Shown here in pieces: positions 1 to 64,000 of a stretch of 64,000 bases of DNA. Position 1 is the stretch's first letter, and every line of letters starts with the position of its first letter. The position numbers and the translations under genes are program-made. The notes beneath the pieces were generated by a model. The model was given only the letters and a program-made list of their open reading frames with translations. It was not told the DNA's origin and made no database searches. Source of the DNA: an uncultured Anaerobiospirillum sp. (lineage in GTDB: Bacteria; Pseudomonadota; Gammaproteobacteria; Enterobacterales; Succinivibrionaceae); contig CALXOW010000006.1 of the NCBI GenBank assembly GCA_944390115.1, forward strand, positions 1 through 64,000, in the 5' to 3' direction.

Positions 1-400
1 AGGGGTGACTTCAGCGTCGCTCTCAGAGGCGACTTCAGCACCGCTCTCAGAAGCGATTTCGGTACCACGCTCAGGGGTGACTTCAGCGTCGCTCTCAGAG
101 GCGACTTCAGCACCGCTCTCAGAAGCGATTTCGGTACCACGCTCAGGGGCGACTTCAGTACCGCTTTCTGGTGAGATTTCGGCACCACTCTCAGGGGTGA
201 CCTCAGCGCCGCTCTCAGGTGTGACTTCAGCGCCGCTCTCAGAGGCGACTTCAGCACTGCTCTCTGGTGCGGTTTCAGTACCGCTCTCAGGAGCGACTTC
301 GGCATCATTCTCAGAGGTGACTTCAGCGCCGCTCTCAGAAGCGAGCACGGTGTCACTTGCTAAGGTGGTCTCAGCACCGCTTTCTGGAACAGACTCTGGT
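1..400 (-). repeat. 24-bp minisatellite with exact 72-bp tandem copy
   Basis: Bases 1-72 and 73-144 are identical, and each holds three 24-bp units encoding 8-residue variants of ESGAEVAS / ERGTEIAS. Diverged 24-bp units continue to about 400, and the array probably extends beyond the left edge. It lies in frame inside the tail of the M20-like gene. Exact 72-bp identity suggests recent expansion or contraction. Confidence 0.9.
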
Positions 401-3400
401 TCGCGCTGAGTCTCTGCCTCTGAGGCCTCAGGGGCAGTAGCGGTAACAGCGGCCTCTTCAGTCTCTGCGACAGCAGGAGTTTCTTCGGTCTGAGCACTCT
501 CGGGAGCGGCAGCATTGTCCGCAGCAGGCTCTGGAGCCTTGGTAGTAGCGGCTAAGGCCTGGGCAAAGAAGCCACTTGGGCCTGAGGTCGAAGGTTCTGC
601 TTGCTTTTCAGCTGGAGCTTGCGCCTTCGAAGCGACTGGCGCGGCGGCTAAGGCTGCAAAGAAGTCCTCAGGGGTAAGATTGCCCTTGTTGTCAGTGAGA
701 TCGACTGGCTGAGCTTCACTTGCAAGCTCGGCACTCTTGCTGGTAGCTGGCGCATCGGCTGGAGTCTCAGGCTCAGGCGCAACTTCCGCTGTGTGCTCAC
801 TGGACTCGTCCTTAGTTGGCTCGACCGGTTCAGACTCAGTGATTGACTCAGTCTTGGTAACGTCTTCAGGCTGGTCGTGTTGATCCTGGGTGCTAGGCTC
901 AGTTACTTGTTCGGCTGACTGAGCTTCCTCAGGCTGGTGCTCAACGGCCATGTCTTCGACAGGCGCAGCTTGTGCGGCATCAGACTCAGTAGCTTGAGTC
1001 TCAGCGTCCTTGGATTCGGTAGTAGGGGCTACTGGCTCAGGCTGCTGTTCAGTATCCTGAGTGCTGGCGCTAGCGGCAGAGTCTGCCTTAGGGGCAGCTT
1101 CACTCTCAGCCTGTGGTTTAGGCTCGGCATGCTCAGCCTTAGGCTCAGGTGCAGTGACCGCGCTCTCCTCCTTAGGGGTAGTTTCAGCGCGCTCTTGCTC
1201 ATACGGCTGTGACTCAGGCGTGGCTTGAGGTTGGTCCGCACCCTTGTCTGGGGCAGCAGCAGGTACTGCTTCAGCCTCAGCGGTCGGGGCACTTGCCTCA
1301 GGGACAGCTGCTTCTGGTTGTGCTTGCTCTAATGGAGCCTCAGGTTCTGCCTTGCTTGCGGCTGGCTGGGAAGCCGGAGCTGCTGCGGCAGGTTCTGGCG
1401 TGCTGTCCTGTGCAGGCTGCGCGGCAGGCTTAGTGTCGGCAGCGGCTAATTGCGTGCTGGCAGTTGGCGCCTTGGCCCGGGCACTCTCAGCTGCTGCAGC
1501 TTGAGCCTCTGCGCTGGTTGGCTTGGTCTTAGCAGCCTGTGGCGTGGTCTTGAGCTCGGCAGCTGCCTTGCGCTTGGCGCCCTTCTTTTTCTTCTTGCCC
1601 TTGGCTTGCTTGGATTTAGGCTCGGCGCTGGTGGCTTCAGGCGCTGGTGCGACTACCGATGCTACCGGGGTGACGATAAGCGCGGCGCTTTCGTCTTCCT
1701 CAGCTGCGGCGGTAGGTTCGGCTACCAAGTCAGGCTTGGCCTCAACCTTTACCTCAGGCTTAGATTCAGCCAAAGGCTTGGCCTCGGGCTGAGGGGCGTG
1801 GGTAAACGGAGCTAAGCGATCGATGTCGGCGGGCTCTTGGGTGCTTGGGTCGGGCTGGTCTGGGTTGGCCATTTGGGCAATGGCACTGGCCGCCTCTAAG
1901 GCCACATCAATGGCACTAGGGCCAGTTGGTGCGGCGCCGTTTGGCTTGTTGGTGCCCTTATAGTGGTGACCGGCGACCAGGCTGATCGGGGCATCAGCCG
2001 CTTGCTCGACCGAGCTTTCCTGAATATTGTCCTCTAAGGCCTGCTTGGCTTCTTGGGCCTTCTTAAACAGGCTTTTAACGGCACGGACGGCCTTGTTGCC
2101 CTTGACGCTCTTGGCCTCTTCTTCTGGTTTGAGCTCAAGCTGGAGCTCTTGTGGGGCGGTCTCCTCGGCTTTGGCCTCTGGCTCTTCTTGCGGTGTAGGC
2201 TGAGTTACCACTACCTCGGCTGGGGTAACGGTGATAAGTTCGGTCTCAGGGGTAAACTCAGCGCTATTGTCTTTACTGGTATCAGGGTTAAGCGGCAGGC
2301 TGAGCTGAGCTTCCTGGCGTTGTAAAGTGCCAGGCTCGCCTTGCTGGAATTGACGCAGGAAGGTCGAAAGCGAGTGCGGCGTGAGGGTGCCTTGGTTGAC
2401 CTGAGCATAGAAGCCGGTGCTCGCGTTTTGCTGGTTGATGGTCTGGATTTCGCGGACCGAGGCATTGGCAATGGACTCAGCGCGTCGCCCGAGCTCAGCT
2501 AATTGATGCTCGACATCGCTGTGGTAGGCAAGACCTAAGGCATTTTCAGGTTGCGCTAATAAGTCGACCAAGTTGAGGAGGAATTTAGGCAAATACTCGC
2601 ACATGTCACGCGTGACGTGCTCAGTAAGCTGCGTCAGATCATCGCCTTGAATGCCGATAGTGATGGTTGGGACGTTGAGGGTGGTCAGCTCCTGGGCTCT
2701 AACCGGACACTCTTCGTTTAAGGTGTTAAAGGCCGCCTCATGGCCGACCGGACGCAAGAAGTTACCATCGGTCGGGGCGTAGTAAGGCACCAAGGTCGGA
2801 TTAAATGGGCTTGAGCCGTGCATGCGCGCAAGTAAGCCCTCAAGCAACATAAAGAGCTCGCGATCCTTGCTGGCGCTTGGCTCGAGGCTCATCGGCGGCA
2901 CGTAATTGTCGGTGTAGTAAATGACAATCGAAGGACGTGGTAGGCGCGCGATCTCATTTAAGCGCTCGATGATGGTGATGCTGGCTTGGTGTAAGGACAG
3001 GCCTTCGTGACGGCACTTTTGCACCATGCCCGAGAGCGCCTTATCGAGATTACCCGAGAAATTGTGGCGCGCCCGCTCCACTAAGTCCGAGAAGGAAATG
3101 ACCTCAGCATCCTTGGCCTCAGGAATAAAGTCCTCGTGCATGAGCTGGGCGTAGCTTGACTCGCGGTGATCGACCAATTCGGCGGCATGCTCAATCGCGG
3201 TCGCGGCAACTTCCTTTAAGATTTCCAATAAGTCGCCGAGGTTGAGGTCTAACAGGGGCAGACTAAAGCTGACCTGCATACCGTCAGGGCTGAAGTCCTT
3301 GCCAAATTCCTTGACACGCAAGGAATCAAAGGTCGGCACTAAAGGCTTATGGTGCAGACGCTGGGTCAGCTTTGGATTTAATTCGAGCTCGCGGATTAAT

Positions 3401-4206
3401 TCCGAGGCGATGATCGAAGCGGAAAAGCCGTCATAAGGGCGAAAAGCGGTGGCGCTGCTACCAATGATGTAGAACGATGGCTCAATCTTGCCATAGCTGC
3501 CTGAATAGAGGTGCAGGCCACGGTCCTGGCGGTTAACCGGGGTATTGGGCTTGGCGTTGACCGCGAGGCGCAGCGCGAGATTTTCGTTGTGGCACAGCTG
3601 CTCAATGAAGGGGATGCACTGCTTGATACCACGATGCTGGATTGAGCTTTCGCAGGTGCAGACAAAAAGAATGTTGAGGTTTAAGTGGACGTAATTGTCC
3701 GAGAGCTCCTTTAACACCGCGATCATGGCGCCGGTGGCACACTTGCTCTCTAAAATGCCTAAACCAAAGAGACCGCTGTCGCTCTTTAAGATTTCCTCAA
3801 TCTTGGAGCTGACCGCGCCTTGCTCGGCTAATTGGCGCAGCTTGAGGGCAAGATCGTCGCAGCTGGTGGACGAGCCCTTGAACATGCCATAGTGATAGGG
3901 ACTTGAGGTGTCGGTGTCACACAGTAAGACTAAGGTGTCACTGACCTCCTCTAAGCTTTTGACCAAGGCCACCACTGAGCTTTTGGTGTGGCGCGGCGGC
4001 AGATCCTCATCGTCGAAATTGGCATCGACGTGGGGGATTAAGCTCAAATGCTCCGGGTGGTTCTTGAAGTAAGGGAACTCGCGCAGGCCTTCGTAGATAG
4101 CCTGATTGATGAGCGATGGACCTTTGGCATGGGCGACTGAGGGAATAGAGACCAGCCACTTAGTCAGCGTACTGGCTTCTCTGGACAGGTTAGTGGAATA
4201 AAACAT
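1..4206 (-). CDS. M20/RocB-like protein, probably inactive, with giant acidic repeat tail (3' end outside window)
   Basis: An open frame runs from ATG at 4206 to the left edge (1402 codons, no stop seen). Residues 1 to about 560 resemble the RocB branch of M20 metallopeptidases: an IPSVAHAKGPSL start region, SYGKIEPSFYIIG and LIRELELNPKL. Aligned from memory to RocB, the metal and catalytic positions look degenerate: the HxD motif reads D97-x-D99, the DxK Asp is E153, the EE pair is E186-S187, the THVG His is T253 and the final His is T525. From about residue 610 the protein is low complexity, rich in Glu, Ala, Pro, Ser and Thr, with one Lys-rich patch near 850-860, and ends in 8-residue ESGAEVAP-type repeats. 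No signal peptide is evident. The fold assignment is family-based. Loss of peptidase activity and a scaffold or binding role are inference. Confidence 0.75.
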   Translation of the reverse strand, partial: MFYSTNLSREASTLTKWLVSIPSVAHAKGPSLINQAIYEGLREFPYFKNHPEHLSLIPHVDANFDDEDLPPRHTKSSVVALVKSLEEVSDTLVLLCDTDTSSPYHYGMFKGSSTSCDDLALKLRQLAEQGAVSSKIEEILKSDSGLFGLGILESKCATGAMIAVLKELSDNYVHLNLNILFVCTCESSIQHRGIKQCIPFIEQLCHNENLALRLAVNAKPNTPVNRQDRGLHLYSGSYGKIEPSFYIIGSSATAFRPYDGFSASIIASELIRELELNPKLTQRLHHKPLVPTFDSLRVKEFGKDFSPDGMQVSFSLPLLDLNLGDLLEILKEVAATAIEHAAELVDHRESSYAQLMHEDFIPEAKDAEVISFSDLVERARHNFSGNLDKALSGMVQKCRHEGLSLHQASITIIERLNEIARLPRPSIVIYYTDNYVPPMSLEPSASKDRELFMLLEGLLARMHGSSPFNPTLVPYYAPTDGNFLRPVGHEAAFNTLNEECPVRAQELTTLNVPTITIGIQGDDLTQLTEHVTRDMCEYLPKFLLNLVDLLAQPENALGLAYHSDVEHQLAELGRRAESIANASVREIQTINQQNASTGFYAQVNQGTLTPHSLSTFLRQFQQGEPGTLQRQEAQLSLPLNPDTSKDNSAEFTPETELITVTPAEVVVTQPTPQEEPEAKAEETAPQELQLELKPEEEAKSVKGNKAVRAVKSLFKKAQEAKQALEDNIQESSVEQAADAPISLVAGHHYKGTNKPNGAAPTGPSAIDVALEAASAIAQMANPDQPDPSTQEPADIDRLAPFTHAPQPEAKPLAESKPEVKVEAKPDLVAEPTAAAEEDESAALIVTPVASVVAPAPEATSAEPKSKQAKGKKKKKGAKRKAAAELKTTPQAAKTKPTSAEAQAAAAESARAKAPTASTQLAAADTKPAAQPAQDSTPEPAAAAPASQPAASKAEPEAPLEQAQPEAAVPEASAPTAEAEAVPAAAPDKGADQPQATPESQPYEQERAETTPKEESAVTAPEPKAEHAEPKPQAESEAAPKADSAASASTQDTEQQPEPVAPTTESKDAETQATESDAAQAAPVEDMAVEHQPEEAQSAEQVTEPSTQDQHDQPEDVTKTESITESEPVEPTKDESSEHTAEVAPEPETPADAPATSKSAELASEAQPVDLTDNKGNLTPEDFFAALAAAPVASKAQAPAEKQAEPSTSGPSGFFAQALAATTKAPEPAADNAAAPESAQTEETPAVAETEEAAVTATAPEASEAETQREPESVPESGAETTLASDTVLASESGAEVTSENDAEVAPESGTETAPESSAEVASESGAEVTPESGAEVTPESGAEISPESGTEVAPERGTEIASESGAEVASESDAEVTPERGTEIASESGAEVASESDAEVTP

Positions 4207-4639
4207 GGCTTCAGTCTCAACTCTCAATAGCTCTCGCCCGGCAACGCCTCAGCAGATTAGGGCTTAGAGTATGCTCCCTTGGGGGCCACCTGCTCTCAGC
4301 TTATGTGAGCTCGGGTATCCCACCGTAAATTGGCCCTCATTATAGCCCGCATCGCAAAAGCTGTGCCCCAAGAGCCAATACGCTGTGAGCTTATTAACAA
4401 ACATTGCGCGTTGATCGTGCGCCAATGAGTGCAGTATTACTTTAACGGCTCGTGCCGCCGCTGCCTTAAAAAAGGCATAGTGCGGTGGCGTACCCGCTTG
4501 TAGGCGCACGTAAACATGCTGTTAGAGCGCACGGCGCGTTCTAGACAGCATAAGTCCAAGACCGTCCGATCGCGGTGCCCGTTCGCGGCGTTAAGGGCCA
4601 GGCGGCGCATTGGTTAAGGCTTGATCCTCTAACGAGAAG
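4207..4639. other. Intergenic region between mepM and the M20-like gene
   Basis: 433 bases without a convincing gene. An 81-codon minus-strand frame at 4264-4509 has no recognisable product. An imperfect inverted repeat at about 4516-4552 (ATGCTGT ... ACAGCAT) could form a hairpin downstream of mepM, but no T-tract follows it. Confidence 0.5.
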
Positions 4640-6604
4640 CTATGGTGCGACTTGGGCGAGCTGATCGTTATTGAGGTCTTGGCGCAAGATTTTGACGTTG
4701 TTGGCGAACATCTCACGCTGCTCACGGGCAAGATTTGGATGGGTTGCTGTCGGCAGCTTGACCTTGAGCGGGTTAACCGGGCGGTCGTTGACGCGGATCT
4801 CATAGTGTAAGTGCGGACCGGTGGTGCGGCCGGTATTGCCCGAGCGCGCAATGATCTGACCTACGCGCACCTGTTGGCCGCGTTTAACCTCAGACTTTGA
4901 CAGGTGCATATAGACCGTGGAGTAATTGCTCTGGTGCTTGATGATGACGTAGTAACCGGCTGCACGCTGATAGCCCGAGAAAGTGACCTCGCCATCGGCC
5001 GGAGCATAGACCGGAGTGCCAACTGGAGCCTTAAAGTCCACGCCGTTATGCGGCGCAATGCGCTTGGTGACCGGGTGGCGGCGGTGCGGATTGAAGTTGG
5101 AGTTAATCTTGATTTCACCTGCGAGCGGGAAGCGACGGAAGATACCGGCCGTTGGGGTGAACTCATTTTCGCCGTAGTAATTGTGGTCATCAGGGTTCAT
5201 AAAGGACTCAAAGCGCCCCTGGCTGGTGTTCAAGGACACAGCTGAAATCAGGGCCTTGGTGCCAATGCCGTCAAAAAGGACGCGGAAAGTATCGCCCGGC
5301 TGCATCTTATCGAGCTTGAAGCGGGCGGCGAAGATGCGCTCAATGGTCTTGATTTCCGTTGGGGTGAGCCCGGCACGATGACCGGCTTCAGCAAAGGTCT
5401 CGCCGCGCTCAATCTCATTGATTACCAGGCGCGGGCGATTTAAGTTAGTGTTATTGGCCTTGTCGCGCGCAGCTTGGGCGGCAGCCAGTTGCTTGGCTTT
5501 TTGCTCAGCTTGCTCTTGGCGCGCGGCGGCCGTGCTCTGAGCTAAAGGCATGGTCTGAGCGTCTGGTAGCGCTGCGATCGCCGCTAGGATGTCGGCCGTA
5601 GTGGCACCCGGCTTTAAGCTCGCGCCTTCTTGCAGCGGCTGACCTTGCTCATCGTTAACCGCTATGAGCTGGGCTCCGGCGCTTTCATGAATGGCGACGA
5701 AGTCGGCGCTGGCGTTAGCGCGAGTAAAGCGTACCTGCTGGGTCGAGGTGATAGGCTTGACCAGCTCTAAGACCACATTGTCGGCGTCGACTAAGAAGTA
5801 AATTGGATCACCCACCTTTAAGATGAGCTCAGTCTCGTCGGCGACCTTGGTAATGCGATTTAAGGTGGCGTAAGGCAGACCCAGTTGCGCGAAAATCGCG
5901 GCAAAGCTATCGCCTGACTCCACCTTAGTCTGATACCACTTGCCGTGAGGACGGGCCACACTAAGGCTCATGGCGCTACTGGTGTCAGCCCCAGCGCTGG
6001 CGTCAAATTCCTTTAAGGTGCTATTTCCTTGCGGATCTAAGGTGACGCCACTATCACCTCCGGCGGAGGCTGGGTGGTTTTGGGCTAAGTTACCGGCGTG
6101 AATTTCGGTGCGATTGGCCGAGGCGCCCGCGCTCAAGGACTTAGCTTGCACCGAATTTTGGGCATGGGCTAAGGATCTGACGGTCGCAGCCACTTGCTCA
6201 GTGTTGGCGTTAGCAGGTAAGGCCGCTAAAGTGCCCTCTTGCCATGAGCCAGCATGCTCGGCCAGGGTGCTTGCCTCGCCGCTCGTCTCCGCATCATCTT
6301 GGGTAAAGGCCGAGCTTGGGATGTCGTAGTCTTCGTAATTTTCGTTATGGGCAATGACGGAGTCATCGACCTCAACCGTGTCTTGGTTTTGGCTTAAATA
6401 GACTTGGCTCTGGGGATCAGAGGCTGGGGAGTCATCAAAGAACTTGGTCCAAGTAGTCGGCATAGGCAGCACCAGCGCCGTGCACAAAACGATGGTGGCG
6501 GTCACCGCAATGATATGTCGCTTGGGCAAAATGTATGGGGATGCTTGTGTTAAGGCAACAAAGTCCTCATGCGACATACGATTGGTGACTTTAATATTAA
6601 GCAT
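4640..6604 (-). CDS. mepM: Murein DD-endopeptidase MepM-like (OapA + LysM-like + M23)
   Basis: Peptidoglycan hydrolase expected to cut D-Ala-mDAP cross-links in the periplasm. One N-terminal membrane segment (about residues 30-48, IIAVTATIVLCTALVLP) is followed by a long Ser/Ala-rich linker, a LysM/OapA-like region (GKWYQTKVESGDSFAAIFAQ), a second such region (INEIERGETFAEAGHRAGLT) and a C-terminal M23 domain. Zinc ligands are intact: H519 and D523 in PHNGVDF, and H598-x-H600 in GPHLHYE. At about 654 residues it is longer than E. coli MepM (440), mostly through the linker. Start chosen at ATG 6604. TTG at 6643 and ATG 6577 are alternatives, and none has a strong ribosome site. The gene stands alone, upstream of the M20-like gene on the same strand. 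Confidence 0.88.
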   Translation of the reverse strand: MLNIKVTNRMSHEDFVALTQASPYILPKRHIIAVTATIVLCTALVLPMPTTWTKFFDDSPASDPQSQVYLSQNQDTVEVDDSVIAHNENYEDYDIPSSAFTQDDAETSGEASTLAEHAGSWQEGTLAALPANANTEQVAATVRSLAHAQNSVQAKSLSAGASANRTEIHAGNLAQNHPASAGGDSGVTLDPQGNSTLKEFDASAGADTSSAMSLSVARPHGKWYQTKVESGDSFAAIFAQLGLPYATLNRITKVADETELILKVGDPIYFLVDADNVVLELVKPITSTQQVRFTRANASADFVAIHESAGAQLIAVNDEQGQPLQEGASLKPGATTADILAAIAALPDAQTMPLAQSTAAARQEQAEQKAKQLAAAQAARDKANNTNLNRPRLVINEIERGETFAEAGHRAGLTPTEIKTIERIFAARFKLDKMQPGDTFRVLFDGIGTKALISAVSLNTSQGRFESFMNPDDHNYYGENEFTPTAGIFRRFPLAGEIKINSNFNPHRRHPVTKRIAPHNGVDFKAPVGTPVYAPADGEVTFSGYQRAAGYYVIIKHQSNYSTVYMHLSKSEVKRGQQVRVGQIIARSGNTGRTTGPHLHYEIRVNDRPVNPLKVKLPTATHPNLAREQREMFANNVKILRQDLNNDQLAQVAP

Positions 6605-6879
6605 GCTGCAAACGATCTCGGAAAGGCTGACCACAACCAACAAGTGAAAAGAATAAGATTTTCTGTGCCCGTGCCCGCCGGGGCGTAAATCTCATTCATA
6701 AGCGCAATTTTAGCGGATCCTAGCTGATGGGAAAAGGACAAAAATCGTATTTGACGCCCAAGGTCGCACTTCACACCCAAAGTCACTCGTGGGGACCAAG
6801 TTTACATTGCCATACCACTCCCACCGTAGGTAGGCGCACAGCTTAACGCAGTTGAGTTAGGACAGATTTAGGCCCATTT

Positions 6880-6950
6880 CCTTTAAACCCAGATTAGGGG
6901 TCGTAGCTTTTAAGCCCAGATTAGGGGGCGTTGCTTTTAGGCCCAGATGA
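6880..6950. repeat. Three ~27-bp repeats, one overlapping the stop of the small membrane gene
   Basis: Three copies of TTTTAAGCCCAGATTAGGG-like units start near 6881, 6907 and 6934. The last contains the stop codon and final residues (LIWA) of the minus-strand gene ending at 6937. The two others lie immediately downstream of it in the transcript. Seen directly; see the finding on stop-codon echoes. Confidence 0.8.
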
Positions 6951-7185
6951 GGGCGCATGCCCCCACGATGAGAATGAGCTGGGCTAGGGTTACCAAGGCG
7001 CCCTGCCAAGTCTTGGGATAGCCCAAGGATAGGTAGGAACCTAAGGCGCCGCGCTGGTTGAAGATGGTGGAGGCGGTGCGCGCGAACCACTGCTCGCGCT
7101 TGTGAGCAAAAGCACAGCGGAAGATGACGCAGATGACGAGGGCCGCTCCAAGGCAAGAGATGATTTTGACTAAGTTTGGGTCCAT
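6937..7185 (-). CDS. Small two-helix membrane protein, unknown function
   Basis: 82 residues from ATG 7185 (MDPNLVKIIS). There are two hydrophobic stretches, residues about 6-22 (VKIISCLGAALVICVIF) and 60-80 (LVTLAQLILIVGACALIWA), separated by a basic, aromatic loop (REQWFARTAST, LGYPKTWQG). I do not recognise the family. Longer starts at 7242 or 7233 would only add a basic leader. Upstream it faces the DASS transporter gene divergently, with about 180 bases between. The balanced loop composition and membrane topology argue for a real gene, but no homology supports it. Confidence 0.5.
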   Translation of the reverse strand: MDPNLVKIISCLGAALVICVIFRCAFAHKREQWFARTASTIFNQRGALGSYLSLGYPKTWQGALVTLAQLILIVGACALIWA

Positions 7186-7316
7186 ACGCAACCTATGAGG
7201 AAAAAGTTTCAGCTTGCATCGCAATTTTGACATATCGCGCAAGCTTTTGCCTTAAGGGGGCATCATAATGCATTAGGGCTTGGATTATGCGCTAAAGCTA
7301 AAGCACAGCCCATGGC

Positions 7317-7340
7317 GCACTAACTCTTAGTGCTGTTTTT
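7317..7340 (+). promoter_or_regulatory. Attenuator-like hairpin in leader of DASS transporter
   Basis: GCACTAA-CTC-TTAGTGC is a perfect 7-bp stem with a 3-base loop, followed by TGTTTTT, ending about 24 bases before the transporter ATG. There is no plus-strand gene upstream that it could terminate, so it may control read-through into the transporter. Confidence 0.35.
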
Positions 7341-7363
7341 GGTTCAGAATAAGGTGGTGAGGC

Positions 7364-8635
7364 ATGGATCACTCGCAAGCAATCATCACGCTGGTCGTTC
7401 TGGCCGTGGTGGCTTTCTTGTTTGTCACCGAACTGATTCCTTTGGCGGTGACCGCCATTGGCGCATCAGTGGCCTTAGGCTTCTTAGGCGTGTTAACCCC
7501 AAAAGAGGTGTTCTCGGGTTTATCTAACTCCACGGTTGTCTTGTTTGCCGGTATGTTTGTGGTGGGCGCGGCGATGCTAGAATCGGGACTAGCGCAAACC
7601 ATAGGTAATTCGGTGGTCAAGAAGGTGGGCACCAAGGAGCTACCTTTGATGATCGCTCTTATGAGCTTAACCATCTTGATGTCGTCCTTTGCCTCCAATA
7701 CTGGTACCGTTGCTTGCTTGATGCCGGTTATTATCGGTATCTGCGTGGCTGCCAAGATTCCTTCTTCGGCGCTGCTCATGGGCCTGGCGATTGCGGCTAA
7801 CACCGGCGGCACCATCACCATGGTCGGTACTCCACCTAATATCATTGCCGCAGGTGCCTTGGATGCGGCGGGCATCAAGCCTTTTGGCTTCTTTGAGTTC
7901 GCAGCCATTGGTATTCCGCTTTCGATTATGAGCGTGATCTACATGGTCTTAATCGGGCGCCGCATCCTGCCGCACAATTACTCTGACGTCGGTGCGGTCA
8001 GCACGGTCTCGTCTGCGGGTACCCCGCGCTCGCGCATTGTCTGTTTGCTCATTTTGCTCTTCGTCATTGCGGGCCTGATTTTTGGCATTCCAGGCTTAAC
8101 CCAAGAAATGGTTGCCATTATTGGCGCCTTAGCCTGCGTGCTCTTTGGCTGCTTGAGTGAGAAGAAGGCCTATCAAGGTATTGACTGGGTTACCATTTTC
8201 TTATTTGCCGGTATGCTGCCGATTTCGACCGCCTTAGAGAAGACCGGTGCGGGCGCTATGATCGCAGATGAGGTGGTAGGTTTAGTCGGTGACAACCCAA
8301 GCCCATATCTGTTCATGCTGGTGCTCTTCTGCTTAAGCTGCGGTCTGACCCAGTTTATGTCCAATACGGCGGCGGCCGCCTTGCTCTGCCCAATTGGCAT
8401 TTCTATTGCCAATAAGATGGGGTGCTCGCCTTACCCAGTATTAATGGCAATTGCGATTGCGGCCTCGTGCGCCTTTACCACGCCAGTAGCAACGCCACCT
8501 AATACCTTGGTTATGGGCCCAGGTAAGTTTAAGTTTGTCGACTACATCAAGATTGGTGTGCCGCTCGTCTTCTTAAGCTTGATCATCTGCGTGCTCATCA
8601 TCCCAATGGTATGGCCGTTCTATCCGGAGGCCTAA
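7364..8635 (+). CDS. DASS/SLC13-type anion (dicarboxylate) transporter
   Basis: 423-residue polytopic inner-membrane protein with two inverted halves, as in divalent anion:Na+ symporters. Each half carries the family's signature: SNTGTVACLMP with NTGGTITMVGTPPN around residues 110-165, and SNTAAAALLCP with FTTPVATPPNTLVMGPG around 335-385. Substrate is probably a C4-dicarboxylate or similar anion. This would suit a succinate-producing anaerobe, but specificity cannot be read from sequence. ATG 7364 follows GGTGAGG. An attenuator-like hairpin lies in the leader. No co-directional partner gene is adjacent. Confidence 0.85.
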   Translation: MDHSQAIITLVVLAVVAFLFVTELIPLAVTAIGASVALGFLGVLTPKEVFSGLSNSTVVLFAGMFVVGAAMLESGLAQTIGNSVVKKVGTKELPLMIALMSLTILMSSFASNTGTVACLMPVIIGICVAAKIPSSALLMGLAIAANTGGTITMVGTPPNIIAAGALDAAGIKPFGFFEFAAIGIPLSIMSVIYMVLIGRRILPHNYSDVGAVSTVSSAGTPRSRIVCLLILLFVIAGLIFGIPGLTQEMVAIIGALACVLFGCLSEKKAYQGIDWVTIFLFAGMLPISTALEKTGAGAMIADEVVGLVGDNPSPYLFMLVLFCLSCGLTQFMSNTAAAALLCPIGISIANKMGCSPYPVLMAIAIAASCAFTTPVATPPNTLVMGPGKFKFVDYIKIGVPLVFLSLIICVLIIPMVWPFYPEA

Positions 8636-9049
8636 CAGCTCCCAGCGGGACGACCCTGTGCCGTCCTAGGGGCATCCTAGGAGCAGCCTAAGGTCGTTCC
8701 TAGGAGCCTAAGATTAATTTTGGGTAATTTTGCGGCGCCTGTAGTTGGTTGCGCGGGCGCCATAGGGTACACTAAAAGAAGGTGCTAACCTTGCAAGAGG
8801 TGAGAGCACTGCTAGCTTCCCCGCTTTATATAGTGCTTGTTGGTTTAGGTTAAACCATGGGGAATGATGGTGATTTTTGTTATGGAGGCTGCGAGCTTTG
8901 CGCAGCTAGTTAAACCCAAGTGAGGGTTAAGTCCCAGGCTTAATCTCAGGGTGGGTCAGTCTCAGTACAGCTTAAACTGTGTCGAGGCTAAGTCCCGCTG
9001 AGTCAAGCTCCTGAGGACACTAGTTGCGGCCAAGGGCGGCGGGATCGGT
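8636..9049. other. Intergenic region, no gene seen
   Basis: 414 bases. The first 80 contain several diverged CCTAGGAG/GCCTAAG motifs reminiscent of the transporter's own terminal GGAGGCCTAA. No RNA gene, clear promoter or ORF could be supported. Confidence 0.4.
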
Positions 9050-10396
9050 ATGAATTTACTAAATATCATTCGTGGCTTCGACTCCGAGCTCTATGATTTC
9101 TTTGAGCATGAACTGGAGCGTCAATATTATTCCTTATCCTTTATCCCGGATGAAAACAGCATCTCGCCCTTGTGCTCGGCCACAATGGGCAATGTGCTAG
9201 TCAATACGCAGCACAATAACACCGCCTTCCCGACTCAAGGCAATCTTGAGTACTTAGTGGCGCACCGTCTGTGCCAGCTCTTCCATGGCGAGCACGCTAA
9301 CCTCAAGTCCATCACCATTGATGTCGCCTCGCGCGTCGTGTTCCAGGCCTTAGTGCAGCGCGGTGATGTGGTCTTGTCCTTGGATCTGCGCAAGCAAGAG
9401 CACTGCAATAGCGAGTCGATGGTGTTCCGCTTCATCAACTTCGGCTTAGATCCGCAGACCCAGCGCCTGGATTTAGATATGATCGAGCAGCAGGTACGCG
9501 AGTATCAGCCACGTTTGGTCATCGTGTCGCCAATCAACTACCCTCATGCGGTGGATTATGAGCGCCTGGCTGCCATTGTTCACGAGCATGACTCGATTTT
9601 ATGGTGTGATATCTCGCAGGTAGCAGGTCTTATCACCGCAGGCGTGATGCCGTCGCCGCTGCCTCATGCCGACATCGTTACCTTTACCATGCAAGGTGCG
9701 CTGCAAGGTCCACGCAGCTCGGTCATTATCTGCAAGGATAAATTCGCTAACGCCATCGACCGTGCCGCCTTTGGCAATGGTCACAGTGGCTTAGGCTCAA
9801 GCGAATTGGCCGCCTTAGGTGCGCGTCTGCAAGAGATGCAAACGCCGGAGTATCGTGCTTACTGCCAAGCCGTAGTCGAAAATGCCAAGGCCTTAGCTGA
9901 GGGCTTAGTGGCCGGGGGCATGACCTTGGTGGGCGGCGCACCCGATTCGCACTTTGTGGTTGCCGATGCCAAGAAGTGCGCTTTAAGCGCCCGTGGTGCC
10001 ATCGAGAACCTCTCTGATTCGGGCATTATGGCGCGCGAGTGCCAAGTCTTAACTGCCGATCCTATGATCAAGTTTGACGGTATTCGCTTTAGCTCCTTAC
10101 CTGCGACCACGCGCGGTATCTCTAAGGAGCAGATGCGCAAGGTCGGTGAGGCAATTGGCCGCTATCTGATGAATCCTAACCCAGATCATGAGCAGAATTT
10201 AGCTGCGGTGGTACGCGAGATTACCGTGCCGCTGCCACTGTTCTCAGAGCGCTGGCTATGTGATAGCGTCAGGGAAAATCTGGAGCAAAACAATTACTTC
10301 AGCAGCTCCGACTCCTCGGGTCTGGCCTTAGGTCCATCGCGCCTGAGCAAGCTCGTTAAGAGCTTCAAGCACCATCGTGCAAATTCCGCTGATTAG
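9050..10396 (+). CDS. Serine hydroxymethyltransferase-like protein lacking the PLP lysine (probable pseudoenzyme)
   Basis: 448 residues, co-linear with GlyA over its length: an N-terminal FDSELYDFFEHELERQ, YQPRLVIVSPINYPHAVDY, WCDISQVAGLITAGVMPSPL, LPHADIVTFTM, GPRSS, and a C-terminal region matching the fold-type I small domain. Against GlyA's VTTTTHKTLAGPRGG the sequence is VTFTMQGALQGPRSS, placing Gly216 at the Schiff-base lysine and Gln215 at the preceding His. Other cofactor or substrate motifs are also altered: DMAHVAGL becomes DISQVAGL, the SGSQAN region becomes VASRV, and the YPGKRYYGG loop is rewritten. The last 30 residues are a Ser/Lys-rich extension. It cannot form the internal aldimine, so a non-catalytic or altered role is inferred. 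No weakening of the reading frame is visible, so it appears maintained. Confidence 0.8.
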   Translation: MNLLNIIRGFDSELYDFFEHELERQYYSLSFIPDENSISPLCSATMGNVLVNTQHNNTAFPTQGNLEYLVAHRLCQLFHGEHANLKSITIDVASRVVFQALVQRGDVVLSLDLRKQEHCNSESMVFRFINFGLDPQTQRLDLDMIEQQVREYQPRLVIVSPINYPHAVDYERLAAIVHEHDSILWCDISQVAGLITAGVMPSPLPHADIVTFTMQGALQGPRSSVIICKDKFANAIDRAAFGNGHSGLGSSELAALGARLQEMQTPEYRAYCQAVVENAKALAEGLVAGGMTLVGGAPDSHFVVADAKKCALSARGAIENLSDSGIMARECQVLTADPMIKFDGIRFSSLPATTRGISKEQMRKVGEAIGRYLMNPNPDHEQNLAAVVREITVPLPLFSERWLCDSVRENLEQNNYFSSSDSSGLALGPSRLSKLVKSFKHHRANSAD

Positions 10397-10425
10397 CGCG
10401 TACTCAGTGGTTAACTAATTAACAA

Positions 10426-10456
10426 GGCAGCACTCAATGGGGTGCTGTCTTTGTTT
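10426..10456 (+). terminator. Intrinsic terminator after SHMT-like gene
   Basis: GGCAGCAC ... GTGCTGTC stem followed by TTTGTTT. It overlaps the stop codon of the convergent YiiX-like gene. Confidence 0.7.
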
Positions 10457-11078
10457 CTGGGTAGCGAAAAATGATGTGGCCGTGGGGCTCGTCGACAAAG
10501 GCCTGGGGAAAGAGGTAATCGCCATCAATAAGGGGCAAGCTCAGATAAATCGGTTTGAGCTCAAGCGTCAGATGCGGCGCTAAGGCTTCGGCCACGATAG
10601 TTGAGCAGTAGTTGCGCTCAGCGGAGGCATCCAAGCGAAACTCAGTGCCTAACTTATTGCGCAGATAGGATTGAATCGGGGCTAAAGCATTAGCAGGTAG
10701 GGGAAAGCGCACGATCGCGATGGCGGTGGACTCATGGACAAAGGCGCTCAAGGGCACCTCGACTACACCGGCGTGCGGCGCGCCCGCATCATCAGCGGTG
10801 GTGGCATGAATCACCGTGATCTCAGGTTCTACTTGCGCCACCATGCCGACATGGGAATAGATGCTGGCGCTAAACTGCGCAATGATGGCGCTATCGACGC
10901 TCACGCCTTGGCGCACAATGACATCGCCCACCTGAAGTTCAGGTAAGCTCAGCGCATTAAGCTCGAGTTTGGCTACAGGTTCTGGGAGCTCGTGGCGCAG
11001 CGTAACCGCAGCAATTAGGGCGCAAAGAATGAGGGCGCTGACGAGGCTTAATCCCAGAAGGTAACGGTGCTTGCTCAT
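10434..11078 (-). CDS. YiiX/YebB-like NlpC/P60-superfamily cysteine hydrolase
   Basis: 214 residues with an N-terminal signal anchor (LLGLSLVSALILCALIAAVTL). It has the permuted NlpC/P60 (YiiX) pattern: LQVGDVIVRQG, the putative catalytic His in SHVGMV (H76), VIHATTAD, GVVEVPLSAF, and the putative nucleophile in NYCSTIVAEAL (C158). Family members act on cell-envelope amide or ester bonds; the actual substrate is unknown. It lies downstream of two envelope lipoprotein genes on the same strand, but a terminator-like hairpin separates it from them. Confidence 0.8.
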   Translation of the reverse strand: MSKHRYLLGLSLVSALILCALIAAVTLRHELPEPVAKLELNALSLPELQVGDVIVRQGVSVDSAIIAQFSASIYSHVGMVAQVEPEITVIHATTADDAGAPHAGVVEVPLSAFVHESTAIAIVRFPLPANALAPIQSYLRNKLGTEFRLDASAERNYCSTIVAEALAPHLTLELKPIYLSLPLIDGDYLFPQAFVDEPHGHIIFRYPETKTAPH

Positions 11079-11083
11079 GGGCG

Positions 11084-11107
11084 AAAAAAGGTCGCCACAG
11101 CGACCTT
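11084..11107 (-). terminator. Intrinsic terminator after the downstream lipoprotein gene
   Basis: On the minus strand AAGGTCGC-TGTG-GCGACCTT is followed by TTTT: an 8-bp stem, a 4-base loop and a T-tract. Confidence 0.75.
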
Positions 11108-11136
11108 GTTCTAGTGTTACTTAGGAGTAATGAATT

Positions 11137-11583
11137 CTATTTGGTGAAGGTGTACTTGCCTTTGGCTTCGTCCCAGATCAACTCGACCTTGCTGTCATTG
11201 GTGGTGCCATCGCCAAAGTGAGTGCGCATTTTGACTACCACTTCACCGTTCTTGCGCTCGCGATAGTCAATAGCCTCAAACTTTTCGATGCCACCGCGCT
11301 CGGTGCTAGCAAGCTGCAGCACGCTGCTCATCTGACCTAACTTGGTCTTGACCGCCTCCTCTTCAGTAGGAGTAAGGGCGCGATCGTTCGGAATTGGCAA
11401 GTGCTCCATGAGCACCGACAGATCGTTCTCGTACATTGCGGTCATCAGCTCAACGGCGGTGTCTTTGGCCTTGCTCTCCGAGGGACCGCCGCAGGCGGTT
11501 AAGGTCAGGGCCGCTAAGGCCAAGGTGGCGCTCAAGAAGATGGTGCGGATAGCGCGCAAGAACGTGGTGCGTAGGCAGGACAT
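11137..11583 (-). CDS. Lipoprotein, DUF4878-like, downstream paralogue
   Basis: 148 residues. A lipoprotein signal peptide ends in the lipobox LTAC (about residues 28-31), so it should be lipidated in the envelope. The mature part resembles the small NTF2-like DUF4878 group: an N-terminal helix (SKAKDTAVELMTAMYENDL), VKTKLGQMSSVL, and C-terminal beta strands VVVKMRTHFGDGTTNDSKVEL and WDEAKGKYTFTK. Function is unknown. ATG 11583 is preceded by AAGGAG. It is a tandem paralogue of the gene at 11691-12110, sharing KLGQM, the DGTT(N/K)DS motif and the WDEA ending. Confidence 0.8.
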   Translation of the reverse strand: MSCLRTTFLRAIRTIFLSATLALAALTLTACGGPSESKAKDTAVELMTAMYENDLSVLMEHLPIPNDRALTPTEEEAVKTKLGQMSSVLQLASTERGGIEKFEAIDYRERKNGEVVVKMRTHFGDGTTNDSKVELIWDEAKGKYTFTK

Positions 11584-11690
11584 AATTAGCTCCTTATGCT
11601 AAATGAAGACTGACCCCAGGAGGGGGCCTTTTCCCTGCCATTGTAGAAAAGCACGTTGCCAGATTCTGGCAATCAAATTTTTAGAGGCTA

Positions 11691-12110
11691 TTATTTTTCG
11701 ATTTTATAGCTTGAGCTGGCCTCATCCCATTGCAGCTTAGCTTCGGAGTCCTTGGTGGTGCCGTCCTTGAAGGTGGTGCGCAGGTTGACCAGAGCCCGGC
11801 CATTTTCCGAGATCATGCAGTCCGTGGCTTCGATCTTAGCCACGCCGCCGTGCTTTTGTGCGTACATGGCGCTCAGTTTGAGCATCTGGCCTAATTTGGT
11901 TTCAGCCATTTCCTTTTCATCGGCGCTTAGGTCAGCTTGCCCTGGGAAGTAGGACATGATGGTGGCAACATCGTTATTATAGGAAGCTGTGGTAATCTTG
12001 ATCGCCGCTTCCTTGGCGTTGTCGGCCGAGGGGCCATCACCGCACGCGGTCAGGCCCAGGGTAGCTAAGGTGAAGGTTAAGCCTAAGAAGATTTGGCGCA
12101 AAAAGCTCAT
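11691..12110 (-). CDS. Lipoprotein, DUF4878-like, upstream paralogue
   Basis: 139 residues from ATG 12110, which has AAGGAG seven bases upstream; the longer frame to 12206 lacks such a site and would bury the signal peptide. Signal peptide with lipobox LTAC, then DNAKEAAIKITTASYNNDVATIMSYF, ETKLGQMLKLSAM and a C-terminal FKDGTTKDSEAKLQWDEASSSYKIEK-like region (pieces only). It is a paralogue of the next gene downstream and probably arose by tandem duplication. Divergence is substantial, so the duplication is old. Function is unknown. Confidence 0.8.
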   Translation of the reverse strand: MSFLRQIFLGLTFTLATLGLTACGDGPSADNAKEAAIKITTASYNNDVATIMSYFPGQADLSADEKEMAETKLGQMLKLSAMYAQKHGGVAKIEATDCMISENGRALVNLRTTFKDGTTKDSEAKLQWDEASSSYKIEK

Positions 12111-12472
12111 AAGATGCTCCTTGTTGTGGTTGGTGGGTACGCTGCCTGCTGCAAGGAGTACGCCGCTTAGAGCTTTGTGCTCAGAATCTTTGCAGTATCT
12201 TTGCAAGATATGTGAGTTTTGTTCTAAGGTTTTGCTGCAAAGCTTTGCATTTCACCAATTGTGTCACGTCTCTCATTTTTGACGAAAAACTTGAATTTTA
12301 CGCGGATAATGCTTGCTTTTAACTGGTGAGTTGACGACAATGATCACCAGTAAGTTTTGCAGAAATTTGCAGCAAAACAGGGTTTCGTTATCAGAATTGC
12401 AAAAGGGGCGTGGTTTCCAACCAACAGTGGTGCCGCGTGGTGCCGCTCAGCTCGGAGCTTTGATTAGACTTC
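12111..12472. other. Divergent intergenic region between lipoprotein gene and dusA
   Basis: 362 bases, AT-rich. It contains a perfect 14-bp palindrome TGCAAAGCTTTGCA at 12236-12249, an inverted repeat ACTGGTGA ... TCACCAGT at 12322-12351 and another GTTTTGC ... GCAAAAC at 12354-12378. These may be regulator sites, but no protein can be assigned. A TTGACG/GATAAT pair at 12279 and 12305 has 20-base spacing, too wide to call a promoter. Confidence 0.45.
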
Positions 12473-13483
12473 ATGACTGTTAACTCATCTACCGCCCCGT
12501 TCTTACCTAGCGAGCGCTTTAGCGTCGCTCCCATGGTCGATGTCACCGACTCGGTGTTTCGCCGCATGGCGCGCGTTATGAGCAAGCACTGTATGCTCTA
12601 CACCGAGATGATCGCCGCTGAGGCCTTGGTGCATGAGAAGTACTACCTGATCGACTTTAAGGATGAGGAGCTGCCCTGCTGCTTGCAATTAGGCAGTGCT
12701 GACCCTAAGAAGCTCGCGGTGGCGACCAAGGTAGGTGTAGACCATGGTTACAGTGCCATTAACTTAAACGCGGGCTGCCCCTCAGATAAGGTGCAAAGCG
12801 GTAACTTTGGGGCGATCTTGATGAAGACCCCTGAGCTCATCGCTCAGTGCTATCAGGCTATGGCTGAGGCCGCCGGAGATGTACCGGTTTCAGTTAAGAC
12901 CCGTATTGGCGTTGATGAGCTCGACAGCGAGGAGTTTACCTTCAAGCTTATGGGCTCCATTTATGAGGTCGGCTGCCGTCACATCATCATCCATGCCCGT
13001 AAGGCGTGGTTAAATGGCCTCTCGCCTAAAGAGAACCGCACCATTCCGCCGCTTGATTACGAGCGTGTTTATAAGATTAAGGCGGCCTTCCCTGAGCTTA
13101 AGGTCACCATCAATGGCGGTATTACCACCATGGAGCAGTGTCAGGACCAGTTAACGCGGGTTGATGGTGTGATGTTGGGCCGCGCCATCATCGATAACCC
13201 ATATCTCTTAGCCACCGTCGACCGCGACCTCTTTGCCAGCACTGCTCCAGTCTTAACTAGGGAGCAGGTGCTCGACGCGATGGTGGAGCTGGGCGCCCAG
13301 CTGCAAAGCGAAGGCAAGGCGCTGCACTTCTTATGTCGTCATCTCTTGGGCCTGTTTAATGGCTGTGCTAACTCGCGCCTCTATCGGCGTTATTTAAGTG
13401 AGCACATGACGCAAAAGGATGTGCGCCCGGAGATCTTGCTTAAGGCCTATCAGGCCATGGTGCAGGGTACGCTGGAGGTTTAG
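12473..13483 (+). CDS. dusA: tRNA-dihydrouridine(20/20a) synthase DusA
   Basis: 336 residues. FMN enzyme that reduces U20/U20a in the tRNA D-loop using NADPH. It has the TIM-barrel start FSVAPMVDVTD, the catalytic cysteine in NAGCPSDKVQSG (C102), SVKTRIGVDE, and the DusA-diagnostic block HARKAWLNGLSPKENR followed by PLDYERVY (about residues 183-206). INGGI and GVMLGRAIIDNPYLL complete the phosphate-binding end of the barrel, and a C-terminal helical domain (HFLCRHLLGLFNGCANSR) binds tRNA. Length and motifs match the family (E. coli about 330). It is transcribed alone. Confidence 0.95.
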   Translation: MTVNSSTAPFLPSERFSVAPMVDVTDSVFRRMARVMSKHCMLYTEMIAAEALVHEKYYLIDFKDEELPCCLQLGSADPKKLAVATKVGVDHGYSAINLNAGCPSDKVQSGNFGAILMKTPELIAQCYQAMAEAAGDVPVSVKTRIGVDELDSEEFTFKLMGSIYEVGCRHIIIHARKAWLNGLSPKENRTIPPLDYERVYKIKAAFPELKVTINGGITTMEQCQDQLTRVDGVMLGRAIIDNPYLLATVDRDLFASTAPVLTREQVLDAMVELGAQLQSEGKALHFLCRHLLGLFNGCANSRLYRRYLSEHMTQKDVRPEILLKAYQAMVQGTLEV

Positions 13484-13592
13484 AGTGCGTTATCACCCAA
13501 TTTGTGCACGTAGTTCTTGGCTTGTAGGCCGTAAGCCCTAATAATGTAGAGCTAAGACCCGCATCTGGCGGGCGTCATGATTTGAAGGAGTA

Positions 13593-14459
13593 ATGATGGA
13601 CGCTAAGACTTGGCTCGAACTCAACAATGGCGTCAAGATGCCGTTCTTGGGCCTGGGCGTATTTCGCTCGCAAGCTGGTGAAGAGACGCGCTCGGCCGTG
13701 CGCACCGCATTAGAGTATGGCTATCGCATGATCGATACCGCCCGTATTTACTGCAATGAGCGCAGTGTCGGGCGTGGCATTAAGGATAGCGCCCTGCCTC
13801 GCGATCAGATTTTTGTTACCACCAAGCTGTGGAAGGATGACTTTGACGATGCCCGGCGGGGTTTAGAGCAGTCCTTGGAGCGCTTGGGACTTGATTACGT
13901 TGACCTGTTCTTGCTCCACTGGCCGTTTAAGGGCTTTGCTCAGGCCTACTTGGTGTTAGAGCAGCTGCAAAAGGAAGGCTTATGCCGCGCCATTGGTGTC
14001 TCCAACTTCAAGCAGCATCATATCGAGGAGCTGTTTGCTGCTGGTGCCACCGTGATGCCGCAAGTGAACCAAGTGGAGTGCCACCCGCAAAATAGCGAGG
14101 ATGAGCTCTTAAACTTCTGCCGTCAGCGCAATATCGTGGTTGAAGCCTACTCGCCTTTAGGCGGTGAGGGCCAGACCATTATGAGCGATCCGCGCATTAC
14201 CTCGCTGGCGCAGTACCTCAAGGTCACCCCAGCTCAGGTCATTTTGCGCTGGAATATCCAACGTGGCGTTGTGGTCATTCCAAAGTCGATTCATGCCGAG
14301 CGCATCATCGAGAACTCAAAGCTCTTTAACTTTGAGCTCTCACAGGATGACATGGACACCATCAGCAGCATCAATGGCAATCTGCGCCGCGCTTACGACT
14401 CCGATCGCATTGATCAGCGTCCGGCCTCGACCTTCCCAAAGATTGTCGAGGAGCCTTAA
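13593..14459 (+). CDS. Aldo/keto reductase, DkgA-like
   Basis: 288 residues. NADPH-dependent carbonyl reductase with the AKR tetrad visible: D48 (MIDTA), Y53 (RIYCNE), K78 (VTTKLW) and H109 (LLHWPF). LNNGVKMPFLGLGVF and GVSNFKQHHIEEL are family landmarks, and VIPKS plus the C-terminal Arg/Asn motif (HAERIIENSKL) fit the NADPH site. It is closest to 2,5-diketogluconate/methylglyoxal reductases (AKR5), though exact substrate is unknown. Two adjacent ATGs follow GAAGGAG; the second (13596) has better spacing. Confidence 0.88.
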   Translation: MMDAKTWLELNNGVKMPFLGLGVFRSQAGEETRSAVRTALEYGYRMIDTARIYCNERSVGRGIKDSALPRDQIFVTTKLWKDDFDDARRGLEQSLERLGLDYVDLFLLHWPFKGFAQAYLVLEQLQKEGLCRAIGVSNFKQHHIEELFAAGATVMPQVNQVECHPQNSEDELLNFCRQRNIVVEAYSPLGGEGQTIMSDPRITSLAQYLKVTPAQVILRWNIQRGVVVIPKSIHAERIIENSKLFNFELSQDDMDTISSINGNLRRAYDSDRIDQRPASTFPKIVEEP

Positions 14460-14479
14460 GAACTCTAAGGAGCCTTAAG
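14449..14479. repeat. Stop-codon echo after the aldo/keto reductase gene
   Basis: AGGAGCCTTAAG, which includes the stop TAA, occurs at 14449-14460 and again at 14468-14479 (12/12, period 19). It is followed by degenerate GGGCTTTAAGG and GGGCTAAGG copies. Confidence 0.8.
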
Positions 14480-14579
14480 GGGCTTTAAGGGCGATAAGGG
14501 CTAAGGTCAGGCGCGCTCAGGCTAGAAGCTTTAAGGTCGTGCAACGCTAGGCATGGTGGTCAGAAGCAAGAATTTAGAG

Positions 14580-14623
14580 CCAGCAAGGACAGGCTTGCAA
14601 TATGATTGCAACAGGCTTGCTGG
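14580..14623. promoter_or_regulatory. Nested stem-loop in leader of PfkB gene
   Basis: Outer arms CCAGCAAG/CTTGCTGG enclose an inner perfect stem TTGCAAT-ATG-ATTGCAA. It lies 34 bases before the GTG start of the kinase gene. It could be an operator pair or an RNA leader structure; it has no T-tract. Confidence 0.4.
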
Positions 14624-14657
14624 TGAGTGGTCTTAGTGTGTTTGTGAGGATTTTGAA

Positions 14658-15563
14658 GTGTCAGAAGCTAAGCTTACTTGCGTCGGTTTAGGCGAAATCT
14701 TATGGGACGTCTTACCAGCAGGCCCACGCCTGGGTGGTGCCCCAGCCAACTTTGCATTCCATGCCATGCAGTTAGGCTGCGATTCCTTAGTGGTCAGCAG
14801 CGTCGGTAAGGACGAGCGCGGCGATGAGGCCTTAAAGATTTTGGCTGAGAACGGGGTTAAGGTCTTAGCCCCTCGTTCGAACAAGATCACGGGCTACGTC
14901 AAGGCGACCTTAAACGAGCGTGGCGTCCCAAGCTATGAGTTTGCCTTAGATACGGCTTATGACCACATTCCTCTGACCTATGAGATCTTAGCGGCCGCTC
15001 GCCGTACCGATATTTGCTGCTTTGGTTCGCTGGCCCAGCGTCAAGCCGATGGCTCTTCGCGTAAGACCATTGCTGCCTTCTTAGACGCCATGCCACAAGA
15101 CTCGATCAAGGTTTTTGATATCAACCTGCGCCGTGACTACTTCAACCGTGAAGTGCTCGAAGCGGGCATGAAGCGCTGCACCGCCTTTAAGTGCAATGAC
15201 GAAGAGTTGCCGGTAGTCTTAGGGATCTTCGGCAAGGATCAGAGCTTAAACGCTCAGCAGTTCTACGACCAAGTGCTGCGTGCCGAGTTTGGCATTGACA
15301 CCTTCGTGTACACCTGTGGCGAGCACGGCTCGGACGTCTTTGTTAAGGGCGAGCACAACCACGAAGCCACCCCTAAGGTTGAGGTCGTGGACACGGTCGG
15401 TGCCGGTGACTCCTTTACCGCCACCTTCATCGTAGGCTTAGCCCAGGGCTGCGCTATCAAGCGCGCCCACGAGACTGCGGTCGCAGTTGCCGCCTACGTC
15501 TGTGGCCAAAACGGCGCTATGCCTAAGCTTCCTGACGAGCTCAAGGCCCGCCTTAAGGCCTAA
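14658..15563 (+). CDS. PfkB-family sugar kinase, fructokinase-like
   Basis: 301 residues, GTG start with GAGGA upstream. Ribokinase fold: N-terminal GLGEILWDVLPAGPRLGGAP (substrate-binding GG motif), and C-terminal DTVGAGDSFTATF with the catalytic base D251 and the anion hole. CNDEELPV is the usual ATP-side motif. The spacing and the GEILWD start resemble bacterial fructokinases (ScrK/CscK type). The product would be a sugar phosphate in the cytoplasm. No transporter or hydrolase neighbours it, so the sugar is uncertain. A nested hairpin in its leader suggests regulation. Confidence 0.85.
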   Translation: MSEAKLTCVGLGEILWDVLPAGPRLGGAPANFAFHAMQLGCDSLVVSSVGKDERGDEALKILAENGVKVLAPRSNKITGYVKATLNERGVPSYEFALDTAYDHIPLTYEILAAARRTDICCFGSLAQRQADGSSRKTIAAFLDAMPQDSIKVFDINLRRDYFNREVLEAGMKRCTAFKCNDEELPVVLGIFGKDQSLNAQQFYDQVLRAEFGIDTFVYTCGEHGSDVFVKGEHNHEATPKVEVVDTVGAGDSFTATFIVGLAQGCAIKRAHETAVAVAAYVCGQNGAMPKLPDELKARLKA

Positions 15564-15587
15564 AACCAGACCTTGGTAAAAAACACG

Positions 15588-15629
15588 AAAGCGCGGTCGC
15601 TGTGAGTATCTCTCATAGCGGCCGCGCTT
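15588..15629. terminator. Bidirectional hairpin between kinase and HAD operon
   Basis: GCGCGGTCGCTGTGAG pairs with CTCATAGCGGCCGCGC (two mismatch/GU positions) around a short loop, flanked by A-rich and T-containing sequence, between convergent genes. Confidence 0.65.
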
Positions 15630-15655
15630 CGTTGTTCTGGGCTTAGCTACGTCGA

Positions 15656-16324
15656 TTAGGCTGGGTAGAAGGCCTGGAACTCACCGTTGAGACAGTGCAG
15701 CGCATCGATATGGGCGGCTTTCGCGGCATTGAGGCCGTGCTGGCCATCCTCAAATACTAGGCAGTCCTCAGGCTTGAGGTTTAAGCTTTGGGCGGCCAAG
15801 AGGAAGATATCAGGAGCTGGTTTGCCATGCTCCACCATATCGCCGGTGATGACACTGGCAAAGTAAGGCTGTAACTTGCTGGTGCGCAAGATGAAGTCAG
15901 CCTGAGTGCGGGGGCTGCTCGTGGCCAGCGCCAGGCGCTTGCCTTGAGCGGCACAGTCGCGGATGAGCTCAGCCATGCTCGCATAGAGCACGTCTTGGGG
16001 CATGTAAATTTCTTCGTAGATCTGGCGCTTGGTGTGGCTTAAGGCCTCAATTGTCAGGCGCGGATCACTAGCGATTTGCTCTTGGGTGAGAGCCCCAGCG
16101 GCCTGGAGGCGGGCGAGGATGTCGCTGAACATCGGCTTATCGGGTAGGCCAGCGTACGATTCCAAGACTTCGGTCGTAAGTGGTGGCAGACCTAAGTCCT
16201 TGAGCATGTGGTTGGTGGCCTTATGGTGATTGCCCTCAGAGTCGATAATGGTGCCGTCCATATCGAAAATCAGGCCCTGGGCGGCGGCAATGCGGGCTAA
16301 GACCTTAGGGTCAGTGGTGAACAT
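15656..16324 (-). CDS. HAD-family phosphatase (beta-phosphoglucomutase/YqaB-like), downstream copy
   Basis: 222 residues from ATG 16324, which has AAGGAT upstream and starts 4 bases after the previous gene's stop. HAD motif I (IFDMDGTIIDSE, nucleophile in the DMDGT), motif II (LALATSSPR), motif III Lys (EHGKPAPDIFL) and motif IV (CLVFEDGQHGLNAAKAAHI) are all present, with an alpha-helical C1 cap between motifs I and II. It probably dephosphorylates a small sugar phosphate. It is the last gene of a three-gene operon and a paralogue of its neighbour. Confidence 0.85.
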   Translation of the reverse strand: MFTTDPKVLARIAAAQGLIFDMDGTIIDSEGNHHKATNHMLKDLGLPPLTTEVLESYAGLPDKPMFSDILARLQAAGALTQEQIASDPRLTIEALSHTKRQIYEEIYMPQDVLYASMAELIRDCAAQGKRLALATSSPRTQADFILRTSKLQPYFASVITGDMVEHGKPAPDIFLLAAQSLNLKPEDCLVFEDGQHGLNAAKAAHIDALHCLNGEFQAFYPA

Positions 16325-16328
16325 AGAC

Positions 16329-16991
16329 TTAATCCTTCTTAGGCCATGGCTCATTAAGCGTGATGACATGATCGCAATCAAGCTCGCCTTCAAAGACCTT
16401 AACCGCAGCCATACCCGCGTTCTTAATGCCTTGCATGCCGATCACGGTGTCCTCAAAGACCACGCAGTCTTGCGGCTGAGCCTTGAGGCGCTCGGCGGCT
16501 AACAGGTAGATATCAGGATTAGGCTTGCCGCGTGCGACTAATTCTCCTGTGACCAAGGCATCGATGTAAGGCATCAGGCCGTTTTGGGTCAGCAGGGTGG
16601 TCGCCTCATGATTATGGGAGCTGGTGGCGATCGCAATGCGCTTACCAGCCGCATGTAGGTCTTTGAGCAGGGCGCAGATCTTCGGGAATGGAGTCGCGTA
16701 CTTGATGAACTCATTGCGGTAGAGCTCAGCCTTGCGTACCGTCATCGCCTGCGGATCAGCGTCACTGTTGAAGCGCTTGACCACGGCCTGGGCGATCGCC
16801 AAGGTCGGCATGCCGCCGTAGCTGTAGAGGTCAGCGGTGGTGAGCTCAGGCAGACCAAAGTCCTTGAGCATTTGCTGCCAGGCCTTGTGATGCCAAATCT
16901 CCGAGTTCATGACCGTGCCATCCATATCGAAGATCATGGCTGGGTAGAGGTTGAGCTGGGCGCGAATGGTGTTCTCAGCGGTGTTAGTCAT
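16329..16991 (-). CDS. HAD-family phosphatase (YqaB-like), upstream copy
   Basis: 220 residues from ATG 16991 with AAGGAGG in front. HAD subfamily IA: motif I IFDMDGTVMNSE, cap domain with KAWQQMLKDFGLPEL, motif II IAIATSSHNHE, motif III ARGKPNPDIYL, motif IV CVVFEDTVIGMQGIKNAGM. It is similar to E. coli YqaB (fructose-1-phosphatase). It lies 14 bases downstream of the deoxycytidylate-deaminase-like gene and 4 bases upstream of its own paralogue, so the three are probably one transcript. The pair likely arose by duplication. Confidence 0.87.
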   Translation of the reverse strand: MTNTAENTIRAQLNLYPAMIFDMDGTVMNSEIWHHKAWQQMLKDFGLPELTTADLYSYGGMPTLAIAQAVVKRFNSDADPQAMTVRKAELYRNEFIKYATPFPKICALLKDLHAAGKRIAIATSSHNHEATTLLTQNGLMPYIDALVTGELVARGKPNPDIYLLAAERLKAQPQDCVVFEDTVIGMQGIKNAGMAAVKVFEGELDCDHVITLNEPWPKKD

Positions 16992-17005
16992 GAAAGCCTC
17001 CTTAC

Positions 17006-17587
17006 TTAGTGACCACAACCACAGCCGCAGGAGTGCTCTGGGGTGGCGTCGGTTCCAGCCTCTTCACTGTGGCTCTTGGCCAGCAGGTTGCGGCGGTGCT
17101 CTTCGATTAAAGCGCTGTCGTCGTCCCAGTCTAAAGGATTGACCTCAACTAAATGACGGTCGGCATCACGCATCACCACGCGCGCAATCTGGGCATTGAG
17201 GATTAAGCGCTGGCACATCGCGCATGGCTCAATACTCTTGGTTGGGCCATTGGTGCGAGCATCAATGCCGCATAAGTAGAGGGTGCCGCCAATGATATCA
17301 AGCGGATTGCCATTGATAATGGCATTGGCCTCAGCGTGCACCGCGCGGCACAGCTCGTAGTGGGTGCCCGGCTTAATCTTGAGCTCATCGCGCAGGCACG
17401 AGTTTAAGTCCGAGCAATTAGCTCTATGGCGTGGGGCGCCGTTGTAGCCGGTAGAGACGATACGGCCGTCCTTGGAGACAATGACCGCCCCATAGCGGCG
17501 GCGCAGGCAGGTCGAGCGCATGGAAACGGACTCGGCAATTTCCATAAAGGACTCATCTTTGGATGGACGCACGTAAGTGGTGGTCAT
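17006..17587 (-). CDS. Deoxycytidylate/cytidine deaminase-family zinc enzyme (ComEB-like)
   Basis: 193 residues from ATG 17587 (AGGAG nearby); the longer frame to 17803 overlaps the tRNA-Pro and is rejected. CDA-fold motifs: MEIAESVSMRSTCLRRRYGAVIV, HAEANAI (zinc ligand and proton shuttle), then PCAMCQRLILNA (two zinc cysteines). This arrangement is that of dCMP deaminases, which make dUMP for thymidylate synthesis. The protein ends with a cysteine/histidine cluster, HSCGCGCGH, outside the family core, perhaps an extra metal site. It is first in an operon with two HAD phosphatases, which could act on nucleotide or sugar phosphates. Confidence 0.85.
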   Translation of the reverse strand: MTTTYVRPSKDESFMEIAESVSMRSTCLRRRYGAVIVSKDGRIVSTGYNGAPRHRANCSDLNSCLRDELKIKPGTHYELCRAVHAEANAIINGNPLDIIGGTLYLCGIDARTNGPTKSIEPCAMCQRLILNAQIARVVMRDADRHLVEVNPLDWDDDSALIEEHRRNLLAKSHSEEAGTDATPEHSCGCGCGH

Positions 17588-17737
17588 AATGGCTCCTGGC
17601 AAAATGATTCTTGGTAAGTCTTGAGCAAGACGATGGGACAAAACCTGGTGCTTGAGCCTTAGGTCTTGAGCAAGACGGCCTATTTTAGCTTTTTGCTGGG
17701 ATGCTTGTGGAACCGAAAAAATTTTTGCAAAAAATAG

Positions 17738-17766
17738 TTGACAGGGCTCACACTTGTCCCTAAAAT
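17738..17766 (+). promoter_or_regulatory. Sigma-70 promoter of tRNA-Pro
   Basis: TTGACA at 17738-17743 and TAAAAT at 17761-17766 with a 17-base spacer; the mature tRNA starts 9 bases after the -10 box. Confidence 0.85.
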
Positions 17767-17775
17767 GTGCGCCGT

Positions 17776-17852
17776 CGGTGATTAGCGCAGTCCGGTAGCG
17801 CAACTGGTTTGGGACCAGTGGGTCGGGGGTTCGAATCCCTCATCACCGACCA
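17776..17852 (+). tRNA. tRNA-Pro (anticodon TGG)
   Basis: 77 bases. The acceptor stem CGGTGAT/ATCACCG pairs perfectly, the anticodon loop TTTGGGA reads TGG, the T-arm contains GGTTCGAATCC, and the CCA end is encoded. It has its own strong promoter and terminator. Confidence 0.97.
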
Positions 17853-17861
17853 GAATTTAAT

Positions 17862-17886
17862 AAGAGCGCCTTGGGCGCTTTTGTTG
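17862..17886 (+). terminator. Intrinsic terminator of tRNA-Pro
   Basis: AGCGCC-TTG-GGCGCT stem followed by TTTGTTGTCTT. Confidence 0.8.
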
Positions 17887-18056
17887 TCTTTAGGCTTAAG
17901 ACCAAGAGAGCATTTGTCCTTACCGCGAGGTACTGGCAAGTGCGTAAGCTGTTAAGCTTCTTGCTTTGCTGCACTAGGTTTTGGGCATCGATGTCTGGCT
18001 AAAAGATCCGGTCGCAGACTTTTAGCGTAACCATTTCAATACGAGAGTATCTCATC

Positions 18057-18344
18057 ATGGCTATTACTTTAGACGTTGAACTTCGCAATGACCTGGGGAG
18101 AGGTGCGAGCCGCCGCCTTCGTCGCGAAGAGAAGATCCCAGCAATCATCGTTGCTAAGGGTCAAGAGACTGTAAGCGTTACCTTAGACGAGAAGAAGTTA
18201 ATCCAGGCTTGCACCAAGCCAGATTTCTTCACCGAGAACGTAACCTTAAATCTCGATGGTAACCAAGTCGTTGTTAAGCCAACCGCAATGCAGCGTCACC
18301 CAGTTACCTCCCGCGTTATCCACGTTGATTTCCAACGCGTATAA
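18057..18344 (+). CDS. rplY: Large-subunit ribosomal protein bL25 (short form)
   Basis: 95 residues, the E. coli-like short form without the C-terminal CTC domain; it binds 5S rRNA. The sequence MAITLDVELRNDLGRGASRR, with IPAIIVAKG and HPVTSRVIHVDFQRV, is characteristic. Codon use is strongly biased (highly expressed). The Shine-Dalgarno is weak. An intrinsic terminator follows within 80 bases, so it is probably monocistronic. Confidence 0.95.
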   Translation: MAITLDVELRNDLGRGASRRLRREEKIPAIIVAKGQETVSVTLDEKKLIQACTKPDFFTENVTLNLDGNQVVVKPTAMQRHPVTSRVIHVDFQRV

Positions 18345-18396
18345 CTAAGCTGCCACGTACCGTGGCACCGCGAGGTTAAGTCCTTAGGACAGCAAG

Positions 18397-18422
18397 GAGC
18401 AGGTCACAAGCCTGCTCTTTGC
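18397..18422 (+). terminator. Intrinsic terminator of rplY
   Basis: GAGCAGG ... CCTGCTC stem with a 7-base loop followed by TTTGCG. Confidence 0.7.
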
Positions 18423-18809
18423 GTTTGTGGGGGCCACAAAACAAAAAAAAAAACTGAATTTTAGGGCCGCCCGCACGGGGCTTGAGTCCTAACGGCGCAA
18501 TCCTTCCAAAATTGCCCCATCATAGTTCGCGGCTAATTGGGACAATATAATTCTATTTTTTATTGCGTGCCCCAAAAGTTGGGGCGCAATCGTCACTCAA
18601 GGGCGAATTTGCGCCTAAAACGATGGGGGTGAGCGCGCCAGTGCTCGGTACTATTTTTAGGCGCCCCCTCCAAAATCATTTGCAATTCCCAAAAATCTCA
18701 ACCATAGTAAAAAAAGACCTGTGAAGACACAGGCAGAGTTTAGCGCTCGATCTGTCCTCTTCCTTTATATAGAGGCAGCTGAGAGCGGATACGATGAGAC
18801 CTGGTAAAT
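18423..18809. other. Intergenic region upstream of CvfB-like gene
   Basis: 387 bases with A-tracts and a bulged inverted repeat at 18562-18590 (ATTGCG-GT-GCCCCA ... TGGGGCGCAAT). No gene or clear promoter could be supported. Confidence 0.45.
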
Positions 18810-20468
18810 ATGACCGAAACGAATAAGTTGTCCTTAAAAGCAGCGCGTGGCACCGTAGTTAAGCTGTCGCGCTTTGCCGCTCGTGATGAAGCAGAAGCAA
18901 AGGCCAAGGGCCGTGGGGCTCAGGGCACGCAGGACAACGCGACCCCAAAGCGCGATTTAAGCGAGTACAAGTCCTCAACCGTTCCTTTCAGCGCCCGTAA
19001 AGGCAGCGCCTTTAATCAAGGCCGCAGTGAGCGTGGGGAGCGCGGTTTTCGCGGCGAGCGCGATGAGCGCGGCTATCGCGGCGAGCGCAGTGAGCGTGGC
19101 TTCCGTGGGGAGCGCAGCGAGCGTGGTTTCCGTGGTGACCGTGATGAGCGTGGCTTCCGTGGGGAGCGTGACGAGCGCGGTTTTCGGGGCTCACGTGGAG
19201 ATAAGTTCGAGCGCGGCGCTAAGTTTGAGCGCGGGGGCAAGTTCGAGCGCGGTGCTCGTGATGAGCGCGGTTTCCGTGAGGGCCGCTCTCATGGAGCTAA
19301 CGCGCCACGCGGTCAGGGCTATGGCGCTAATCGCACCATTATCGATGTCACCAAGACCTTTGAAACTTCGGTGCCTTTAGGGCGCATGGTGTCCTTACCG
19401 ATCTCCGAGGTCACTGATAAGGGCGTATTCGTTAACGCCGCTGAGCATGGCGCCCTATTCGTGCCACGCTCTCAGGTGCCTGAGGGCTTGGTTGTAGGTT
19501 CTGAGCTGCGTGTTTGCCTTTATAAGGATGGCGCCCGCGTGCTGGCCACCGCCCGCCGCCCGGTTATCGAGTTAGGTCAGCTTGGTAACCTGCGCGTCAA
19601 TTCGATCAATAACGGCACTGCCTACTTGGATATGGGCATCCCTAAGGAGCTGGTGTTCCCAGTGGCGCAGCAGCGTGTGCCACTGCGCGCGGGTGATACG
19701 GCGATGGTCTATGTCGCGATCGACACCATGGGCCGCCTCTTTGCCACCCAGCGCTTTAATGATTACATCAGAGAGCGCGCTCACGAAGGCGAGTTTACGG
19801 TCAACCAAAAGGTTAAGGTTGTGCCGCTGGCGCACACCCCACTGGGCTTTCGCGTGGTCATCAACGACCAGGTCTATGGCTTGATCTACAAGGATGAGCA
19901 GCCGGGCCATTTAACGATGGGCAAGCGCTATGAGGGCTTTATTAAGGAAGCTCGTGCCGATGGCCGTTTAGATGTCTCGCTGCAAGAGGTGGGTTTATCG
20001 GGTATTGAGCATGCCGCGCTTGATATCTTAAAGGCGCTCTACTATCGCAAGGGTCACTTTGACTTCAATGATAAGAGCGATCCAGCGCTGATTGAATCGA
20101 CCTTGCAGCTGTCCAAGGGCAAGTTCAAGAAGGCCTTGGGCATGCTCTACAAGCAACGCTTGGTGGTAATTGGTGAAAATGATGTCACCATCACCGACGC
20201 CGGTCGTGCCAAGATGCAAAATGAGCTCGGTGCGGCTAAGCCTGCGGTAGCTCCTGAGGTCGCTGAGCCGAGCGCGGTACCTGATGAACAGGGGCACTCG
20301 GGCGATCGCGTGGTCGAGGACTTGCTGGACATGCGTTCGGTATCGTCGCGTCAGGCGGCGCATGCTGCGGCCTTGCAGGTCACCGATGACAAGCTTACTG
20401 AGCGCAGCAAGGAGCGCTTAGCGCAAGTGGTGGCCGATGCCGTGGATACCGGCGAAGGTGAGGCTTAA
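18810..20468 (+). CDS. CvfB/YitL-type S1-domain RNA-binding protein with RG-repeat N-terminus
   Basis: 552 residues. From about residue 190 to 475 it matches the CvfB family: an S1-like repeat (VPLGRMVSLPISEVTDKGVF), LYKDGARVLATARRP, VYVAIDTMGRLFATQRFNDYI, further S1-type strands, then a winged-helix end (FDFNDKSDPALIESTLQLSKGKFKKALG). CvfB proteins are RNA-binding and about 280 residues long. This one has an added N-terminal region (about 70-165) of ERGFRGERDERG-type repeats, very basic, acidic and glycine-rich like eukaryotic RGG boxes, and an acidic/Ala C-terminal tail of about 70 residues. It lies 25 bases upstream of sohB, so the two are probably co-transcribed. The role of the extension (RNA binding or condensation) is inferred. 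Confidence 0.82.
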   Translation: MTETNKLSLKAARGTVVKLSRFAARDEAEAKAKGRGAQGTQDNATPKRDLSEYKSSTVPFSARKGSAFNQGRSERGERGFRGERDERGYRGERSERGFRGERSERGFRGDRDERGFRGERDERGFRGSRGDKFERGAKFERGGKFERGARDERGFREGRSHGANAPRGQGYGANRTIIDVTKTFETSVPLGRMVSLPISEVTDKGVFVNAAEHGALFVPRSQVPEGLVVGSELRVCLYKDGARVLATARRPVIELGQLGNLRVNSINNGTAYLDMGIPKELVFPVAQQRVPLRAGDTAMVYVAIDTMGRLFATQRFNDYIRERAHEGEFTVNQKVKVVPLAHTPLGFRVVINDQVYGLIYKDEQPGHLTMGKRYEGFIKEARADGRLDVSLQEVGLSGIEHAALDILKALYYRKGHFDFNDKSDPALIESTLQLSKGKFKKALGMLYKQRLVVIGENDVTITDAGRAKMQNELGAAKPAVAPEVAEPSAVPDEQGHSGDRVVEDLLDMRSVSSRQAAHAAALQVTDDKLTERSKERLAQVVADAVDTGEGEA

Positions 20469-20493
20469 CTGAGCTTAATCCTGAGGTAGTGTC

Positions 20494-21669
20494 GTGATCG
20501 ATTTTGTGCTTGATATCTTTGGCTTCTTGCTCAAGACGCTCATCGTGGTGGGCGTCGTCATCCTCCCGATTGTGGTTCTGCTCCTTTCGGCGCGCAAAAA
20601 GGACAATAAGGGTGAAAATTTAAGCGAGGGCGTCTCGAGCTTAGTCACCGTCGACTTAAAGAAACTCTTTGCCAAGCGCCATAAGCTGATGACCAAGAGC
20701 GTCAAGGCCGCAGACCCTGAGCGGGCGCTGCAGCGACGCGAGCAGGACGTGGGCTTAAGCGAGACGTCTGCTAAAAAGAAGAGCAATAACAAGAAGGCCC
20801 TTAAGAGCAAGGTGCAAAAGGAGCGCGAGGAGCGCAATGAACTGATTAGCACTATTGCCGCTAAGCGTGAAGCCGGGGAATTTTGCCCGCGCAACTTATT
20901 TGTGCTCGACTTTCGCGGTTCGACTAAGGGCCATGAGTTTAAGGACTTGCGCCTTAAGATCGACGCCATCTTAGAGGTAGCCGATGAGCACGATGAGGTG
21001 ATCGTCAACCTGTGTTCGCCGGGCGGCCTGGTCAATAGCTACGGTCTTTGTGCCTCGCAGTTAGAGCGCTTGCGCTCACGCAATATTTTCCTGACGGTCA
21101 CGGTCGATGAAGTGGCCGCCTCCGGCGGTTACCTTATGGCCTGTGTGGCCAATAAGATCGTGGCTGCGCCTTTTGCCTACGTCGGCTCGATTGGCGTGAT
21201 TGCTGGTATTCCTAATTTCCGCCGGGTGCTCAACAAGTATGACGTTGACTACGAGCAGATTACCGCCGGTAAATTCAAGCGTACCTTGTCGGTCTTTGGT
21301 GAAAACACTGAAGAAGGCCGTCAAAAGTTCAAGGAAGAGCTTGAGGCGGTGCATGAGCGCTTTAAGGAGCAAGTGCTGCGCTATCGCCCACAGCTTGATG
21401 TGGCCAAGGTCACGACCGGTGAGCATTGGCTCGCGCTTGACGCCAAGGAGTTGGGTTTAGTCGATGATATCGCCACCTCCGATGAGTACATTGCCCAGCG
21501 CGTGGCGCTCACCGAAGGGGCGGCGCTTAAGATCAAGCGCAAGAAGACCGATAAGCGTAATCTCCTGCAAAAGTATTTGCCCTTTTTAGGGCGCAAGGGG
21601 GCGCTGGCTACAGCAGCGCGCGCGGAGCTTGAGGCCCTCGATGAACCTTCCTTCCTCCATTTGAAGTAA
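20494..21669 (+). CDS. sohB: Inner-membrane peptidase SohB (family S49)
   Basis: 391 residues, GTG start with GAGGT upstream. The N-terminal membrane segment (FLLKTLIVVGVVILPIVVLLL) is followed by a charged cytoplasmic/periplasmic linker and the S49 core: NLFVLDFRGSTKGHE, VIVNLCSPGGLVNSYG, and the nucleophile region AASGGYLMACVANKI then AYVGSIGVIAGIPNF. The distal catalytic Lys lies in EQITAGKFKRTLSVFG. It resembles E. coli SohB (349 residues). It follows the CvfB-like gene closely and precedes topA, as sohB does in E. coli. Confidence 0.93.
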   Translation: MIDFVLDIFGFLLKTLIVVGVVILPIVVLLLSARKKDNKGENLSEGVSSLVTVDLKKLFAKRHKLMTKSVKAADPERALQRREQDVGLSETSAKKKSNNKKALKSKVQKEREERNELISTIAAKREAGEFCPRNLFVLDFRGSTKGHEFKDLRLKIDAILEVADEHDEVIVNLCSPGGLVNSYGLCASQLERLRSRNIFLTVTVDEVAASGGYLMACVANKIVAAPFAYVGSIGVIAGIPNFRRVLNKYDVDYEQITAGKFKRTLSVFGENTEEGRQKFKEELEAVHERFKEQVLRYRPQLDVAKVTTGEHWLALDAKELGLVDDIATSDEYIAQRVALTEGAALKIKRKKTDKRNLLQKYLPFLGRKGALATAARAELEALDEPSFLHLK

Positions 21670-21834
21670 GGACGGTTTCAGCGGCGGATGTCTGCTGCTA
21701 GCGACAGGTATCCGCTGCTATGCTTAGCGGTGGGCGCTTGTGCTAGGTTAGGATCTGGTGCCTGTGGCTGGGCGGTAGATTTATTTTGTTTAGGCTTTTT
21801 GGGCAGATCACTGATACCCTGATTGAGGATTGCT

Positions 21835-24504
21835 ATGGGTAAGTCATTAGTTATTGTGGAGTCGCCATCCAAAGCCAAGATTATCAATGGCTATTTGGGT
21901 GACAACTACATCGTCAAGGCCAGCGTGGGCCACATCCGTGACCTGCCGGCCGGAGCGACTAAGACCGGTACGAAGGCTACCACTACCACTGGTAAGCGCA
22001 CCCGTCAGACTGAAGAGCAAAAGCAAAGTGCCCTCTTTACCAAGATGGGTATCGATCCGCTCAACGGCTGGAAGGCTGATTATGAGATCATGCCTGACAA
22101 GACGGATGTGGTCAGAGAGCTCAAGAAGCTGGCCAAGGAAGCAGATGCTATCTATCTGGCAACTGACTTGGACCGCGAAGGTGAGGCTATTGCTTGGCAT
22201 TTAAAGGAAATTCTGTCCACCAAGGACAATGCCGGTAAGCAGTTCTGGCGCGTCAAGTATCCAGAAATCACCAAGAATGCGATCAAAAAGGCCTTTGAGC
22301 ATCCTGAGCAGATCAATATGGATCTGGTCAATGCCCAACAGACCCGTCGTTTCTTAGATCGCGTCGTGGGCTATATGGTCTCGCCGCTGTTATGGGAAAA
22401 GGTCGGTCGTGGTTTGTCCGCCGGGCGCGTGCAGTCGGTAGCAGTTGAGCTTATCGTCGATCGCGAGCGTGAGATTAAGGCCTTTATTCCGCAAGAGTAT
22501 TGGACCATTGCGACCAACAACTTCACTCCTAATCAGGAGCTGATCACCTTGTCCTTGGCCACCAAGGGTAAGTCCAAGGTCGTGATCAACAATGCGCAAG
22601 AGGCTAGCGCCATTGTCACCGAGCTCAAGCAAAATGAGTTCGTGGTCCAGAAGATTGAGTCTAAGAACGGCACCGCCCACGCTCCGGCTCCATTTACCAC
22701 TTCGACCTTACAGCAAAGCGCCAACCAGCGCTTAGGCTTCTCGGTTAAGCGCACTATGGTGGTAGCTCAGCGCCTCTACGAGAGCGGTCTTATCACCTAT
22801 ATGCGTACTGATAGCGTCAATCTGTCGCAAGAGGCCGTGGACGCTGCGCGCAAGCTGATTAAGGACCGCTTTGGTGAGCAGTACTTACCGGCAGAGCCTA
22901 ACCGCTATCACAGCAAGGAATCAGCCCAAGAAGCACACGAAGCGATTCGTCCGTCCCATCCAGAGCTGACCACGCTGCCGCCAAACATCGATAACGATGG
23001 GCGTCGTCTCTACCAGCTCATCATGGATCGCTATTTAGCCTGCCAAATGAACGAGCAGCGCTATGTGACCCGCTCGGTAACGGTTGCCTGTGGTCCTTAC
23101 AATCTGCGCGTTACGGGTCGTACTGAGACCTTCCCTGGTTTCCGTAAGGTCTTAGGTGGTAAGAGCGAGGATACCTTGATCCCTGAGGTCAAGGAAGGCG
23201 ATATTCTGCCGCTCAAGGAAGTGCTGCCAAGCCAACACTTCACCCAGCCGCCAGCTCGTTTCTCGGAAGCATCCTTAGTTAAGGAGCTGGAAAAGGACGG
23301 TATTGGTCGTCCTTCGACCTACGCCTCGATCATTGCTACGATTCAAGATCGTGGCTACGTCAAGCTTGAGCGCAATCGTTTCTTTGCCACCAAGATGGGC
23401 GAGATTGTGACTGACCGCCTGCGTCACAGCTTCTCTAATCTCATGGACTACCACTTCACCGCTTCGATGGAAGAGTCCTTAGATGAGATTGCCGCTGGCA
23501 AGCTCAATTGGATCAAGCAGCTCGATACCTTCTATGCTGATTTCAGCCAGCACTTAGAGCGCGCTAAGCTGCCGTATGAAGAAGGTGGTATGCCGCTCAA
23601 TCGCTCGATTGAGATCGACCTGATGTGCCCAACCTGCCATAAGTATCATATGGCCGTGCACTCGGGGCGAACTGGCAACTTCTTAAGCTGCATGGGCTAC
23701 TCCGATCCTAATGTGAAGGCCAAGGATCGCTGCAAGTGCACCATCAACTTAGTTGAGGTCGAGGACGTACCGGTCGACACCGAGATGGACGAGGCCGCTG
23801 AGACCAAGGTCTTACTGGAGGCTAAGCGTTGCCCGAAGTGCGGCGCCAAGATGGATGCCTTCCTCATCGACAAGCAGCAAAAGCTCTATCTGTGCTCGAA
23901 TGCCCCGATGTGTGATGGTTACATCCGTGAAGTGGGCGACTTCAGCAACAACCCAGCTTGGGGCCCGGTCATCACCTGCGAGAAGTGTGGCTGCGACATG
24001 GTGCTGCGTGAGGGCCGCTTTGGCAAGTACATGCAATGCACCAACGAGGAGTGCAAGAACACCCGCAAGATTCTGAAGAATGGCGAGGTGGCACCACCAC
24101 GTGAGGATGCGGTCGACTTACCAGAGTTGCCATGTGCCAAGAACCCAGAGTCGCACTACGTCCTGCGCGACGGTGCCTCGGGCTTGTTCTTAGCAGCGCA
24201 CAACTTCCCTAAGGTCCGTGAAACCCGTCCGGTCTTAGTATCCGAGCTCAAGCGCTTCCGCGATCGTATTTCGCCTAAGTTCTACTACTTAGCCGATGGC
24301 CCCGAGACCGATCCTGAGGGCAATCCAGCTGAAGTGCGCTTTAGCCGCAAGACCAAGACCCAGTACTTGTCCTCGACGACTGCTGAGGGTAAGGCAACTA
24401 ATTGGTCGGCCTTCTATGACCCGAACACCCAGCAGTGGGTACAAGGCGAGCGTCCTAAGAGCACGGGCCGTGGCCGCACCAGTACCCGCGCCAAGAAGGA
24501 ATAG
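21835..24504 (+). CDS. topA: DNA topoisomerase I
   Basis: 889 residues from ATG 21835, preceded by GAGGA; an upstream in-frame ATG at 21823 lacks a site. Type IA enzyme that relaxes negative supercoils. TOPRIM domain starts KSLVIVESPSKAKII with ATDLDREGEAIAWHL, and the active tyrosine is Y322 in TYMRTDSVNLS. SAGRVQSVAVELIVDRE and GIGRPSTYASII are conserved. Several C-terminal Cys4 zinc ribbons follow (CPTCHKYH, CPKCGAKM, CEKCGCDM with CTNEECKN), then a basic SAK-rich tail. Length matches E. coli TopA (865). Confidence 0.97.
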   Translation: MGKSLVIVESPSKAKIINGYLGDNYIVKASVGHIRDLPAGATKTGTKATTTTGKRTRQTEEQKQSALFTKMGIDPLNGWKADYEIMPDKTDVVRELKKLAKEADAIYLATDLDREGEAIAWHLKEILSTKDNAGKQFWRVKYPEITKNAIKKAFEHPEQINMDLVNAQQTRRFLDRVVGYMVSPLLWEKVGRGLSAGRVQSVAVELIVDREREIKAFIPQEYWTIATNNFTPNQELITLSLATKGKSKVVINNAQEASAIVTELKQNEFVVQKIESKNGTAHAPAPFTTSTLQQSANQRLGFSVKRTMVVAQRLYESGLITYMRTDSVNLSQEAVDAARKLIKDRFGEQYLPAEPNRYHSKESAQEAHEAIRPSHPELTTLPPNIDNDGRRLYQLIMDRYLACQMNEQRYVTRSVTVACGPYNLRVTGRTETFPGFRKVLGGKSEDTLIPEVKEGDILPLKEVLPSQHFTQPPARFSEASLVKELEKDGIGRPSTYASIIATIQDRGYVKLERNRFFATKMGEIVTDRLRHSFSNLMDYHFTASMEESLDEIAAGKLNWIKQLDTFYADFSQHLERAKLPYEEGGMPLNRSIEIDLMCPTCHKYHMAVHSGRTGNFLSCMGYSDPNVKAKDRCKCTINLVEVEDVPVDTEMDEAAETKVLLEAKRCPKCGAKMDAFLIDKQQKLYLCSNAPMCDGYIREVGDFSNNPAWGPVITCEKCGCDMVLREGRFGKYMQCTNEECKNTRKILKNGEVAPPREDAVDLPELPCAKNPESHYVLRDGASGLFLAAHNFPKVRETRPVLVSELKRFRDRISPKFYYLADGPETDPEGNPAEVRFSRKTKTQYLSSTTAEGKATNWSAFYDPNTQQWVQGERPKSTGRGRTSTRAKKE

Positions 24505-24522
24505 CGCGCTATAAGGAATAGC
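24496..24522. repeat. Stop-codon echo after topA
   Basis: AAGGAATAGC, covering the last codons and TAG stop of topA, occurs at 24496-24505 and again at 24513-24522 (10/10, period 17). Confidence 0.75.
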
Positions 24523-24575
24523 TCCCAAAAAGGACTAATGTTCCTTAAGGCCTAACCTCCGCCATTAACCCCGAC

Positions 24576-24603
24576 AAACCCCAAGCTTTGAGGCTTGGGG
24601 TTT
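24576..24603 (+). terminator. Intrinsic terminator of topA
   Basis: AAACCCCAAGC ... GCTTGGGGTTT 11-bp stem, short loop, weak T-tract; ends 23 bases before the next start. Confidence 0.7.
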
Positions 24604-24626
24604 GCCCTAATTAGAGAGCAGCGCTT

Positions 24627-25871
24627 GTGACTGAGACTAATCTGCGCACCATTTTCTATGCCTTGCCCTTGCCTTTGAGCAATCCTAGTATCAATGCGCG
24701 CTTAGCGGGCCTAGCGCTGATGAGCATTGGCGATGGCGTAAGCCTGGATGCGCCTAACTTCAAGCGCCTCATTACCTGCAAGTTGGCCGATCACGCCTTA
24801 ATCTCGCCTGCGTACTTGCTGCGCCAAGGCATTGATCCCAACAATTTGCAGCATGGCATGACCGCGCTTAATTTCATGCGCGAGCTCGAGCAAGTCTTAG
24901 CTCCTAAGCCGCAGGATATCTTGGTGACCTTTGCCGCGCGCCACTTGAGCGTGTACAACGCGATGGCGCTGCAAAACTTCTTTGAGCCGAACCTCTTTGC
25001 GCGCTTCCCGATCTTAGTGGACCTCAAGGTAGCCCTTGATACCTGCTATTACTTTGGAAACACGCGCGTGAAGGCCCGCAAGAGCTTACCTGAGGCGGTG
25101 CGCGCCTTAGGTTATAGCGGCGGCGTGGACAATAAGTTAGAGCGCTTAGACGCGCTGTACTTTCTCTACAATTACCTCAATAGCCATGACCAAAAGATCA
25201 TGGCCTTTATCCACAGCAGCTTAAGCAAGCGCATTGAGCTGGTAAGAAAGGCGCCTTTCTTGGTTTATATCGACGAGGCGCAAGGTCAGCTCCACCTGAT
25301 TAAGGTCTTAAGCCAAAGTGCGGATGGTAGGTTGGTCAAAGCTCTGGTTACCGATGGCGCCCAAGATAGCGTGCAAGTCATCAATCTTGATTTGGCTCCG
25401 CTTATCGCTCCAACCGGCATCTTGACGCAGGAACGTCAGGCCGAGCTCAAATTTAATTTAGCAGCGCTCAAAGCGCGCCTGGAGCAAGTTGAGGTCAGTG
25501 AGCTCACCGCCACTCCTGACATTACTCCAGAAGAGTTGCCGTTCTATGATGCTTTCCGGCAGAGTTTAAGCTCGGAGGAGCAGGCGCAATGGGCGCGCCT
25601 GAAGAGCCATGATGTGCGCCAAGAGGTCAATCTCACCGCACTGTGCAACCCCGAGACCAAGCTGGGGCAAATCACCACGTGCTATCTCAATGAGAATTTC
25701 CCTAAGGCGCTGATGGCAGGCGAGCGCAGCACCTATGCCCGCTACTGCCGCCGCCTAGCAGAAGCCCGCAGTCGCGCACTCTTACAAGAGCTGCAATATT
25801 TAGCCGATCAGCTCCCAGAAGGTGATACCAAGCAAGGCGAGCTCTTAATGCGCATCGCCAGCTTCTTTTAG
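24627..25871 (+). CDS. Exonuclease I (SbcB)-like protein with lost DEDD residues
   Basis: 414 residues, GTG start. The C-terminal half aligns with E. coli exonuclease I: APFLVYIDEAQGQLHL, QVINLDLAPLI, LPFYDAFRQSLSSEEQ, and CYLNENFPKALMAGERSTYAR against FNYRARNFPGTL. The N-terminal half follows the same layout (a first strand TIFYALPLPLSNPS against FLFHDYETFGTHPA), but the acidic residues D15 and E17 are A12 and P14, and the later Asp/His motifs are absent. It would not bind the two metals needed for cleavage. The SH3-like and helical ssDNA-binding parts appear kept, so a DNA-binding, non-nuclease role is inferred. The homology is from memory and moderate. Confidence 0.62.
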   Translation: MTETNLRTIFYALPLPLSNPSINARLAGLALMSIGDGVSLDAPNFKRLITCKLADHALISPAYLLRQGIDPNNLQHGMTALNFMRELEQVLAPKPQDILVTFAARHLSVYNAMALQNFFEPNLFARFPILVDLKVALDTCYYFGNTRVKARKSLPEAVRALGYSGGVDNKLERLDALYFLYNYLNSHDQKIMAFIHSSLSKRIELVRKAPFLVYIDEAQGQLHLIKVLSQSADGRLVKALVTDGAQDSVQVINLDLAPLIAPTGILTQERQAELKFNLAALKARLEQVEVSELTATPDITPEELPFYDAFRQSLSSEEQAQWARLKSHDVRQEVNLTALCNPETKLGQITTCYLNENFPKALMAGERSTYARYCRRLAEARSRALLQELQYLADQLPEGDTKQGELLMRIASFF

Positions 25872-25930
25872 GTCAGCCGGGGTCTAGGGCTGTACTGGTG
25901 GCGGCTCAAGGTCGCATAGGTTGGGGGCCG

Positions 25931-26722
25931 CTAATTGTGGCCTAAGGCCTTGCGCTCGTAGTTGGTGTTGACGCCATGGAAGAGGCTAACGTTGTCCTTG
26001 CCGTCGCGCATACCTTGCTGGAAGGTGGCCATTTGTGCGGCGGTGTAGCGTGCGGCGCGGCTGCGCATCGTGCTTAAGTGCGGGTACTGGGCGACCTTGA
26101 AGTCCTCGATGAGCTGCATCTCTTCGTCGCTTAAGGCAAAGTCCATGACTTTTTCATCCACCGCGATGAGCCAACCGTGCAGGTAGGACTTAACCTGCTG
26201 GCACATATAGCGCTGGTGCGCGGCCTTGATATTAGGGACATTAGCCCAGACCGTCTTTAAGTCGACCTCAGCTAAGCGCATGCTTGGGAAGTCATTGTAG
26301 ATGTCCTCGAGCAATTCTTTTTTGAGCTTAGCTAAGAACTCCTTTTTGGCAATCGCGGCTTGACGGGCCAGCACGGTGAAGGCGTAGGTCGCACTTTCGA
26401 CGCGCGCTAAATCTCCTAAGAAGGTGATCGAGGTGATGCGCTCGTTCTTGAAGTTGTAGATATTAGCTACACCAAAGGCGCGGGCGATCATATGGCCTAA
26501 GCGGGTGTAGAGCTGGCGGTCGCGCAGAATAGTTGGGATCGCTTCGGTCTTTTCACCCATCGAGCTAAAGGACACATCACGCTGCGTGACTTTGTGCTCT
26601 TCCATCAGCTTTTGCGCGCGCGATAGCGCAATGGCGGCCTCATTAGGGTTAGAGCTTTGGGCCAACGCCAAGAGCTTAGCGATTTTGTCCATGATGCGCG
26701 TTTGTTCTTCGTTGTTTGGCAT
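25931..26722 (-). CDS. DUF2786 domain protein
   Basis: 263 residues. The N-terminal 45 residues are a DUF2786 domain (MDKIAKLLALAQSSNPNEAAIALSRAQKLMEEH, in pieces KIAKLLALAQ, NEAAIALSRA, KLMEEHKVT). They are followed by an uncharacterised region with FGVANIYNF, ITFLGDLARVESATYAFTVL and a C-terminal GMRDGKDNVSLFHG. Such proteins occur on chromosomes and in mobile elements; the function is unknown. No integrase or phage gene is near here. An inverted repeat directly upstream may be the terminator of the DUF4250 gene. Confidence 0.8.
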   Translation of the reverse strand: MPNNEEQTRIMDKIAKLLALAQSSNPNEAAIALSRAQKLMEEHKVTQRDVSFSSMGEKTEAIPTILRDRQLYTRLGHMIARAFGVANIYNFKNERITSITFLGDLARVESATYAFTVLARQAAIAKKEFLAKLKKELLEDIYNDFPSMRLAEVDLKTVWANVPNIKAAHQRYMCQQVKSYLHGWLIAVDEKVMDFALSDEEMQLIEDFKVAQYPHLSTMRSRAARYTAAQMATFQQGMRDGKDNVSLFHGVNTNYERKALGHN

Positions 26723-26750
26723 AGCAACCTAAGGAGAATTAAGTCGACAA

Positions 26751-26780
26751 AGGCCTTGCCCCGAGAGGCAAGGCCTTCAA
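26751..26780 (-). terminator. Hairpin between DUF4250 and DUF2786 genes
   Basis: AGGCCTTGCC ... GGCAAGGCCT, a perfect 10-bp stem; on the minus strand TTTGT follows. It probably terminates the DUF4250 transcript. Confidence 0.6.
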
Positions 26781-26889
26781 GAAAAACAATGAGGCTAAGT
26801 CACTTAGCCTAGGATTAAGGCAATTAGCCCGAGGTTAAGGCTAGTACCGCATCCGCAATGATGAGGCTAGCTAGTCTTGGTGCGGCTCA

Positions 26890-27084
26890 TTAGCCTTTGA
26901 ACTGATTTTGTTCGCGATCGTACTTGTAGCCTAAGTCCTTGAGGCGCTTCTCTAAGACCGCTTGATCGATCTCGTGAGTTGCGCACAAATCTTCCAGACT
27001 GCTGTAGTGGTCACGCAATTTCAAATTAACTGCCGAGAGCAGGATATAAGGATCCATGGTCTCGTAGCGGGCAAAGATGTTCAT
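26890..27084 (-). CDS. DUF4250 family small protein
   Basis: 64 residues from ATG 27084 (a TTG four codons upstream is the alternative). MDPYILLSAVNLKLRD followed by YSSLEDLCATHEID and KDLGYKYDREQNQF matches the DUF4250 pattern nearly throughout. This is a short helical cytoplasmic protein of unknown function common in gut bacteria. A GGGGTG motif lies just upstream of the ATG. Confidence 0.85.
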   Translation of the reverse strand: MNIFARYETMDPYILLSAVNLKLRDHYSSLEDLCATHEIDQAVLEKRLKDLGYKYDREQNQFKG

Positions 27085-27185
27085 CACACACCCCAAAAAG
27101 CGCCGTTCTGACTAAACCTACCCTAATGGGCAAAACTAAGCTTAGCGCAATTTGGGCCAAGTGGGGGCACAAAATTTGTGACGGC

Positions 27186-27223
27186 GCTTAATGAACGCTG
27201 ACCTCGGCTTAATGAACGCTGAC
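27186..27223. repeat. Stop-codon echo after purT
   Basis: GCTTAATGAACGCTGAC occurs at 27186-27202 and 27207-27223 (17/17, period 21). The second copy holds the purT stop and last codons (minus strand), and the first is immediately downstream. Confidence 0.85.
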
Positions 27224-28417
27224 TTTAATGGCCTCACGCATCGCCTTAGCCTGAGCTACGGCCGTGTCCACGTCAGCAGCGCGCGAGAGCATGACACCCA
27301 TACGGCGCTCGCCATGAACCTCTGGCTTACCAAAGAGACGCAGCGCGCTGTGAGCACCACCGGCGGCCAGGGCTCCATCGATATTCTCATAGGTGATAGC
27401 GGTGCCATCGCCTTCAACTAATAAGGCGGCGCTGGCACTAGGACCAAAGAAGGTGATATCGCCGATTGGTAAATCTAAAAGAGCACGTACGTGCAGCGCA
27501 AACTCGCTTTGGTCCTGGGAAATCATGGTGACCATGCCGGTGTCATGTGGGCGTGGCGAGAGCTCCGAGAAGATTACGCGCTGGCCTTCTGGGGCATTAG
27601 GGCAAATGAAGAGCTCAACGCCAAAGATACCGTGACCGCCTAATGCGGTGACCACGGTCTTGGCAATGTGCTCAGCGGCGGCTTGAATGTCGGCAGGTAA
27701 GTCCTTACCTTGCCACGACTCATGGTAGTCGCCATTGACTTGATGATGGAAAATTGGGCGGCAGAAGTGGATACCATCGCAGGCGCTGACGGTTAAGAGG
27801 GTGATTTCCTCGTCAAAGCGCACCATGCCCTCGACGATGACCTCAGCCTCACCACCACGGCCTTCGGTGCAGGCCTTGGTCCAAGCATGCTCAATATCAG
27901 CCGCGCTCTTGATGGTGCTTTGGCCCTTGCCCGAGGAGCTCATGACTGGCTTCATGATGCATGGGTAGCCGACCTGAGCGATATTGGCCTTGACTTCCTC
28001 TAAGGACGAGGCAAAGAAGTAAGGCGAGGTTGGCAGGCCTAAGGTTTCGGCGGCTAAGGTGCGAATCTGCTTGCGATTCATGGTGGTAAAGGCGGCCTTA
28101 GCGTTCGGTACGACCTTTAAGCCTTCCTTGGCCTCAAGCTCCATTAAGAGCTCGGTGGCAATAGCCTCAATCTCAGGGATGACGACATCCGGCTTGACTT
28201 TTTCAATTAAGGCGCGCAGGGCATCAGGATCCTTCATATTGATGACGGCCTTTTCTTGCGCAACCTGCATGGCTGGGGCGTTATCGTAGCGGTCGCAGGC
28301 GACAACATGCACGCCCAAGCGCAGTAACTCAATGGCGAGCTCTTTTCCTAATTCACCTGAGCCTAAGAGTAAAGCAGTGGTGGATCTTTGCGTGGAGGTG
28401 TGAAGCTGAAACGACAT
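27209..28417 (-). CDS. purT: Formate-dependent phosphoribosylglycinamide formyltransferase
   Basis: 402 residues from ATG 28417 with AAGGAATT upstream; 37 more codons in frame are not needed. ATP-grasp enzyme that uses formate and ATP to make formyl-GAR in purine synthesis. N-terminal [33 protein letters not shown], the ATP-grasp core [28 protein letters not shown] and the metal-binding [15 protein letters not shown] are all present. Length matches E. coli PurT (392). ACGCAAAC-like motifs lie 75-95 bases upstream, but no full PurR box could be made. Confidence 0.95.
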
Positions 28418-28887
28418 GTCAATTCCTTGCGACAAAAGCCAGGGCAGAGAGCTGCCCTCATAATGAAAAAGCACGGCAATTATAACCCACCACACGCAAA
28501 CACACGCAAAAGCGCATAAAAATCGCATTTTGGCCGCACTGGCGCGAAGGTCTAATAACTGTTCAAGATCGACATATTTCGCACATAGTAAGTTTACTGG
28601 CGGAAAAAGATGAAAAATTTTTCAAGCGTATAAACCTAGGTGGAATCAGGTTTGGTGTCCAAAAGGCGCATTTTGGGCCAGGCCAAAATCAAAAAATTTT
28701 GTGTTGGCGCTTGCACTAAGTGTTTTACTGAAGTTAGAGGCGTTGCTGAACAACGCTGAAACACATCTCCGCCCGGTAACGGCTCAGGCCACGGTCTGAG
28801 TGGGCGGGGCAAATTAATGGTGCGCACGGTTAAGCCCAAAGGCCACGGACCTAGCTAAACGCTCCAAAATCAAAAAGGAGTTTTATC
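28418..28887. other. Intergenic region, no gene seen
   Basis: 470 bases between divergent genes, AT-rich from 28500 to 28720. It presumably holds both promoters. A 67-codon minus-strand frame (28636-28839) shows no recognisable product. Confidence 0.4.
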
Positions 28888-30387
28888 ATGTCAGCCCCTA
28901 ATAGTCCTATGACCGCACAACCTGCCACCTCTGAGGCCAGCTCCGCGCTGCCTATCTTCTCTGCTCCGAGCGTTGCTCCAAGTGCTGCTCCAGATACCGC
29001 TTCGAGTGCTGCTCCAAACATCACTCCAAGCGCAACCCCAAGCGCGGTGCAAGCACGCGCCGCCCAGCGCAAGGAATTACAGCTTAAGCGTCAAGCCTAT
29101 GCTACCACCGGCGTCATGGAGCAAGCCCATACGATTCCGGACGGGAGAGAAATCGTGCCTCAGCCTAACGCCGCCGCTCGTGACAAGGCCGAGGGCTTCT
29201 ATCCTTGCACTGGCCCGCAGTTCACCTTTTTGAAGAAGTACTTCCGTTCGGCGCAAGTGCAGGAGGTCGTAGCCGAAGATGGCACGGTCGTGCGCATTAC
29301 CTTCAAGCAGAGCACACAGGAGGAAGCCTTGAAGCTGGTGCTGGTGTGCGAGAGCCTTAAGTCCAATCAGCGCGGTCTGTTCTTAGATCAGCTGCAGGAC
29401 TACTTCCTGGCCCCGAACGGCTTAGGTCCAAAGGATCACCAGAAGACGCGCGCTTTGTTAGAAGCGTTGGCCCCAAGCCATATCCTCGCCTTGGCTCAAA
29501 ACTGTACCGATCCATGGTGGCAGGCCTTGTTCCAAGATGCCCAAGGAGCGTGGGCTGATCCTAAGGAAGCCGGGTTCTCATACTGCGATCTCGAGATCCC
29601 AGCCAAGCCTAAGGTCGAGCATGCTACCAAGCTCATCCAAGCCTTAGGTGAGCGCCGCAAGCTCTGGCCGGAGCCATTGCGTTGCCTGTGCGACGACCTC
29701 ATCAAGCCCCTGAATATCTGTCAGCCGAGCAAGCTCCATAATTTTATGGAGTTCGTCAATGCTCTGCTCAAGCTTAATTCCCAGGAGCTGCTGAACGAGC
29801 TCATGATCTTAAGCCAGAGTCTGCCGCAAGACTTCAGCTTTGATGCCTTGATTCACCCTCAGGAGTTTGCAGATGCCGGTTGTGACATGCACAAGCGTCT
29901 GCAAGCGACCATGATCGCCCCTAAGACCAAGAAGTCCGCTGTGAAGAAGAACGCAGTGAAGACGGCTGCGCAGAAGAAGACTGCGTCGAAGAAGACCGAT
30001 GCGTCAAAGAAGGCTGCGGATAAGAATACCAGCGCTAAGCGTGCTGGCTCCAAGGCTAAGAGCTCGGTGCAGCAAGCTCAGACTGCTTCGCAACAGGCTC
30101 AGGCCGCAGCGCAGCCAGCAACGCCGACCTTAGCTGCTCAGGCTCCAGCTGACGCTCAGGGCGCGCCAGCGGCTCAGGCGGCAAACGCCCAAAACGATTC
30201 TGCTATGAAGAGGGCGGAGGATCCTAAGGGGAGCTCCAAAGGGGCAGGCGCTGACTCTGGGCTGCGTGCTCGTGAGACCACTGCGGCTGAGTTAGCACAA
30301 CGGCGGGCACGCAAGCAAAAGGAGTTGCGCCGTAAGCACAACAAGGAAGCCCGCAAGCAGCGTAAGAGCGCCAATCGCCGCAAGTAG
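28888..30387 (+). CDS. Unrecognised protein with histone-H1-like basic tail
   Basis: 499 residues, ATG preceded by AAAGGAG. Residues 1-70 are Ser/Ala/Pro-rich and disordered. About 100-345 is a globular, mainly helical region I do not recognise (FYPCTGPQFTFLKKYF, LFLDQLQDYFLAPNGLGPKD, LWPEPLRCLCDDLIKPL). About 350-400 is a Lys/Ala/Ser tract (KTKKSAVKKNAVKTAAQKK, then KKTDASKKAADKN) like histone H1 or bacterial H1-like proteins. A Gln/Ala-rich linker and a very basic end (RRARKQKELRRKHNKEARK) follow. It is probably a nucleic-acid binder; chromosome- or ribosome-related roles are open. Monocistronic, with no informative neighbours. Confidence 0.6.
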   Translation: MSAPNSPMTAQPATSEASSALPIFSAPSVAPSAAPDTASSAAPNITPSATPSAVQARAAQRKELQLKRQAYATTGVMEQAHTIPDGREIVPQPNAAARDKAEGFYPCTGPQFTFLKKYFRSAQVQEVVAEDGTVVRITFKQSTQEEALKLVLVCESLKSNQRGLFLDQLQDYFLAPNGLGPKDHQKTRALLEALAPSHILALAQNCTDPWWQALFQDAQGAWADPKEAGFSYCDLEIPAKPKVEHATKLIQALGERRKLWPEPLRCLCDDLIKPLNICQPSKLHNFMEFVNALLKLNSQELLNELMILSQSLPQDFSFDALIHPQEFADAGCDMHKRLQATMIAPKTKKSAVKKNAVKTAAQKKTASKKTDASKKAADKNTSAKRAGSKAKSSVQQAQTASQQAQAAAQPATPTLAAQAPADAQGAPAAQAANAQNDSAMKRAEDPKGSSKGAGADSGLRARETTAAELAQRRARKQKELRRKHNKEARKQRKSANRRK

Positions 30388-30658
30388 GGAGTAACTTCCT
30401 TCCTCATAGCTCCATGCTGAGGTGAGTGTTGCGCGAGCTGAGCTTGGGTTCAGCGAGAACTGAGTTTGAGTCCAGAGTACTGCTCTATTGCATTCAGATG
30501 TCTGGCGCGATTGCCACAATGCGTGTATCTTAGGGGCGGCACACCTTTAGCTTGCCTGAAGAGAGGTGCCGTTATGACGACACGTATTGGGTGGCGTCCC
30601 TAGGCGTCAGGATGACTGACTCTGGCGTCTGAGCATTGGTTGAATGGGGTGTTAAGTC

Positions 30659-31927
30659 ATGTTAAAGATCTTAGCGGATCAAGCGATTCCAAACGCAAAA
30701 GAGATTTTCTCGACTTTCGGGGAGGTTGAGCTTAAGTATGGTCGCGACATTCAACCTTGCGATCTGCAAGGCGTGGATGCCTTGATTGTGCGCTCCGTGA
30801 CTAAGGTCAACGACGAGTTGCTGGCGCAAGCAGATAAGCTGCAATTTGTCGGTACGGCCACCGCTGGCATCGATCATATCGATATCCCAGCCCTAGATCG
30901 CCGTAATATCAAGTTTGCGGCGGCTCACGGTTGCAATGCACGCTCAGTCGCCGACTACGTGCTGTGCGTCTGGATGGTGCTTGCCCAGCGCTATGGCCTT
31001 GACTTATCTCAGATGTCGATTGGCATTGTGGGTATGGGCCATGTGGGTACGCGCGTCTATCGGCGCGCTCAGGCTTTAGGTATGAAGATTGTGTGCTCGG
31101 ATCCAATTCGTGCCCACGAGCTTAAGACCTTGCTTGACTCGATGCAAGATAAAGCCAATCCGGCCTTTGGCGGCAACGATGTTAAGCTGGCAGCGGTGCG
31201 TATCTTATCTGAGGGCGATGCCCGTCTGTGCGATCTCGACCTAGCTGACCCTGAGCTGTACGATCACACCCTTGAGGAAGTGTTGGCCTGCGACATCGTG
31301 TCCTTGCACGTGCCATTAACTGAGCGTAGCCCGAGCAATATTTATCCGACCTTCCATATGATTGGCAAGGAGCAGCTTGAGTCCATGCGCGACGGCCAGA
31401 TTTTAATCAACACCTCCCGTGGTGCGGTCATCGACAATCAGGCCCTCTATGATTTGTTAAGTGCGCGCCCTGGCTGCCTTCATGCCTGGCTTGATGTCTT
31501 TGAAAATGAGCCTAACCTCTTGGTTCCTGACTTGGTTCAGTACTTAGAGGGCAGCACCGCTCACATCGCAGGCTATGCCTTAGAGGCTAAGAATCGTGGT
31601 ACCGAAATGGTAGCCAAGGCCATGATTAAGGCCTTGAATCTGCCTTATCAGCTCAATGTACCGCGCGCTGAGAGCGACATTGCCCGCATTGAGTTAAGCC
31701 CAAGCGCCGTGGTCAACTATGACTTATTAAGCCGCATTATCTTTAGTATTTATGATGTGCGCCGCGACGATAGCCTCTTCCGTACTAAGTGCTTTGATGG
31801 GCCATCCTTTGACCAGCTGCGCAAGGACTACCAAGAGCGCCACGAGTTCGATACGGTCAAGATCAAGACTACGACCCCCGAGCAGTTGCGTCTGCTCTAC
31901 CGTTTAGGCTTCAACATCCAGGTCTAA
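30659..31927 (+). CDS. pdxB: Erythronate-4-phosphate dehydrogenase
   Basis: 422 residues. NAD-dependent dehydrogenase of the DXP-dependent pyridoxal phosphate pathway, forming 2-oxo-3-hydroxy-4-phosphobutanoate. MLKILADQAIPNAKEIF, VRSVTKVNDELL, GTATAGIDHID and the Rossmann motif GIVGMGHVGTRV are typical of PdxB, with NTSRGAVIDNQAL, HAWLDVFENEP and HIAGYALEAKNRGT for the catalytic His/Glu/Arg side. A roughly 45-residue insertion (AHELKTLLDSMQD to LADPELYDH) sits in the coenzyme domain after DPIR and accounts for the extra length over E. coli PdxB (378). The C-terminal dimerisation domain is present. Confidence 0.93.
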   Translation: MLKILADQAIPNAKEIFSTFGEVELKYGRDIQPCDLQGVDALIVRSVTKVNDELLAQADKLQFVGTATAGIDHIDIPALDRRNIKFAAAHGCNARSVADYVLCVWMVLAQRYGLDLSQMSIGIVGMGHVGTRVYRRAQALGMKIVCSDPIRAHELKTLLDSMQDKANPAFGGNDVKLAAVRILSEGDARLCDLDLADPELYDHTLEEVLACDIVSLHVPLTERSPSNIYPTFHMIGKEQLESMRDGQILINTSRGAVIDNQALYDLLSARPGCLHAWLDVFENEPNLLVPDLVQYLEGSTAHIAGYALEAKNRGTEMVAKAMIKALNLPYQLNVPRAESDIARIELSPSAVVNYDLLSRIIFSIYDVRRDDSLFRTKCFDGPSFDQLRKDYQERHEFDTVKIKTTTPEQLRLLYRLGFNIQV

Positions 31928-32300
31928 AAGCGTTATCGCGGTCTATTCAGCTCTAAAAAGCGGTATCGAGAGTTTAGGGGCGCGCTTGCACTCAGGGCCT
32001 TAGGGTGGTAGTGGCGCGCACCGAGGAAAGAAGGCAGGGCTGCGCTCTGTCTTTGGGGGCTAAAAGACCTGCTTTAGCCTTGTACCTGAGGCGCTTTCAG
32101 CTGTGACGTGGCTGCCACGGGCTACTGGGTCTAAGCGCAACTAAATTGCGGAGAGCCTCACAATAGCAAGAATTGCTTGCGCATTGCGGCGGGCTTGGGG
32201 TCATAATCGGAGGTGCTGACTAACCTCAGGTGCGGGGCCACTGTGAACTTGGTCCCTGATGCGAGGTTGAGTTTTCTGTTTGGATTTGTTTGAGGCAGTT
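31928..32300. other. Intergenic region upstream of fucO-like gene
   Basis: 373 bases. The first 50 contain a partial echo of the pdxB end (TCTAAAAGCGTTATCG, then CTCTAAAAAGCGGTATCG). A CATAAT at about 32211 could be a -10 element but lacks a well-spaced -35. Nothing else could be supported. Confidence 0.35.
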
Positions 32301-33446
32301 ATGGCAGCTCGTATTATCTTAAATGGCACTTCCTATCATGGTAAGGGCGCTATTAGCGCTATCGTTGATGAGGCCAAGGGCCGTGGCTTCACCAAGGCTT
32401 TCTTGTGCTCCGATCCTGATTTGCTGCGCTTCCATGTCACCGATAAGATTACCGCTTTGCTCGAGCAAAACGGCATGGCCTATGAGATTTACTCCAATAT
32501 CAAGGCCAATCCTTCCATTGAGAATGTGCAGACGGGCGTAGCTGCGTTCAAAAAGTCGGGCGCTGATTACATCATCGCTGTAGGTGGTGGTTCGTCCATC
32601 GACACTGCCAAGGCTATTGGTATTATCATCGCCAACCCAGAGTTTGAGGACGTGGTTTCGTTAGAGGGCGTCGCCCCAACCAAGAAGCCATGCGTCCCAA
32701 TTATTGCAGTCCCAACCACTGCTGGTACGGGCGCTGAGGTCACCATCAACTACGTCATCACCGATCCTGATAAGAAGCGCAAGTTTGTCTGCGTCGATCC
32801 ACACGATATCCCTGTGATTGCGATCATCGATCCAGACATGATGATGTCGATGCCTAAGGGCTTAACCGCTGCTACCGGCATGGATGCCTTAACCCACGCG
32901 ATTGAGGGCTTAATCACCAAAGCCGCTTGGGAAATGACCGACATGTTCCACCTCGAGGCAATTCGTCTCATTGCCCACAATCTGCGTGATTCGGTCGAGG
33001 GCAAGGAGAGCGGTCGTGCCGCGATGGCTTTAGCCCAATACATTGCCGGTATGGGCTTCTCCAATGTCGGTTTAGGTATTGTTCACTCGATGGCTCACCC
33101 ATTAGGCGCTCTCTACAACACGCCACACGGTGTCGCTAACGCCATCATCCTGCCAACGGTTATGGCCTATAACGCTCCAGCTACCGGCACCAAGTACCAG
33201 TTGATTGCTCAAGCCTTTGATATCGACACCACAGGCATGACTCAGGAGCAGTACCGTCAGGCAGCAGTTGACGCTGTACGCAAGTTAGCTCAGGACGTGG
33301 GCATTCCTGCTGACTTAAAGGAAATCGTCAAGCCTGAGGATGTCGACTTCTTAGCCAAGTCGGCTTTTGCTGATGTCTGCACCGGAGGCAACCCACGTGA
33401 TACCTCGGTTGAGGAAATTGCTGAGCTCTATCGCTCGATGCTCTAA
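32301..33446 (+). CDS. fucO: Iron-dependent alcohol dehydrogenase, lactaldehyde reductase-like
   Basis: 381 residues from ATG 32301 (GAGG upstream; TTG 32280 rejected). Group III Fe-ADH: NAD motif VGGGSSIDTAKAIGI, PTTAGTGAEVTINYVITD, KFVCVDPHDIP, GMDALTHAIEG, GLGIVHSMAHPLGA and NTPHGVANAI with the metal-binding Asp/His residues. It is closely co-linear with E. coli FucO, including the C-terminal DVCTGGNPRDTSVEEI. It would reduce L-lactaldehyde to 1,2-propanediol under anaerobic growth. Other fucose/rhamnose genes are not in the window, so a role in general aldehyde disposal is equally possible. Confidence 0.88.
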   Translation: MAARIILNGTSYHGKGAISAIVDEAKGRGFTKAFLCSDPDLLRFHVTDKITALLEQNGMAYEIYSNIKANPSIENVQTGVAAFKKSGADYIIAVGGGSSIDTAKAIGIIIANPEFEDVVSLEGVAPTKKPCVPIIAVPTTAGTGAEVTINYVITDPDKKRKFVCVDPHDIPVIAIIDPDMMMSMPKGLTAATGMDALTHAIEGLITKAAWEMTDMFHLEAIRLIAHNLRDSVEGKESGRAAMALAQYIAGMGFSNVGLGIVHSMAHPLGALYNTPHGVANAIILPTVMAYNAPATGTKYQLIAQAFDIDTTGMTQEQYRQAAVDAVRKLAQDVGIPADLKEIVKPEDVDFLAKSAFADVCTGGNPRDTSVEEIAELYRSML

Positions 33447-33578
33447 GCTCACTGAGTGACTGCGCTACTACATAGCTATAATGGGCTCACCGGCACGGGG
33501 CTAAGCCTCGGTGTTGGTGGGCCTGTTTTGCCTAGGCAACACCAATTAACCTTGGTTTTGCAACCAGAAGAGTAAGCG

Positions 33579-34127
33579 ATGCAAATAACCATCCCCGCAG
33601 CTATTAAGTCCGACTTTGAGCGTTGGCTGAACTTCTTAGAGCACGAAGTGCACTTTGCGCTCAAGGACAGCAACGATCACACCAAGGATCACTGCGCCCG
33701 CGTCCTGCATTTTGCCCTGCGTATCGCCGACCAAATGGACCTTGCGAAGGAGGAGCGCGAAGCATTGGCATTAGCGGCGTGCTTTCACGACTCACGCCGT
33801 CAGGACGATTGGCTCGATGTGGGCCATGGTCTGCGCGCAGCGGATTATTACCGCGAGTTCTGTTATGACCACAAGCGAGATTTTGACGTGCGGGTGTACC
33901 TCGTCATGGCCTTTCATGATCATGACGACGCTTTGGGCGAGGCTGCACTAAAAGGCCATGATCAGGGTGTACTGCTCTATCACATCTTCAAGGACGCCGA
34001 TGCCTTAGACCGCTTCCGCTTAGGCCCTTTTGATCTCGACATCAACTATCTGCGCACTGACGCAGCCCGCGCACTCTATGATTATGCGCGGGCGCTGTGG
34101 GCCGACACTTGGCCCATCAAGTTTTAG
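33579..34127 (+). CDS. HD-domain metal-dependent phosphohydrolase-like protein
   Basis: 182 residues. The HD signature is visible: H40ish in NDHTKDHCARVLHFALRIA, CFHDSRRQDD (HD pair), a central HGLRAADYY, AFHDHDD, and the distal Asp in FKDADALDRFRLG. The fold is that of small HD phosphohydrolases, which act on nucleotides or other phosphate esters; the substrate is unknown. TATAAT at 33477-33482 lies about 100 bases upstream and may be its -10 box, although the -35 is poor. It is convergent with the methyltransferase gene. Confidence 0.82.
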   Translation: MQITIPAAIKSDFERWLNFLEHEVHFALKDSNDHTKDHCARVLHFALRIADQMDLAKEEREALALAACFHDSRRQDDWLDVGHGLRAADYYREFCYDHKRDFDVRVYLVMAFHDHDDALGEAALKGHDQGVLLYHIFKDADALDRFRLGPFDLDINYLRTDAARALYDYARALWADTWPIKF

Positions 34128-34166
34128 CCTTGGTCCAATTGAGCTCGGTACGCTGGTGCTGAGTAG

Positions 34167-35450
34167 TTAGCACGGCAGGGCAAAGAGGTCATCGTAGCGG
34201 CAGTTGAGTGAAGCGAGAATCTCCTTGATTTCTTGCTGGAAGAAGTGGTTCTGAGCACCGATGACGAGTAAGGCGGCGTGCTGATTAGGAAGCTGCGTCT
34301 TGGCATAGTGCACCTCATGGTACTGGCCATTAGGCAGCAAGAAGTAGCAGCCTTCTTGCTCAGGGCTCGAGTTGACCAAGAGCAAGCGCTGCGTCTTAGT
34401 GATTGGACCCTCAGTTTGACCGGCGAAGAGCAGGGCTTTGCTCTGGTCGCTCAAGCTATCCAAGAGCTGGAAGGCCGCAAAGCCCGTACCATAGACAATA
34501 ATCGGCAGGTCGCCTTTAAGGGCTGTTCGGACCTTGGTCTCAAGCTCGCGTAAGGCGTCCTCAGGCAGAGCCGTGGTCTTGTTGAGGAGCGGGCGCCAGT
34601 ACTCTTGCTCAGCGGCAAAAGCTGCATCATGAAATTCTGAGTTCGTTGGAGCTTTAGGCGCAGTCGGCTTGTGGAAGATGGCCACGCCGTAGCTGTTCTC
34701 TGGGCGCTTGAAGTAATCGACCAGCTCCAAACCATAAGCATGGGCGATGTAGGCATAGGCGTTGCGGCCTAAGCGCGTGCATTGCAAGGAGTGCATGCTG
34801 TTCGGCTGAACGCTGGTGACCACCATCATGCCACCCGGCTTTAAGCACTCCACTAAGCCCTCCACAAAGTCAGTCAGAGGTGGAATCATATTGATGGTGT
34901 CTTTGCAGGCGATGAGGTCAAAGTGCTCAGCATAGCGCTCGGCGCTCTTGCTGCCAAAGAAATCACACTCAGCTTTGATGCCGATCTCTGGGGGAATAGC
35001 ATCGACCTGGGCCGATGGGTCGATTAAGGTCAGGTTGCGATAGCCTTCCTGAGCTAAGACCTGAAGCAGATAGCCGTCATAGCCACCAATTTCCACAATC
35101 GCAGCATCGTGGTCGAGCCCCAGATGAGCGATCTGTGCTTTCACCGTGTCGATATAGGTTTGGTAGTTGTGAGAGCCCACCCCAGTGCTCGGTTTAATGA
35201 ACTTGTAGTTGTTGCAGAGGGTGCCACGACTCTTTGCACTTAAGCCGTGTAAGTTAAAGACAATGCCGCACTCTTCGCACAGAGCCGGGACAAAGGTAAT
35301 AATGGCGTTTTGCTCCAGTTCGTCACGGCTGATCGGGGTGGACTGAATGCACTCGTGACGTGCTGGCAGTTTGCTAAAGTGCTTGCTGCCGCATAGAGGG
35401 CAGCAGTCAAAGTCTTCATAGGTGATCAGGTTTGAGGTAGTCTTACTCAT
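34167..35450 (-). CDS. SAM-dependent C-methyltransferase-type protein with N-terminal zinc motif
   Basis: 427 residues with the three-part layout of sugar/metabolite C-methyltransferases: an N-terminal zinc site (CCPLCGSKHF at about 16-25 and LCEECGIVF at about 57-65), a class I SAM domain (AIVEIGGYDGYLLQVLAQEG, LTLIDPS, FDLIACKDTINMI, CLKPGGMMVVTS) and a C-terminal Rossmann-like domain (LPIIVYGTGFAAFQLL). Substrate is unknown. It lies 22 bases downstream of the ATP-grasp gene with AAGGAG before its ATG, so the two form an operon. The pair could build or modify a small metabolite or surface sugar. Confidence 0.82.
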   Translation of the reverse strand: MSKTTSNLITYEDFDCCPLCGSKHFSKLPARHECIQSTPISRDELEQNAIITFVPALCEECGIVFNLHGLSAKSRGTLCNNYKFIKPSTGVGSHNYQTYIDTVKAQIAHLGLDHDAAIVEIGGYDGYLLQVLAQEGYRNLTLIDPSAQVDAIPPEIGIKAECDFFGSKSAERYAEHFDLIACKDTINMIPPLTDFVEGLVECLKPGGMMVVTSVQPNSMHSLQCTRLGRNAYAYIAHAYGLELVDYFKRPENSYGVAIFHKPTAPKAPTNSEFHDAAFAAEQEYWRPLLNKTTALPEDALRELETKVRTALKGDLPIIVYGTGFAAFQLLDSLSDQSKALLFAGQTEGPITKTQRLLLVNSSPEQEGCYFLLPNGQYHEVHYAKTQLPNQHAALLVIGAQNHFFQQEIKEILASLNCRYDDLFALPC

Positions 35451-35472
35451 AGATAAAGCTCTCCTTAGTTAA

Positions 35473-36774
35473 TTAGGCTTGGAGCTCAAACGACTCCAAG
35501 TAGCGCTGGGTAATGCGATTGGCCTCTGCTAATTCTTCATGCTCTACTAAGAGCATGCCATGTTTGATGCCTCTGCCATCGCGCAGGGGCCCCACTTTGT
35601 CACCAGCCTTGAGATTGCTTTGTTCTAGCACCACATGGCGGTGTTCCTCAGCAGTTAATTGGGACTTAAAGCCAGTGACGGTCGCTGGGTGGCTAAAGCT
35701 TAAGAAGCGCATAACCGCGCAGGTATGAGGCTTTGGTAAGGTGCCGATAGGAGCAAGGTCATCAAGTGGTTCGTGCTTAAGGATATGGTGTACAAAGAGC
35801 TTGATCGGGCTGATGCCATAGTTCTGTTCGAGCAAAATAACATCGTTACCAGCAAGGCGCAGCGACACATCGATCATATAGGCCGCACCCTCAGCCGTTA
35901 AAATTAAATCACATTGAAAGAAGGAGTTGTGGCACGCTGGGCCTAAGGCTGCCACTAAGCGCGTGATGGCGGGGTAGATGTGAACAAAGGCCTGCTCGTA
36001 GTCAGCGACAAAGTAGGCCACTTCTTGACGGTAGGGCAATGCGCTCATTTCCTTGGCAAAGAGTCCAAGCATATGAAAGGCGCCTTGCGCGTCAACAAAA
36101 AAGTTGGTGGAGTACTCGGTACCCTCGATGGCTTGCTCAAGCAAAAGCTCGCCTGCGGCAAAGCGCTCGGGGACGCAGTAAGAAGCCAAATCAGCTGCTT
36201 GGGTGCAATAGTGTACGCCTTGGGAACCCGATCCGCAGGCTGGTTTGACCACCAAGGGAAATCCGAGCTCTTTGTGGGCCCTGGTGAGTTCATCTGGAGT
36301 GAGACCCAATCCGTGAGTGCGCGCGCCCAGCACGATCTGGCGTGGGGCCGGTAGTCCGTGCTCGGTGAGGAGCTGATGGAATTTGTGCTTGTCGGTACAG
36401 GTGTCGATGGCCGGAGTACGCGGGCCTGCGAAATTGTAGCGCTCGTTGATTTTCCCTAGGTATATCAAGGCCCGGCCCACTGGTAGCGCCAAGGTATGCG
36501 TGACTTGATAGCGGGCAATAGCGTCAGCAACGACCTTGAGGTCGGAGAAGTCATGGGGAAGTAGGGTGAGGTTGCGCGCTAAGGGTGAGGCCAAAAAAAC
36601 TGGGGTGAGCTGCGGGGCTTGGTCGAGCGCTACGACCTTAACTCCCTTGGTCAGCAGCTCTTCGATAAAGGCTTGCGATCCGGCACCTACCCCTAAGATG
36701 AGGACAACTGACGAATTGCGGGATGCTAAAGCCGTGTCAGATGGACACCGCTGTTCTGTTTGAGCCGAACGCAT
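35473..36774 (-). CDS. ATP-grasp ligase, carbamoyl-phosphate-synthase/BC-like
   Basis: 433 residues. N-terminal Rossmann-like pre-ATP-grasp domain (VVLILGVGAGSQAFIEELL, VKVVALDQAPQ), then ATP-grasp (NFAGPRTPAIDTCTDKHKFH, GFPLVVKPACGSGSQGVHYC, LLLEQAIEGTEYSTNFFVD) and FQCDLILTAEGAAYMIDVSLRLAGND, where the usual E/D-x-N metal motif reads D-x-S. A C-terminal domain of about 100 residues follows. Such enzymes join a carboxylate and an amine or thiol through an acyl phosphate. First gene of a two-gene operon with a methyltransferase. The pathway is unknown. Confidence 0.82.
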   Translation of the reverse strand: MRSAQTEQRCPSDTALASRNSSVVLILGVGAGSQAFIEELLTKGVKVVALDQAPQLTPVFLASPLARNLTLLPHDFSDLKVVADAIARYQVTHTLALPVGRALIYLGKINERYNFAGPRTPAIDTCTDKHKFHQLLTEHGLPAPRQIVLGARTHGLGLTPDELTRAHKELGFPLVVKPACGSGSQGVHYCTQAADLASYCVPERFAAGELLLEQAIEGTEYSTNFFVDAQGAFHMLGLFAKEMSALPYRQEVAYFVADYEQAFVHIYPAITRLVAALGPACHNSFFQCDLILTAEGAAYMIDVSLRLAGNDVILLEQNYGISPIKLFVHHILKHEPLDDLAPIGTLPKPHTCAVMRFLSFSHPATVTGFKSQLTAEEHRHVVLEQSNLKAGDKVGPLRDGRGIKHGMLLVEHEELAEANRITQRYLESFELQA

Positions 36775-37306
36775 AACAAAAGCCTTGATTGTGTGTGTAC
36801 TGCACTGATCTGAGCGCTTCTGTTAGTTAGGCTTACTTAAGCGGCAACACCAAGGTTCAAGCTTTTGCGCGAAGTTAAAGCTTTGGCCCTGATGTGTGGC
36901 GCGTTAACCAAGCAACATCCGCAGACGCGCTGTGATGAGAACACTAATGATAGTCGCTTATTTAGTCTATGTCTAAATTAATTTGAAGTTTTGCTAGATT
37001 GATGCATAGATTGCAAATATTGCTTTTGATGTTTTAGGAAGTCAGCTAGCTACGGTGAGTTGAGCTAAGGGTGGCCTTGAGCTGGGGCACTTCAGCACAT
37101 GGCTAAGGCCGTGGTGACCGCTGGGCAATTGGTCGGAGCGGCCCGGCAGCCCTGGACCTACGCTCTTACTTTTTGAACTGTGCGCTCAATTCTTGGGGAC
37201 CACTTTCCTAAGTGGTGGTGATAAAGCGCATAGGTGTGCGATTGAGGTTAAGTTTTGGCGATGGGGCCGCTATAATAGGCGCCGGGTTTTTTCATGAGGC
37301 TAGTCC
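36775..37306. other. Divergent intergenic region with AT-rich core
   Basis: 532 bases. The stretch 36930-37030 is clearly AT-richer than its surroundings and probably holds the ATP-grasp promoter. The rlmKL promoter lies at the right end. No gene seen. Confidence 0.45.
37248..37276 (+). promoter_or_regulatory. Probable sigma-70 promoter of rlmKL operon
   Basis: TATAAT at 37271-37276 with TTAAGT at 37248-37253 (17-base spacer), 30 bases before the ATG. Confidence 0.6.
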
Positions 37307-39985
37307 ATGCAGAAGTTCTTTGCCACCTGTCCAAAAGGACTGGAGAATCTTTTATTTAACGAGTTAGGAGCCTTAGGGGCCTCCGCTGTTAAAGAAACCG
37401 TAGCTGGTGTCTCCTTCTCAGGTGACATGGCCCTGGCGATGCGCGTCTGCTTGTACAGCCGCTTTGCCTCCCGTGTCATCATGAATTTGGTCACCTTCAA
37501 TTGCGAAGATGACACCGATCTGTACTTAGGCGCGAAGGGCGTGGCCTATGAGCAGTACTTTGACAGCTCTAAGACCATTGCCGTGACCTTCAATGGCCAA
37601 AACAACAGCATTCGCAACACCCAGTACGGTGCCTTGCGCGTCAAGGACGCCCTGTGCGATCGCTTTGTCGAGAGTGGCCATGAGCGTCCTAATGTTGAGC
37701 GTCACAATCCGCAAGTGCACGTGGTCGCGACCTTGAAAAAGGGCGAGCTCGCCTTAGGCCTTGATTTATCGGGTTCGGCTCAATTCTGGCGTGAGTATCA
37801 CCGTGTCACCGGTACCGCTCCATTAAAGGAAAATCTGGCAGCGGCCTTGGTGGTACGCTCTGGTTTTACCGGACAGGAGCAAAACTTCGTTGACCCGATG
37901 TGTGGTGCGGCCACCTTGCTCTTGGAGGCTGCCACTATCGCCACCGATACCGCACCGGGCCTGATGCGTAGCGACTATGGCTTTAAGCACTTAAAGGGCT
38001 TTGATGAGGCAGCCTGGGAGTCCATCCTCACTGAGGCTAAGGAGCGTTCGGCAGCAGGTAAGGCTAAGGCCTTAGCTGCTGGCATTAAGCTCTATGGCTT
38101 TGATGCCGATCAAAGAGCCGTTGAGCGTGCGCGCCACAATATTGAGTCGGCTGGTTTTGCTGACTTAATTACGGTAGAGCTAGGGGAGCTCCATCATCTC
38201 CATAACCCATGCACCAATGACTTCCCATGCGTGGTGGTCACCAACCCGCCTTATGGCGAGCGTATGGGCAATTTCAATGAGTTAATCGAGCTGTACACCA
38301 CCTTAGGCTACAAGCTGCGTACTCAGTTCCCAGATGGCACGGCGGGCATTATTTCCAGCTCGCCTGAGCTCTTATCGTGCCTGCGCCTGGCGGGCCCTAA
38401 GACCTATCGCCTCTACAATGGTGCTCTTGATTGCCAGCTGCGCGTTTTTAAGCTCACCGCCGGGCAAGTACAAAGTGATGATGCCGCTGTGGATAGCGAG
38501 GTTAAGGCCGCGCTGTCGTTAAAGCGCGGTGACGCTGCCCCAGAGCTGGCCCCTGACTTTGCCAACCGCCTGCGCAAGAACCTAAAGAATTTAGGTAAGT
38601 GGGCTCAGCGCGAGCAGATCTCCGCTTACCGCGTCTATGATGCTGACTTGCCTGAGTACAATGCCGCTATCGACCGCTATAACGAGTACTACATCGTCCA
38701 AGAGTACCAGGCTCCAAGCACCATCAAGCCTCAGCTCGCCCAGCGCCGTCTACTCGATATGATTGCCGCAACTGTTGAGGTCACCGGTGCTCGCGGTCCT
38801 GAGGTTATCGTCAAGAGCCGTGAGCGCCAAAAGGGCGATGCCCAGTATCAAAAGCGCGAGGATGCCACCGGTACCTTAATCGAGGTCTATGAGGGTGATC
38901 TTAAGTTCCAAGTCAATCTCTACGATTACTTGGACACGGGCTTATTCCTCGACGCCCGTCCACTGCGCCGCATTATTGCTCAGCTGTCCGCCGGTAAGAG
39001 CTTCTTAAACCTCTTTGCCTACACCTGCACCGCCTCGGTAGCCGCCGCTAAGGGGGGAGCTACCACTACCACCTCGGTGGATATGAGCCGCACTTACCTT
39101 GATTGGGGCCAAGACAACTTCAAGTTAAATGGCTTGGATGTAGAAAGTGGCGCCAGCACCCATCACTTCAAGCAGGCTGACTGCTTGGCGTATCTGTCGT
39201 GTGATCAAGGCGAGCGCTTTGATCTCATTTACATCGATCCGCCAACCTTCTCCAACTCCAAGCGCATGGAGAAGAGCTTTGACGTGCAGCGCGATCACCT
39301 CAAGATGCTGGGCAACTTAACCCGTCACTTAAACGATGGCGGTATCGTGATCTTCTGTACCAACAAGCGCAACTTCAAGTTGGACGAAGGCCTTGAGGCC
39401 TACGGCTTTAGCGTCGAGAACATCACGGCGCAAAGCTACGATCCAGACTTCAAGCGCGATCCAAAGCTCCACACCTGCTTTAAGCTGGTCTATAGCAAGG
39501 AAAAGCAGACTCAAGAGCCTGAGGCCTTAGTCACCAACACCGCACAGCCACGCTGGGCACGTGATTTAGACCGCTCCGAGCGCTTCACCTTCAAGGGTAG
39601 CCGCGCTGCCGAACAAGGCCGTGCCGGTGCTCATGAGGGCAAGCGCGAGGGCCAACGCCATGCCTTCCGTGATAGCAGCCGTGACGGTCAACGCTCAGGG
39701 GCTCGTGACGGCCAGCGCAATGGTTTCCGCGATGGTGCTCGTTCTGGGGCACGTGATGGCTTCCGCGACGGTCAGCGTCCGGGCGCTCGTGATGGCCAAC
39801 GCAATGGTTTCCGTGATGGTGCTCGTTCTGGGGCACGTGATGGCTTCCGCGATGGTCAGCGTCCTGGTGCTCGTCCAGGTCAGCGCGATGAGCGGCGCGG
39901 CACGGGAGCGCGTACGGGCGGGCGCACCAGCGCTCCGACTAAGGTGCGCGTCTGGGGCCCACAAGGCGTCAAGGATTTAGACTAA
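37307..39985 (+). CDS. rlmL: 23S rRNA methyltransferase RlmKL with RDG-repeat tail
   Basis: 892 residues. Fused enzyme making m2G2445 (RlmL half) and m7G2069 (RlmK half). Order: THUMP domain (1 to about 160), RlmL methyltransferase (FVDPMCGAATLLLEAA, VVVTNPPYGERMG), and RlmK methyltransferase (SFLNLFAYTCTASVAAA, LIYIDPPTFSNSKRM, GGIVIFCTNKRNFK). E. coli RlmKL ends near residue 702; this protein adds about 160 residues, most of it RDGQRNGFRDGARSGARDGF-type repeats, positively charged and glycine-rich, probably disordered and rRNA-binding. Promoter at 37248-37276; uup follows 10 bases downstream, the same order as in E. coli. Confidence 0.95.
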   Translation: MQKFFATCPKGLENLLFNELGALGASAVKETVAGVSFSGDMALAMRVCLYSRFASRVIMNLVTFNCEDDTDLYLGAKGVAYEQYFDSSKTIAVTFNGQNNSIRNTQYGALRVKDALCDRFVESGHERPNVERHNPQVHVVATLKKGELALGLDLSGSAQFWREYHRVTGTAPLKENLAAALVVRSGFTGQEQNFVDPMCGAATLLLEAATIATDTAPGLMRSDYGFKHLKGFDEAAWESILTEAKERSAAGKAKALAAGIKLYGFDADQRAVERARHNIESAGFADLITVELGELHHLHNPCTNDFPCVVVTNPPYGERMGNFNELIELYTTLGYKLRTQFPDGTAGIISSSPELLSCLRLAGPKTYRLYNGALDCQLRVFKLTAGQVQSDDAAVDSEVKAALSLKRGDAAPELAPDFANRLRKNLKNLGKWAQREQISAYRVYDADLPEYNAAIDRYNEYYIVQEYQAPSTIKPQLAQRRLLDMIAATVEVTGARGPEVIVKSRERQKGDAQYQKREDATGTLIEVYEGDLKFQVNLYDYLDTGLFLDARPLRRIIAQLSAGKSFLNLFAYTCTASVAAAKGGATTTTSVDMSRTYLDWGQDNFKLNGLDVESGASTHHFKQADCLAYLSCDQGERFDLIYIDPPTFSNSKRMEKSFDVQRDHLKMLGNLTRHLNDGGIVIFCTNKRNFKLDEGLEAYGFSVENITAQSYDPDFKRDPKLHTCFKLVYSKEKQTQEPEALVTNTAQPRWARDLDRSERFTFKGSRAAEQGRAGAHEGKREGQRHAFRDSSRDGQRSGARDGQRNGFRDGARSGARDGFRDGQRPGARDGQRNGFRDGARSGARDGFRDGQRPGARPGQRDERRGTGARTGGRTSAPTKVRVWGPQGVKDLD
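39701..39868 (+). repeat. 84-bp tandem duplication in rlmL tail
   Basis: Units at 39701-39784 and 39785-39868 differ only at scattered third positions and encode the same 28 residues; a third, broken copy starts at 39869. Confidence 0.9.
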
Positions 39986-39995
39986 GGGGACGGCA

Positions 39996-41915
39996 ATGGC
40001 ATTGATCACAATGATGGGCGGCTCCTTGGCCTATGGCGATGATGCACTGTTGCAAGAAGCTGATTTTGCCTTAGAAGAAGGCGAGCGCGTGTGCTTGGTC
40101 GGCCGAAACGGTACCGGTAAGTCGAGCTTGCTTAAGGTGCTGGCGGGTGTCACCGAGCTTGATGCTGGGCGCATCATCTTCAAGGATGGCCTGCGCATCA
40201 ATCGCTTGCAGCAAGATCCACCGCAAGATGCGACCGGCACCGTCTATGGCATGGTGGCACGTGGCATCGATGTCGTGGGCGAGGCCTTAGCGCGCTTTCG
40301 TGAGACTGAGGTAGTCTCCGAGCAAGAAGAGCTGGCCGCCTTTATCGAGCATCATGACGGCTGGGTCAAGGATGCTTTGATCTACAAAATCTTAAACAAG
40401 ATGGAGTTAGATCCCGAGTGTCCTTTGGTCACCTTATCAGGCGGCTGGCGCCGTAAGGTCGCACTGGCGGCTGCTCTTGCTAATGAGCCGCAGGTGCTGC
40501 TCTTAGATGAGCCGACCAATCACTTAGATATCGCGACTATCGCTTGGCTGGAAGAGTACCTCAAGGATTTTAAGGGCACGGTCATCTTCGTCTCGCACGA
40601 CCGCACCTTTACTGACCATTTGGCGAGCCGTATTGTCGAATTAGATCGGGGTAAGTTATACTCTTATCCGGGTTCTTTTGATGATTATTTACGCTTGCGC
40701 GACGAGCGCTTACGCTTAGAAGAGCTCGAGCGTGCCAATTTTGATCGCGTGCTGGCCGAAGAAGAGGCCTGGATTCGCCGAGGCGTTAAGGCCCGTTTAG
40801 CGCGCAATGAAGGGCGCGTGCGCAATTTAGCGGCGATGCGCAAAGATCGCGCTGAGCGCCGTGATCGCCAAGGCCGCGCTATCATCAAGATTACCGAGGC
40901 CGATCGCTCGGGCAATATCGTTTTCGAGGCTGACCATATCAACGTCACCTATAACGATCGCGGCAGCGAGAACGTTATCATCAATGACTTCTCGCCGGTG
41001 GTGATGCGCTCGGACCGTATCGGTATCGTGGGTCCTAACGGCGCGGGCAAGACTACCTTAATCAAGATCTTGCAGGGCCTAGTCAAGCCTACCCATGGCT
41101 ATGTACGAATCGGCACCAATGTCCAAGTGCAGTACTTTGATCAGTACCATGAGCAGCTCGAGCTCGAGAAGAGCGTCGCGGACAATGTCGCCGAAGGCAA
41201 GAGCGACGTGGTGATCAACAATAAGAGCGTCCACGTCCTGTCCTATCTTAAAAATTTCCTCTTTACCGCGCGCAGAACCAGAAGCCCGGCCAAGGTGCTC
41301 TCGGGCGGCGAAAAGAACCGCTTGATGTTAGCGCGCATCTTTGCCCGTCCGTGCAATGTCCTGATTATGGACGAGCCGACCAACGATCTCGATCTTGAGA
41401 CCTTGGATCTGCTCGAGGAAATGCTGCAAAACTTCCCTGGCACCGTGATCGTGATTAGCCACGATCGTCGCTTCATCGATAATTTCGCCACCGAGACTTG
41501 GGTCTTCACCGGCAACGGTGAGATTGAGACGGTGGTGGGCGGCTGGACTGACGTCGAGGCCTACTATCGCCGTATCGGCAAGTCAGCGGTCGATGCCGTG
41601 AGCGGTAAGCTCAACGAGGTGGAGCCTGAGCGCACTAAAGAGGCTAAGGCCCAAGCGCGCGCTGAAGCCAAGAAGGAGGCGCCGAAGAAGTCCAAGCTCT
41701 CCTTTACTGAAGCTCATGAGCTCGAGGAACTGCCTGCCAAGGTCGAAGCTCAGGAAGCTAAGCTTAGTGAGTTAGATGCGCAAGTAGCCGATCCCGCCCT
41801 TTACACCAAGGGCCCTGACGCGATAAAAGAAGTGACGGCGCAGCGCGATGCGGCGCAAGCCGAGCTGGATGCGCTCTATGCACGCTGGGAGGATTTGATG
41901 GTGCGCAGCGAGTAG
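39996..41915 (+). CDS. uup: ABC-F ATPase Uup
   Basis: 639 residues, AAGGGG before the ATG. Two ABC domains without membrane segments: Walker A GRNGTGKSSLLK and GPNGAGKTTLIK, signatures TLSGGWRRKVALAAAL and VLSGGEKNRLMLARIF, Walker B VLLLDEPTNH and VLIMDEPTND. The inter-domain linker is charged and helical, and a C-terminal coiled coil (about residues 545-635) is the DNA-binding domain of Uup. Members act on ribosomes or branched DNA intermediates. It is directly coupled to rlmKL, as in other gammaproteobacteria. Confidence 0.94.
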   Translation: MALITMMGGSLAYGDDALLQEADFALEEGERVCLVGRNGTGKSSLLKVLAGVTELDAGRIIFKDGLRINRLQQDPPQDATGTVYGMVARGIDVVGEALARFRETEVVSEQEELAAFIEHHDGWVKDALIYKILNKMELDPECPLVTLSGGWRRKVALAAALANEPQVLLLDEPTNHLDIATIAWLEEYLKDFKGTVIFVSHDRTFTDHLASRIVELDRGKLYSYPGSFDDYLRLRDERLRLEELERANFDRVLAEEEAWIRRGVKARLARNEGRVRNLAAMRKDRAERRDRQGRAIIKITEADRSGNIVFEADHINVTYNDRGSENVIINDFSPVVMRSDRIGIVGPNGAGKTTLIKILQGLVKPTHGYVRIGTNVQVQYFDQYHEQLELEKSVADNVAEGKSDVVINNKSVHVLSYLKNFLFTARRTRSPAKVLSGGEKNRLMLARIFARPCNVLIMDEPTNDLDLETLDLLEEMLQNFPGTVIVISHDRRFIDNFATETWVFTGNGEIETVVGGWTDVEAYYRRIGKSAVDAVSGKLNEVEPERTKEAKAQARAEAKKEAPKKSKLSFTEAHELEELPAKVEAQEAKLSELDAQVADPALYTKGPDAIKEVTAQRDAAQAELDALYARWEDLMVRSE

Positions 41916-41963
41916 CGCCGACTGAGTTTTTTGTTTTTGTTTGCCACAATAAAGGAGGCATGT

Positions 41964-43043
41964 ATGACCACGATTTCCAATATTGATTTGCACTGTCATA
42001 CCACCGCATCTGATGGTGCTTATAGTCCCGAGCAAGTCGTGGCCCGTGCCTACAGTCGTGGTCTTAATCTCTTGGCCATCACCGACCACGATGCGGTGGG
42101 CGGGGTGGCAGCGGCGCAAGCTGAGGCGCAGCGCCTCAATGCTCTGCTCTTAGCAGGCGCGCCTGAGGCGCCAGTTGAGACCTATATCAAGCCCAATGCT
42201 GAGGTGCAAAGCGTCGAAAATGGCAGCTTGGAGCGCACGCCTAATGAGCGGCTGCTCACGGTGGTACCGGGCATTGAAATCTCTACCACCTGGCATGATG
42301 AGCAAATCCATATCGCCGGACTCTTTATCGATATCAATAGTCCTGAGCTGACCGCAGTGTTAGAGCAGCAAAAGGTACGGCGGGAAGAGCGTGCGGCTGC
42401 TATTGGCGAGAAGCTCGACCGTTTAGGCTTTAGCAATTCCTACCAGCGCTGTAAGGACAAAGCCCAAGCCGGGGCTTCGATTACCCGTGGCAACTACGCG
42501 CGCTTTATCTTTGAAGAGGGTAAGGCCGAGAGCATTGACGCAGCCTTTAACCAGTACTTAAAGCGGGGCCAACCAGCTTACGTTAATACCGAGTGGATTA
42601 GCGTAGAGCAGGCGGTGGCCGCGATTAAGGCCGCAGGGGGCGTAGCTGTGCTGGCGCACCCACGCCGTTACAAGATCTCCAATGGGCGCTTACGTCGCCT
42701 GTGCAAGGACTTTAAGGCCTGCGGCGGCACCGGCTTTGAGGTGGCATCCTCGCAGCAAAAGCCAATGGATTTTGACTATCTGGTGCAGCTGTGCGTCGAG
42801 TTTGATTTCTTCGCGAGCTTAGGCTCAGACTTTCACACCGACAACATCTACCGCGACTTAGGTCAGAATCTGGCGCTGCCTGATGCCTTAGCGCCAATCT
42901 GGCGTTGCCCTGAAGCCCAAGCTTTTGGCATCGATGCGGCGCTCAAACAGCGCCGCGTCAACCTGACCTATGCCAAGAGCGATGAGACGGGCGCTAAGGC
43001 TGATGATGGGGCTAAAGAGTCCGGTGCTCAGGCCGATGCGTAA
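41964..43043 (+). CDS. rnm: PHP-domain 5'-3' exoribonuclease (RNase AM/YciV-like)
   Basis: 359 residues from ATG 41964 (AAAGGAGG upstream). PHP metal motifs: IDLHCHTTASDGAYSPEQVV, LLAITDHDAVGG, VVPGIEIS, GVAVLAHPRRYK and ASLGSDFHTD. E. coli RNase AM trims the 5' ends of 5S and 23S rRNA; AMP phosphatase activity is also known in the family. This one is longer than E. coli YciV (293) through an insertion around residues 50-85 (LLAGAPEAPVETYIK) and an acidic tail. It follows uup at 48 bases and its last codons overlap the next gene. Confidence 0.88.
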   Translation: MTTISNIDLHCHTTASDGAYSPEQVVARAYSRGLNLLAITDHDAVGGVAAAQAEAQRLNALLLAGAPEAPVETYIKPNAEVQSVENGSLERTPNERLLTVVPGIEISTTWHDEQIHIAGLFIDINSPELTAVLEQQKVRREERAAAIGEKLDRLGFSNSYQRCKDKAQAGASITRGNYARFIFEEGKAESIDAAFNQYLKRGQPAYVNTEWISVEQAVAAIKAAGGVAVLAHPRRYKISNGRLRRLCKDFKACGGTGFEVASSQQKPMDFDYLVQLCVEFDFFASLGSDFHTDNIYRDLGQNLALPDALAPIWRCPEAQAFGIDAALKQRRVNLTYAKSDETGAKADDGAKESGAQADA

Positions 43044-43788
43044 GCAGATACCAGGTGCTACGGCTTCATTGCTCGTGATCGGCGCGACCTCCGAGATTGC
43101 GGTGGCCACGGTCAAAGAGTTTATCGCGCGCTATCCGCAGACTACGTGGCAGATCCATCTGTTGGGACGCAATGATGCGGCCTTGGCCCAGCTGGCCGCA
43201 GAATTTGCTGCCACCTGGGGCCACTACGACACCAGCATGGCCCCTGAGGAACAACAATCGTGCTTGCCTTTATGGGACGAGATTGACTACTGCTTGTGTG
43301 CCGTGGGCTACTTAGGCCCACAGTTTTCGGCCGAGCACGATCCTCAAGAAGCGGCCTTGATTACCACAGCCAACTATAGCGGGCTCTTGCCTATCTTGGA
43401 TGCGGTCGCTTTGCGGATGGAGACGGCCGGGAACGGTTCTTTGCTCGTGATAAGCTCAGTAGCGGGCGAGCGCGGGCGCCGCTCCAATTACTACTATGGT
43501 GCGGCCAAGGCGGCGCTAACGGCTTATCTTTCGGGCTTGCGTCTGCGCCTCTTGCCACGGGGCGTGCACGTTATGACGATTAAGCCGGGCTACGTGCTCA
43601 CGCGCATGGTCGCCGGGCGTCAGCTGCCGCCCTATATCAGCGCCCGCCCCGAGACTATCGCCCGTGATATTGTCAGGGCTACCGCCAAACGCCAGCCGGT
43701 GCTCTACACCATGTGGGCCTGGCGCTATATCATGGCGTTTACCCGCCTCATCCCCGAGCGCATCTTTATGCATTTGCGCCGTTTTTAG
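43036..43788 (+). CDS. Short-chain dehydrogenase, DprE2-like
   Basis: 250 residues from ATG 43036, overlapping the end of the RNase AM gene by 8 bases, so translational coupling is likely. NAD(P) motif VIGATSEIAVATVKEF, catalytic block ISSVAGERGRRSNYYYGAAKAALT (Ser, Tyr and Lys in pieces SSVAGERG and YYYGAAKAAL), then VHVMTIKPGYVLTRM. The RG-S-N-Y-x-Y-G-x-A-K pattern and the C-terminal ARDIVRATAKRQPVLY are typical of the DprE2 branch of SDRs; mycobacterial DprE2 works in decaprenyl-arabinose synthesis, but broader members do not. Function here is unknown. Confidence 0.83.
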   Translation: MRKQIPGATASLLVIGATSEIAVATVKEFIARYPQTTWQIHLLGRNDAALAQLAAEFAATWGHYDTSMAPEEQQSCLPLWDEIDYCLCAVGYLGPQFSAEHDPQEAALITTANYSGLLPILDAVALRMETAGNGSLLVISSVAGERGRRSNYYYGAAKAALTAYLSGLRLRLLPRGVHVMTIKPGYVLTRMVAGRQLPPYISARPETIARDIVRATAKRQPVLYTMWAWRYIMAFTRLIPERIFMHLRRF

Positions 43789-43796
43789 GAGCGAAA

Positions 43797-43818
43797 AAAG
43801 CCCGCTGACGCGGGCTTT
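43797..43818. terminator. Bidirectional terminator between SDR and GH51 genes
   Basis: AAAGCCCGC-TGAC-GCGGGCTTT, a 9-bp stem, with A-run on the left and TTTG on the right, so T-tracts exist in both directions. Confidence 0.85.
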
Positions 43819-43903
43819 GCATTAATTGGCTCCTGGAGGTGAAGGAGCGCTGATGGTTTATTGTGAAGCTGGAGCTCTAGTGCCAAGCTTTAGCTCTGGT
43901 GCT

Positions 43904-45430
43904 CTATTGCTCGCCTTCAACCTTGAACAGGTAGAGGTTGAAGCTCAGTGGCTTGACCTGAACCGTGAGGCTATCTTGCTCGGCCTTGGTGACTGGTACC
44001 TCGTGTGGTACTACGGCATTAGGCTCGGCAAAGGTGTTTTGTGCCAGCAGTGGGCAGTCGGCAAGCTCATGGTGTGCGGTCAGCTCGACCTTACCAAAGC
44101 CATCTAAGGTGAAGCTCAGGTCTTGGGTCTGATGCTGATCGAGATTTAAGACGAAGAAGGCGATTTCCTTGCGCTCGTCGTTGTAAACAGCGGCCGACTG
44201 TAAGGTCTTGGTCTGGCCGTGGACGGTCTCAATGCATGGGACGTTAGCAAAGTAGCGTAAAGCCTTGCCGCGACCGTAGACCGAGAGCCACTTGAATGGA
44301 TAGAAGATGGTCTGCTTGATCACCGCACCATTAGGCTGGGTGTAGATCGGGGCAATGACGTTGACGAGCTGGGCTAAGCTGGCCATCTTGACGCGATCGC
44401 AATTGTTGACCAGGGTGCACATCAGGCCACCTAAGACCAGAGCGTCTAAGAAGGTGTAGTGCTGCTCGAGTAATGGTGGAGCCTTAGTGAAGCGATTGTT
44501 TGGATCGCGGTCAAAGAAGTCCATCCATGGCTCGCCTTCGATCGACCAAATGTTGTACTCGTCAAAAGAGATCATCATGTCCTTGTTCGAGCGCAGCTTG
44601 GCCTTGACGAAGTCAGCAGTGGCCTTGATGGTATGGATGAAGTTATCCATCCGGACGTACGAGCCTAAGAAGTCCTCAAGCTTACCCGTGCTGTTCTCAA
44701 AGTAGTGGTGGCACGAGAGGTAGTCGACTTGGTCATAGCAGGTCTCCAATACCACGCGATCCCACTCGGGATAGCTTGGCAGATTGGTGGTGGCGCTGCC
44801 GCAGGCAACCAGCTTGATGCTTGGGTCAACCCACTTCATGATCTTGGCGGTCTCGCGGGCCTTGCGACCATACTCATCAGCCTCTAAATGGCAGGTCTGC
44901 CATGGGCCGTCCATTTCGTTGCCTACGCACCAGTACTTAAAGCCAAATGGCTTTTCATAGCCATGCTGCTTGCGCAGGTCAGAGTAGTAGGTGCCGCCCT
45001 TGAGGTTGGAGTACTCGACAAAGTAGCCGGCCTCTTGTGGGGTGCCAGTGCCGAGGTTAACCGCAACCATTGGCTCGACCCCAAACTTCTGCGCCCAGGT
45101 GTAGAACTCGCCGATACCAAACTCGTTGGTTTCCTTGGAGAGCCAAGCGTAGTCTAAGCGGACTGGGCGTTGCTCCTTAGGGCCGACGCCATCTAACCAG
45201 TTGTAGCCCGAGACAAAGTTGCCACCAGGATAGCGTACGGTCGAGACCTTGAGCTCCTGAATTAAGTTGGCAACATCGGTGCGGAAGCCATGCTCGTCAG
45301 CGCTTGGGTGGCCTGGCTCGTAGATACCAGTGTACACGGCGCGGCCTAAGTGCTCGACAAAGGAGCCGTAGAGGGTGTCTTCAACGGTGCTGATATAGTT
45401 ACCAGCTTGTAACAGATATTTGATTGCCAT
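43904..45430 (-). CDS. abfA: GH51 alpha-L-arabinofuranosidase
   Basis: 508 residues, AAGGAA before the ATG, no signal peptide, so intracellular. Releases arabinofuranosyl branches from arabino(xylo)-oligosaccharides. GH51 motifs: LYGSFVEHLGRAVYTGIYEPGH, VRYPGGNFVSGYNW, acid/base Glu in YWCVGNEMDGPW (E172), SCHHYFEN and the nucleophile in ISFDEYNIW (E291). The C-terminal beta domain is present. It follows a GPH symporter gene in the same operon (34-base gap), a natural import-and-cleave pair. Confidence 0.95.
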   Translation of the reverse strand: MAIKYLLQAGNYISTVEDTLYGSFVEHLGRAVYTGIYEPGHPSADEHGFRTDVANLIQELKVSTVRYPGGNFVSGYNWLDGVGPKEQRPVRLDYAWLSKETNEFGIGEFYTWAQKFGVEPMVAVNLGTGTPQEAGYFVEYSNLKGGTYYSDLRKQHGYEKPFGFKYWCVGNEMDGPWQTCHLEADEYGRKARETAKIMKWVDPSIKLVACGSATTNLPSYPEWDRVVLETCYDQVDYLSCHHYFENSTGKLEDFLGSYVRMDNFIHTIKATADFVKAKLRSNKDMMISFDEYNIWSIEGEPWMDFFDRDPNNRFTKAPPLLEQHYTFLDALVLGGLMCTLVNNCDRVKMASLAQLVNVIAPIYTQPNGAVIKQTIFYPFKWLSVYGRGKALRYFANVPCIETVHGQTKTLQSAAVYNDERKEIAFFVLNLDQHQTQDLSFTLDGFGKVELTAHHELADCPLLAQNTFAEPNAVVPHEVPVTKAEQDSLTVQVKPLSFNLYLFKVEGEQ

Positions 45431-45464
45431 AACAATAGGTTCCTTTTAAGCTTGAGCGTTCAGA

Positions 45465-46841
45465 TTAGGCTTGGGCGTACAGAGCCTTGGAGATCTTAGC
45501 CATAGTTGGGCGATCGAGCTTGTAGAAGAATTGGGTAACGAGGAAGGTGACTAAGTAGCCGATAATTGGAATCCAGGTCATCAGGGCGTAAATACCGGAG
45601 ATAGCTTCCTCAGATTGGGTGGCATTGTTGGCCTCATAGCCGTAGACCGAGAGGACAAAGCCAACTAAAGCACCGCCGACGGCTAAGGCGACCTTCAAGG
45701 TGAAGAGGTGACCTGAGGCGCACAGACCCGAGGCACGCTGGCCTAACTTGTAAGCACCGTAGTCATCGACGTCACCGATAAAGGACCAAATGATTGGAGC
45801 GGCGATCTGGTGAATGGTCGAGAGGACGATAAAGACGATATAGATTAAGACGACCTGCGAGCTTGGGATAATGAAGAGCAGAGCCGAGAGCACGATGCAG
45901 GCAATCTTGACGCCCTTATAGACCGTGACCTTGCACCAACGGTTAGTGAAGTAGGAGGTGAGGTAAGCGCCACCGATGTTTGCGATAATGCCGACGGTCA
46001 AGAAGAGCGAGGCGGCAACGTCGTCAAAGCCTAAGACGTACTTGGCAAAGTAGATGGATGCAGCACCACGAACGAAGGATGGAATGCAGTCTAAGAACAT
46101 GAGCGAGGTGCTGACGAACCATTGGTCGTTCTTGACAATCTTCTTGAAGGAGTCGCTTAAGCTCTCAGCTGCTTGGTCGGCCGTAGGCATAATGCGCTCA
46201 CGGGTGTAGAAGAAGCAGAAGAAGAATAAGAAGACTGCCAGTACGGCAAAGATCGACAGGGTGTAGAAGAAGCCGGTAGCACGGTCGCCGTCACCTAAGA
46301 AGTTGACCAGTGGCAGCAGGGTCAAGGTGCAGAAGAGCGAGGCTAAACCAGCGCCGACAAAGCGGAACTTCTGGCAGGAAACGCGATCGACTGGGTCGGC
46401 GGTAATAACGCCACCTAAGCTGCAATAAGGAATATTGACGCAGCTATAGAGAATCGAGAGCAGGCCGTAGGTTAAGAAGGCGTAGACGATCTTGCCGGTC
46501 TCAGATAAGTCTGGGGTGTAGAACATGATGAGACAGGAGGCGGCAAAAGGCAGGGTGAAAACTGCCATCCACTTGCGATAGCGGCCATACTTGCTGTGGG
46601 TCTTGTCCATCCACGCGCCGTAAATCGGGTCGAAGAAGGCATCAAAGATGCGTACCACCAAGAACATGGTGGCGACCACGGCCGGGGTCAGACCGAAAAT
46701 ATCGGTGTAGAAGAATGACAAGAACATGGTGATTGGGTTGAACAAGAAGTTACATGCCGCATCACCAGCACCAAAGCCCACCTTCTCCATAAAGGAGAGC
46801 TTGCCTGTAGCCCCAACTGGGCTCTTTGCTAACTCACTCAT
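45465..46841 (-). CDS. GPH-family sugar:cation symporter (arabinoside/xyloside type)
   Basis: 458 residues from ATG 46841 (AAGGAT upstream). A 12-helix major-facilitator protein of the glycoside-pentoside-hexuronide group: KVGFGAGDAACNFLF, the cytoplasmic loop motif DPIYGAWMDKTHSKYGRYRKW, FVGAGLASLFC and a late GDVDDYGAYKLGQRASGLCA motif, which is diagnostic for GPH proteins. It should import oligosaccharides with Na+ or H+. It is first gene of the operon with GH51 and is divergent from the AraC-type regulator, suggesting local control. Confidence 0.9.
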   Translation of the reverse strand: MSELAKSPVGATGKLSFMEKVGFGAGDAACNFLFNPITMFLSFFYTDIFGLTPAVVATMFLVVRIFDAFFDPIYGAWMDKTHSKYGRYRKWMAVFTLPFAASCLIMFYTPDLSETGKIVYAFLTYGLLSILYSCVNIPYCSLGGVITADPVDRVSCQKFRFVGAGLASLFCTLTLLPLVNFLGDGDRATGFFYTLSIFAVLAVFLFFFCFFYTRERIMPTADQAAESLSDSFKKIVKNDQWFVSTSLMFLDCIPSFVRGAASIYFAKYVLGFDDVAASLFLTVGIIANIGGAYLTSYFTNRWCKVTVYKGVKIACIVLSALLFIIPSSQVVLIYIVFIVLSTIHQIAAPIIWSFIGDVDDYGAYKLGQRASGLCASGHLFTLKVALAVGGALVGFVLSVYGYEANNATQSEEAISGIYALMTWIPIIGYLVTFLVTQFFYKLDRPTMAKISKALYAQA

Positions 46842-46946
46842 CGACAATCCTTAATTGGTGTCTAAACAATCCTGATGGCACCCCGTAGGCGCCCGGGCGA
46901 TCGGCCCGCACAATCACATGCTCGCCTACAGCGAACAGGGCTAATC

Positions 46947-47022
46947 TTAAAAATCAGGTCAAGTTGATTTTGTGACTTGGAACAAACTTAACGCGCCGCT
47001 GCCTATTAAAAATCAAGTCAGT
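46947..47022. promoter_or_regulatory. Direct repeat, candidate AraC-type operator
   Basis: TTAAAAATCAGGTCAAG at 46947-46963 and TTAAAAATCAAGTCAGT at 47006-47022 share 13 of the first 15 bases or more and lie 59 bases apart, between the divergent GPH and AraC genes. An extra inverted repeat TATCAA-GCAA-TTGATA lies at 47031-47046. Confidence 0.6.
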
Positions 47023-47065
47023 GGTATTAATATCAAGCAATTGATATTTTTAGAGACAGAACGCG

Positions 47066-48469
47066 ATGTTTGGGAATTGGCATGTCGACACTTTGCGTTT
47101 GTATGAGGTTATCGCCTCGCCCATTGTGCTCTTTGGGCCTGAACTGCAAGTAAGTTTTGCCCACGGCAATCGCGCTGATGAGCGTCCTTATGAAGAGCTG
47201 GCACGCACTTGGTCGCGCAATATTGGCGAGCCCTTGCTGCTCTCGGCTGATAACCCGATCGGCGGCCTGCGCTTGCCTGAGCGCAGCATCGTGTTGATTG
47301 GCCCCATTACTCCGCTCAAGGTCACGCTGGCAGGCCAAAATCACTTCGTGGAAAACAAGACGGCGCAAGCAGCGGCCAATCTGTGGCTCAAGCTGGTCAG
47401 TGAGTTTTGCCGCCGCTCGGTGCACGCTCAAGAACCAGATGACTTAGAGCTAAATCAGCTCGGCTCAAGCGAACTGGGTTTAGGGGAGGCGCAGTTAGAG
47501 CAGGAGTTAAGTCAGCTCCTAGGACTTAAGATCCGTGCGGCCCACCAACCAGAGCCGGTTACCAGCACTACGCTGAGCTCTGTGCTCGAGAGTAATTTTG
47601 ATTTAAGCCGCATCGTGGCGGCGCAAGGTACCGCCTACAATCCTTTTGATGGCAATTTCAGCCCAGATGTGGTCTCACCTAAGGATGAAGATGCCTTTAT
47701 CGCCGCGCTCAACTTGGGCAAAATCAGCACGGTGCATCACCACAATCAGCTGCGCAATGAGGTATTGATGCAAGAGGCGGTGCGTGAGGGCGATTTAACT
47801 AAGCTGCGCTGGGCCAATAGCTTGGCCACCAAGGGTAAGGCCGGTATTTTGGGTTTAACCCCGCTTAGGCACTGGCAAAATCACGCCCATATCAGCAATG
47901 TGCTCGCAAGCCGTGCCGCCATTGACGCGGGCATTGCGCCCGAGGAGGCTTATGTCCTCTCAGATAAGCTTTTCTTGGTGGTCGAGCAAGTCACCGACCC
48001 GATGCTGGCTAAGTATATGCGCTTTGTCATTTGGCGTGCTTTCACCGAGCAGGTCAAGCGCCATCGCGATGAGCTCAAGGCGCGCCAACAGACACTGGAC
48101 ACGCTGACTCAAGTAAGTACCCCCGGCAGTCCAGAGCCCGTCTTGGTACTCAAGGCGCGCTATCTCATGGCTCAGCGCTTAATGGAGCCTTTAACTCTCA
48201 CCTCTATTGCCGAGGAGCTAGGGTGCACCCCAGAGCATTTAGCGCGCAGCTTCAAGCGCTATCACCATCAAACGGTGCATGAGTATTTAGTGGCAGAGCG
48301 CCTGAAGCTGGCCAAGGAGCTCTTGCTTGAGAGCAATCAAAAGGTAGGCGATATCGCGCAGCTGCTGCACTTTGCCTCAAGCTCACATTTTTGTGCTGCC
48401 TTCAAGGAGCGTGAGCACTTAAGTCCACTCAAGTGGCGCAAGCTGCACGCCAAGGTCGTTGAGGGCTAA
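47066..48469 (+). CDS. AraC-family transcriptional regulator
   Basis: 467 residues. The C-terminal double helix-turn-helix (about 365-460) is typical: MEPLTLTSIAEELGCTPEHLARSFKRYH, YLVAERLKLAKELLLESNQKVGDIA and HFASSSHFCAAFKEREHLSPL. The N-terminal 350 residues contain a region (MQEAVREGDLTKLRWANSL, HISNVLASRAAIDAGIAPEEAYVLSDKL) like the sensor part of large AraC regulators found beside carbohydrate genes and of the YSIRK-type group. It is probably an activator of the divergent GPH-GH51 operon, responding to an arabinose- or xylose-derived signal. The 15-bp direct repeat upstream is its likely site. Confidence 0.9.
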   Translation: MFGNWHVDTLRLYEVIASPIVLFGPELQVSFAHGNRADERPYEELARTWSRNIGEPLLLSADNPIGGLRLPERSIVLIGPITPLKVTLAGQNHFVENKTAQAAANLWLKLVSEFCRRSVHAQEPDDLELNQLGSSELGLGEAQLEQELSQLLGLKIRAAHQPEPVTSTTLSSVLESNFDLSRIVAAQGTAYNPFDGNFSPDVVSPKDEDAFIAALNLGKISTVHHHNQLRNEVLMQEAVREGDLTKLRWANSLATKGKAGILGLTPLRHWQNHAHISNVLASRAAIDAGIAPEEAYVLSDKLFLVVEQVTDPMLAKYMRFVIWRAFTEQVKRHRDELKARQQTLDTLTQVSTPGSPEPVLVLKARYLMAQRLMEPLTLTSIAEELGCTPEHLARSFKRYHHQTVHEYLVAERLKLAKELLLESNQKVGDIAQLLHFASSSHFCAAFKEREHLSPLKWRKLHAKVVEG

Positions 48470-48491
48470 GAAAGGTCGTTGAGGGCTAAGA
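48452..48491. repeat. Stop-codon echo after the AraC-type gene
   Basis: AAGGTCGTTGAGGGCTAAGA occurs at 48452-48471 and exactly again at 48472-48491 (20/20, period 20). It covers the last six codons and the TAA. Confidence 0.9.
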
Positions 48492-48499
48492 GACCCACA

Positions 48500-48535
48500 C
48501 AAAAAAAAGAGAGCACCTAGGTAGGGTGCTCTCTT
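48500..48535. terminator. Terminator of the GH120 gene (possibly bidirectional)
   Basis: AAGAGAGCACC ... GGTGCTCTCTT, an 11-bp stem; the A8 run on the left gives a U-tract to minus-strand transcripts coming from the GH120 gene. Confidence 0.8.
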
Positions 48536-48627
48536 AGTGGATCTGTTGCCGCAGGCGCTGGCACCTAGAAGATAGCCTTCTTGGGGCAAAGCCTACGGTC
48601 GGTTTGTCTTAAGGAGATGAACTTGTT

Positions 48628-50613
48628 TTAGTCCCAGATCTTGATGGTGTTGTGACCGGCCTTGAGACCTTCAATTGGGCCGACATGGCAGGCGGCCTCA
48701 TCACGGTTTTGGTCTAAGAGGTCGTAGTTGATGGTCAGTGGGCTGCCATCCTTGTTCTCATAGGCGCACTCGCTTAAGCGGGTCTCACCTAAGAAGGCGG
48801 TGGTAATGGCTGGGAAGGTCAGATTCAGCATCTCGGCTGGTACATCGATGTCCATCATCAGGCCTTGCTCAGTGCGATAGACCTTGAGGGCAGGATCTGC
48901 CGCTGTGCTGACCTTATCTTGCTCGGCACGGAAGGCTGGAGCGTCCTTGAGGTAGGCGTTGTGATTGATGTAGACCGGATCCTTAATCAGCTTGAAGCAA
49001 TCGACGTCCTCACGGGCATACTTCTTTTGCAGCTCTTGGAACTCCTCGTAGCCATTCGAGAATGGGTCGTAGAAGGAAGTACCAAAGTGGCATTCCTCGG
49101 TACGTGGTACGCCCTTGCCCACATAGACATTGCCATAGACGCGATCGTCGCCGCTGTACACTACCGCAAAGCCGGTGACGGTGGTGGAGTGTGGAGCGTG
49201 GTATGGGGTAGCGCGATCTAAGACATCGATGTGGCGCGTGGTACCGTTGAAGAAATTGTTGATTAAGGCGGTGCCTTGAGCCACGTTGTCGAAGTTGTAC
49301 TCCGAGGCAAAGATATTGTTGGCTACCACGCATGGACCGTGGGTAACTTCGATCATCAGGTCGCGGAAGTTGTCATAGAAGACATTGGAGATAACCTGAG
49401 TGCCTTGAGCTTCCCAATCAAGCCAAATACCCAAGGTGCAGTCATGGAACTCATTGTGGTCGATCTTGACGTCAATGGCCGCGTGCAGCTTGATACCGGC
49501 GATTTCGTGGCCAAAGAACTCATGCTTCATCGCAATGTTGTAGAAGCGATTGTGGTGAATATGCGAGCCAATGCAGCCTAAGTGACCGACCACGCCATTT
49601 TGCCCGCAATCGTGCATGACGTTGTTATAAACCTGGTGGCTGCCGATGATATCAAAGCTCCAGCCGCGATTGACCGCCTTAAAGACGTCCTCTAATTGGT
49701 ACTGATAGCCTGGCTTGCGGTTAAAGCGCCAGCTCTCGTTATCGCCGGTGCTAATTTCCTTACCCAACGACAGAGCCGAGCACTTAGCGTCGTGCAGGTC
49801 GCAATTGCGCACAATCCAGCCCTTGGACCAGTAGGTGTCGATCATGCCGCGCTGCACGCCAGTAGGTGGAGCCCATTGGGTGGCAGCCTGGCAGACCTCA
49901 AAGCCCTCTAAGGTGAGGTAATTGGTGTTAACTTGGCTTGGGGCAAAGCAGCACTCACGGACATTGATTTCGATGGTGTGACTTACAAGTTGCTCTGGGG
50001 TGAAGTCACCAAAGTGGGCGTAAATGGTGGTGTTGTCGGCATCGACCTCGGCGTGCCAGACTAAGAGGGTGCGGGCGGTGTCGTAGATCGCCTCTTCCTT
50101 ACCGACCCATGGCGAGCAAGGACCTGCGGTCTTAATCTTAGGATTCTTAACGCCCTCGAGATCTACGCTCTCGTACATCGAGAGGCCATCGAAATAGACG
50201 TCGCCGGTGTGCAGGCAGTTAGGCCAAGGATCCATCAGCCAATCGCCACACAGCAGGGTGGCAAAAGGATTAGCACCGGTTGGGTTATGCTCCTTGAAGA
50301 AGGAGTTAGGGATAACGGCACGATAGACTGGAACGCTGGCGCCAGGCAGATTAGCTGGCTCCCAAGCAGTGATCACTTCCGAGCCCTTGATGACGACTTT
50401 CTCGCCTGGGGCAGCTTGGTAGGTAATGCGGTTGGTATTGGACTTACCACCCCAGCGTGGTTGCACCAGCTCGCGATAAACACCAGTGTGGACTACTACA
50501 GTGTCACCTGGCAGAGCAACTTGCGCGGCCTGATTGATGGTAGCAAATGGCTTCTCGGCGCTACCTTCTTGGCAGTCGCAACCACAGGCTTGGTTGACGT
50601 GGTAAACGGTCAT
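48628..50613 (-). CDS. xylC: GH120 beta-xylosidase (parallel beta-helix)
   Basis: 661 residues, AGGAG before the ATG, no signal peptide. Along its length it matches the GH120 family founded by XylC of Thermoanaerobacterium: N-terminal GSAEKPFATINQAAQVALPG, WSKGWIVRNCDLHDAKCSAL, GQNGVVGHLGCIGSHIHHN, AGIKLHAAIDVKIDHNEFHD. The family's catalytic pair is kept: D399 in WLDWEAQGT and E422 in IEVTHGP, 23 residues apart as in XylC (D382/E405). It removes xylose from xylo-oligosaccharides with retention. The gene lies 211 bases downstream of a GH31 gene. Its leader carries a CGTG...CACG-type operator, an 18-bp triplicate and a hairpin. Confidence 0.93.
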   Translation of the reverse strand: MTVYHVNQACGCDCQEGSAEKPFATINQAAQVALPGDTVVVHTGVYRELVQPRWGGKSNTNRITYQAAPGEKVVIKGSEVITAWEPANLPGASVPVYRAVIPNSFFKEHNPTGANPFATLLCGDWLMDPWPNCLHTGDVYFDGLSMYESVDLEGVKNPKIKTAGPCSPWVGKEEAIYDTARTLLVWHAEVDADNTTIYAHFGDFTPEQLVSHTIEINVRECCFAPSQVNTNYLTLEGFEVCQAATQWAPPTGVQRGMIDTYWSKGWIVRNCDLHDAKCSALSLGKEISTGDNESWRFNRKPGYQYQLEDVFKAVNRGWSFDIIGSHQVYNNVMHDCGQNGVVGHLGCIGSHIHHNRFYNIAMKHEFFGHEIAGIKLHAAIDVKIDHNEFHDCTLGIWLDWEAQGTQVISNVFYDNFRDLMIEVTHGPCVVANNIFASEYNFDNVAQGTALINNFFNGTTRHIDVLDRATPYHAPHSTTVTGFAVVYSGDDRVYGNVYVGKGVPRTEECHFGTSFYDPFSNGYEEFQELQKKYAREDVDCFKLIKDPVYINHNAYLKDAPAFRAEQDKVSTAADPALKVYRTEQGLMMDIDVPAEMLNLTFPAITTAFLGETRLSECAYENKDGSPLTINYDLLDQNRDEAACHVGPIEGLKAGHNTIKIWD

Positions 50614-50633
50614 ATTATTCTCCTAGCTGTTTG

Positions 50634-50647
50634 TGTGCGCGAGCACA
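50634..50647. promoter_or_regulatory. Xyloside-regulon operator, site 1 (GH120 leader)
   Basis: TGTGCGCGAGCACA within GTGTGCGCGAGCACAC, 21 bases before the GH120 start; the pattern NGTGCRCGNRCACR of the other sites fits. Confidence 0.6.
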
Positions 50648-50711
50648 CGTAAGCTCCTACTAACACGTAAGCTCCTACTAACACGTAAGCTCCTACCATT
50701 TGGTAGGAGCT
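50646..50711 (-). repeat. 18-bp triplicate and hairpin in GH120 leader
   Basis: CACGTAAGCTCCTACTAA occurs at 50646-50663 and 50664-50681, with a partial third copy from 50682 that runs into the hairpin AGCTCCTACCA-TT-TGGTAGGAGCT. In the minus-strand transcript the first AGCTCCTAC arm can pair with any of three GTAGGAGCT copies. Confidence 0.8.
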
Positions 50712-50798
50712 GGGCCAACCTAGTAGTCCAGCTTTAGGGGCTATCTCCTCAGCGCTCTGAGCGCTACAGCCTCCGCCGGGCTACTAGGGGTGCCGAAT

Positions 50799-50834
50799 TT
50801 AGATTAAGGCTTTGAATTAAGGCCTTAGATTAAG
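50799..50834. repeat. Stop-codon echo after the GH31 gene
   Basis: TTAGATTAAG at 50825-50834 holds the stop and last codons of the minus-strand GH31 gene. The same 10 bases recur downstream at 50799-50808, with a further degenerate GAATTAAGG between. Confidence 0.7.
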
Positions 50835-52912
50835 TCAAAGCCGTCGCGGGCAAAGACTGGGGTGACCTCCAGTGGCGTGGCCACGGTGACGACCTGACCG
50901 CCCTCATAGACGGTGCCAGTGTGGATATCACGCCACTTAGCGCCGCTTGGCAGATAGACCGAGCGCTCGCTCTGGCCTGCGGTATAGACTGGGGCGACTA
51001 ACAGGCTTGGACCAAACATGTGCTGGTCTTCGTAGTCGTAGGTAGCCTGATCTTGTGGGAAGTCATAGAACATTGGGCGAATGACTGGGGTGCCCTTGGT
51101 GTGAGCCTCTTCCATAATCTGCGTGATATATGGCTTGAGCTGGACACGATAGTTCATGTACTTCTTGCAGATCTCATAGACGCGCTCACCGTAGGAGTAA
51201 ACCTCGTTAGGACCACCCGAGCAGCACATAGCGCCACCGGTAGTGCCAACCGGCTCTTGGCGTGGCTCGCGGTCACCGTGGACGCGCATGACTGGGCAGA
51301 AGGTGCCCCACTCAAACCAGCGGGCAAAGACCTCACGATAGGCCTCGTCGTTGGCGTCACCACCGTGGAAGCCGCCGATATCGGTGGTCCACCAGGTGAT
51401 GCCCGCCAGACCCATATTGAGGCCAGCGGCGATTTGGTTGCGCATGCTCTCAAAGGTGGTGCCGATATCGCCTGACCAGACTAAAGCACCATACTTTTGC
51501 GAACCAGCCCAAGCGCAGCGTAACAGGCTGATAGTCTTCTCAATGCCTTGCTCACGCAGGCCGTCAAAGAAGGTCTTGGCGTACATGACTGGGAACATGT
51601 TGCCAATCTGCATATTGGAACCGGCGTAGTAGCGGAAGTGGTCGAAGTCGTAGATCTTGTACTCAGGCTCAGCCTCGTCGAGCCAGAAGAGCTTGACGCC
51701 ACGGTCAAAGTAATTCTTCTTGGCGACATTCCAGACGAACTTGCGGGCCCCTGGGTTGGTGGCGTCAAAGTGAATGGTTGGAGCCATGAAGTCCATACCG
51801 TACTGGACGCCACGCTCAGTGCGAATGAGGTAGCCGCGCTCGTTTAACTCCTTGAAGTTAACCGAGGCCGTCTCAACGGTTGGCCAAATCGAGACCATGA
51901 GCTCAACGCCCATCGACTTGAGCTCAGCGATCATGCCCTCAGGATCAGGCCAGTAGGTTGGGTCAAAGTCCCAATCGCCTTGGTGCTCCCAATGGAAGAA
52001 GTCGACCACGATGACGTCAAGCGGCAGACCACGGCGCTTGTACTCGCGGGCCACCTCCAAGAGCTGCTCTTGGGTGGCATAGCGCAGCTTGCACTGCCAA
52101 AAGCCCATCGCGTAGTCTGGCATCATTGGCACCTTGCCTGCGACGTCAGCATATTGCTCTTCGATCTCAGCTGGGGTGTCACCGGCGCAAATCCAGTAAT
52201 CGAGCTTCTTAGTGGAGTAGGCGACCCACTCGGTCAAGTTCTTAGCAAAGGTAACCTTACCTACGGCTGGATTGTTCCATAAGAAGCCGTAGCCTTGGGT
52301 CGAAATCATAAATGGCACCGAAGCCTGGGAGTTGCGTTGTGCCAGCTCCAAGGTGCAGCCCTTTAAGTTCAAGTAAGGCTGCTGGTATTGGCCCATACCG
52401 TAGATACGCTCGTTGGCGTTCGGCTCAAAGCGGGCGGTTAACTGGTAGTCGCCACCGCGATGTGGCATAAACTCGCGGCCAACAATCTCCAGAGCGCTTA
52501 AGTCCTTGGAATGGCCGTCTAAGCGGTTACGGGCAAACTCTTCTAATAAGACCTTGCCGGTAGCGTTCTCATAGAAGACGACCTTACCGCCAGCGGTAAT
52601 CTCAGCGCGGATCTTGCCATTGGTGATCGAGCCGCAGGCGACCTGAATGGTGCGGGCGCCTGGGAAATTGGAGACTACGGATTGTTCCTCAAGCCAGGTC
52701 TTAATGGTGCAGTTACCAGCCGCTTCAGCCCCGGCTGCACAGTACTGAGCAGGGACCTCTTCGCTCAATGCGTAATCAGCATCATTCATGTCGTAGCCCA
52801 TCATAACGGAGCGTACGCGCAGGGCGTTCTTGCCCCAAGGCTCGATGCAAGTGGTTTGGCCTTCAAAATAACGGTAGAGCTTACCGTCCTTAGCTTCGAC
52901 AATTCCTGCCAT
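50825..52912 (-). CDS. GH31 alpha-glycosidase, probable alpha-xylosidase
   Basis: 695 residues, GAGGA upstream, no signal peptide. GH31 barrel landmarks: YGMGQYQQPYLNLKG, PDYAMGFWQCKLRYATQEQLL, DVIVVDFFHWEHQGDWDFDPTYWPDP (in pieces VVDFFHWEH and DFDPTYWPDP), the nucleophile aspartate in LFWLDEAEPEY and the acid/base aspartate in VWSGDIGTT, then WWTTDIGGFHGG. The CKL/WEHQGDW and LDEAEPE signatures are those of alpha-xylosidases of the Cellvibrio/Sulfolobus type rather than of YicI. Its substrate is probably xyloglucan-type isoprimeverose or similar. It lies upstream of GH120, and an operator sits 80 bases before its start. Confidence 0.88.
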   Translation of the reverse strand: MAGIVEAKDGKLYRYFEGQTTCIEPWGKNALRVRSVMMGYDMNDADYALSEEVPAQYCAAGAEAAGNCTIKTWLEEQSVVSNFPGARTIQVACGSITNGKIRAEITAGGKVVFYENATGKVLLEEFARNRLDGHSKDLSALEIVGREFMPHRGGDYQLTARFEPNANERIYGMGQYQQPYLNLKGCTLELAQRNSQASVPFMISTQGYGFLWNNPAVGKVTFAKNLTEWVAYSTKKLDYWICAGDTPAEIEEQYADVAGKVPMMPDYAMGFWQCKLRYATQEQLLEVAREYKRRGLPLDVIVVDFFHWEHQGDWDFDPTYWPDPEGMIAELKSMGVELMVSIWPTVETASVNFKELNERGYLIRTERGVQYGMDFMAPTIHFDATNPGARKFVWNVAKKNYFDRGVKLFWLDEAEPEYKIYDFDHFRYYAGSNMQIGNMFPVMYAKTFFDGLREQGIEKTISLLRCAWAGSQKYGALVWSGDIGTTFESMRNQIAAGLNMGLAGITWWTTDIGGFHGGDANDEAYREVFARWFEWGTFCPVMRVHGDREPRQEPVGTTGGAMCCSGGPNEVYSYGERVYEICKKYMNYRVQLKPYITQIMEEAHTKGTPVIRPMFYDFPQDQATYDYEDQHMFGPSLLVAPVYTAGQSERSVYLPSGAKWRDIHTGTVYEGGQVVTVATPLEVTPVFARDGFDLI

Positions 52913-52991
52913 TGAACAATCCTCACAAAACAGCAGATAGCGTTCCGCGCTATCGATTAGCTGCTATCTTAGCCGTGATGTTCTGTAAAAA

Positions 52992-53005
52992 CGTGCACGT
53001 ACACG
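52992..53005. promoter_or_regulatory. Xyloside-regulon operator, site 2 (GH31)
   Basis: CGTGCACGTACACG, 80 bases upstream of the minus-strand GH31 start. Confidence 0.7.
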
Positions 53006-53324
53006 ACATTAATTCAAAATCGTGAGGTATATCAAAACTTACTGCAAAGCTGCTCCTAGCGTGCGCGGTCACGATACTCAGGAAGAGCGCTGACGGTGCG
53101 AGCAAAGAACGGCTACGGTGCGCAAAAGGTAGTTGGAACAAGGTAGTGGTGCGGGGCAGGTGCTACCGCAGCGCGGGGCAGGTGCTACCACAAAGGTGGG
53201 TATTAGATGGGCTTGGTTGTTGCCCTTAGGCTCACAGTTGGCCTTAGGCCGCGCCCGTCCGGTCCACCGCAAGAGGAAAGGTAGACCTCTCAGTTGAGAG
53301 CGACGGCGTTGTCAGCAGACTAAA

Positions 53325-53353
53325 AGGCCGTCCTACCTAGGGCAGGACGGCCT
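53325..53353 (-). terminator. Terminator of mdaB-like gene
   Basis: AGGCCGTCCT ... AGGACGGCCT, a perfect 10-bp stem; on the minus strand TTTTAG follows. Confidence 0.75.
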
Positions 53354-53410
53354 GTGAGTACGGACGCTCGATAGAGCGCTGGCAGCTGGAAACTTCCTGA
53401 GCTGAAAGCT

Positions 53411-53461
53411 GCCTTAATTAGAAGTTAGTCTTACTAGAAGTTGGCCTTAATTAGAAGTTAG
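53411..53461. repeat. Stop-codon echo after mdaB-like gene
   Basis: GCCTTAATTAGAAGTTAG occurs at 53444-53461 (holding the minus-strand stop and last codons) and again at 53411-53428 (18/18, period 33), with a degenerate copy between them. Confidence 0.85.
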
Positions 53462-54029
53462 CCTTGAGGTGGGCGATGTAGCGGGCCTTATCACCCTCGT
53501 GGTCAGGGTTCTTGACGACATCATTGAACATGAAGCTTGGCACTTGATCCTTGATGCCGATGAACTCAAAGGTCTTGCGCAGTGGCAGGAAAACGCCATC
53601 GATGCCCTTGCCCTCAAAGAATTGGTCTGGGTCGCTAAAGGCCTCAGCTGGAGCATTCCAGGTCGAGACCAGCATGTAATGCTTGCCTTGGAGCTCACCG
53701 CCGGTGCCGTACTTAGCGCTTGGGTCAGCGCGGTGACGGCCGTCGCCCTTGGCGATGCGTGGGTCGCAGAAGACGTAGTCGAGGTACTTCTTGAGCTGCC
53801 ATGGGATCGACATCCAAAAGCCTGGGGTCTGGATGATGATGTAGTCAGCTGCTATCACCTTGCCAGCTTCGGTGGCAACGTCGTAGTCGTCCTCAACGCG
53901 CGTGATTTCCACGGAGTAACCCATTTGAGTTAAGGTCTCTTGCGCGACTTGAGCGTAGTGGTGATTGAGCTCACCTTGAGCAAAGCCCTGATGCACACCG
54001 GCATCGATGATTAAAACCTTCTTAGCCAT
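53451..54029 (-). CDS. mdaB: NAD(P)H-dependent flavin quinone reductase, MdaB-like
   Basis: 192 residues. Flavodoxin-like fold with FAD site: KKVLIIDAGVHQGFAQGELN, HHYAQVAQETL, ADYIIIQTPGFWMSIPWQLKKYLDYVF (pieces), YMLVSTWNAPAEAF. MdaB enzymes reduce quinones by two electrons and protect against oxidative or quinone stress. Here the gene sits between xyloside hydrolase genes, and a perfect-style operator (CGTGCACGGACACG) lies 34 bases before its start, so it may be in the same regulon. It could detoxify phenolic or quinone compounds released with plant cell wall sugars; that link is inference. Confidence 0.88.
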   Translation of the reverse strand: MAKKVLIIDAGVHQGFAQGELNHHYAQVAQETLTQMGYSVEITRVEDDYDVATEAGKVIAADYIIIQTPGFWMSIPWQLKKYLDYVFCDPRIAKGDGRHRADPSAKYGTGGELQGKHYMLVSTWNAPAEAFSDPDQFFEGKGIDGVFLPLRKTFEFIGIKDQVPSFMFNDVVKNPDHEGDKARYIAHLKANF

Positions 54030-54062
54030 CTGCTAAAACATTCCTGCTAATTAAGAAAGAAA

Positions 54063-54076
54063 CGTGCACGGACACG
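54063..54076. promoter_or_regulatory. Xyloside-regulon operator, site 3 (mdaB)
   Basis: CGTGCACGGACACG, 34 bases upstream of the mdaB-like start. Confidence 0.65.
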
Positions 54077-54485
54077 CCAAAGCGTGGCGCGGGAAAAACA
54101 GCCAGCAGGCTGTTGGTTCTATGTTACTCCCTTGGATCAGGCTGAGTTCAGCGCGCCCGAAGTTAGGGCGGCTGATGCTGACCTGAGCTGGGGGCAGCGG
54201 GTATTGCTTTAAGCGCCACTACAGGCTTTGCCGTGAGCGTCGCTGTCGGCGTTGCTGCGAGCGTCTCTGAGGGCGCCGCTGCGAAGCTGCAGGGCTTAGC
54301 CCTGGGGAGTTGCATCACAAACGCCGCGTCCGGATTGAGGCGCGGCGTTATGGTAATGCGTGAACTGTTTCACCATAGACGTTTGTGGGGTTAAGTTCAA
54401 GCTCTGGTCGGCCCTGCGCGCGAAATGGTCAATAAATTGAGAAAAATGGGCACAAGCTGGAGATATAAACTCAGAGCGCTCAAAA

Positions 54486-54499
54486 CGGGCACGTGCACA
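54486..54499. promoter_or_regulatory. Xyloside-regulon operator-like, site 4
   Basis: CGGGCACGTGCACA fits the reverse orientation of the consensus with one mismatch; intergenic. Confidence 0.4.
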
Positions 54500-54653
54500 G
54501 AAATGGGCATTTGTGATGATAAGGTTAGCTTGGTGGTATCACGGCGTGCGGCGCAATAAAGTAGGATAGGGGCGCGTCACAGCGGGCTTGGCGCGATATA
54601 TGGGGCGTTTGCGCCTTGGTTTTGCTCCGGCGCGCGCGCGTCTAGTTGCTGGA

Positions 54654-54667
54654 TGTGCACGCGCACA
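54654..54667. promoter_or_regulatory. Xyloside-regulon operator, site 5
   Basis: TGTGCACGCGCACA, near-palindrome with central CG, in the mdaB/GPH intergenic region. Confidence 0.55.
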
Positions 54668-54840
54668 GTTTAATTTTTTCTTGACCGTGATCACTATTGT
54701 GGACAAAGAATGGTGCAAGTTGAGCGCAAAAACGATATTTTTATCGGGTCCTAACAAGGATAGGTGGGATAGCAGGAAATCAACTTTGCACTTCCTGCGC
54801 GATGCCCTTGGTTCTCTGGGGATTAATGTCCGGCAATTTC

Positions 54841-54854
54841 CGTGCACGTACACG
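54841..54854. promoter_or_regulatory. Xyloside-regulon operator, site 6 (GPH-GH43)
   Basis: CGTGCACGTACACG, identical to site 2, 163 bases before the GPH symporter start. Confidence 0.65.
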
Positions 54855-55016
54855 GGTTGCCGCTTGGTCCGGGGTGGAGCTTAGGGTGCTGTTCCATGGA
54901 GTTTGACTCGGTCGCCGCTGGGAGGCCTAGCATGATGCTAGGCTAGGGATAGGCTGCATTAAGGCTCTTTTGCTTTGACTTGGTCAGACTCCAAGGTACT
55001 AGGAGGAGATGTACCA

Positions 55017-56453
55017 ATGGCCTCAAATAAGGTCTCAATGTTCGAAAAGATAAGTTTCGGAAGTGGTGACTTAGGTTGCACCATTATCTGGAACGTAGTC
55101 GGTATGTTCTTAACTATTTACTATACCGACGATGTTAAGATTAGCGCCGCTGCGGTTGCTGCCATTATGCTGTCGGTCCGTATTTTCGACGGCTTCTCAG
55201 ATCTGGTCATGGGTTACATCCTTGACCGCACTAACTCCAAGTTAGGTAAGGCTCGTCCTTGGATCTTATGGTCGGCACCATTCATGGCCATCTTCTTAGT
55301 CTTGTGCTTCGCAGTACCAGACTTCTTAGGTGAGACCATGAAGATCGTCTACGCCTTCTTGACCTACTTCTTCTTAACCGTAGTCATCTACACCGCTTGC
55401 AACCTGTCGTACTGCGCCCTGACTTCGTTCATGACCGACGACCTGCAAGAGCGTGCCGGTATGAACTCCGTCCGCTTCGTAATGACCGGTTTAGGCTCGA
55501 TTGTCTTAGGCTATATCACCCCAGTTGCTGCTAAGGCCTTTGGTAGCTACGTCATCATCTGCATTATCTATGGTGCCGCTGCTTTTGCCTTATTACTCCT
55601 GTGCTTCTTTGTCTGCAAAGAGCGTATCAAGCCACAGCCACGTCGTCCTGAGGACAAGGTTTCGGCCAAGGAGTCCTTACGCGTTCTGTCCAAGAACACC
55701 TTCTTCTATTACTTAGTATCCTTCTTCGTTATCGACTTCGCTAACGCAGGTATCACCGGTGCTTCTGGTATGTACCTGTCGCGTTACATCATCAAGGATG
55801 ACGCCTTCTTCGGTACCTTGAATATGGCTGCGGTCTTACCTCAGGTTATCGCTTGCTTCATGTTCCCATGGATCATGAACTGGCTCCGTGGTAAGTGGAA
55901 CACCATTATCTTAGGTTATGTCCTCTATGTAGTCGGCTATGGCATGTGCTACTTATTAGTTGGCACCAACATTGAGTCGGGCTCCTTAGCTTTCTATGCC
56001 TTATTAATTGGTAACGGCATCAAGGGTATTGGTTGGGGCATCCACTTAGTTGCTATGTTCGCTATGATCGCTGACGTAGCTGAGTACGGTGAGTGGAAGG
56101 CAGGCCGCCGTTTAGAGGGTGCTACCTACTCGGTTTCGTCCTTCGGCTTCAAGATTGGCTTAGGTATGGGTGGTGCTGTCGTTGGTGCCGTCTTATCGAT
56201 GGTCAACTACGACGCCTCCTTAGAGGTACAACCTCAAGAGACCTTAGACGCCATCTTAACCATCAACTTCACCATTCCTTTAATCTTATCGGTTATCGGT
56301 TTAGTCCTCTCGATTACCAACAACTTAGATAAGATTTACCCAGTCATGATGAAGGAATTAATGGTTCGTCGTGCTGAGGAAGCTCGCAAGTTCTCGCACG
56401 AAGAGGTTGATCGCCCTCATTTAGACAAGTTAGCTGAGAACAACGCTCAGTAA
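55017..56453 (+). CDS. xynB: GPH-family xyloside:cation symporter
   Basis: 478 residues from ATG 55017 (AGGAGGAG upstream). GPH-type major-facilitator protein: KISFGSGDLGCTIIWNVVGM, VMGYILDRTNSKLGKARPW, and the family's late loop MIADVAEYGEWKAGRRLEGATYS. 12 membrane helices are expected. It resembles xyloside transporters found next to GH43 xylosidases (the symbol xynB is used for one such family and is tentative). Codon use is strongly optimised (cct, cgt, tta, gct), unlike nearby genes, which implies high expression. GH43 xylosidase lies downstream, separated by two hairpins. Confidence 0.88.
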   Translation: MASNKVSMFEKISFGSGDLGCTIIWNVVGMFLTIYYTDDVKISAAAVAAIMLSVRIFDGFSDLVMGYILDRTNSKLGKARPWILWSAPFMAIFLVLCFAVPDFLGETMKIVYAFLTYFFLTVVIYTACNLSYCALTSFMTDDLQERAGMNSVRFVMTGLGSIVLGYITPVAAKAFGSYVIICIIYGAAAFALLLLCFFVCKERIKPQPRRPEDKVSAKESLRVLSKNTFFYYLVSFFVIDFANAGITGASGMYLSRYIIKDDAFFGTLNMAAVLPQVIACFMFPWIMNWLRGKWNTIILGYVLYVVGYGMCYLLVGTNIESGSLAFYALLIGNGIKGIGWGIHLVAMFAMIADVAEYGEWKAGRRLEGATYSVSSFGFKIGLGMGGAVVGAVLSMVNYDASLEVQPQETLDAILTINFTIPLILSVIGLVLSITNNLDKIYPVMMKELMVRRAEEARKFSHEEVDRPHLDKLAENNAQ

Positions 56454-56511
56454 GCTGAGAGTTAGTAAGGGGCTGGGAGCAAAGCTCAGCCTACCAGCTA
56501 AAAAAAGATCA

Positions 56512-56557
56512 AGGTCAGGCCTTGCGCCTGACCTAGGGGGGCGGCCTAGGCCGCCCC
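56512..56557 (+). terminator. Two perfect hairpins between GPH and GH43 genes
   Basis: AGGTCAGGC-CTTGC-GCCTGACCT (9-bp stem) is followed directly by a 20-bp perfect palindrome GGGCGGCCTAGGCCGCCC (core). No U-tract follows, so they may be an attenuator or mRNA-processing site rather than a full terminator. Confidence 0.5.
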
Positions 56558-56716
56558 TGTAGGATATGGGCTCTGTCCCAAGTCCTTAGTCCAGTCTTTG
56601 GACTGAGGCTGTGCCCGCCATTTCTGGTGAGGCTGTGCCCGCCTTTTTGCTGAGGCTTTGGGAGAGAGCGCAGGCCTTGTCGCTTGTGCGCCATGCCGTT
56701 AGGAGGATTTCGTTTA

Positions 56717-58345
56717 ATGAAGATTACCAATCCAATTTTGCCGGGTTATAACCCAGATCCATCCATCCTGCGGGTGGGTGATGATTACTACATTGCCACC
56801 TCGACCTTTGAGTGGTTCCCTGGTGTGCGCATCCACCACTCTCGTGATTTAAAGCACTGGGAATTAATCGCCCTGCCTCTTAACACTAAGAAGCTGCTCG
56901 ATATGACCGGCAATGGCGATGGCGGCGGTGTCTGGGCTCCATGCCTGAGCTACCACGATGGTAAGTTCTACCTCATCTACACTGATATGAAGACCGAAGA
57001 CAGCTCGGCCTTCCGTGACGGTCACAACTACCTGACCACCGCTACCGATATCCGTGGCCCATGGTCTGACCCGATCTTCTTAAACTCCTCGGGCTTTGAT
57101 CCTTCCTTATTCCACGACGATGATGGCCGCAAGTATTTGGTCAACCCAATTTGGGATCACCGCATCGGCCACCACTGGTCCTACGGCATCGTAATGCAAG
57201 AGTTCTCGGAGGCCGAGGGTAAGTTAGTGGGACCTGCCAAGGTTATCTGGAAGGGCACTCCAGTCGGCATGACTGAAGGCCCTCATATCTACAAGAAGGA
57301 TGGCTACTATTACCTGATGTGCGCTGAGGGTGGCACCGATTATCACCACTCCGAGACCATTGCCCGCAGCCGCGATATCTGGGGTCCATATGAGGCTGAC
57401 CCACAGACGCCATTCCTCTCGGCTTACTACGATCCAACCAACCCACTGCAAAAGTGCGGTCACGCTTCCTTAGTTGAGACCCAAAACGGTGAGTGGTACT
57501 TAGCTCACTTAACCGGCCGTCCATTAGAGTTAGGCCGTCGTCCTTTATTCGACCTCAACCTCTATGGCTGCTGCCCATTAGGCCGTGAGACCGCACTGCA
57601 AAAGATCGAGTGGGTTGACGGCTGGCCACGCGTGGTGGGCGGGCGTCAAGGTGCCTTAGAGATCGAAGGTCCAAACTTACCTGAGGTCCCAGTTAAGCCA
57701 ACTTGGCCTGAGTCGGGCAAGGATGACTTTGACAGCAGCGAGCTCAATATCAATTACCAGTGGCTGCGCATCCCATTAACCGAGCAGATGGCTACCTTAA
57801 AGGAGCGCCCAGGCTACTTACGCCTCTACGGCTACGAGTCCTTGGCTTCCTACCACACCCAGTCCTTAGTAGCACGTCGTTGGGAGTCCTTTAACTTCGA
57901 TGCTGAGACGGCCATAGAGTTTGAGCCAGACACCTTCCAGCAATTAGCCGGTCTCACCTGCTTCTACAATCGCGACAACTTCACCTTTATCTTTGTATCG
58001 TGGGATGAGGAGAAGGGCCGCTGCATCGACCTCATTGGCCGCTCGATTAAGAATTACTACGCTCCAATTAAGAACAAGGTCATCCCAATTCCTGAGGACG
58101 TCAAGAAGGTTTACTTCAAGGTTGAGGTACGTCACGACACTTACCACTACCTCTACAGCTTTGACGGCCAGAATTACACCGCCATCGACTATGACTTCCG
58201 TTCCGCAGATCTCTCGGATGATCACGTCGAGCGCAATGGCGGCAGAGCGTTCTTCACTGGCGCCTTTGTTGGTATGACCAGCATCGATATGCAAGGTACC
58301 CACAAGCCAGCCGACTTCGACTTCTTTAGCTATAAGAACGTCTAA
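56717..58345 (+). CDS. xynB: GH43 beta-xylosidase
   Basis: 542 residues from ATG 56717 (AGGAGG upstream). Beta-propeller glycosidase of the GH43 subfamily-11 type: MKITNPILPGYNPDPSILRV with catalytic base D14, SSGFDPSLFHDDDG with the pKa-modulating aspartate at D128, and MTEGPHIYKK with the acid E187. GHASLVETQNGEWYLAHL is also typical. The C-terminal beta-sandwich (about 325-540) is complete. It acts on xylo-oligosaccharides with inversion. No signal peptide, so cytoplasmic. It lies downstream of the GPH symporter and is likely expressed from its operator. Confidence 0.94.
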   Translation: MKITNPILPGYNPDPSILRVGDDYYIATSTFEWFPGVRIHHSRDLKHWELIALPLNTKKLLDMTGNGDGGGVWAPCLSYHDGKFYLIYTDMKTEDSSAFRDGHNYLTTATDIRGPWSDPIFLNSSGFDPSLFHDDDGRKYLVNPIWDHRIGHHWSYGIVMQEFSEAEGKLVGPAKVIWKGTPVGMTEGPHIYKKDGYYYLMCAEGGTDYHHSETIARSRDIWGPYEADPQTPFLSAYYDPTNPLQKCGHASLVETQNGEWYLAHLTGRPLELGRRPLFDLNLYGCCPLGRETALQKIEWVDGWPRVVGGRQGALEIEGPNLPEVPVKPTWPESGKDDFDSSELNINYQWLRIPLTEQMATLKERPGYLRLYGYESLASYHTQSLVARRWESFNFDAETAIEFEPDTFQQLAGLTCFYNRDNFTFIFVSWDEEKGRCIDLIGRSIKNYYAPIKNKVIPIPEDVKKVYFKVEVRHDTYHYLYSFDGQNYTAIDYDFRSADLSDDHVERNGGRAFFTGAFVGMTSIDMQGTHKPADFDFFSYKNV

Positions 58346-59205
58346 GTCTCAGATTACGAGCTGCAACTCAGCACGTAGCAAGCTTCAGGTTCCGACCTGA
58401 TGAGCAAAAGAGCTAGGGCGCGGCTTGATAGTTGCGCCCTTTTGCCATCTAGCGTCGGCAGTTCTGGGGTAGCCTCCTTACGGTGGAGACACCAAGCTGC
58501 CTTGAGCTGTGGCAGCGCCAGGCTTGCCACTTATAGTGGCGCCTTTAGGTGGGCTCTCAGGCCGTGTCTGGAACTTACGGGCTTTACACCGTGCTTGCAG
58601 AGTGCTTTGCACTGCGTTTGCGGGGGCTTTGCATCGCATTTGCTGGGTGCGTGTGGCAGCTGAGGGGACTGAGTTTGCCCTTGGCTGTGCTCACTTTGTA
58701 GCGCTGAGTCCGCGCAAGTTTTGGTCAAAAGTGTGCCCTAAATGGTGCTTTTGCAAATCAGTCCACGTTTGGGTGTAATGGTTTGGCACAAGGGCCATGC
58801 TTTGCGCTATCATTATGCCTGTAGAGCCAAGGTTAGGATGTGCCAAATCTTGTCCTTGGATTTGCCCCGTGCTGGGAGTTACCGCAAGACCTTGGGTCTT
58901 GGAGGGAAATCCTAGCTTGCGCCAGTCAAGCGTAGAGCCGCAGGACGTAGACCGTTAGGTATAGCGCCGTTGGGCGGATGCCGTGGTGTAGCGTCTTAGG
59001 CTGTGCGTGAGACCTAAAGAGGCAAGGGTGGCGTGCCAACTTGCAGGTAGTAAGGCAAGTGTGCTTTGCTCCTTGTTAAGGGACCTTGACCGTGAAGCCA
59101 AACACGAATCAAGGATGGTGCGGCCGTGCCAGAGTGATGAAGAGCGGTGGAGACTCTTGGGCGCTCAGAAAATACTTTCGTTTTTCGTTAGAAAAAGGTC
59201 CATTC
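58346..59205. other. 860-base region with terminator and long leader
   Basis: After the GH43 terminator (58416-58443) no gene is supported. Frames at 58400-58778 on both strands are low-complexity or shadow-like. A TTGGCA/TATCAT pair at 58783 and 58808 (19-base spacing) could drive a leader of about 390 bases to the kinase gene. Confidence 0.4.
58416..58443 (+). terminator. Intrinsic terminator of GH43 gene
   Basis: GGGCGC ... GCGCCC stem followed by TTTT; flanking GCAAAAG/CTTTTGC can extend it. Confidence 0.65.
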
Positions 59206-59808
59206 ATGTCTAATGTAGTTATCACAATCTCCCGTCAATATGGTGCAGCCGGTCGCGAGATCGCTACCAAGGTCGCTGAGAAGCTGGGCGTTCACCTCTA
59301 TGACCGTCAATTAGTTCACATTGCTGCTGCTCAGCTGCAAATCGACGAGTTAAGCGAGGACGAACTCTTAAAGTTAGAGCGTGAGGTTCCACCTCTTGGC
59401 TTGTCCTTCACCCCATTCTTCTCGTTCGGTATGCGCGGTGAGAAGCCTTTAAACCAGCAGATCTTCGAGGCTGAGGCTGGCGTTATCGCGCGCTTAGCTC
59501 GCAACGAGTCCTGCGTTATTTTAGGTCGTTGCGCTGACTTCGTCTTACACAACGAGCGCAATGTTCTCACCGTCTTCATCCACGCTTCCGATAAGTTCCG
59601 TGCTGATCGTGGTGTTCACACTTACGTCGGCAAGACCTTAGAGGACTTAAAGCGTGAGGATGAGAAGCGTGCTTTATACTACAAGCACTTCACGGCTCAG
59701 GAGTTCGGTGACCCAGAGAACTACGACTTAGTTGTCCGTGCCGACAAGGGCACCACCGACGAGATTGCTGATGCTATCGTCGCTTATGCTAAGGCTTACA
59801 TCAAGTAA
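59206..59808 (+). CDS. Cytidylate-kinase-like family protein
   Basis: 200 residues from ATG 59206; AAAGG lies upstream, while the longer 59086 start adds an unsupported leader. The start VVITISRQYGAAGREIATKV contains a P-loop-like GAAGREIA of the cytidylate kinase 2 family, with LYDRQLV, ILGRCADFVL and an acidic C-terminal half. It differs from Cmk and is commonly found as a stand-alone gene in gut bacteria, and its substrate is not established. Codons are strongly optimised. Preceded by a long untranslated region and followed by two terminators. Confidence 0.8.
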   Translation: MSNVVITISRQYGAAGREIATKVAEKLGVHLYDRQLVHIAAAQLQIDELSEDELLKLEREVPPLGLSFTPFFSFGMRGEKPLNQQIFEAEAGVIARLARNESCVILGRCADFVLHNERNVLTVFIHASDKFRADRGVHTYVGKTLEDLKREDEKRALYYKHFTAQEFGDPENYDLVVRADKGTTDEIADAIVAYAKAYIK

Positions 59809-59823
59809 GAGACCTTAGTGGGC

Positions 59824-59880
59824 AAAGTGGCCTCGCCACTTTTTGACCGGAGGGCCAAGTCCGCAGGACTTGGCCCTTTG
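59824..59880 (+). terminator. Tandem terminators after cytidylate-kinase-like gene
   Basis: AAGTGGC-CTC-GCCACTT-TTTT at 59825-59844, then AGGGCCAAGTCC-GCA-GGACTTGGCCCT at 59851-59877 with TTGTCGTTTT. Confidence 0.8.
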
Positions 59881-60222
59881 TCGTTTTGGGCGCACCAAAA
59901 ATCAATGCAGTGAGGGCCATCTCAGGACTACCAGCGGGAGGAGTGCTTAAAGGAGCTCACGACCTGTTTTTTTATGGCAAAAAAGGGCCAAAAGATGCGC
60001 CGTGCCGGTGCACACTTAATCCTTTAAGTTTTTTGATGTCAAAAATGAGATCCCTCGCAAAGTTTCGGGATTTTTTCAGGCTTTTTGCTGAACAGGGCGG
60101 CCATTTGACGTACAATAACGCCCATAACGTGCACGCGCACGATCTCACCGGTTGTTGAGGAAAATTTCTTTTTCGCAACAAGTGGTGGCAGGATTTGTTT
60201 TGTCTTTCATTGGGATTGTCGC
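59881..60222. other. Regulatory region of GH31 yicI-type gene
   Basis: 342 bases with no gene. TACAAT at 60111-60116 may be the -10 box; the operator at 60128-60141 begins 12 bases after it, a position expected for a repressor roadblock. Confidence 0.5.
60128..60141. promoter_or_regulatory. Xyloside-regulon operator, site 7 (yicI-type GH31)
   Basis: CGTGCACGCGCACG, 82 bases upstream of the start and just downstream of a possible -10 box. Confidence 0.7.
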
Positions 60223-62556
60223 ATGAAGATTAGTGATGGTAATTGGCTTGTTCAGCCTAACTTCACCTTACAGCACCCAGCTCAGGTCTATCAGTACCAC
60301 TTCGATGAGGCCACGGGCAAGCTCACTGTCTATGCTCCAGCCAAAGAGGTGCTCTCTGATCGTGCTAACCAAATCAACTGCACCCTCTTTACCATTGAGG
60401 TCTCTGCTCCTCACGAGGGCGTGATTGGCGTTAAGTTCAATCACCACATGGGTTTAGTTGATCGCGGTCCACACCACGAGCTCAACATCTGCTCCGAGGC
60501 CATGAAGTCGGCTGTATTCACCGACACTGAGGACTATATCGAGCTCAAGTCCGGTTCCCTGGCTTGCCGTTTTAGCAAGAAGGATTGGAAGATCGACTTC
60601 CTGCGCAACGGTCAGCGTATCACCGGCTCTGAGTACAAGAGCACCGGCTACGTCACCGATATCTACAATGGTCAGCACTATTGCTATGAGCGCCTGGATA
60701 TCACGGTCAACGAGTGGGTCTATGGCTTAGGCGAGCGCTTCACCTCCTTCGCCAAGAATGGCCAAGTCGTCGATACTTGGAACTTAGACGGCGGTACCTC
60801 TACGGAGCAAGCCTACAAGAACGTTCCATTCTATCTGACCAATAAGGGCTACGGAGTCTTCGTCAACCACCCAGAGAAGGTCTCCTTCGAGGTTGGTTCC
60901 GAGCGCGTTTCCAAGGTTCAATTCTCGGTTAAGGGCGAGAATATCGAGTACTTTGTCATCGACGGTCCTACCCCTAAGGACGTATTGCAAAAGTACACCG
61001 ACTTAACCGGCAAGCCAGCTCTGCCACCAGCTTGGTCCTTTGGTCTGTGGCTGACCACTTCCTTCACCACCAATTACGACGAGGCTACCGTTAACTCCTT
61101 TATCGACGGTATGGCTCAGCGTGATATCCCACTGCACGTATTCCACTTCGATTGCTTCTGGATGGAAGGCTTTGAGTGGTGCAACTTCACTTGGGATAAG
61201 GCCTGCTTCCCAGATCCTGAGGCAATGTTAAAGCGCCTGCACGAGGACAAGAAGCTCAAGGTCTGCGTCTGGATCAACCCATACATCGGCCAGAAGTCGC
61301 CTCTGTTCAAGGAAGCTATGGATAAGGGCTACCTCATCAAGCGTCCTAACGGCGATGTTTGGCAGTGGGATCTGTGGCAGTCGGGTCAAGGCATTGTCGA
61401 CTTCACCAATCCTGAGGCCGTAAAGTGGTACCAAGGCCACTTAAGCCGCTTAGTTGACATGGGCGTTGATTGCTTCAAGACCGACTTCGGTGAGCGTATC
61501 CCAACTGACTGTGTTTACTTCGATGGTTCCAACACCGAGGGCATGCACAACTACTACACCTACCTCTACAACAAGGCTGTCTTTGAGGTCTTAGAGGGCA
61601 AGGTTGGTAAGGGCAACGCAGTACTCTTTGCTCGTTCGGCTATTGCCGGTGGCCAGAAGTTCCCAGCTCACTGGGGTGGTGACTGCTACGGCACCTACGA
61701 GTCGATGGCTGAGACCTTACGTGGCGGCTTAAGCCTTGCTATGTCGGGCTTCTCTTACTGGAGCCACGATATCGGCGGCTTCGAGAACACCGCTCCTGCT
61801 GACCTGTACAAGCGCTGGTGCGCCTTTGGCCTCATGAGCTCGCACAGCCGTCTGCACGGCTCCAAGTCCTATCGTGTACCGTGGACTTATGACGACGAGG
61901 CTTGCGACGTTCTGCGTTACTTCGTCAAGCTCAAGTGCTCGCTCATGCCATACCTATACAATATGGCCCGCTATGCCCATGAGACCGGTATCCCAATGCT
62001 GCGTCCTATGGCCTTAGAGTTCAATGAGGATCGCGTTTGTGATCACATTGAGAGCCAGTACATGATGGGCGATAGCATCTTAATCGCTCCAATCTTCAGT
62101 GCTGACGGCGGCGTTGACGTCTACCTGCCACGCGGCAAGTGGACCTCCTTAATCACCAATGAGGTTAAGGAAGGCAACAGCTACTATCACGAGACCCATG
62201 GCTTTATGTCGATGCCAATCTACGTTCGTGAGAACACCTTGTTAGCTCAAGGCGCCGTCGACAACAAGCCTGAGTACGAGTACAACGTCGGCACCAAGTT
62301 CTTACTGTGCGAGCTGCAAGATGGCGCTGAGTGCGAGGCTAAGGTCACCGACCTCAAGGGCAACGTGGTTTATACCTTAAAGGCCTCTCGTTGCGGCAAC
62401 ACCATCGCCTTTGTCGGCGAGGGCGATGCCCGTGACATCTCGGTCACTATCACCAACGTCGCTGCTGCTACCTCCAGCGATGCCGCTATCACCAAGGGTG
62501 AGAAGGGCGTAGTGGTTGTACCAAACGACGTTCACCACTTCACCGTTGAGCTCTAA
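60223..62556 (+). CDS. yicI: GH31 alpha-xylosidase, YicI-like
   Basis: 777 residues. Close co-linearity with E. coli YicI from the start (MKISDGNWLVQPNFTLQHP), through TWNLDGGTSTEQAYKN, LPPAWSFGLWLTTSFTTNYD and the nucleophile aspartate in CFKTDFGERIPTD (D421) to the acid/base in HWGGDCYGTYES (D487), and SHDIGGFENTAPADLYKRWCAF. Retaining alpha-xylosidase that cuts isoprimeverose-type xyloglucan fragments. No signal peptide. Codon use is strongly optimised. It is a second GH31 next to the one at 50825-52912, but in a different subfamily, with its own operator and a very strong bidirectional terminator. Confidence 0.95.
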   Translation: MKISDGNWLVQPNFTLQHPAQVYQYHFDEATGKLTVYAPAKEVLSDRANQINCTLFTIEVSAPHEGVIGVKFNHHMGLVDRGPHHELNICSEAMKSAVFTDTEDYIELKSGSLACRFSKKDWKIDFLRNGQRITGSEYKSTGYVTDIYNGQHYCYERLDITVNEWVYGLGERFTSFAKNGQVVDTWNLDGGTSTEQAYKNVPFYLTNKGYGVFVNHPEKVSFEVGSERVSKVQFSVKGENIEYFVIDGPTPKDVLQKYTDLTGKPALPPAWSFGLWLTTSFTTNYDEATVNSFIDGMAQRDIPLHVFHFDCFWMEGFEWCNFTWDKACFPDPEAMLKRLHEDKKLKVCVWINPYIGQKSPLFKEAMDKGYLIKRPNGDVWQWDLWQSGQGIVDFTNPEAVKWYQGHLSRLVDMGVDCFKTDFGERIPTDCVYFDGSNTEGMHNYYTYLYNKAVFEVLEGKVGKGNAVLFARSAIAGGQKFPAHWGGDCYGTYESMAETLRGGLSLAMSGFSYWSHDIGGFENTAPADLYKRWCAFGLMSSHSRLHGSKSYRVPWTYDDEACDVLRYFVKLKCSLMPYLYNMARYAHETGIPMLRPMALEFNEDRVCDHIESQYMMGDSILIAPIFSADGGVDVYLPRGKWTSLITNEVKEGNSYYHETHGFMSMPIYVRENTLLAQGAVDNKPEYEYNVGTKFLLCELQDGAECEAKVTDLKGNVVYTLKASRCGNTIAFVGEGDARDISVTITNVAAATSSDAAITKGEKGVVVVPNDVHHFTVEL

Positions 62557-62573
62557 CCTTTAAGTTAGCGCTA

Positions 62574-62635
62574 ACGCACTAAAAAAAAACGACTCTGGGC
62601 CCTAGGCCCAGAGTCGTTTTTTTTTTTTTAGTGCG
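62574..62635. terminator. Very strong bidirectional terminator
   Basis: Near-perfect palindrome with core ACGACTCTGGGCC/GGCCCAGAGTCGT flanked by A9 and T13 runs, between convergent genes. Confidence 0.92.
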
Positions 62636-62725
62636 CTCTTGTAACCACCTCAAGCGCGCTAGAGCGTCATACTAGGCGCAGCACGTTGCTGCTGAGGCGC
62701 GCTGAGCGGGGCAGCGCGGGGCCGC

Positions 62726-63178
62726 TTAGTCGCGACTTGACATTGCGATACGACCCGAGAGGTCGTCGCGGGTCTTGACTACTTGCTCGACGGTGAGTAC
62801 CGCCATCAGGGGGTGCTCAAAGTTGTAGGTGTAGTGCATCTTGTAGCCGACCTTGTCCTCAACTACGTCAGCTAAGAATAGGGCAGGATTAAAGATGCCG
62901 TAGGCTTGGTTGGCCTCGCAGATTAAATTGGTCTGAGCGCGGCTGTATTCGTGAAAGGCGGCGAGGTGATTGTTGCTCAGGCCAAAAGCCTGTAACAGCT
63001 CACGGTGCAGATCGGAAAAGGATTGCATGCTGTGTATGATGACCCGGCGCCACTGCGCGGAGCTTACGTTTTTGAGCTCAGCTTTAATCAGGTAGAAGTT
63101 ACCCATGAAGGAATCCATGTCCTCGGGTGGCGGCATCAGAGAGTAACGGTCAACAGAAAAAGTTTCGATCTTGCTCAT
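62726..63178 (-). CDS. pRiA4b ORF-3-like domain protein
   Basis: 150 residues. Pattern YLIKAELKNVSSAQWRRVI, FSDLHRELLQAFGLSNNHLAAFHE and VGYKMHYTYNFE resembles the plasmid pRiA4b ORF-3 (IS1096 passenger-type) domain, a small alpha/beta fold of unknown function found on chromosomes and mobile elements alike. No transposase or plasmid gene is near, so this looks like a resident copy. Family members are usually longer; this one is short but has the core. Confidence 0.75.
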   Translation of the reverse strand: MSKIETFSVDRYSLMPPPEDMDSFMGNFYLIKAELKNVSSAQWRRVIIHSMQSFSDLHRELLQAFGLSNNHLAAFHEYSRAQTNLICEANQAYGIFNPALFLADVVEDKVGYKMHYTYNFEHPLMAVLTVEQVVKTRDDLSGRIAMSSRD

Positions 63179-63507
63179 CCCAAAACACCTGAACAGAGTA
63201 GTTAGCGCAGTAATGCGGCCGGGCCGCCTCTATCGCACCGGATAATAGCACAGATTGAACGTCGGTGAGCTAGCGCGGGGCGGTGGGGTTGACGCATCAA
63301 AATGGCGCATAGTGTTGGCTTAAATCCTCTGGGTGCATCAAATTGGTGAAGTAGCCATCGGGCGATAAGTCTTGCGCTAATCTGTGCACTACTTTTCCCG
63401 GTGTCCTACGTAAAAGAACGTAAGGGAACGTACTTAAAGCGGAGGCACCGCAGGGTTACTTTCTGACTGGAATAATGCCCGCTATATGGGGCCGAGGTAC
63501 AAAGCTG
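63179..63507. other. Intergenic region upstream of argC
   Basis: 329 bases. A direct repeat GAACGTAAGG/GAACGTACTT lies at about 63415-63435. No ARG box of the E. coli type was found. Confidence 0.4.
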
Positions 63508-64000
63508 ATGATTAACGTTGCTATCGTGGGAGCCAGTGGCTATTCGGGTGCGGAATTGGTGCGCCTGTTAAGCCGACACCCAGATGTCGTGCTGACTCAC
63601 TTATTTGTCTCTGAGAACAGCGCCGACCGTATGCAGCCGATCTCGGCTTTATACGGCCAGCTCTCAGGCCTGTGCGCCTTACCTTTAGAGCCTTTGAGTA
63701 TTGAAAGCGCAGCCGCTCTTACCGCCGAGGATTGCGACGTCATCTTCCTGGCGACCGACCACCGCGTAAGCCATGACTTAGCCCCCGTCTTAATTGAGAA
63801 CGGCATTGTGGTGATCGATCTCTCCGGTGCCTTTAGAATCAAGGACGAGGACAAGTTCGAGCGCTTCTATGGCTTTGCCTTAGGTGCCGCCCAGCACGAG
63901 CTGATGGCCGAGCGCGTCTATGGTTTAGTGGATTGGGTCAAGCGCGAGGACTTACAGCAAGCCCAATTGATCAGTATGCCAGGCTGCTATCCGACCGCCA
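63508..64000 (+). CDS. argC: N-acetyl-gamma-glutamyl-phosphate reductase (3' end outside window)
   Basis: The first 164 codons from ATG 63508 are present. NADPH-dependent enzyme of arginine synthesis. The start MINVAIVGASGYSGAELVRL has the Rossmann G-A-S-G-Y-S-G motif, and VIFLATDHRVSHDLAP with VVIDLSGAFRIKD follows. The catalytic cysteine motif SMPGCYPTA is the last segment visible before the window edge. No frameshift or odd composition. The rest of the arg operon presumably lies to the right. Confidence 0.96.
   Translation, partial: MINVAIVGASGYSGAELVRLLSRHPDVVLTHLFVSENSADRMQPISALYGQLSGLCALPLEPLSIESAAALTAEDCDVIFLATDHRVSHDLAPVLIENGIVVIDLSGAFRIKDEDKFERFYGFALGAAQHELMAERVYGLVDWVKREDLQQAQLISMPGCYPTA

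Follow-up and report, generated by a model that had tools for sequence, protein, structure and literature searches.

Intergenic palindromes beside xyloside genes of an uncultured Anaerobiospirillum as probable operators of a LacI-family repressor

The palindromic sites between the xyloside genes of this contig are probably operators of LacI18, a LacI-family repressor that is encoded elsewhere in the genome and is likely to respond to xylose. They very probably belong to a LacI-family xylose/xyloside regulon that is enlarged in this genus relative to other genera, a reading based on operators of other genera at the same operon, on a matrix independent of the DNA analysed here and on conservation before orthologous genes. 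A regulator, an operator and a target set are thus proposed for xyloside use in gut Succinivibrionaceae, a group for which our literature search found no study of a regulator of xyloside use.

The motif and its sites in the window

The window (the whole stretch of 64,000 nucleotides that was analysed) carries the following genes of interest.

43904..46847, minus strand, GH51 and GPH pair, without the motif (Pfam)
47066..48469, plus strand, AraC-family regulator, divergent from the GH51-GPH pair (Pfam HTH_18)
48628..50613, minus strand, GH120 protein, probable beta-xylosidase (Pfam GH120 insertion domain, 85.1 bits)
50825..52912, minus strand, GH31 protein (Pfam GH31 domains); best NCBIfam match alpha-xylosidase, under the cut-off (257.5 of 606 bits)
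53451..54029, minus strand, MdaB-like flavodoxin-fold reductase (Pfam Flavodoxin_2; the name mdaB is that of the earlier note)
54975..56453, plus strand, GPH-family sugar symporter (Pfam MFS_2; NCBIfam gph, 295.7 bits, above the cut-off)
56684..58345, plus strand, GH43 protein with a beta-xylosidase C-terminal domain (Pfam)
60223..62556, plus strand, yicI-type alpha-xylosidase (NCBIfam PRK10658, 1235.5 bits, above the cut-off)

An earlier note on this DNA had listed seven sites, and all seven were found at their coordinates, each within intergenic DNA. The palindrome itself is real; the consensus proposed for it, CGTGYACGTRCACG, was too narrow, being exact only at 52992 and 54841, with one mismatch at 54063 and 60128, two at 54486, three at 54654 and four at 50634, a site that is missed at a limit of three mismatches. 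At that limit, the window holds 13 matches to the consensus; shuffled sequences average 7.0, and 3 in 100 of them reach that count. The corrected motif, YGTGCNCGNGCACR, keeps the LacI-type operator form that had been recognised, an even palindrome of 14 bp with a central CG, and occurs 20 times exactly in its own genome, against 0 for the reversed-pattern control. Three of these 20 places are in the window (50634, 54654 and 60128). When one mismatch was allowed, there were 110 places in the genome (control, 53), nine of which lie within 50.6-60.2 kb: the seven listed sites plus 53060 and 60001.

Two matrices were used. The foreign matrix was made from seven operators of other genera and is the sole matrix independent of the window; the own-genome matrix was made from 15 sites, window sites included, and served, among other scans, for the upstream scans, the GH51-GPH test and the score of 53060. 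Mismatches below are counted against the corrected motif.

50634..50647, predicted operator TGTGCGCGAGCACA, 21 bp before GH120; exact, foreign-matrix rank 2
52992..53005, predicted operator CGTGCACGTACACG, before the GH31 gene (50825-52912); one mismatch, foreign-matrix score 15.4
53060..53073, weaker possible site CGTGCGCGGTCACG, absent from the earlier list; one mismatch, own-genome-matrix score 14.4, outside the window's top 16 by the foreign matrix
54063..54076, predicted operator CGTGCACGGACACG, before the MdaB-like gene; one mismatch, foreign-matrix rank 11 (10.9)
54486..54499, predicted operator CGGGCACGTGCACA, first of three before GPH-GH43; one mismatch, foreign-matrix rank 3; also present in G003
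54654..54667, predicted operator TGTGCACGCGCACA, second of three; exact, foreign-matrix rank 1; conserved upstream of GPH orthologues
54841..54854, predicted operator CGTGCACGTACACG, third of three; one mismatch, foreign-matrix score 15.4; also in G003, G008 and G002
60001..60014, weaker possible site CGTGCCGGTGCACA, before yicI, absent from the earlier list; one mismatch, within the central CG, foreign-matrix score 13.1; kept in G003
60128..60141, predicted operator CGTGCACGCGCACG, before yicI; exact, foreign-matrix rank 4

With the foreign matrix, six window positions score at least 14, all of them in 50.6-60.2 kb and all listed in the earlier note, against 0.6 expected per 64 kb under a first-order Markov model; six of the seven listed sites are thus the window's top six, 54063 being the exception. 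G003 and G009 also have an exact site in the GH120-GH31 interval. As the note had stated, the GH51-GPH pair lacks the motif: no match occurs between the pair and the divergent AraC-family gene (best score 4.8).

Enrichment of the motif extends to all 11 genus genomes. Of their 140 exact sites, only 6 fall in coding DNA, though 71% of classified bases are coding according to the simple gene predictions made within our scripts. The two half-sites vary almost independently among the 140 sites. Complementary outer bases were seen in 88 sites, where independent halves would give 70, and complementary inner bases in 64, where they would give 50. A reading of the motif as an RNA hairpin is not favoured; the complementarity is above independence, but the counts include many related sequences.

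LacI18 and its xylose operon

The window has no LacI gene, and the regulator had been expected elsewhere; 13 LacI genes were found, all on other contigs. The likely regulator is LacI18 (G000:C18:42711-43754), whose gene closes an operon for an ABC transporter, a xylulokinase and an isomerase on contig C18. The protein has an N-terminal LacI helix-turn-helix (PF00356, 43.9 bits, cut-off 27) and a C-terminal sugar-binding domain, Peripla_BP_4 (PF13407, 136 bits, cut-off 35.1). The xylulokinase scores 561.6 bits, above its cut-off, and the operon contains a fucose-isomerase-like protein. Canonical xylose isomerase XylA (TIGR02630) was found in 0 of the 11 genus genomes and was rejected as a target. 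A solved-structure search with LacI18 matched sugar-binding proteins and CcpA and did not indicate the ligand; the same search with the isomerase-like protein gave no match. Judged by family models, GH120, GH43, yicI, GPH and xylulokinase are predicted to give or use D-xylose.

The recognition helix, VSRGTVDRVLH (V14-H24), is identical in all 11 aligned orthologues, whose overall identity falls to 52%; its TVDR differs from TVSR, the recognition-helix sequence given for the dominant LacI subgroup in the part of PMC2978694 used here. That part also associates a hinge Leu, with Ala three residues before it, with a central CG. With the register set by eye, the Leu is present in 10 of 11 aligned LacI18 orthologues, and Gly takes the place of Ala in 10 of 11.

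LacI18 orthologues occur in 11 of 11 genus genomes and in six others, and six genera show a link between the motif and the LacI18 operon. Five genomes from other genera (G012, G021, G022, G024 and G016) retain the whole operon, with an exact motif starting 45-59 bp ahead of its first gene. The exact copies located at the xylose operon are 1/1 in G012, G021 and G022, 2/2 in G024 and 1/5 in G016; the first four genomes have no exact copy away from it. G018 has a LacI18 orthologue (51-52%) with an identical helix and no exact motif, either in the genome or near that gene. In G006, LacI18 is present, the operon is not nearby, and none of five sites precedes xyloside genes. Among genomes lacking a LacI18 orthologue, G020 has one exact site (control, 0) and G023 has three (control, 1).

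The upstream scans with the own-genome matrix were started from proteins, not from motif-bearing loci, and were therefore unselected. Within the genus, the upstream site is kept in 9 of 9 yicI orthologues. It is present in 9 of 10 close GPH orthologues (the G004 gene has none) and 0 of 13 distant GPH paralogues, and in 14 of 15 close SBP genes and 0 of 3 distant ones. The reversed-matrix control gave 1/9, 3/23 and 1/19, and the first 600 bases of genes, used as a control region, held a site in 0 of 51 cases. A -10-like box precedes many operators. In 10 of 14 xylose promoters, the gap from the end of the best-scoring box to the operator is 2-8 nt, and in 8 of 9 yicI promoters it is 8-13 nt; boxes were scored with promoter frequencies and no shuffled control. 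The same search found no -10 box alongside the GPH and talC sites.

Exact sites outside the window precede the xylose ABC operon, talC, a GH5/GH43 operon, a sulfatase, an AMP-binding enzyme and a chemotaxis receptor. The name xyloside regulon suits the window, where xyloside genes do carry the sites; that the motif marks xylosides only does not hold, with copies also before talC and GH5 genes. From these data, we infer that LacI18 binds the sites, that it represses rather than activates and what its inducer is. Without inducer, a LacI18 dimer would occupy YGTGCNCGNGCACR, in the best cases immediately 3' of the -10 box, and would block RNA polymerase. D-xylose or a xylose-yielding oligosaccharide would release it, and the uptake and cleavage of both beta- and alpha-xylosides would be induced jointly with xylose catabolism. 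The overall type of control is very probably ordinary sugar control, with terminator-linked copies of the switch as the unexpected part.

The motif shares with the E. coli LacI operator a GTG-core half-site beside a central CG and a position by the transcription start, but its half-site carries a C at a position usually taken by A. Like the local LacI-family sugar regulons in the portion of PMC4052901 consulted, the system combines an even palindrome with central CG, a regulator inside its own operon and targets in sugar transport and catabolism; unlike them, it places the operator at many distant genes as well, some of them off-promoter. The words XylR, Aeromonas and Tolumonas are absent from the searched text of that paper (Ravcheev 2014). 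A published LacI-type xylan/xylose regulator, according to the part of its description used, also acts at several loci on genes for xylan and xylose, but belongs to another phylum and has operators (e.g. actagtaaacgcttacgata) unlike the motif here. The present system would offer a clear example of a repressor with a single target operon in related genera and many target genes in the genus studied here.

Other proteins that might bind the motif

A global or chromosome-structuring protein (CRP, SlmA-like or nucleoid) could instead bind the motif, with sugar promoters forming part of its sites. Many sites are indeed off-promoter, behind tRNA, flagellin, ftsZ and autotransporter genes, and a CRP gene lies divergently beside the xylose operon. 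We regard this as improbable, however, because four genomes of other genera have their exact copies solely at that operon. CRP itself was set aside on the spacing of its site, TGTGA-N6-TCACA, which differs from that of the motif, and on gene distribution, its gene adjoining the site in just three or four genus genomes.

Slightly less probable still is binding by another LacI-type protein, chiefly that of G000:C23:7278-8285. This gene adjoins sites 6850 and 6985 (L042), both of which lie between it and the GH5/GH43 operon with xylosidase-like genes, and its product could share the operator locally. As a genus-wide binder it was rejected: a close orthologue exists only in G003 (83%), with a 43% relative in G002, whereas every genus genome is enriched in the motif, and the GH5-like gene retains its site in G001, G005, G008 and G009, which lack this LacI. 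A further paralogue, on C92 (46% identity, helix SVGTVSRALNDK), was also set aside, with an exact site in 1 of 11 loci around its relatives and weaker matches in three more.

Chance or compositional clustering, for which the small excess of the first consensus (13 vs 7.0) might speak, is hardly credible: it is contradicted by 20 exact copies against 0, by the orthologue scans and by the independent matrix, and the near-absence of sites from coding DNA also speaks against it.

Copies behind genes and terminators

The preferred reading, LacI18 as the binder, also has to accommodate exact sites of the own genome that lie off-promoter, behind flagellin, ftsZ and MFS genes, as well as sites behind tRNA and autotransporter genes; the 140 exact sites of the genus show no strong promoter bias. 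In 14 of 134 non-coding copies, some of them behind tRNA genes, a terminator-like hairpin lies 6-18 nt ahead of the motif; these 14 represent about six independent loci, and the test was devised after the pattern had been noticed. At two convergent loci, the palindrome stands between two terminators at near-equal distances. Conservation at the tRNA loci is biased towards intact sites because the loci were picked for holding motifs.

We tentatively raise the idea, itself rather unlikely, that the genus reuses the xylose operator as a companion of intrinsic terminators: a palindrome bound by the LacI-type protein, 6-18 nt past the T-run, would face the leading edge of RNA polymerase paused there and would stop read-through from tRNA operons and convergent genes, perhaps depending on the sugar. 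According to the part of a review consulted (PMC10310618), LacI, PurR, GalR and CcpA bound downstream can halt RNA polymerase; such roadblocks bear on the terminator-linked class only, and that part describes no natural intrinsic terminator that is followed within a few nt by an operator. If the same protein does bind these copies, a sugar repressor would also be involved in the ending of transcription. Flagellin was dropped as a controlled promoter because its site is mostly on the 3' side.

Xyloside-gene palindromes and their conservation

The window belongs to contig C6 of a 3.64-Mb draft genome (G000) and carries, from 43.9 to 62.6 kb, the following genes in order:
GH51
GPH (sugar symporter family)
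AraC-family gene
GH120
GH31
flavodoxin-fold reductase
GPH
GH43
cytidylate-kinase-like gene
yicI-type alpha-xylosidase

Inspection of the window sequence confirmed the seven palindromes proposed in the earlier note, at 50634, 52992, 54063, 54486, 54654, 54841, and 60128, all of them intergenic, and the consensus proposed there proved too narrow and was replaced by YGTGCNCGNGCACR. The GH51-GPH pair was indeed without a site and faces the AraC-family gene, suggesting that arabinosides are probably controlled separately from xylosides. By eye, an 18-bp direct repeat (cacgtaagctcctactaa) could be seen in roughly three copies at 50646-50697, directly behind the GH120 operator.

Exact matches to YGTGCNCGNGCACR were counted in G000 to G010, the 11 genomes of the genus. 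The counts were 20, 14, 12, 22, 8, 5, 5, 10, 10, 19, and 15 (140 in total), and those of the reversed-pattern control were 0, 1, 2, 2, 1, 0, 0, 0, 3, 0, and 1. Each of 14 other genomes of the same family held 0 to 5 copies, and each of 16 genomes from other families of the same order held 0 to 3. Only 6 of the 140 sites lay in predicted coding DNA, although 71% of the bases classified at the examined loci (564,174 of 796,763) were coding. The remaining sites were in tandem (59), divergent (31), convergent (12), or undefined (5) gaps, or at contig ends on the upstream (17) or 3' (10) side of a gene. Since convergent gaps held 12% of the 102 sites between two genes and 9% of noncoding bases, the exact sites showed no strong promoter bias.

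Conservation was then scanned in up to 600 bp upstream of genes, with loci picked by protein orthology and not by the motif. A site preceded all nine yicI orthologues and, among GPH genes, 9 of 10 close orthologues (at least 69% identity) versus none of 13 distant paralogues, as well as 14 of 15 close orthologues of the binding-protein gene that opens the xylose ABC operon versus none of three distant ones; one further binding-protein fragment, which began at a contig edge, was left out of the judgement. A reversed matrix matched 1/9, 3/23, and 1/19 of the same yicI, GPH, and binding-protein regions, and the first 600 bases of the same genes gave no match. The GPH gene of G004 had no upstream site, and the close binding-protein gene of G007, with no site within 600 bp, had an exact one 623 bp upstream. 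Other recurrent upstream positions in the genus were those of talC and a GH5-like gene (each in 6/11 genomes).

In scans run with no shuffled control, the distance from the end of the best-scoring −10 box to the operator downstream was 2-8 nt in 10 of 14 xylose-operon promoters and 8-13 nt in 8 of 9 yicI promoters; the same scan found no such box beside the operator at GPH and talC promoters. A protein bound just past the −10 box would obstruct RNA polymerase in the manner of a classical repressor. The three motif copies across ~370 bp before GPH-GH43 might also permit DNA looping.

LacI18 as the candidate regulator

The genome encodes 13 LacI-type proteins, none of them inside the window, in agreement with the earlier note. 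The candidate binder, LacI18 (contig C18, 42711-43754), is the last gene of an operon composed of:
ChvE-type binding protein
GguA-type ATPase
permease
xylulokinase fused to a DUF4867 domain
protein with a fucose-isomerase C-terminal domain
LacI18

Its closest named relatives were nine loci with 82-98% identity, eight from Anaerobiospirillum and one from Succinivibrionaceae. Every one of the 11 genus genomes has an orthologue, as do six genomes of other genera (G012, G021, G022, G024, G016, and G018), and the recognition helix was identical in the 11 orthologues aligned. The complete operon was found in five of these six genomes, with an exact motif starting 45-59 bp before the first gene. This motif was the sole exact copy genome-wide in G012, G021, and G022; both exact copies in G024 and one of five in G016 were also at the operon. 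Furthermore, a matrix built independently from seven operators of G012, G021, G022, G024, and G016 was run on the window, where its top six positions were 54654, 50634, 54486, 60128, 54841, and 52992, with 54063 ranking 11th. Six window positions scored at least 14, all within 50.6-60.2 kb, against 0.6 expected per 64 kb.

Some genomes do not fit the pairing of LacI18 with the motif. G018 has an orthologue with the same recognition helix, yet no exact site in its genome, and G020 and G023 carry exact sites and lack an orthologue. In G006, LacI18 is present without the operon beside it.

According to PMC4052901, LacI-family sites are mostly even palindromes centred on CG, and nearly 90% of the regulators are local. 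LacI18 has TVDR, whereas the subgroup covered in PMC2978694 has TVSR. The operators given for XynR, a LacI-type regulator, in PMC12285236 differ from this motif. Among the papers listed on Anaerobiospirillum with xylose or LacI, and on Succinivibrionaceae with regulator, xylan, and regulon together, none dealt with this system.

Because no canonical xylose isomerase was found in any of the 11 genus genomes, the isomerase-like gene of the xylose operon is a candidate for this step, as an unusual pentose isomerase. At locus L039, this fucose-isomerase-like protein (12545-14203) is far from characterised isomerases, and the xylulokinase with its C-terminal DUF4867 domain (9779-11962) is a single reading frame.

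Sites linked to terminators, tRNA genes, and repeats

Of greater interest is a second class of sites. Nine of the 140 follow a tRNA gene, 44-69 nt past its end and just beyond the terminator:
tRNA-Pro: G000, G003, G009, G010
tRNA-Arg-His-Leu: G003, G009, G010, G002, G008
motif positions: L040 5104, L110 3571, L119 3539, L140 424; L101 3459, L117 3521, L143 3543, L158 1500, L179 3559

At these loci, which were selected by the motif, the palindrome is retained and much of the spacer is divergent. Among the 134 noncoding sites, 14 follow a terminator-like hairpin, with 6-18 nt between the end of the T-run and the palindrome; these amount to roughly six independent loci, and two of those loci fall within the xylose operon (G004 and G007). 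Such a hairpin with its T-run ending at 10-20 nt was found at 11/134 sites versus 30/4020 random positions in the same gaps, and in a scan from 411 distinct terminator-like elements, motif matches peaked at offsets 6-17. Hairpins occur on both sides of four sites at two loci. Behind an MFS gene (L048 5090, L106 3545), terminators facing each other flank the palindrome, each T-run lying 11-12 nt away from it. LacI-type proteins are named as roadblocks in PMC10310618; among the papers listed on terminators with roadblocks or extragenic palindromes, none dealt with this system.

Repeated DNA carries further copies, many of which follow autotransporter or AAA-ATPase-like genes:
G009: L115, L120, L122, L125-L130
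G000: L041, L049
G003: L097, L098, L108, L113

Many are also near contig ends. Across these copies, the core is retained and the inner bases vary. Compared with promoter copies, second-class copies more commonly have C and G ends, and their flanks are richer in G+C. At L099 (G003, contig C16), a motif copy lies between two adjacent ftsZ-related reading frames of 834 and 462 aa.
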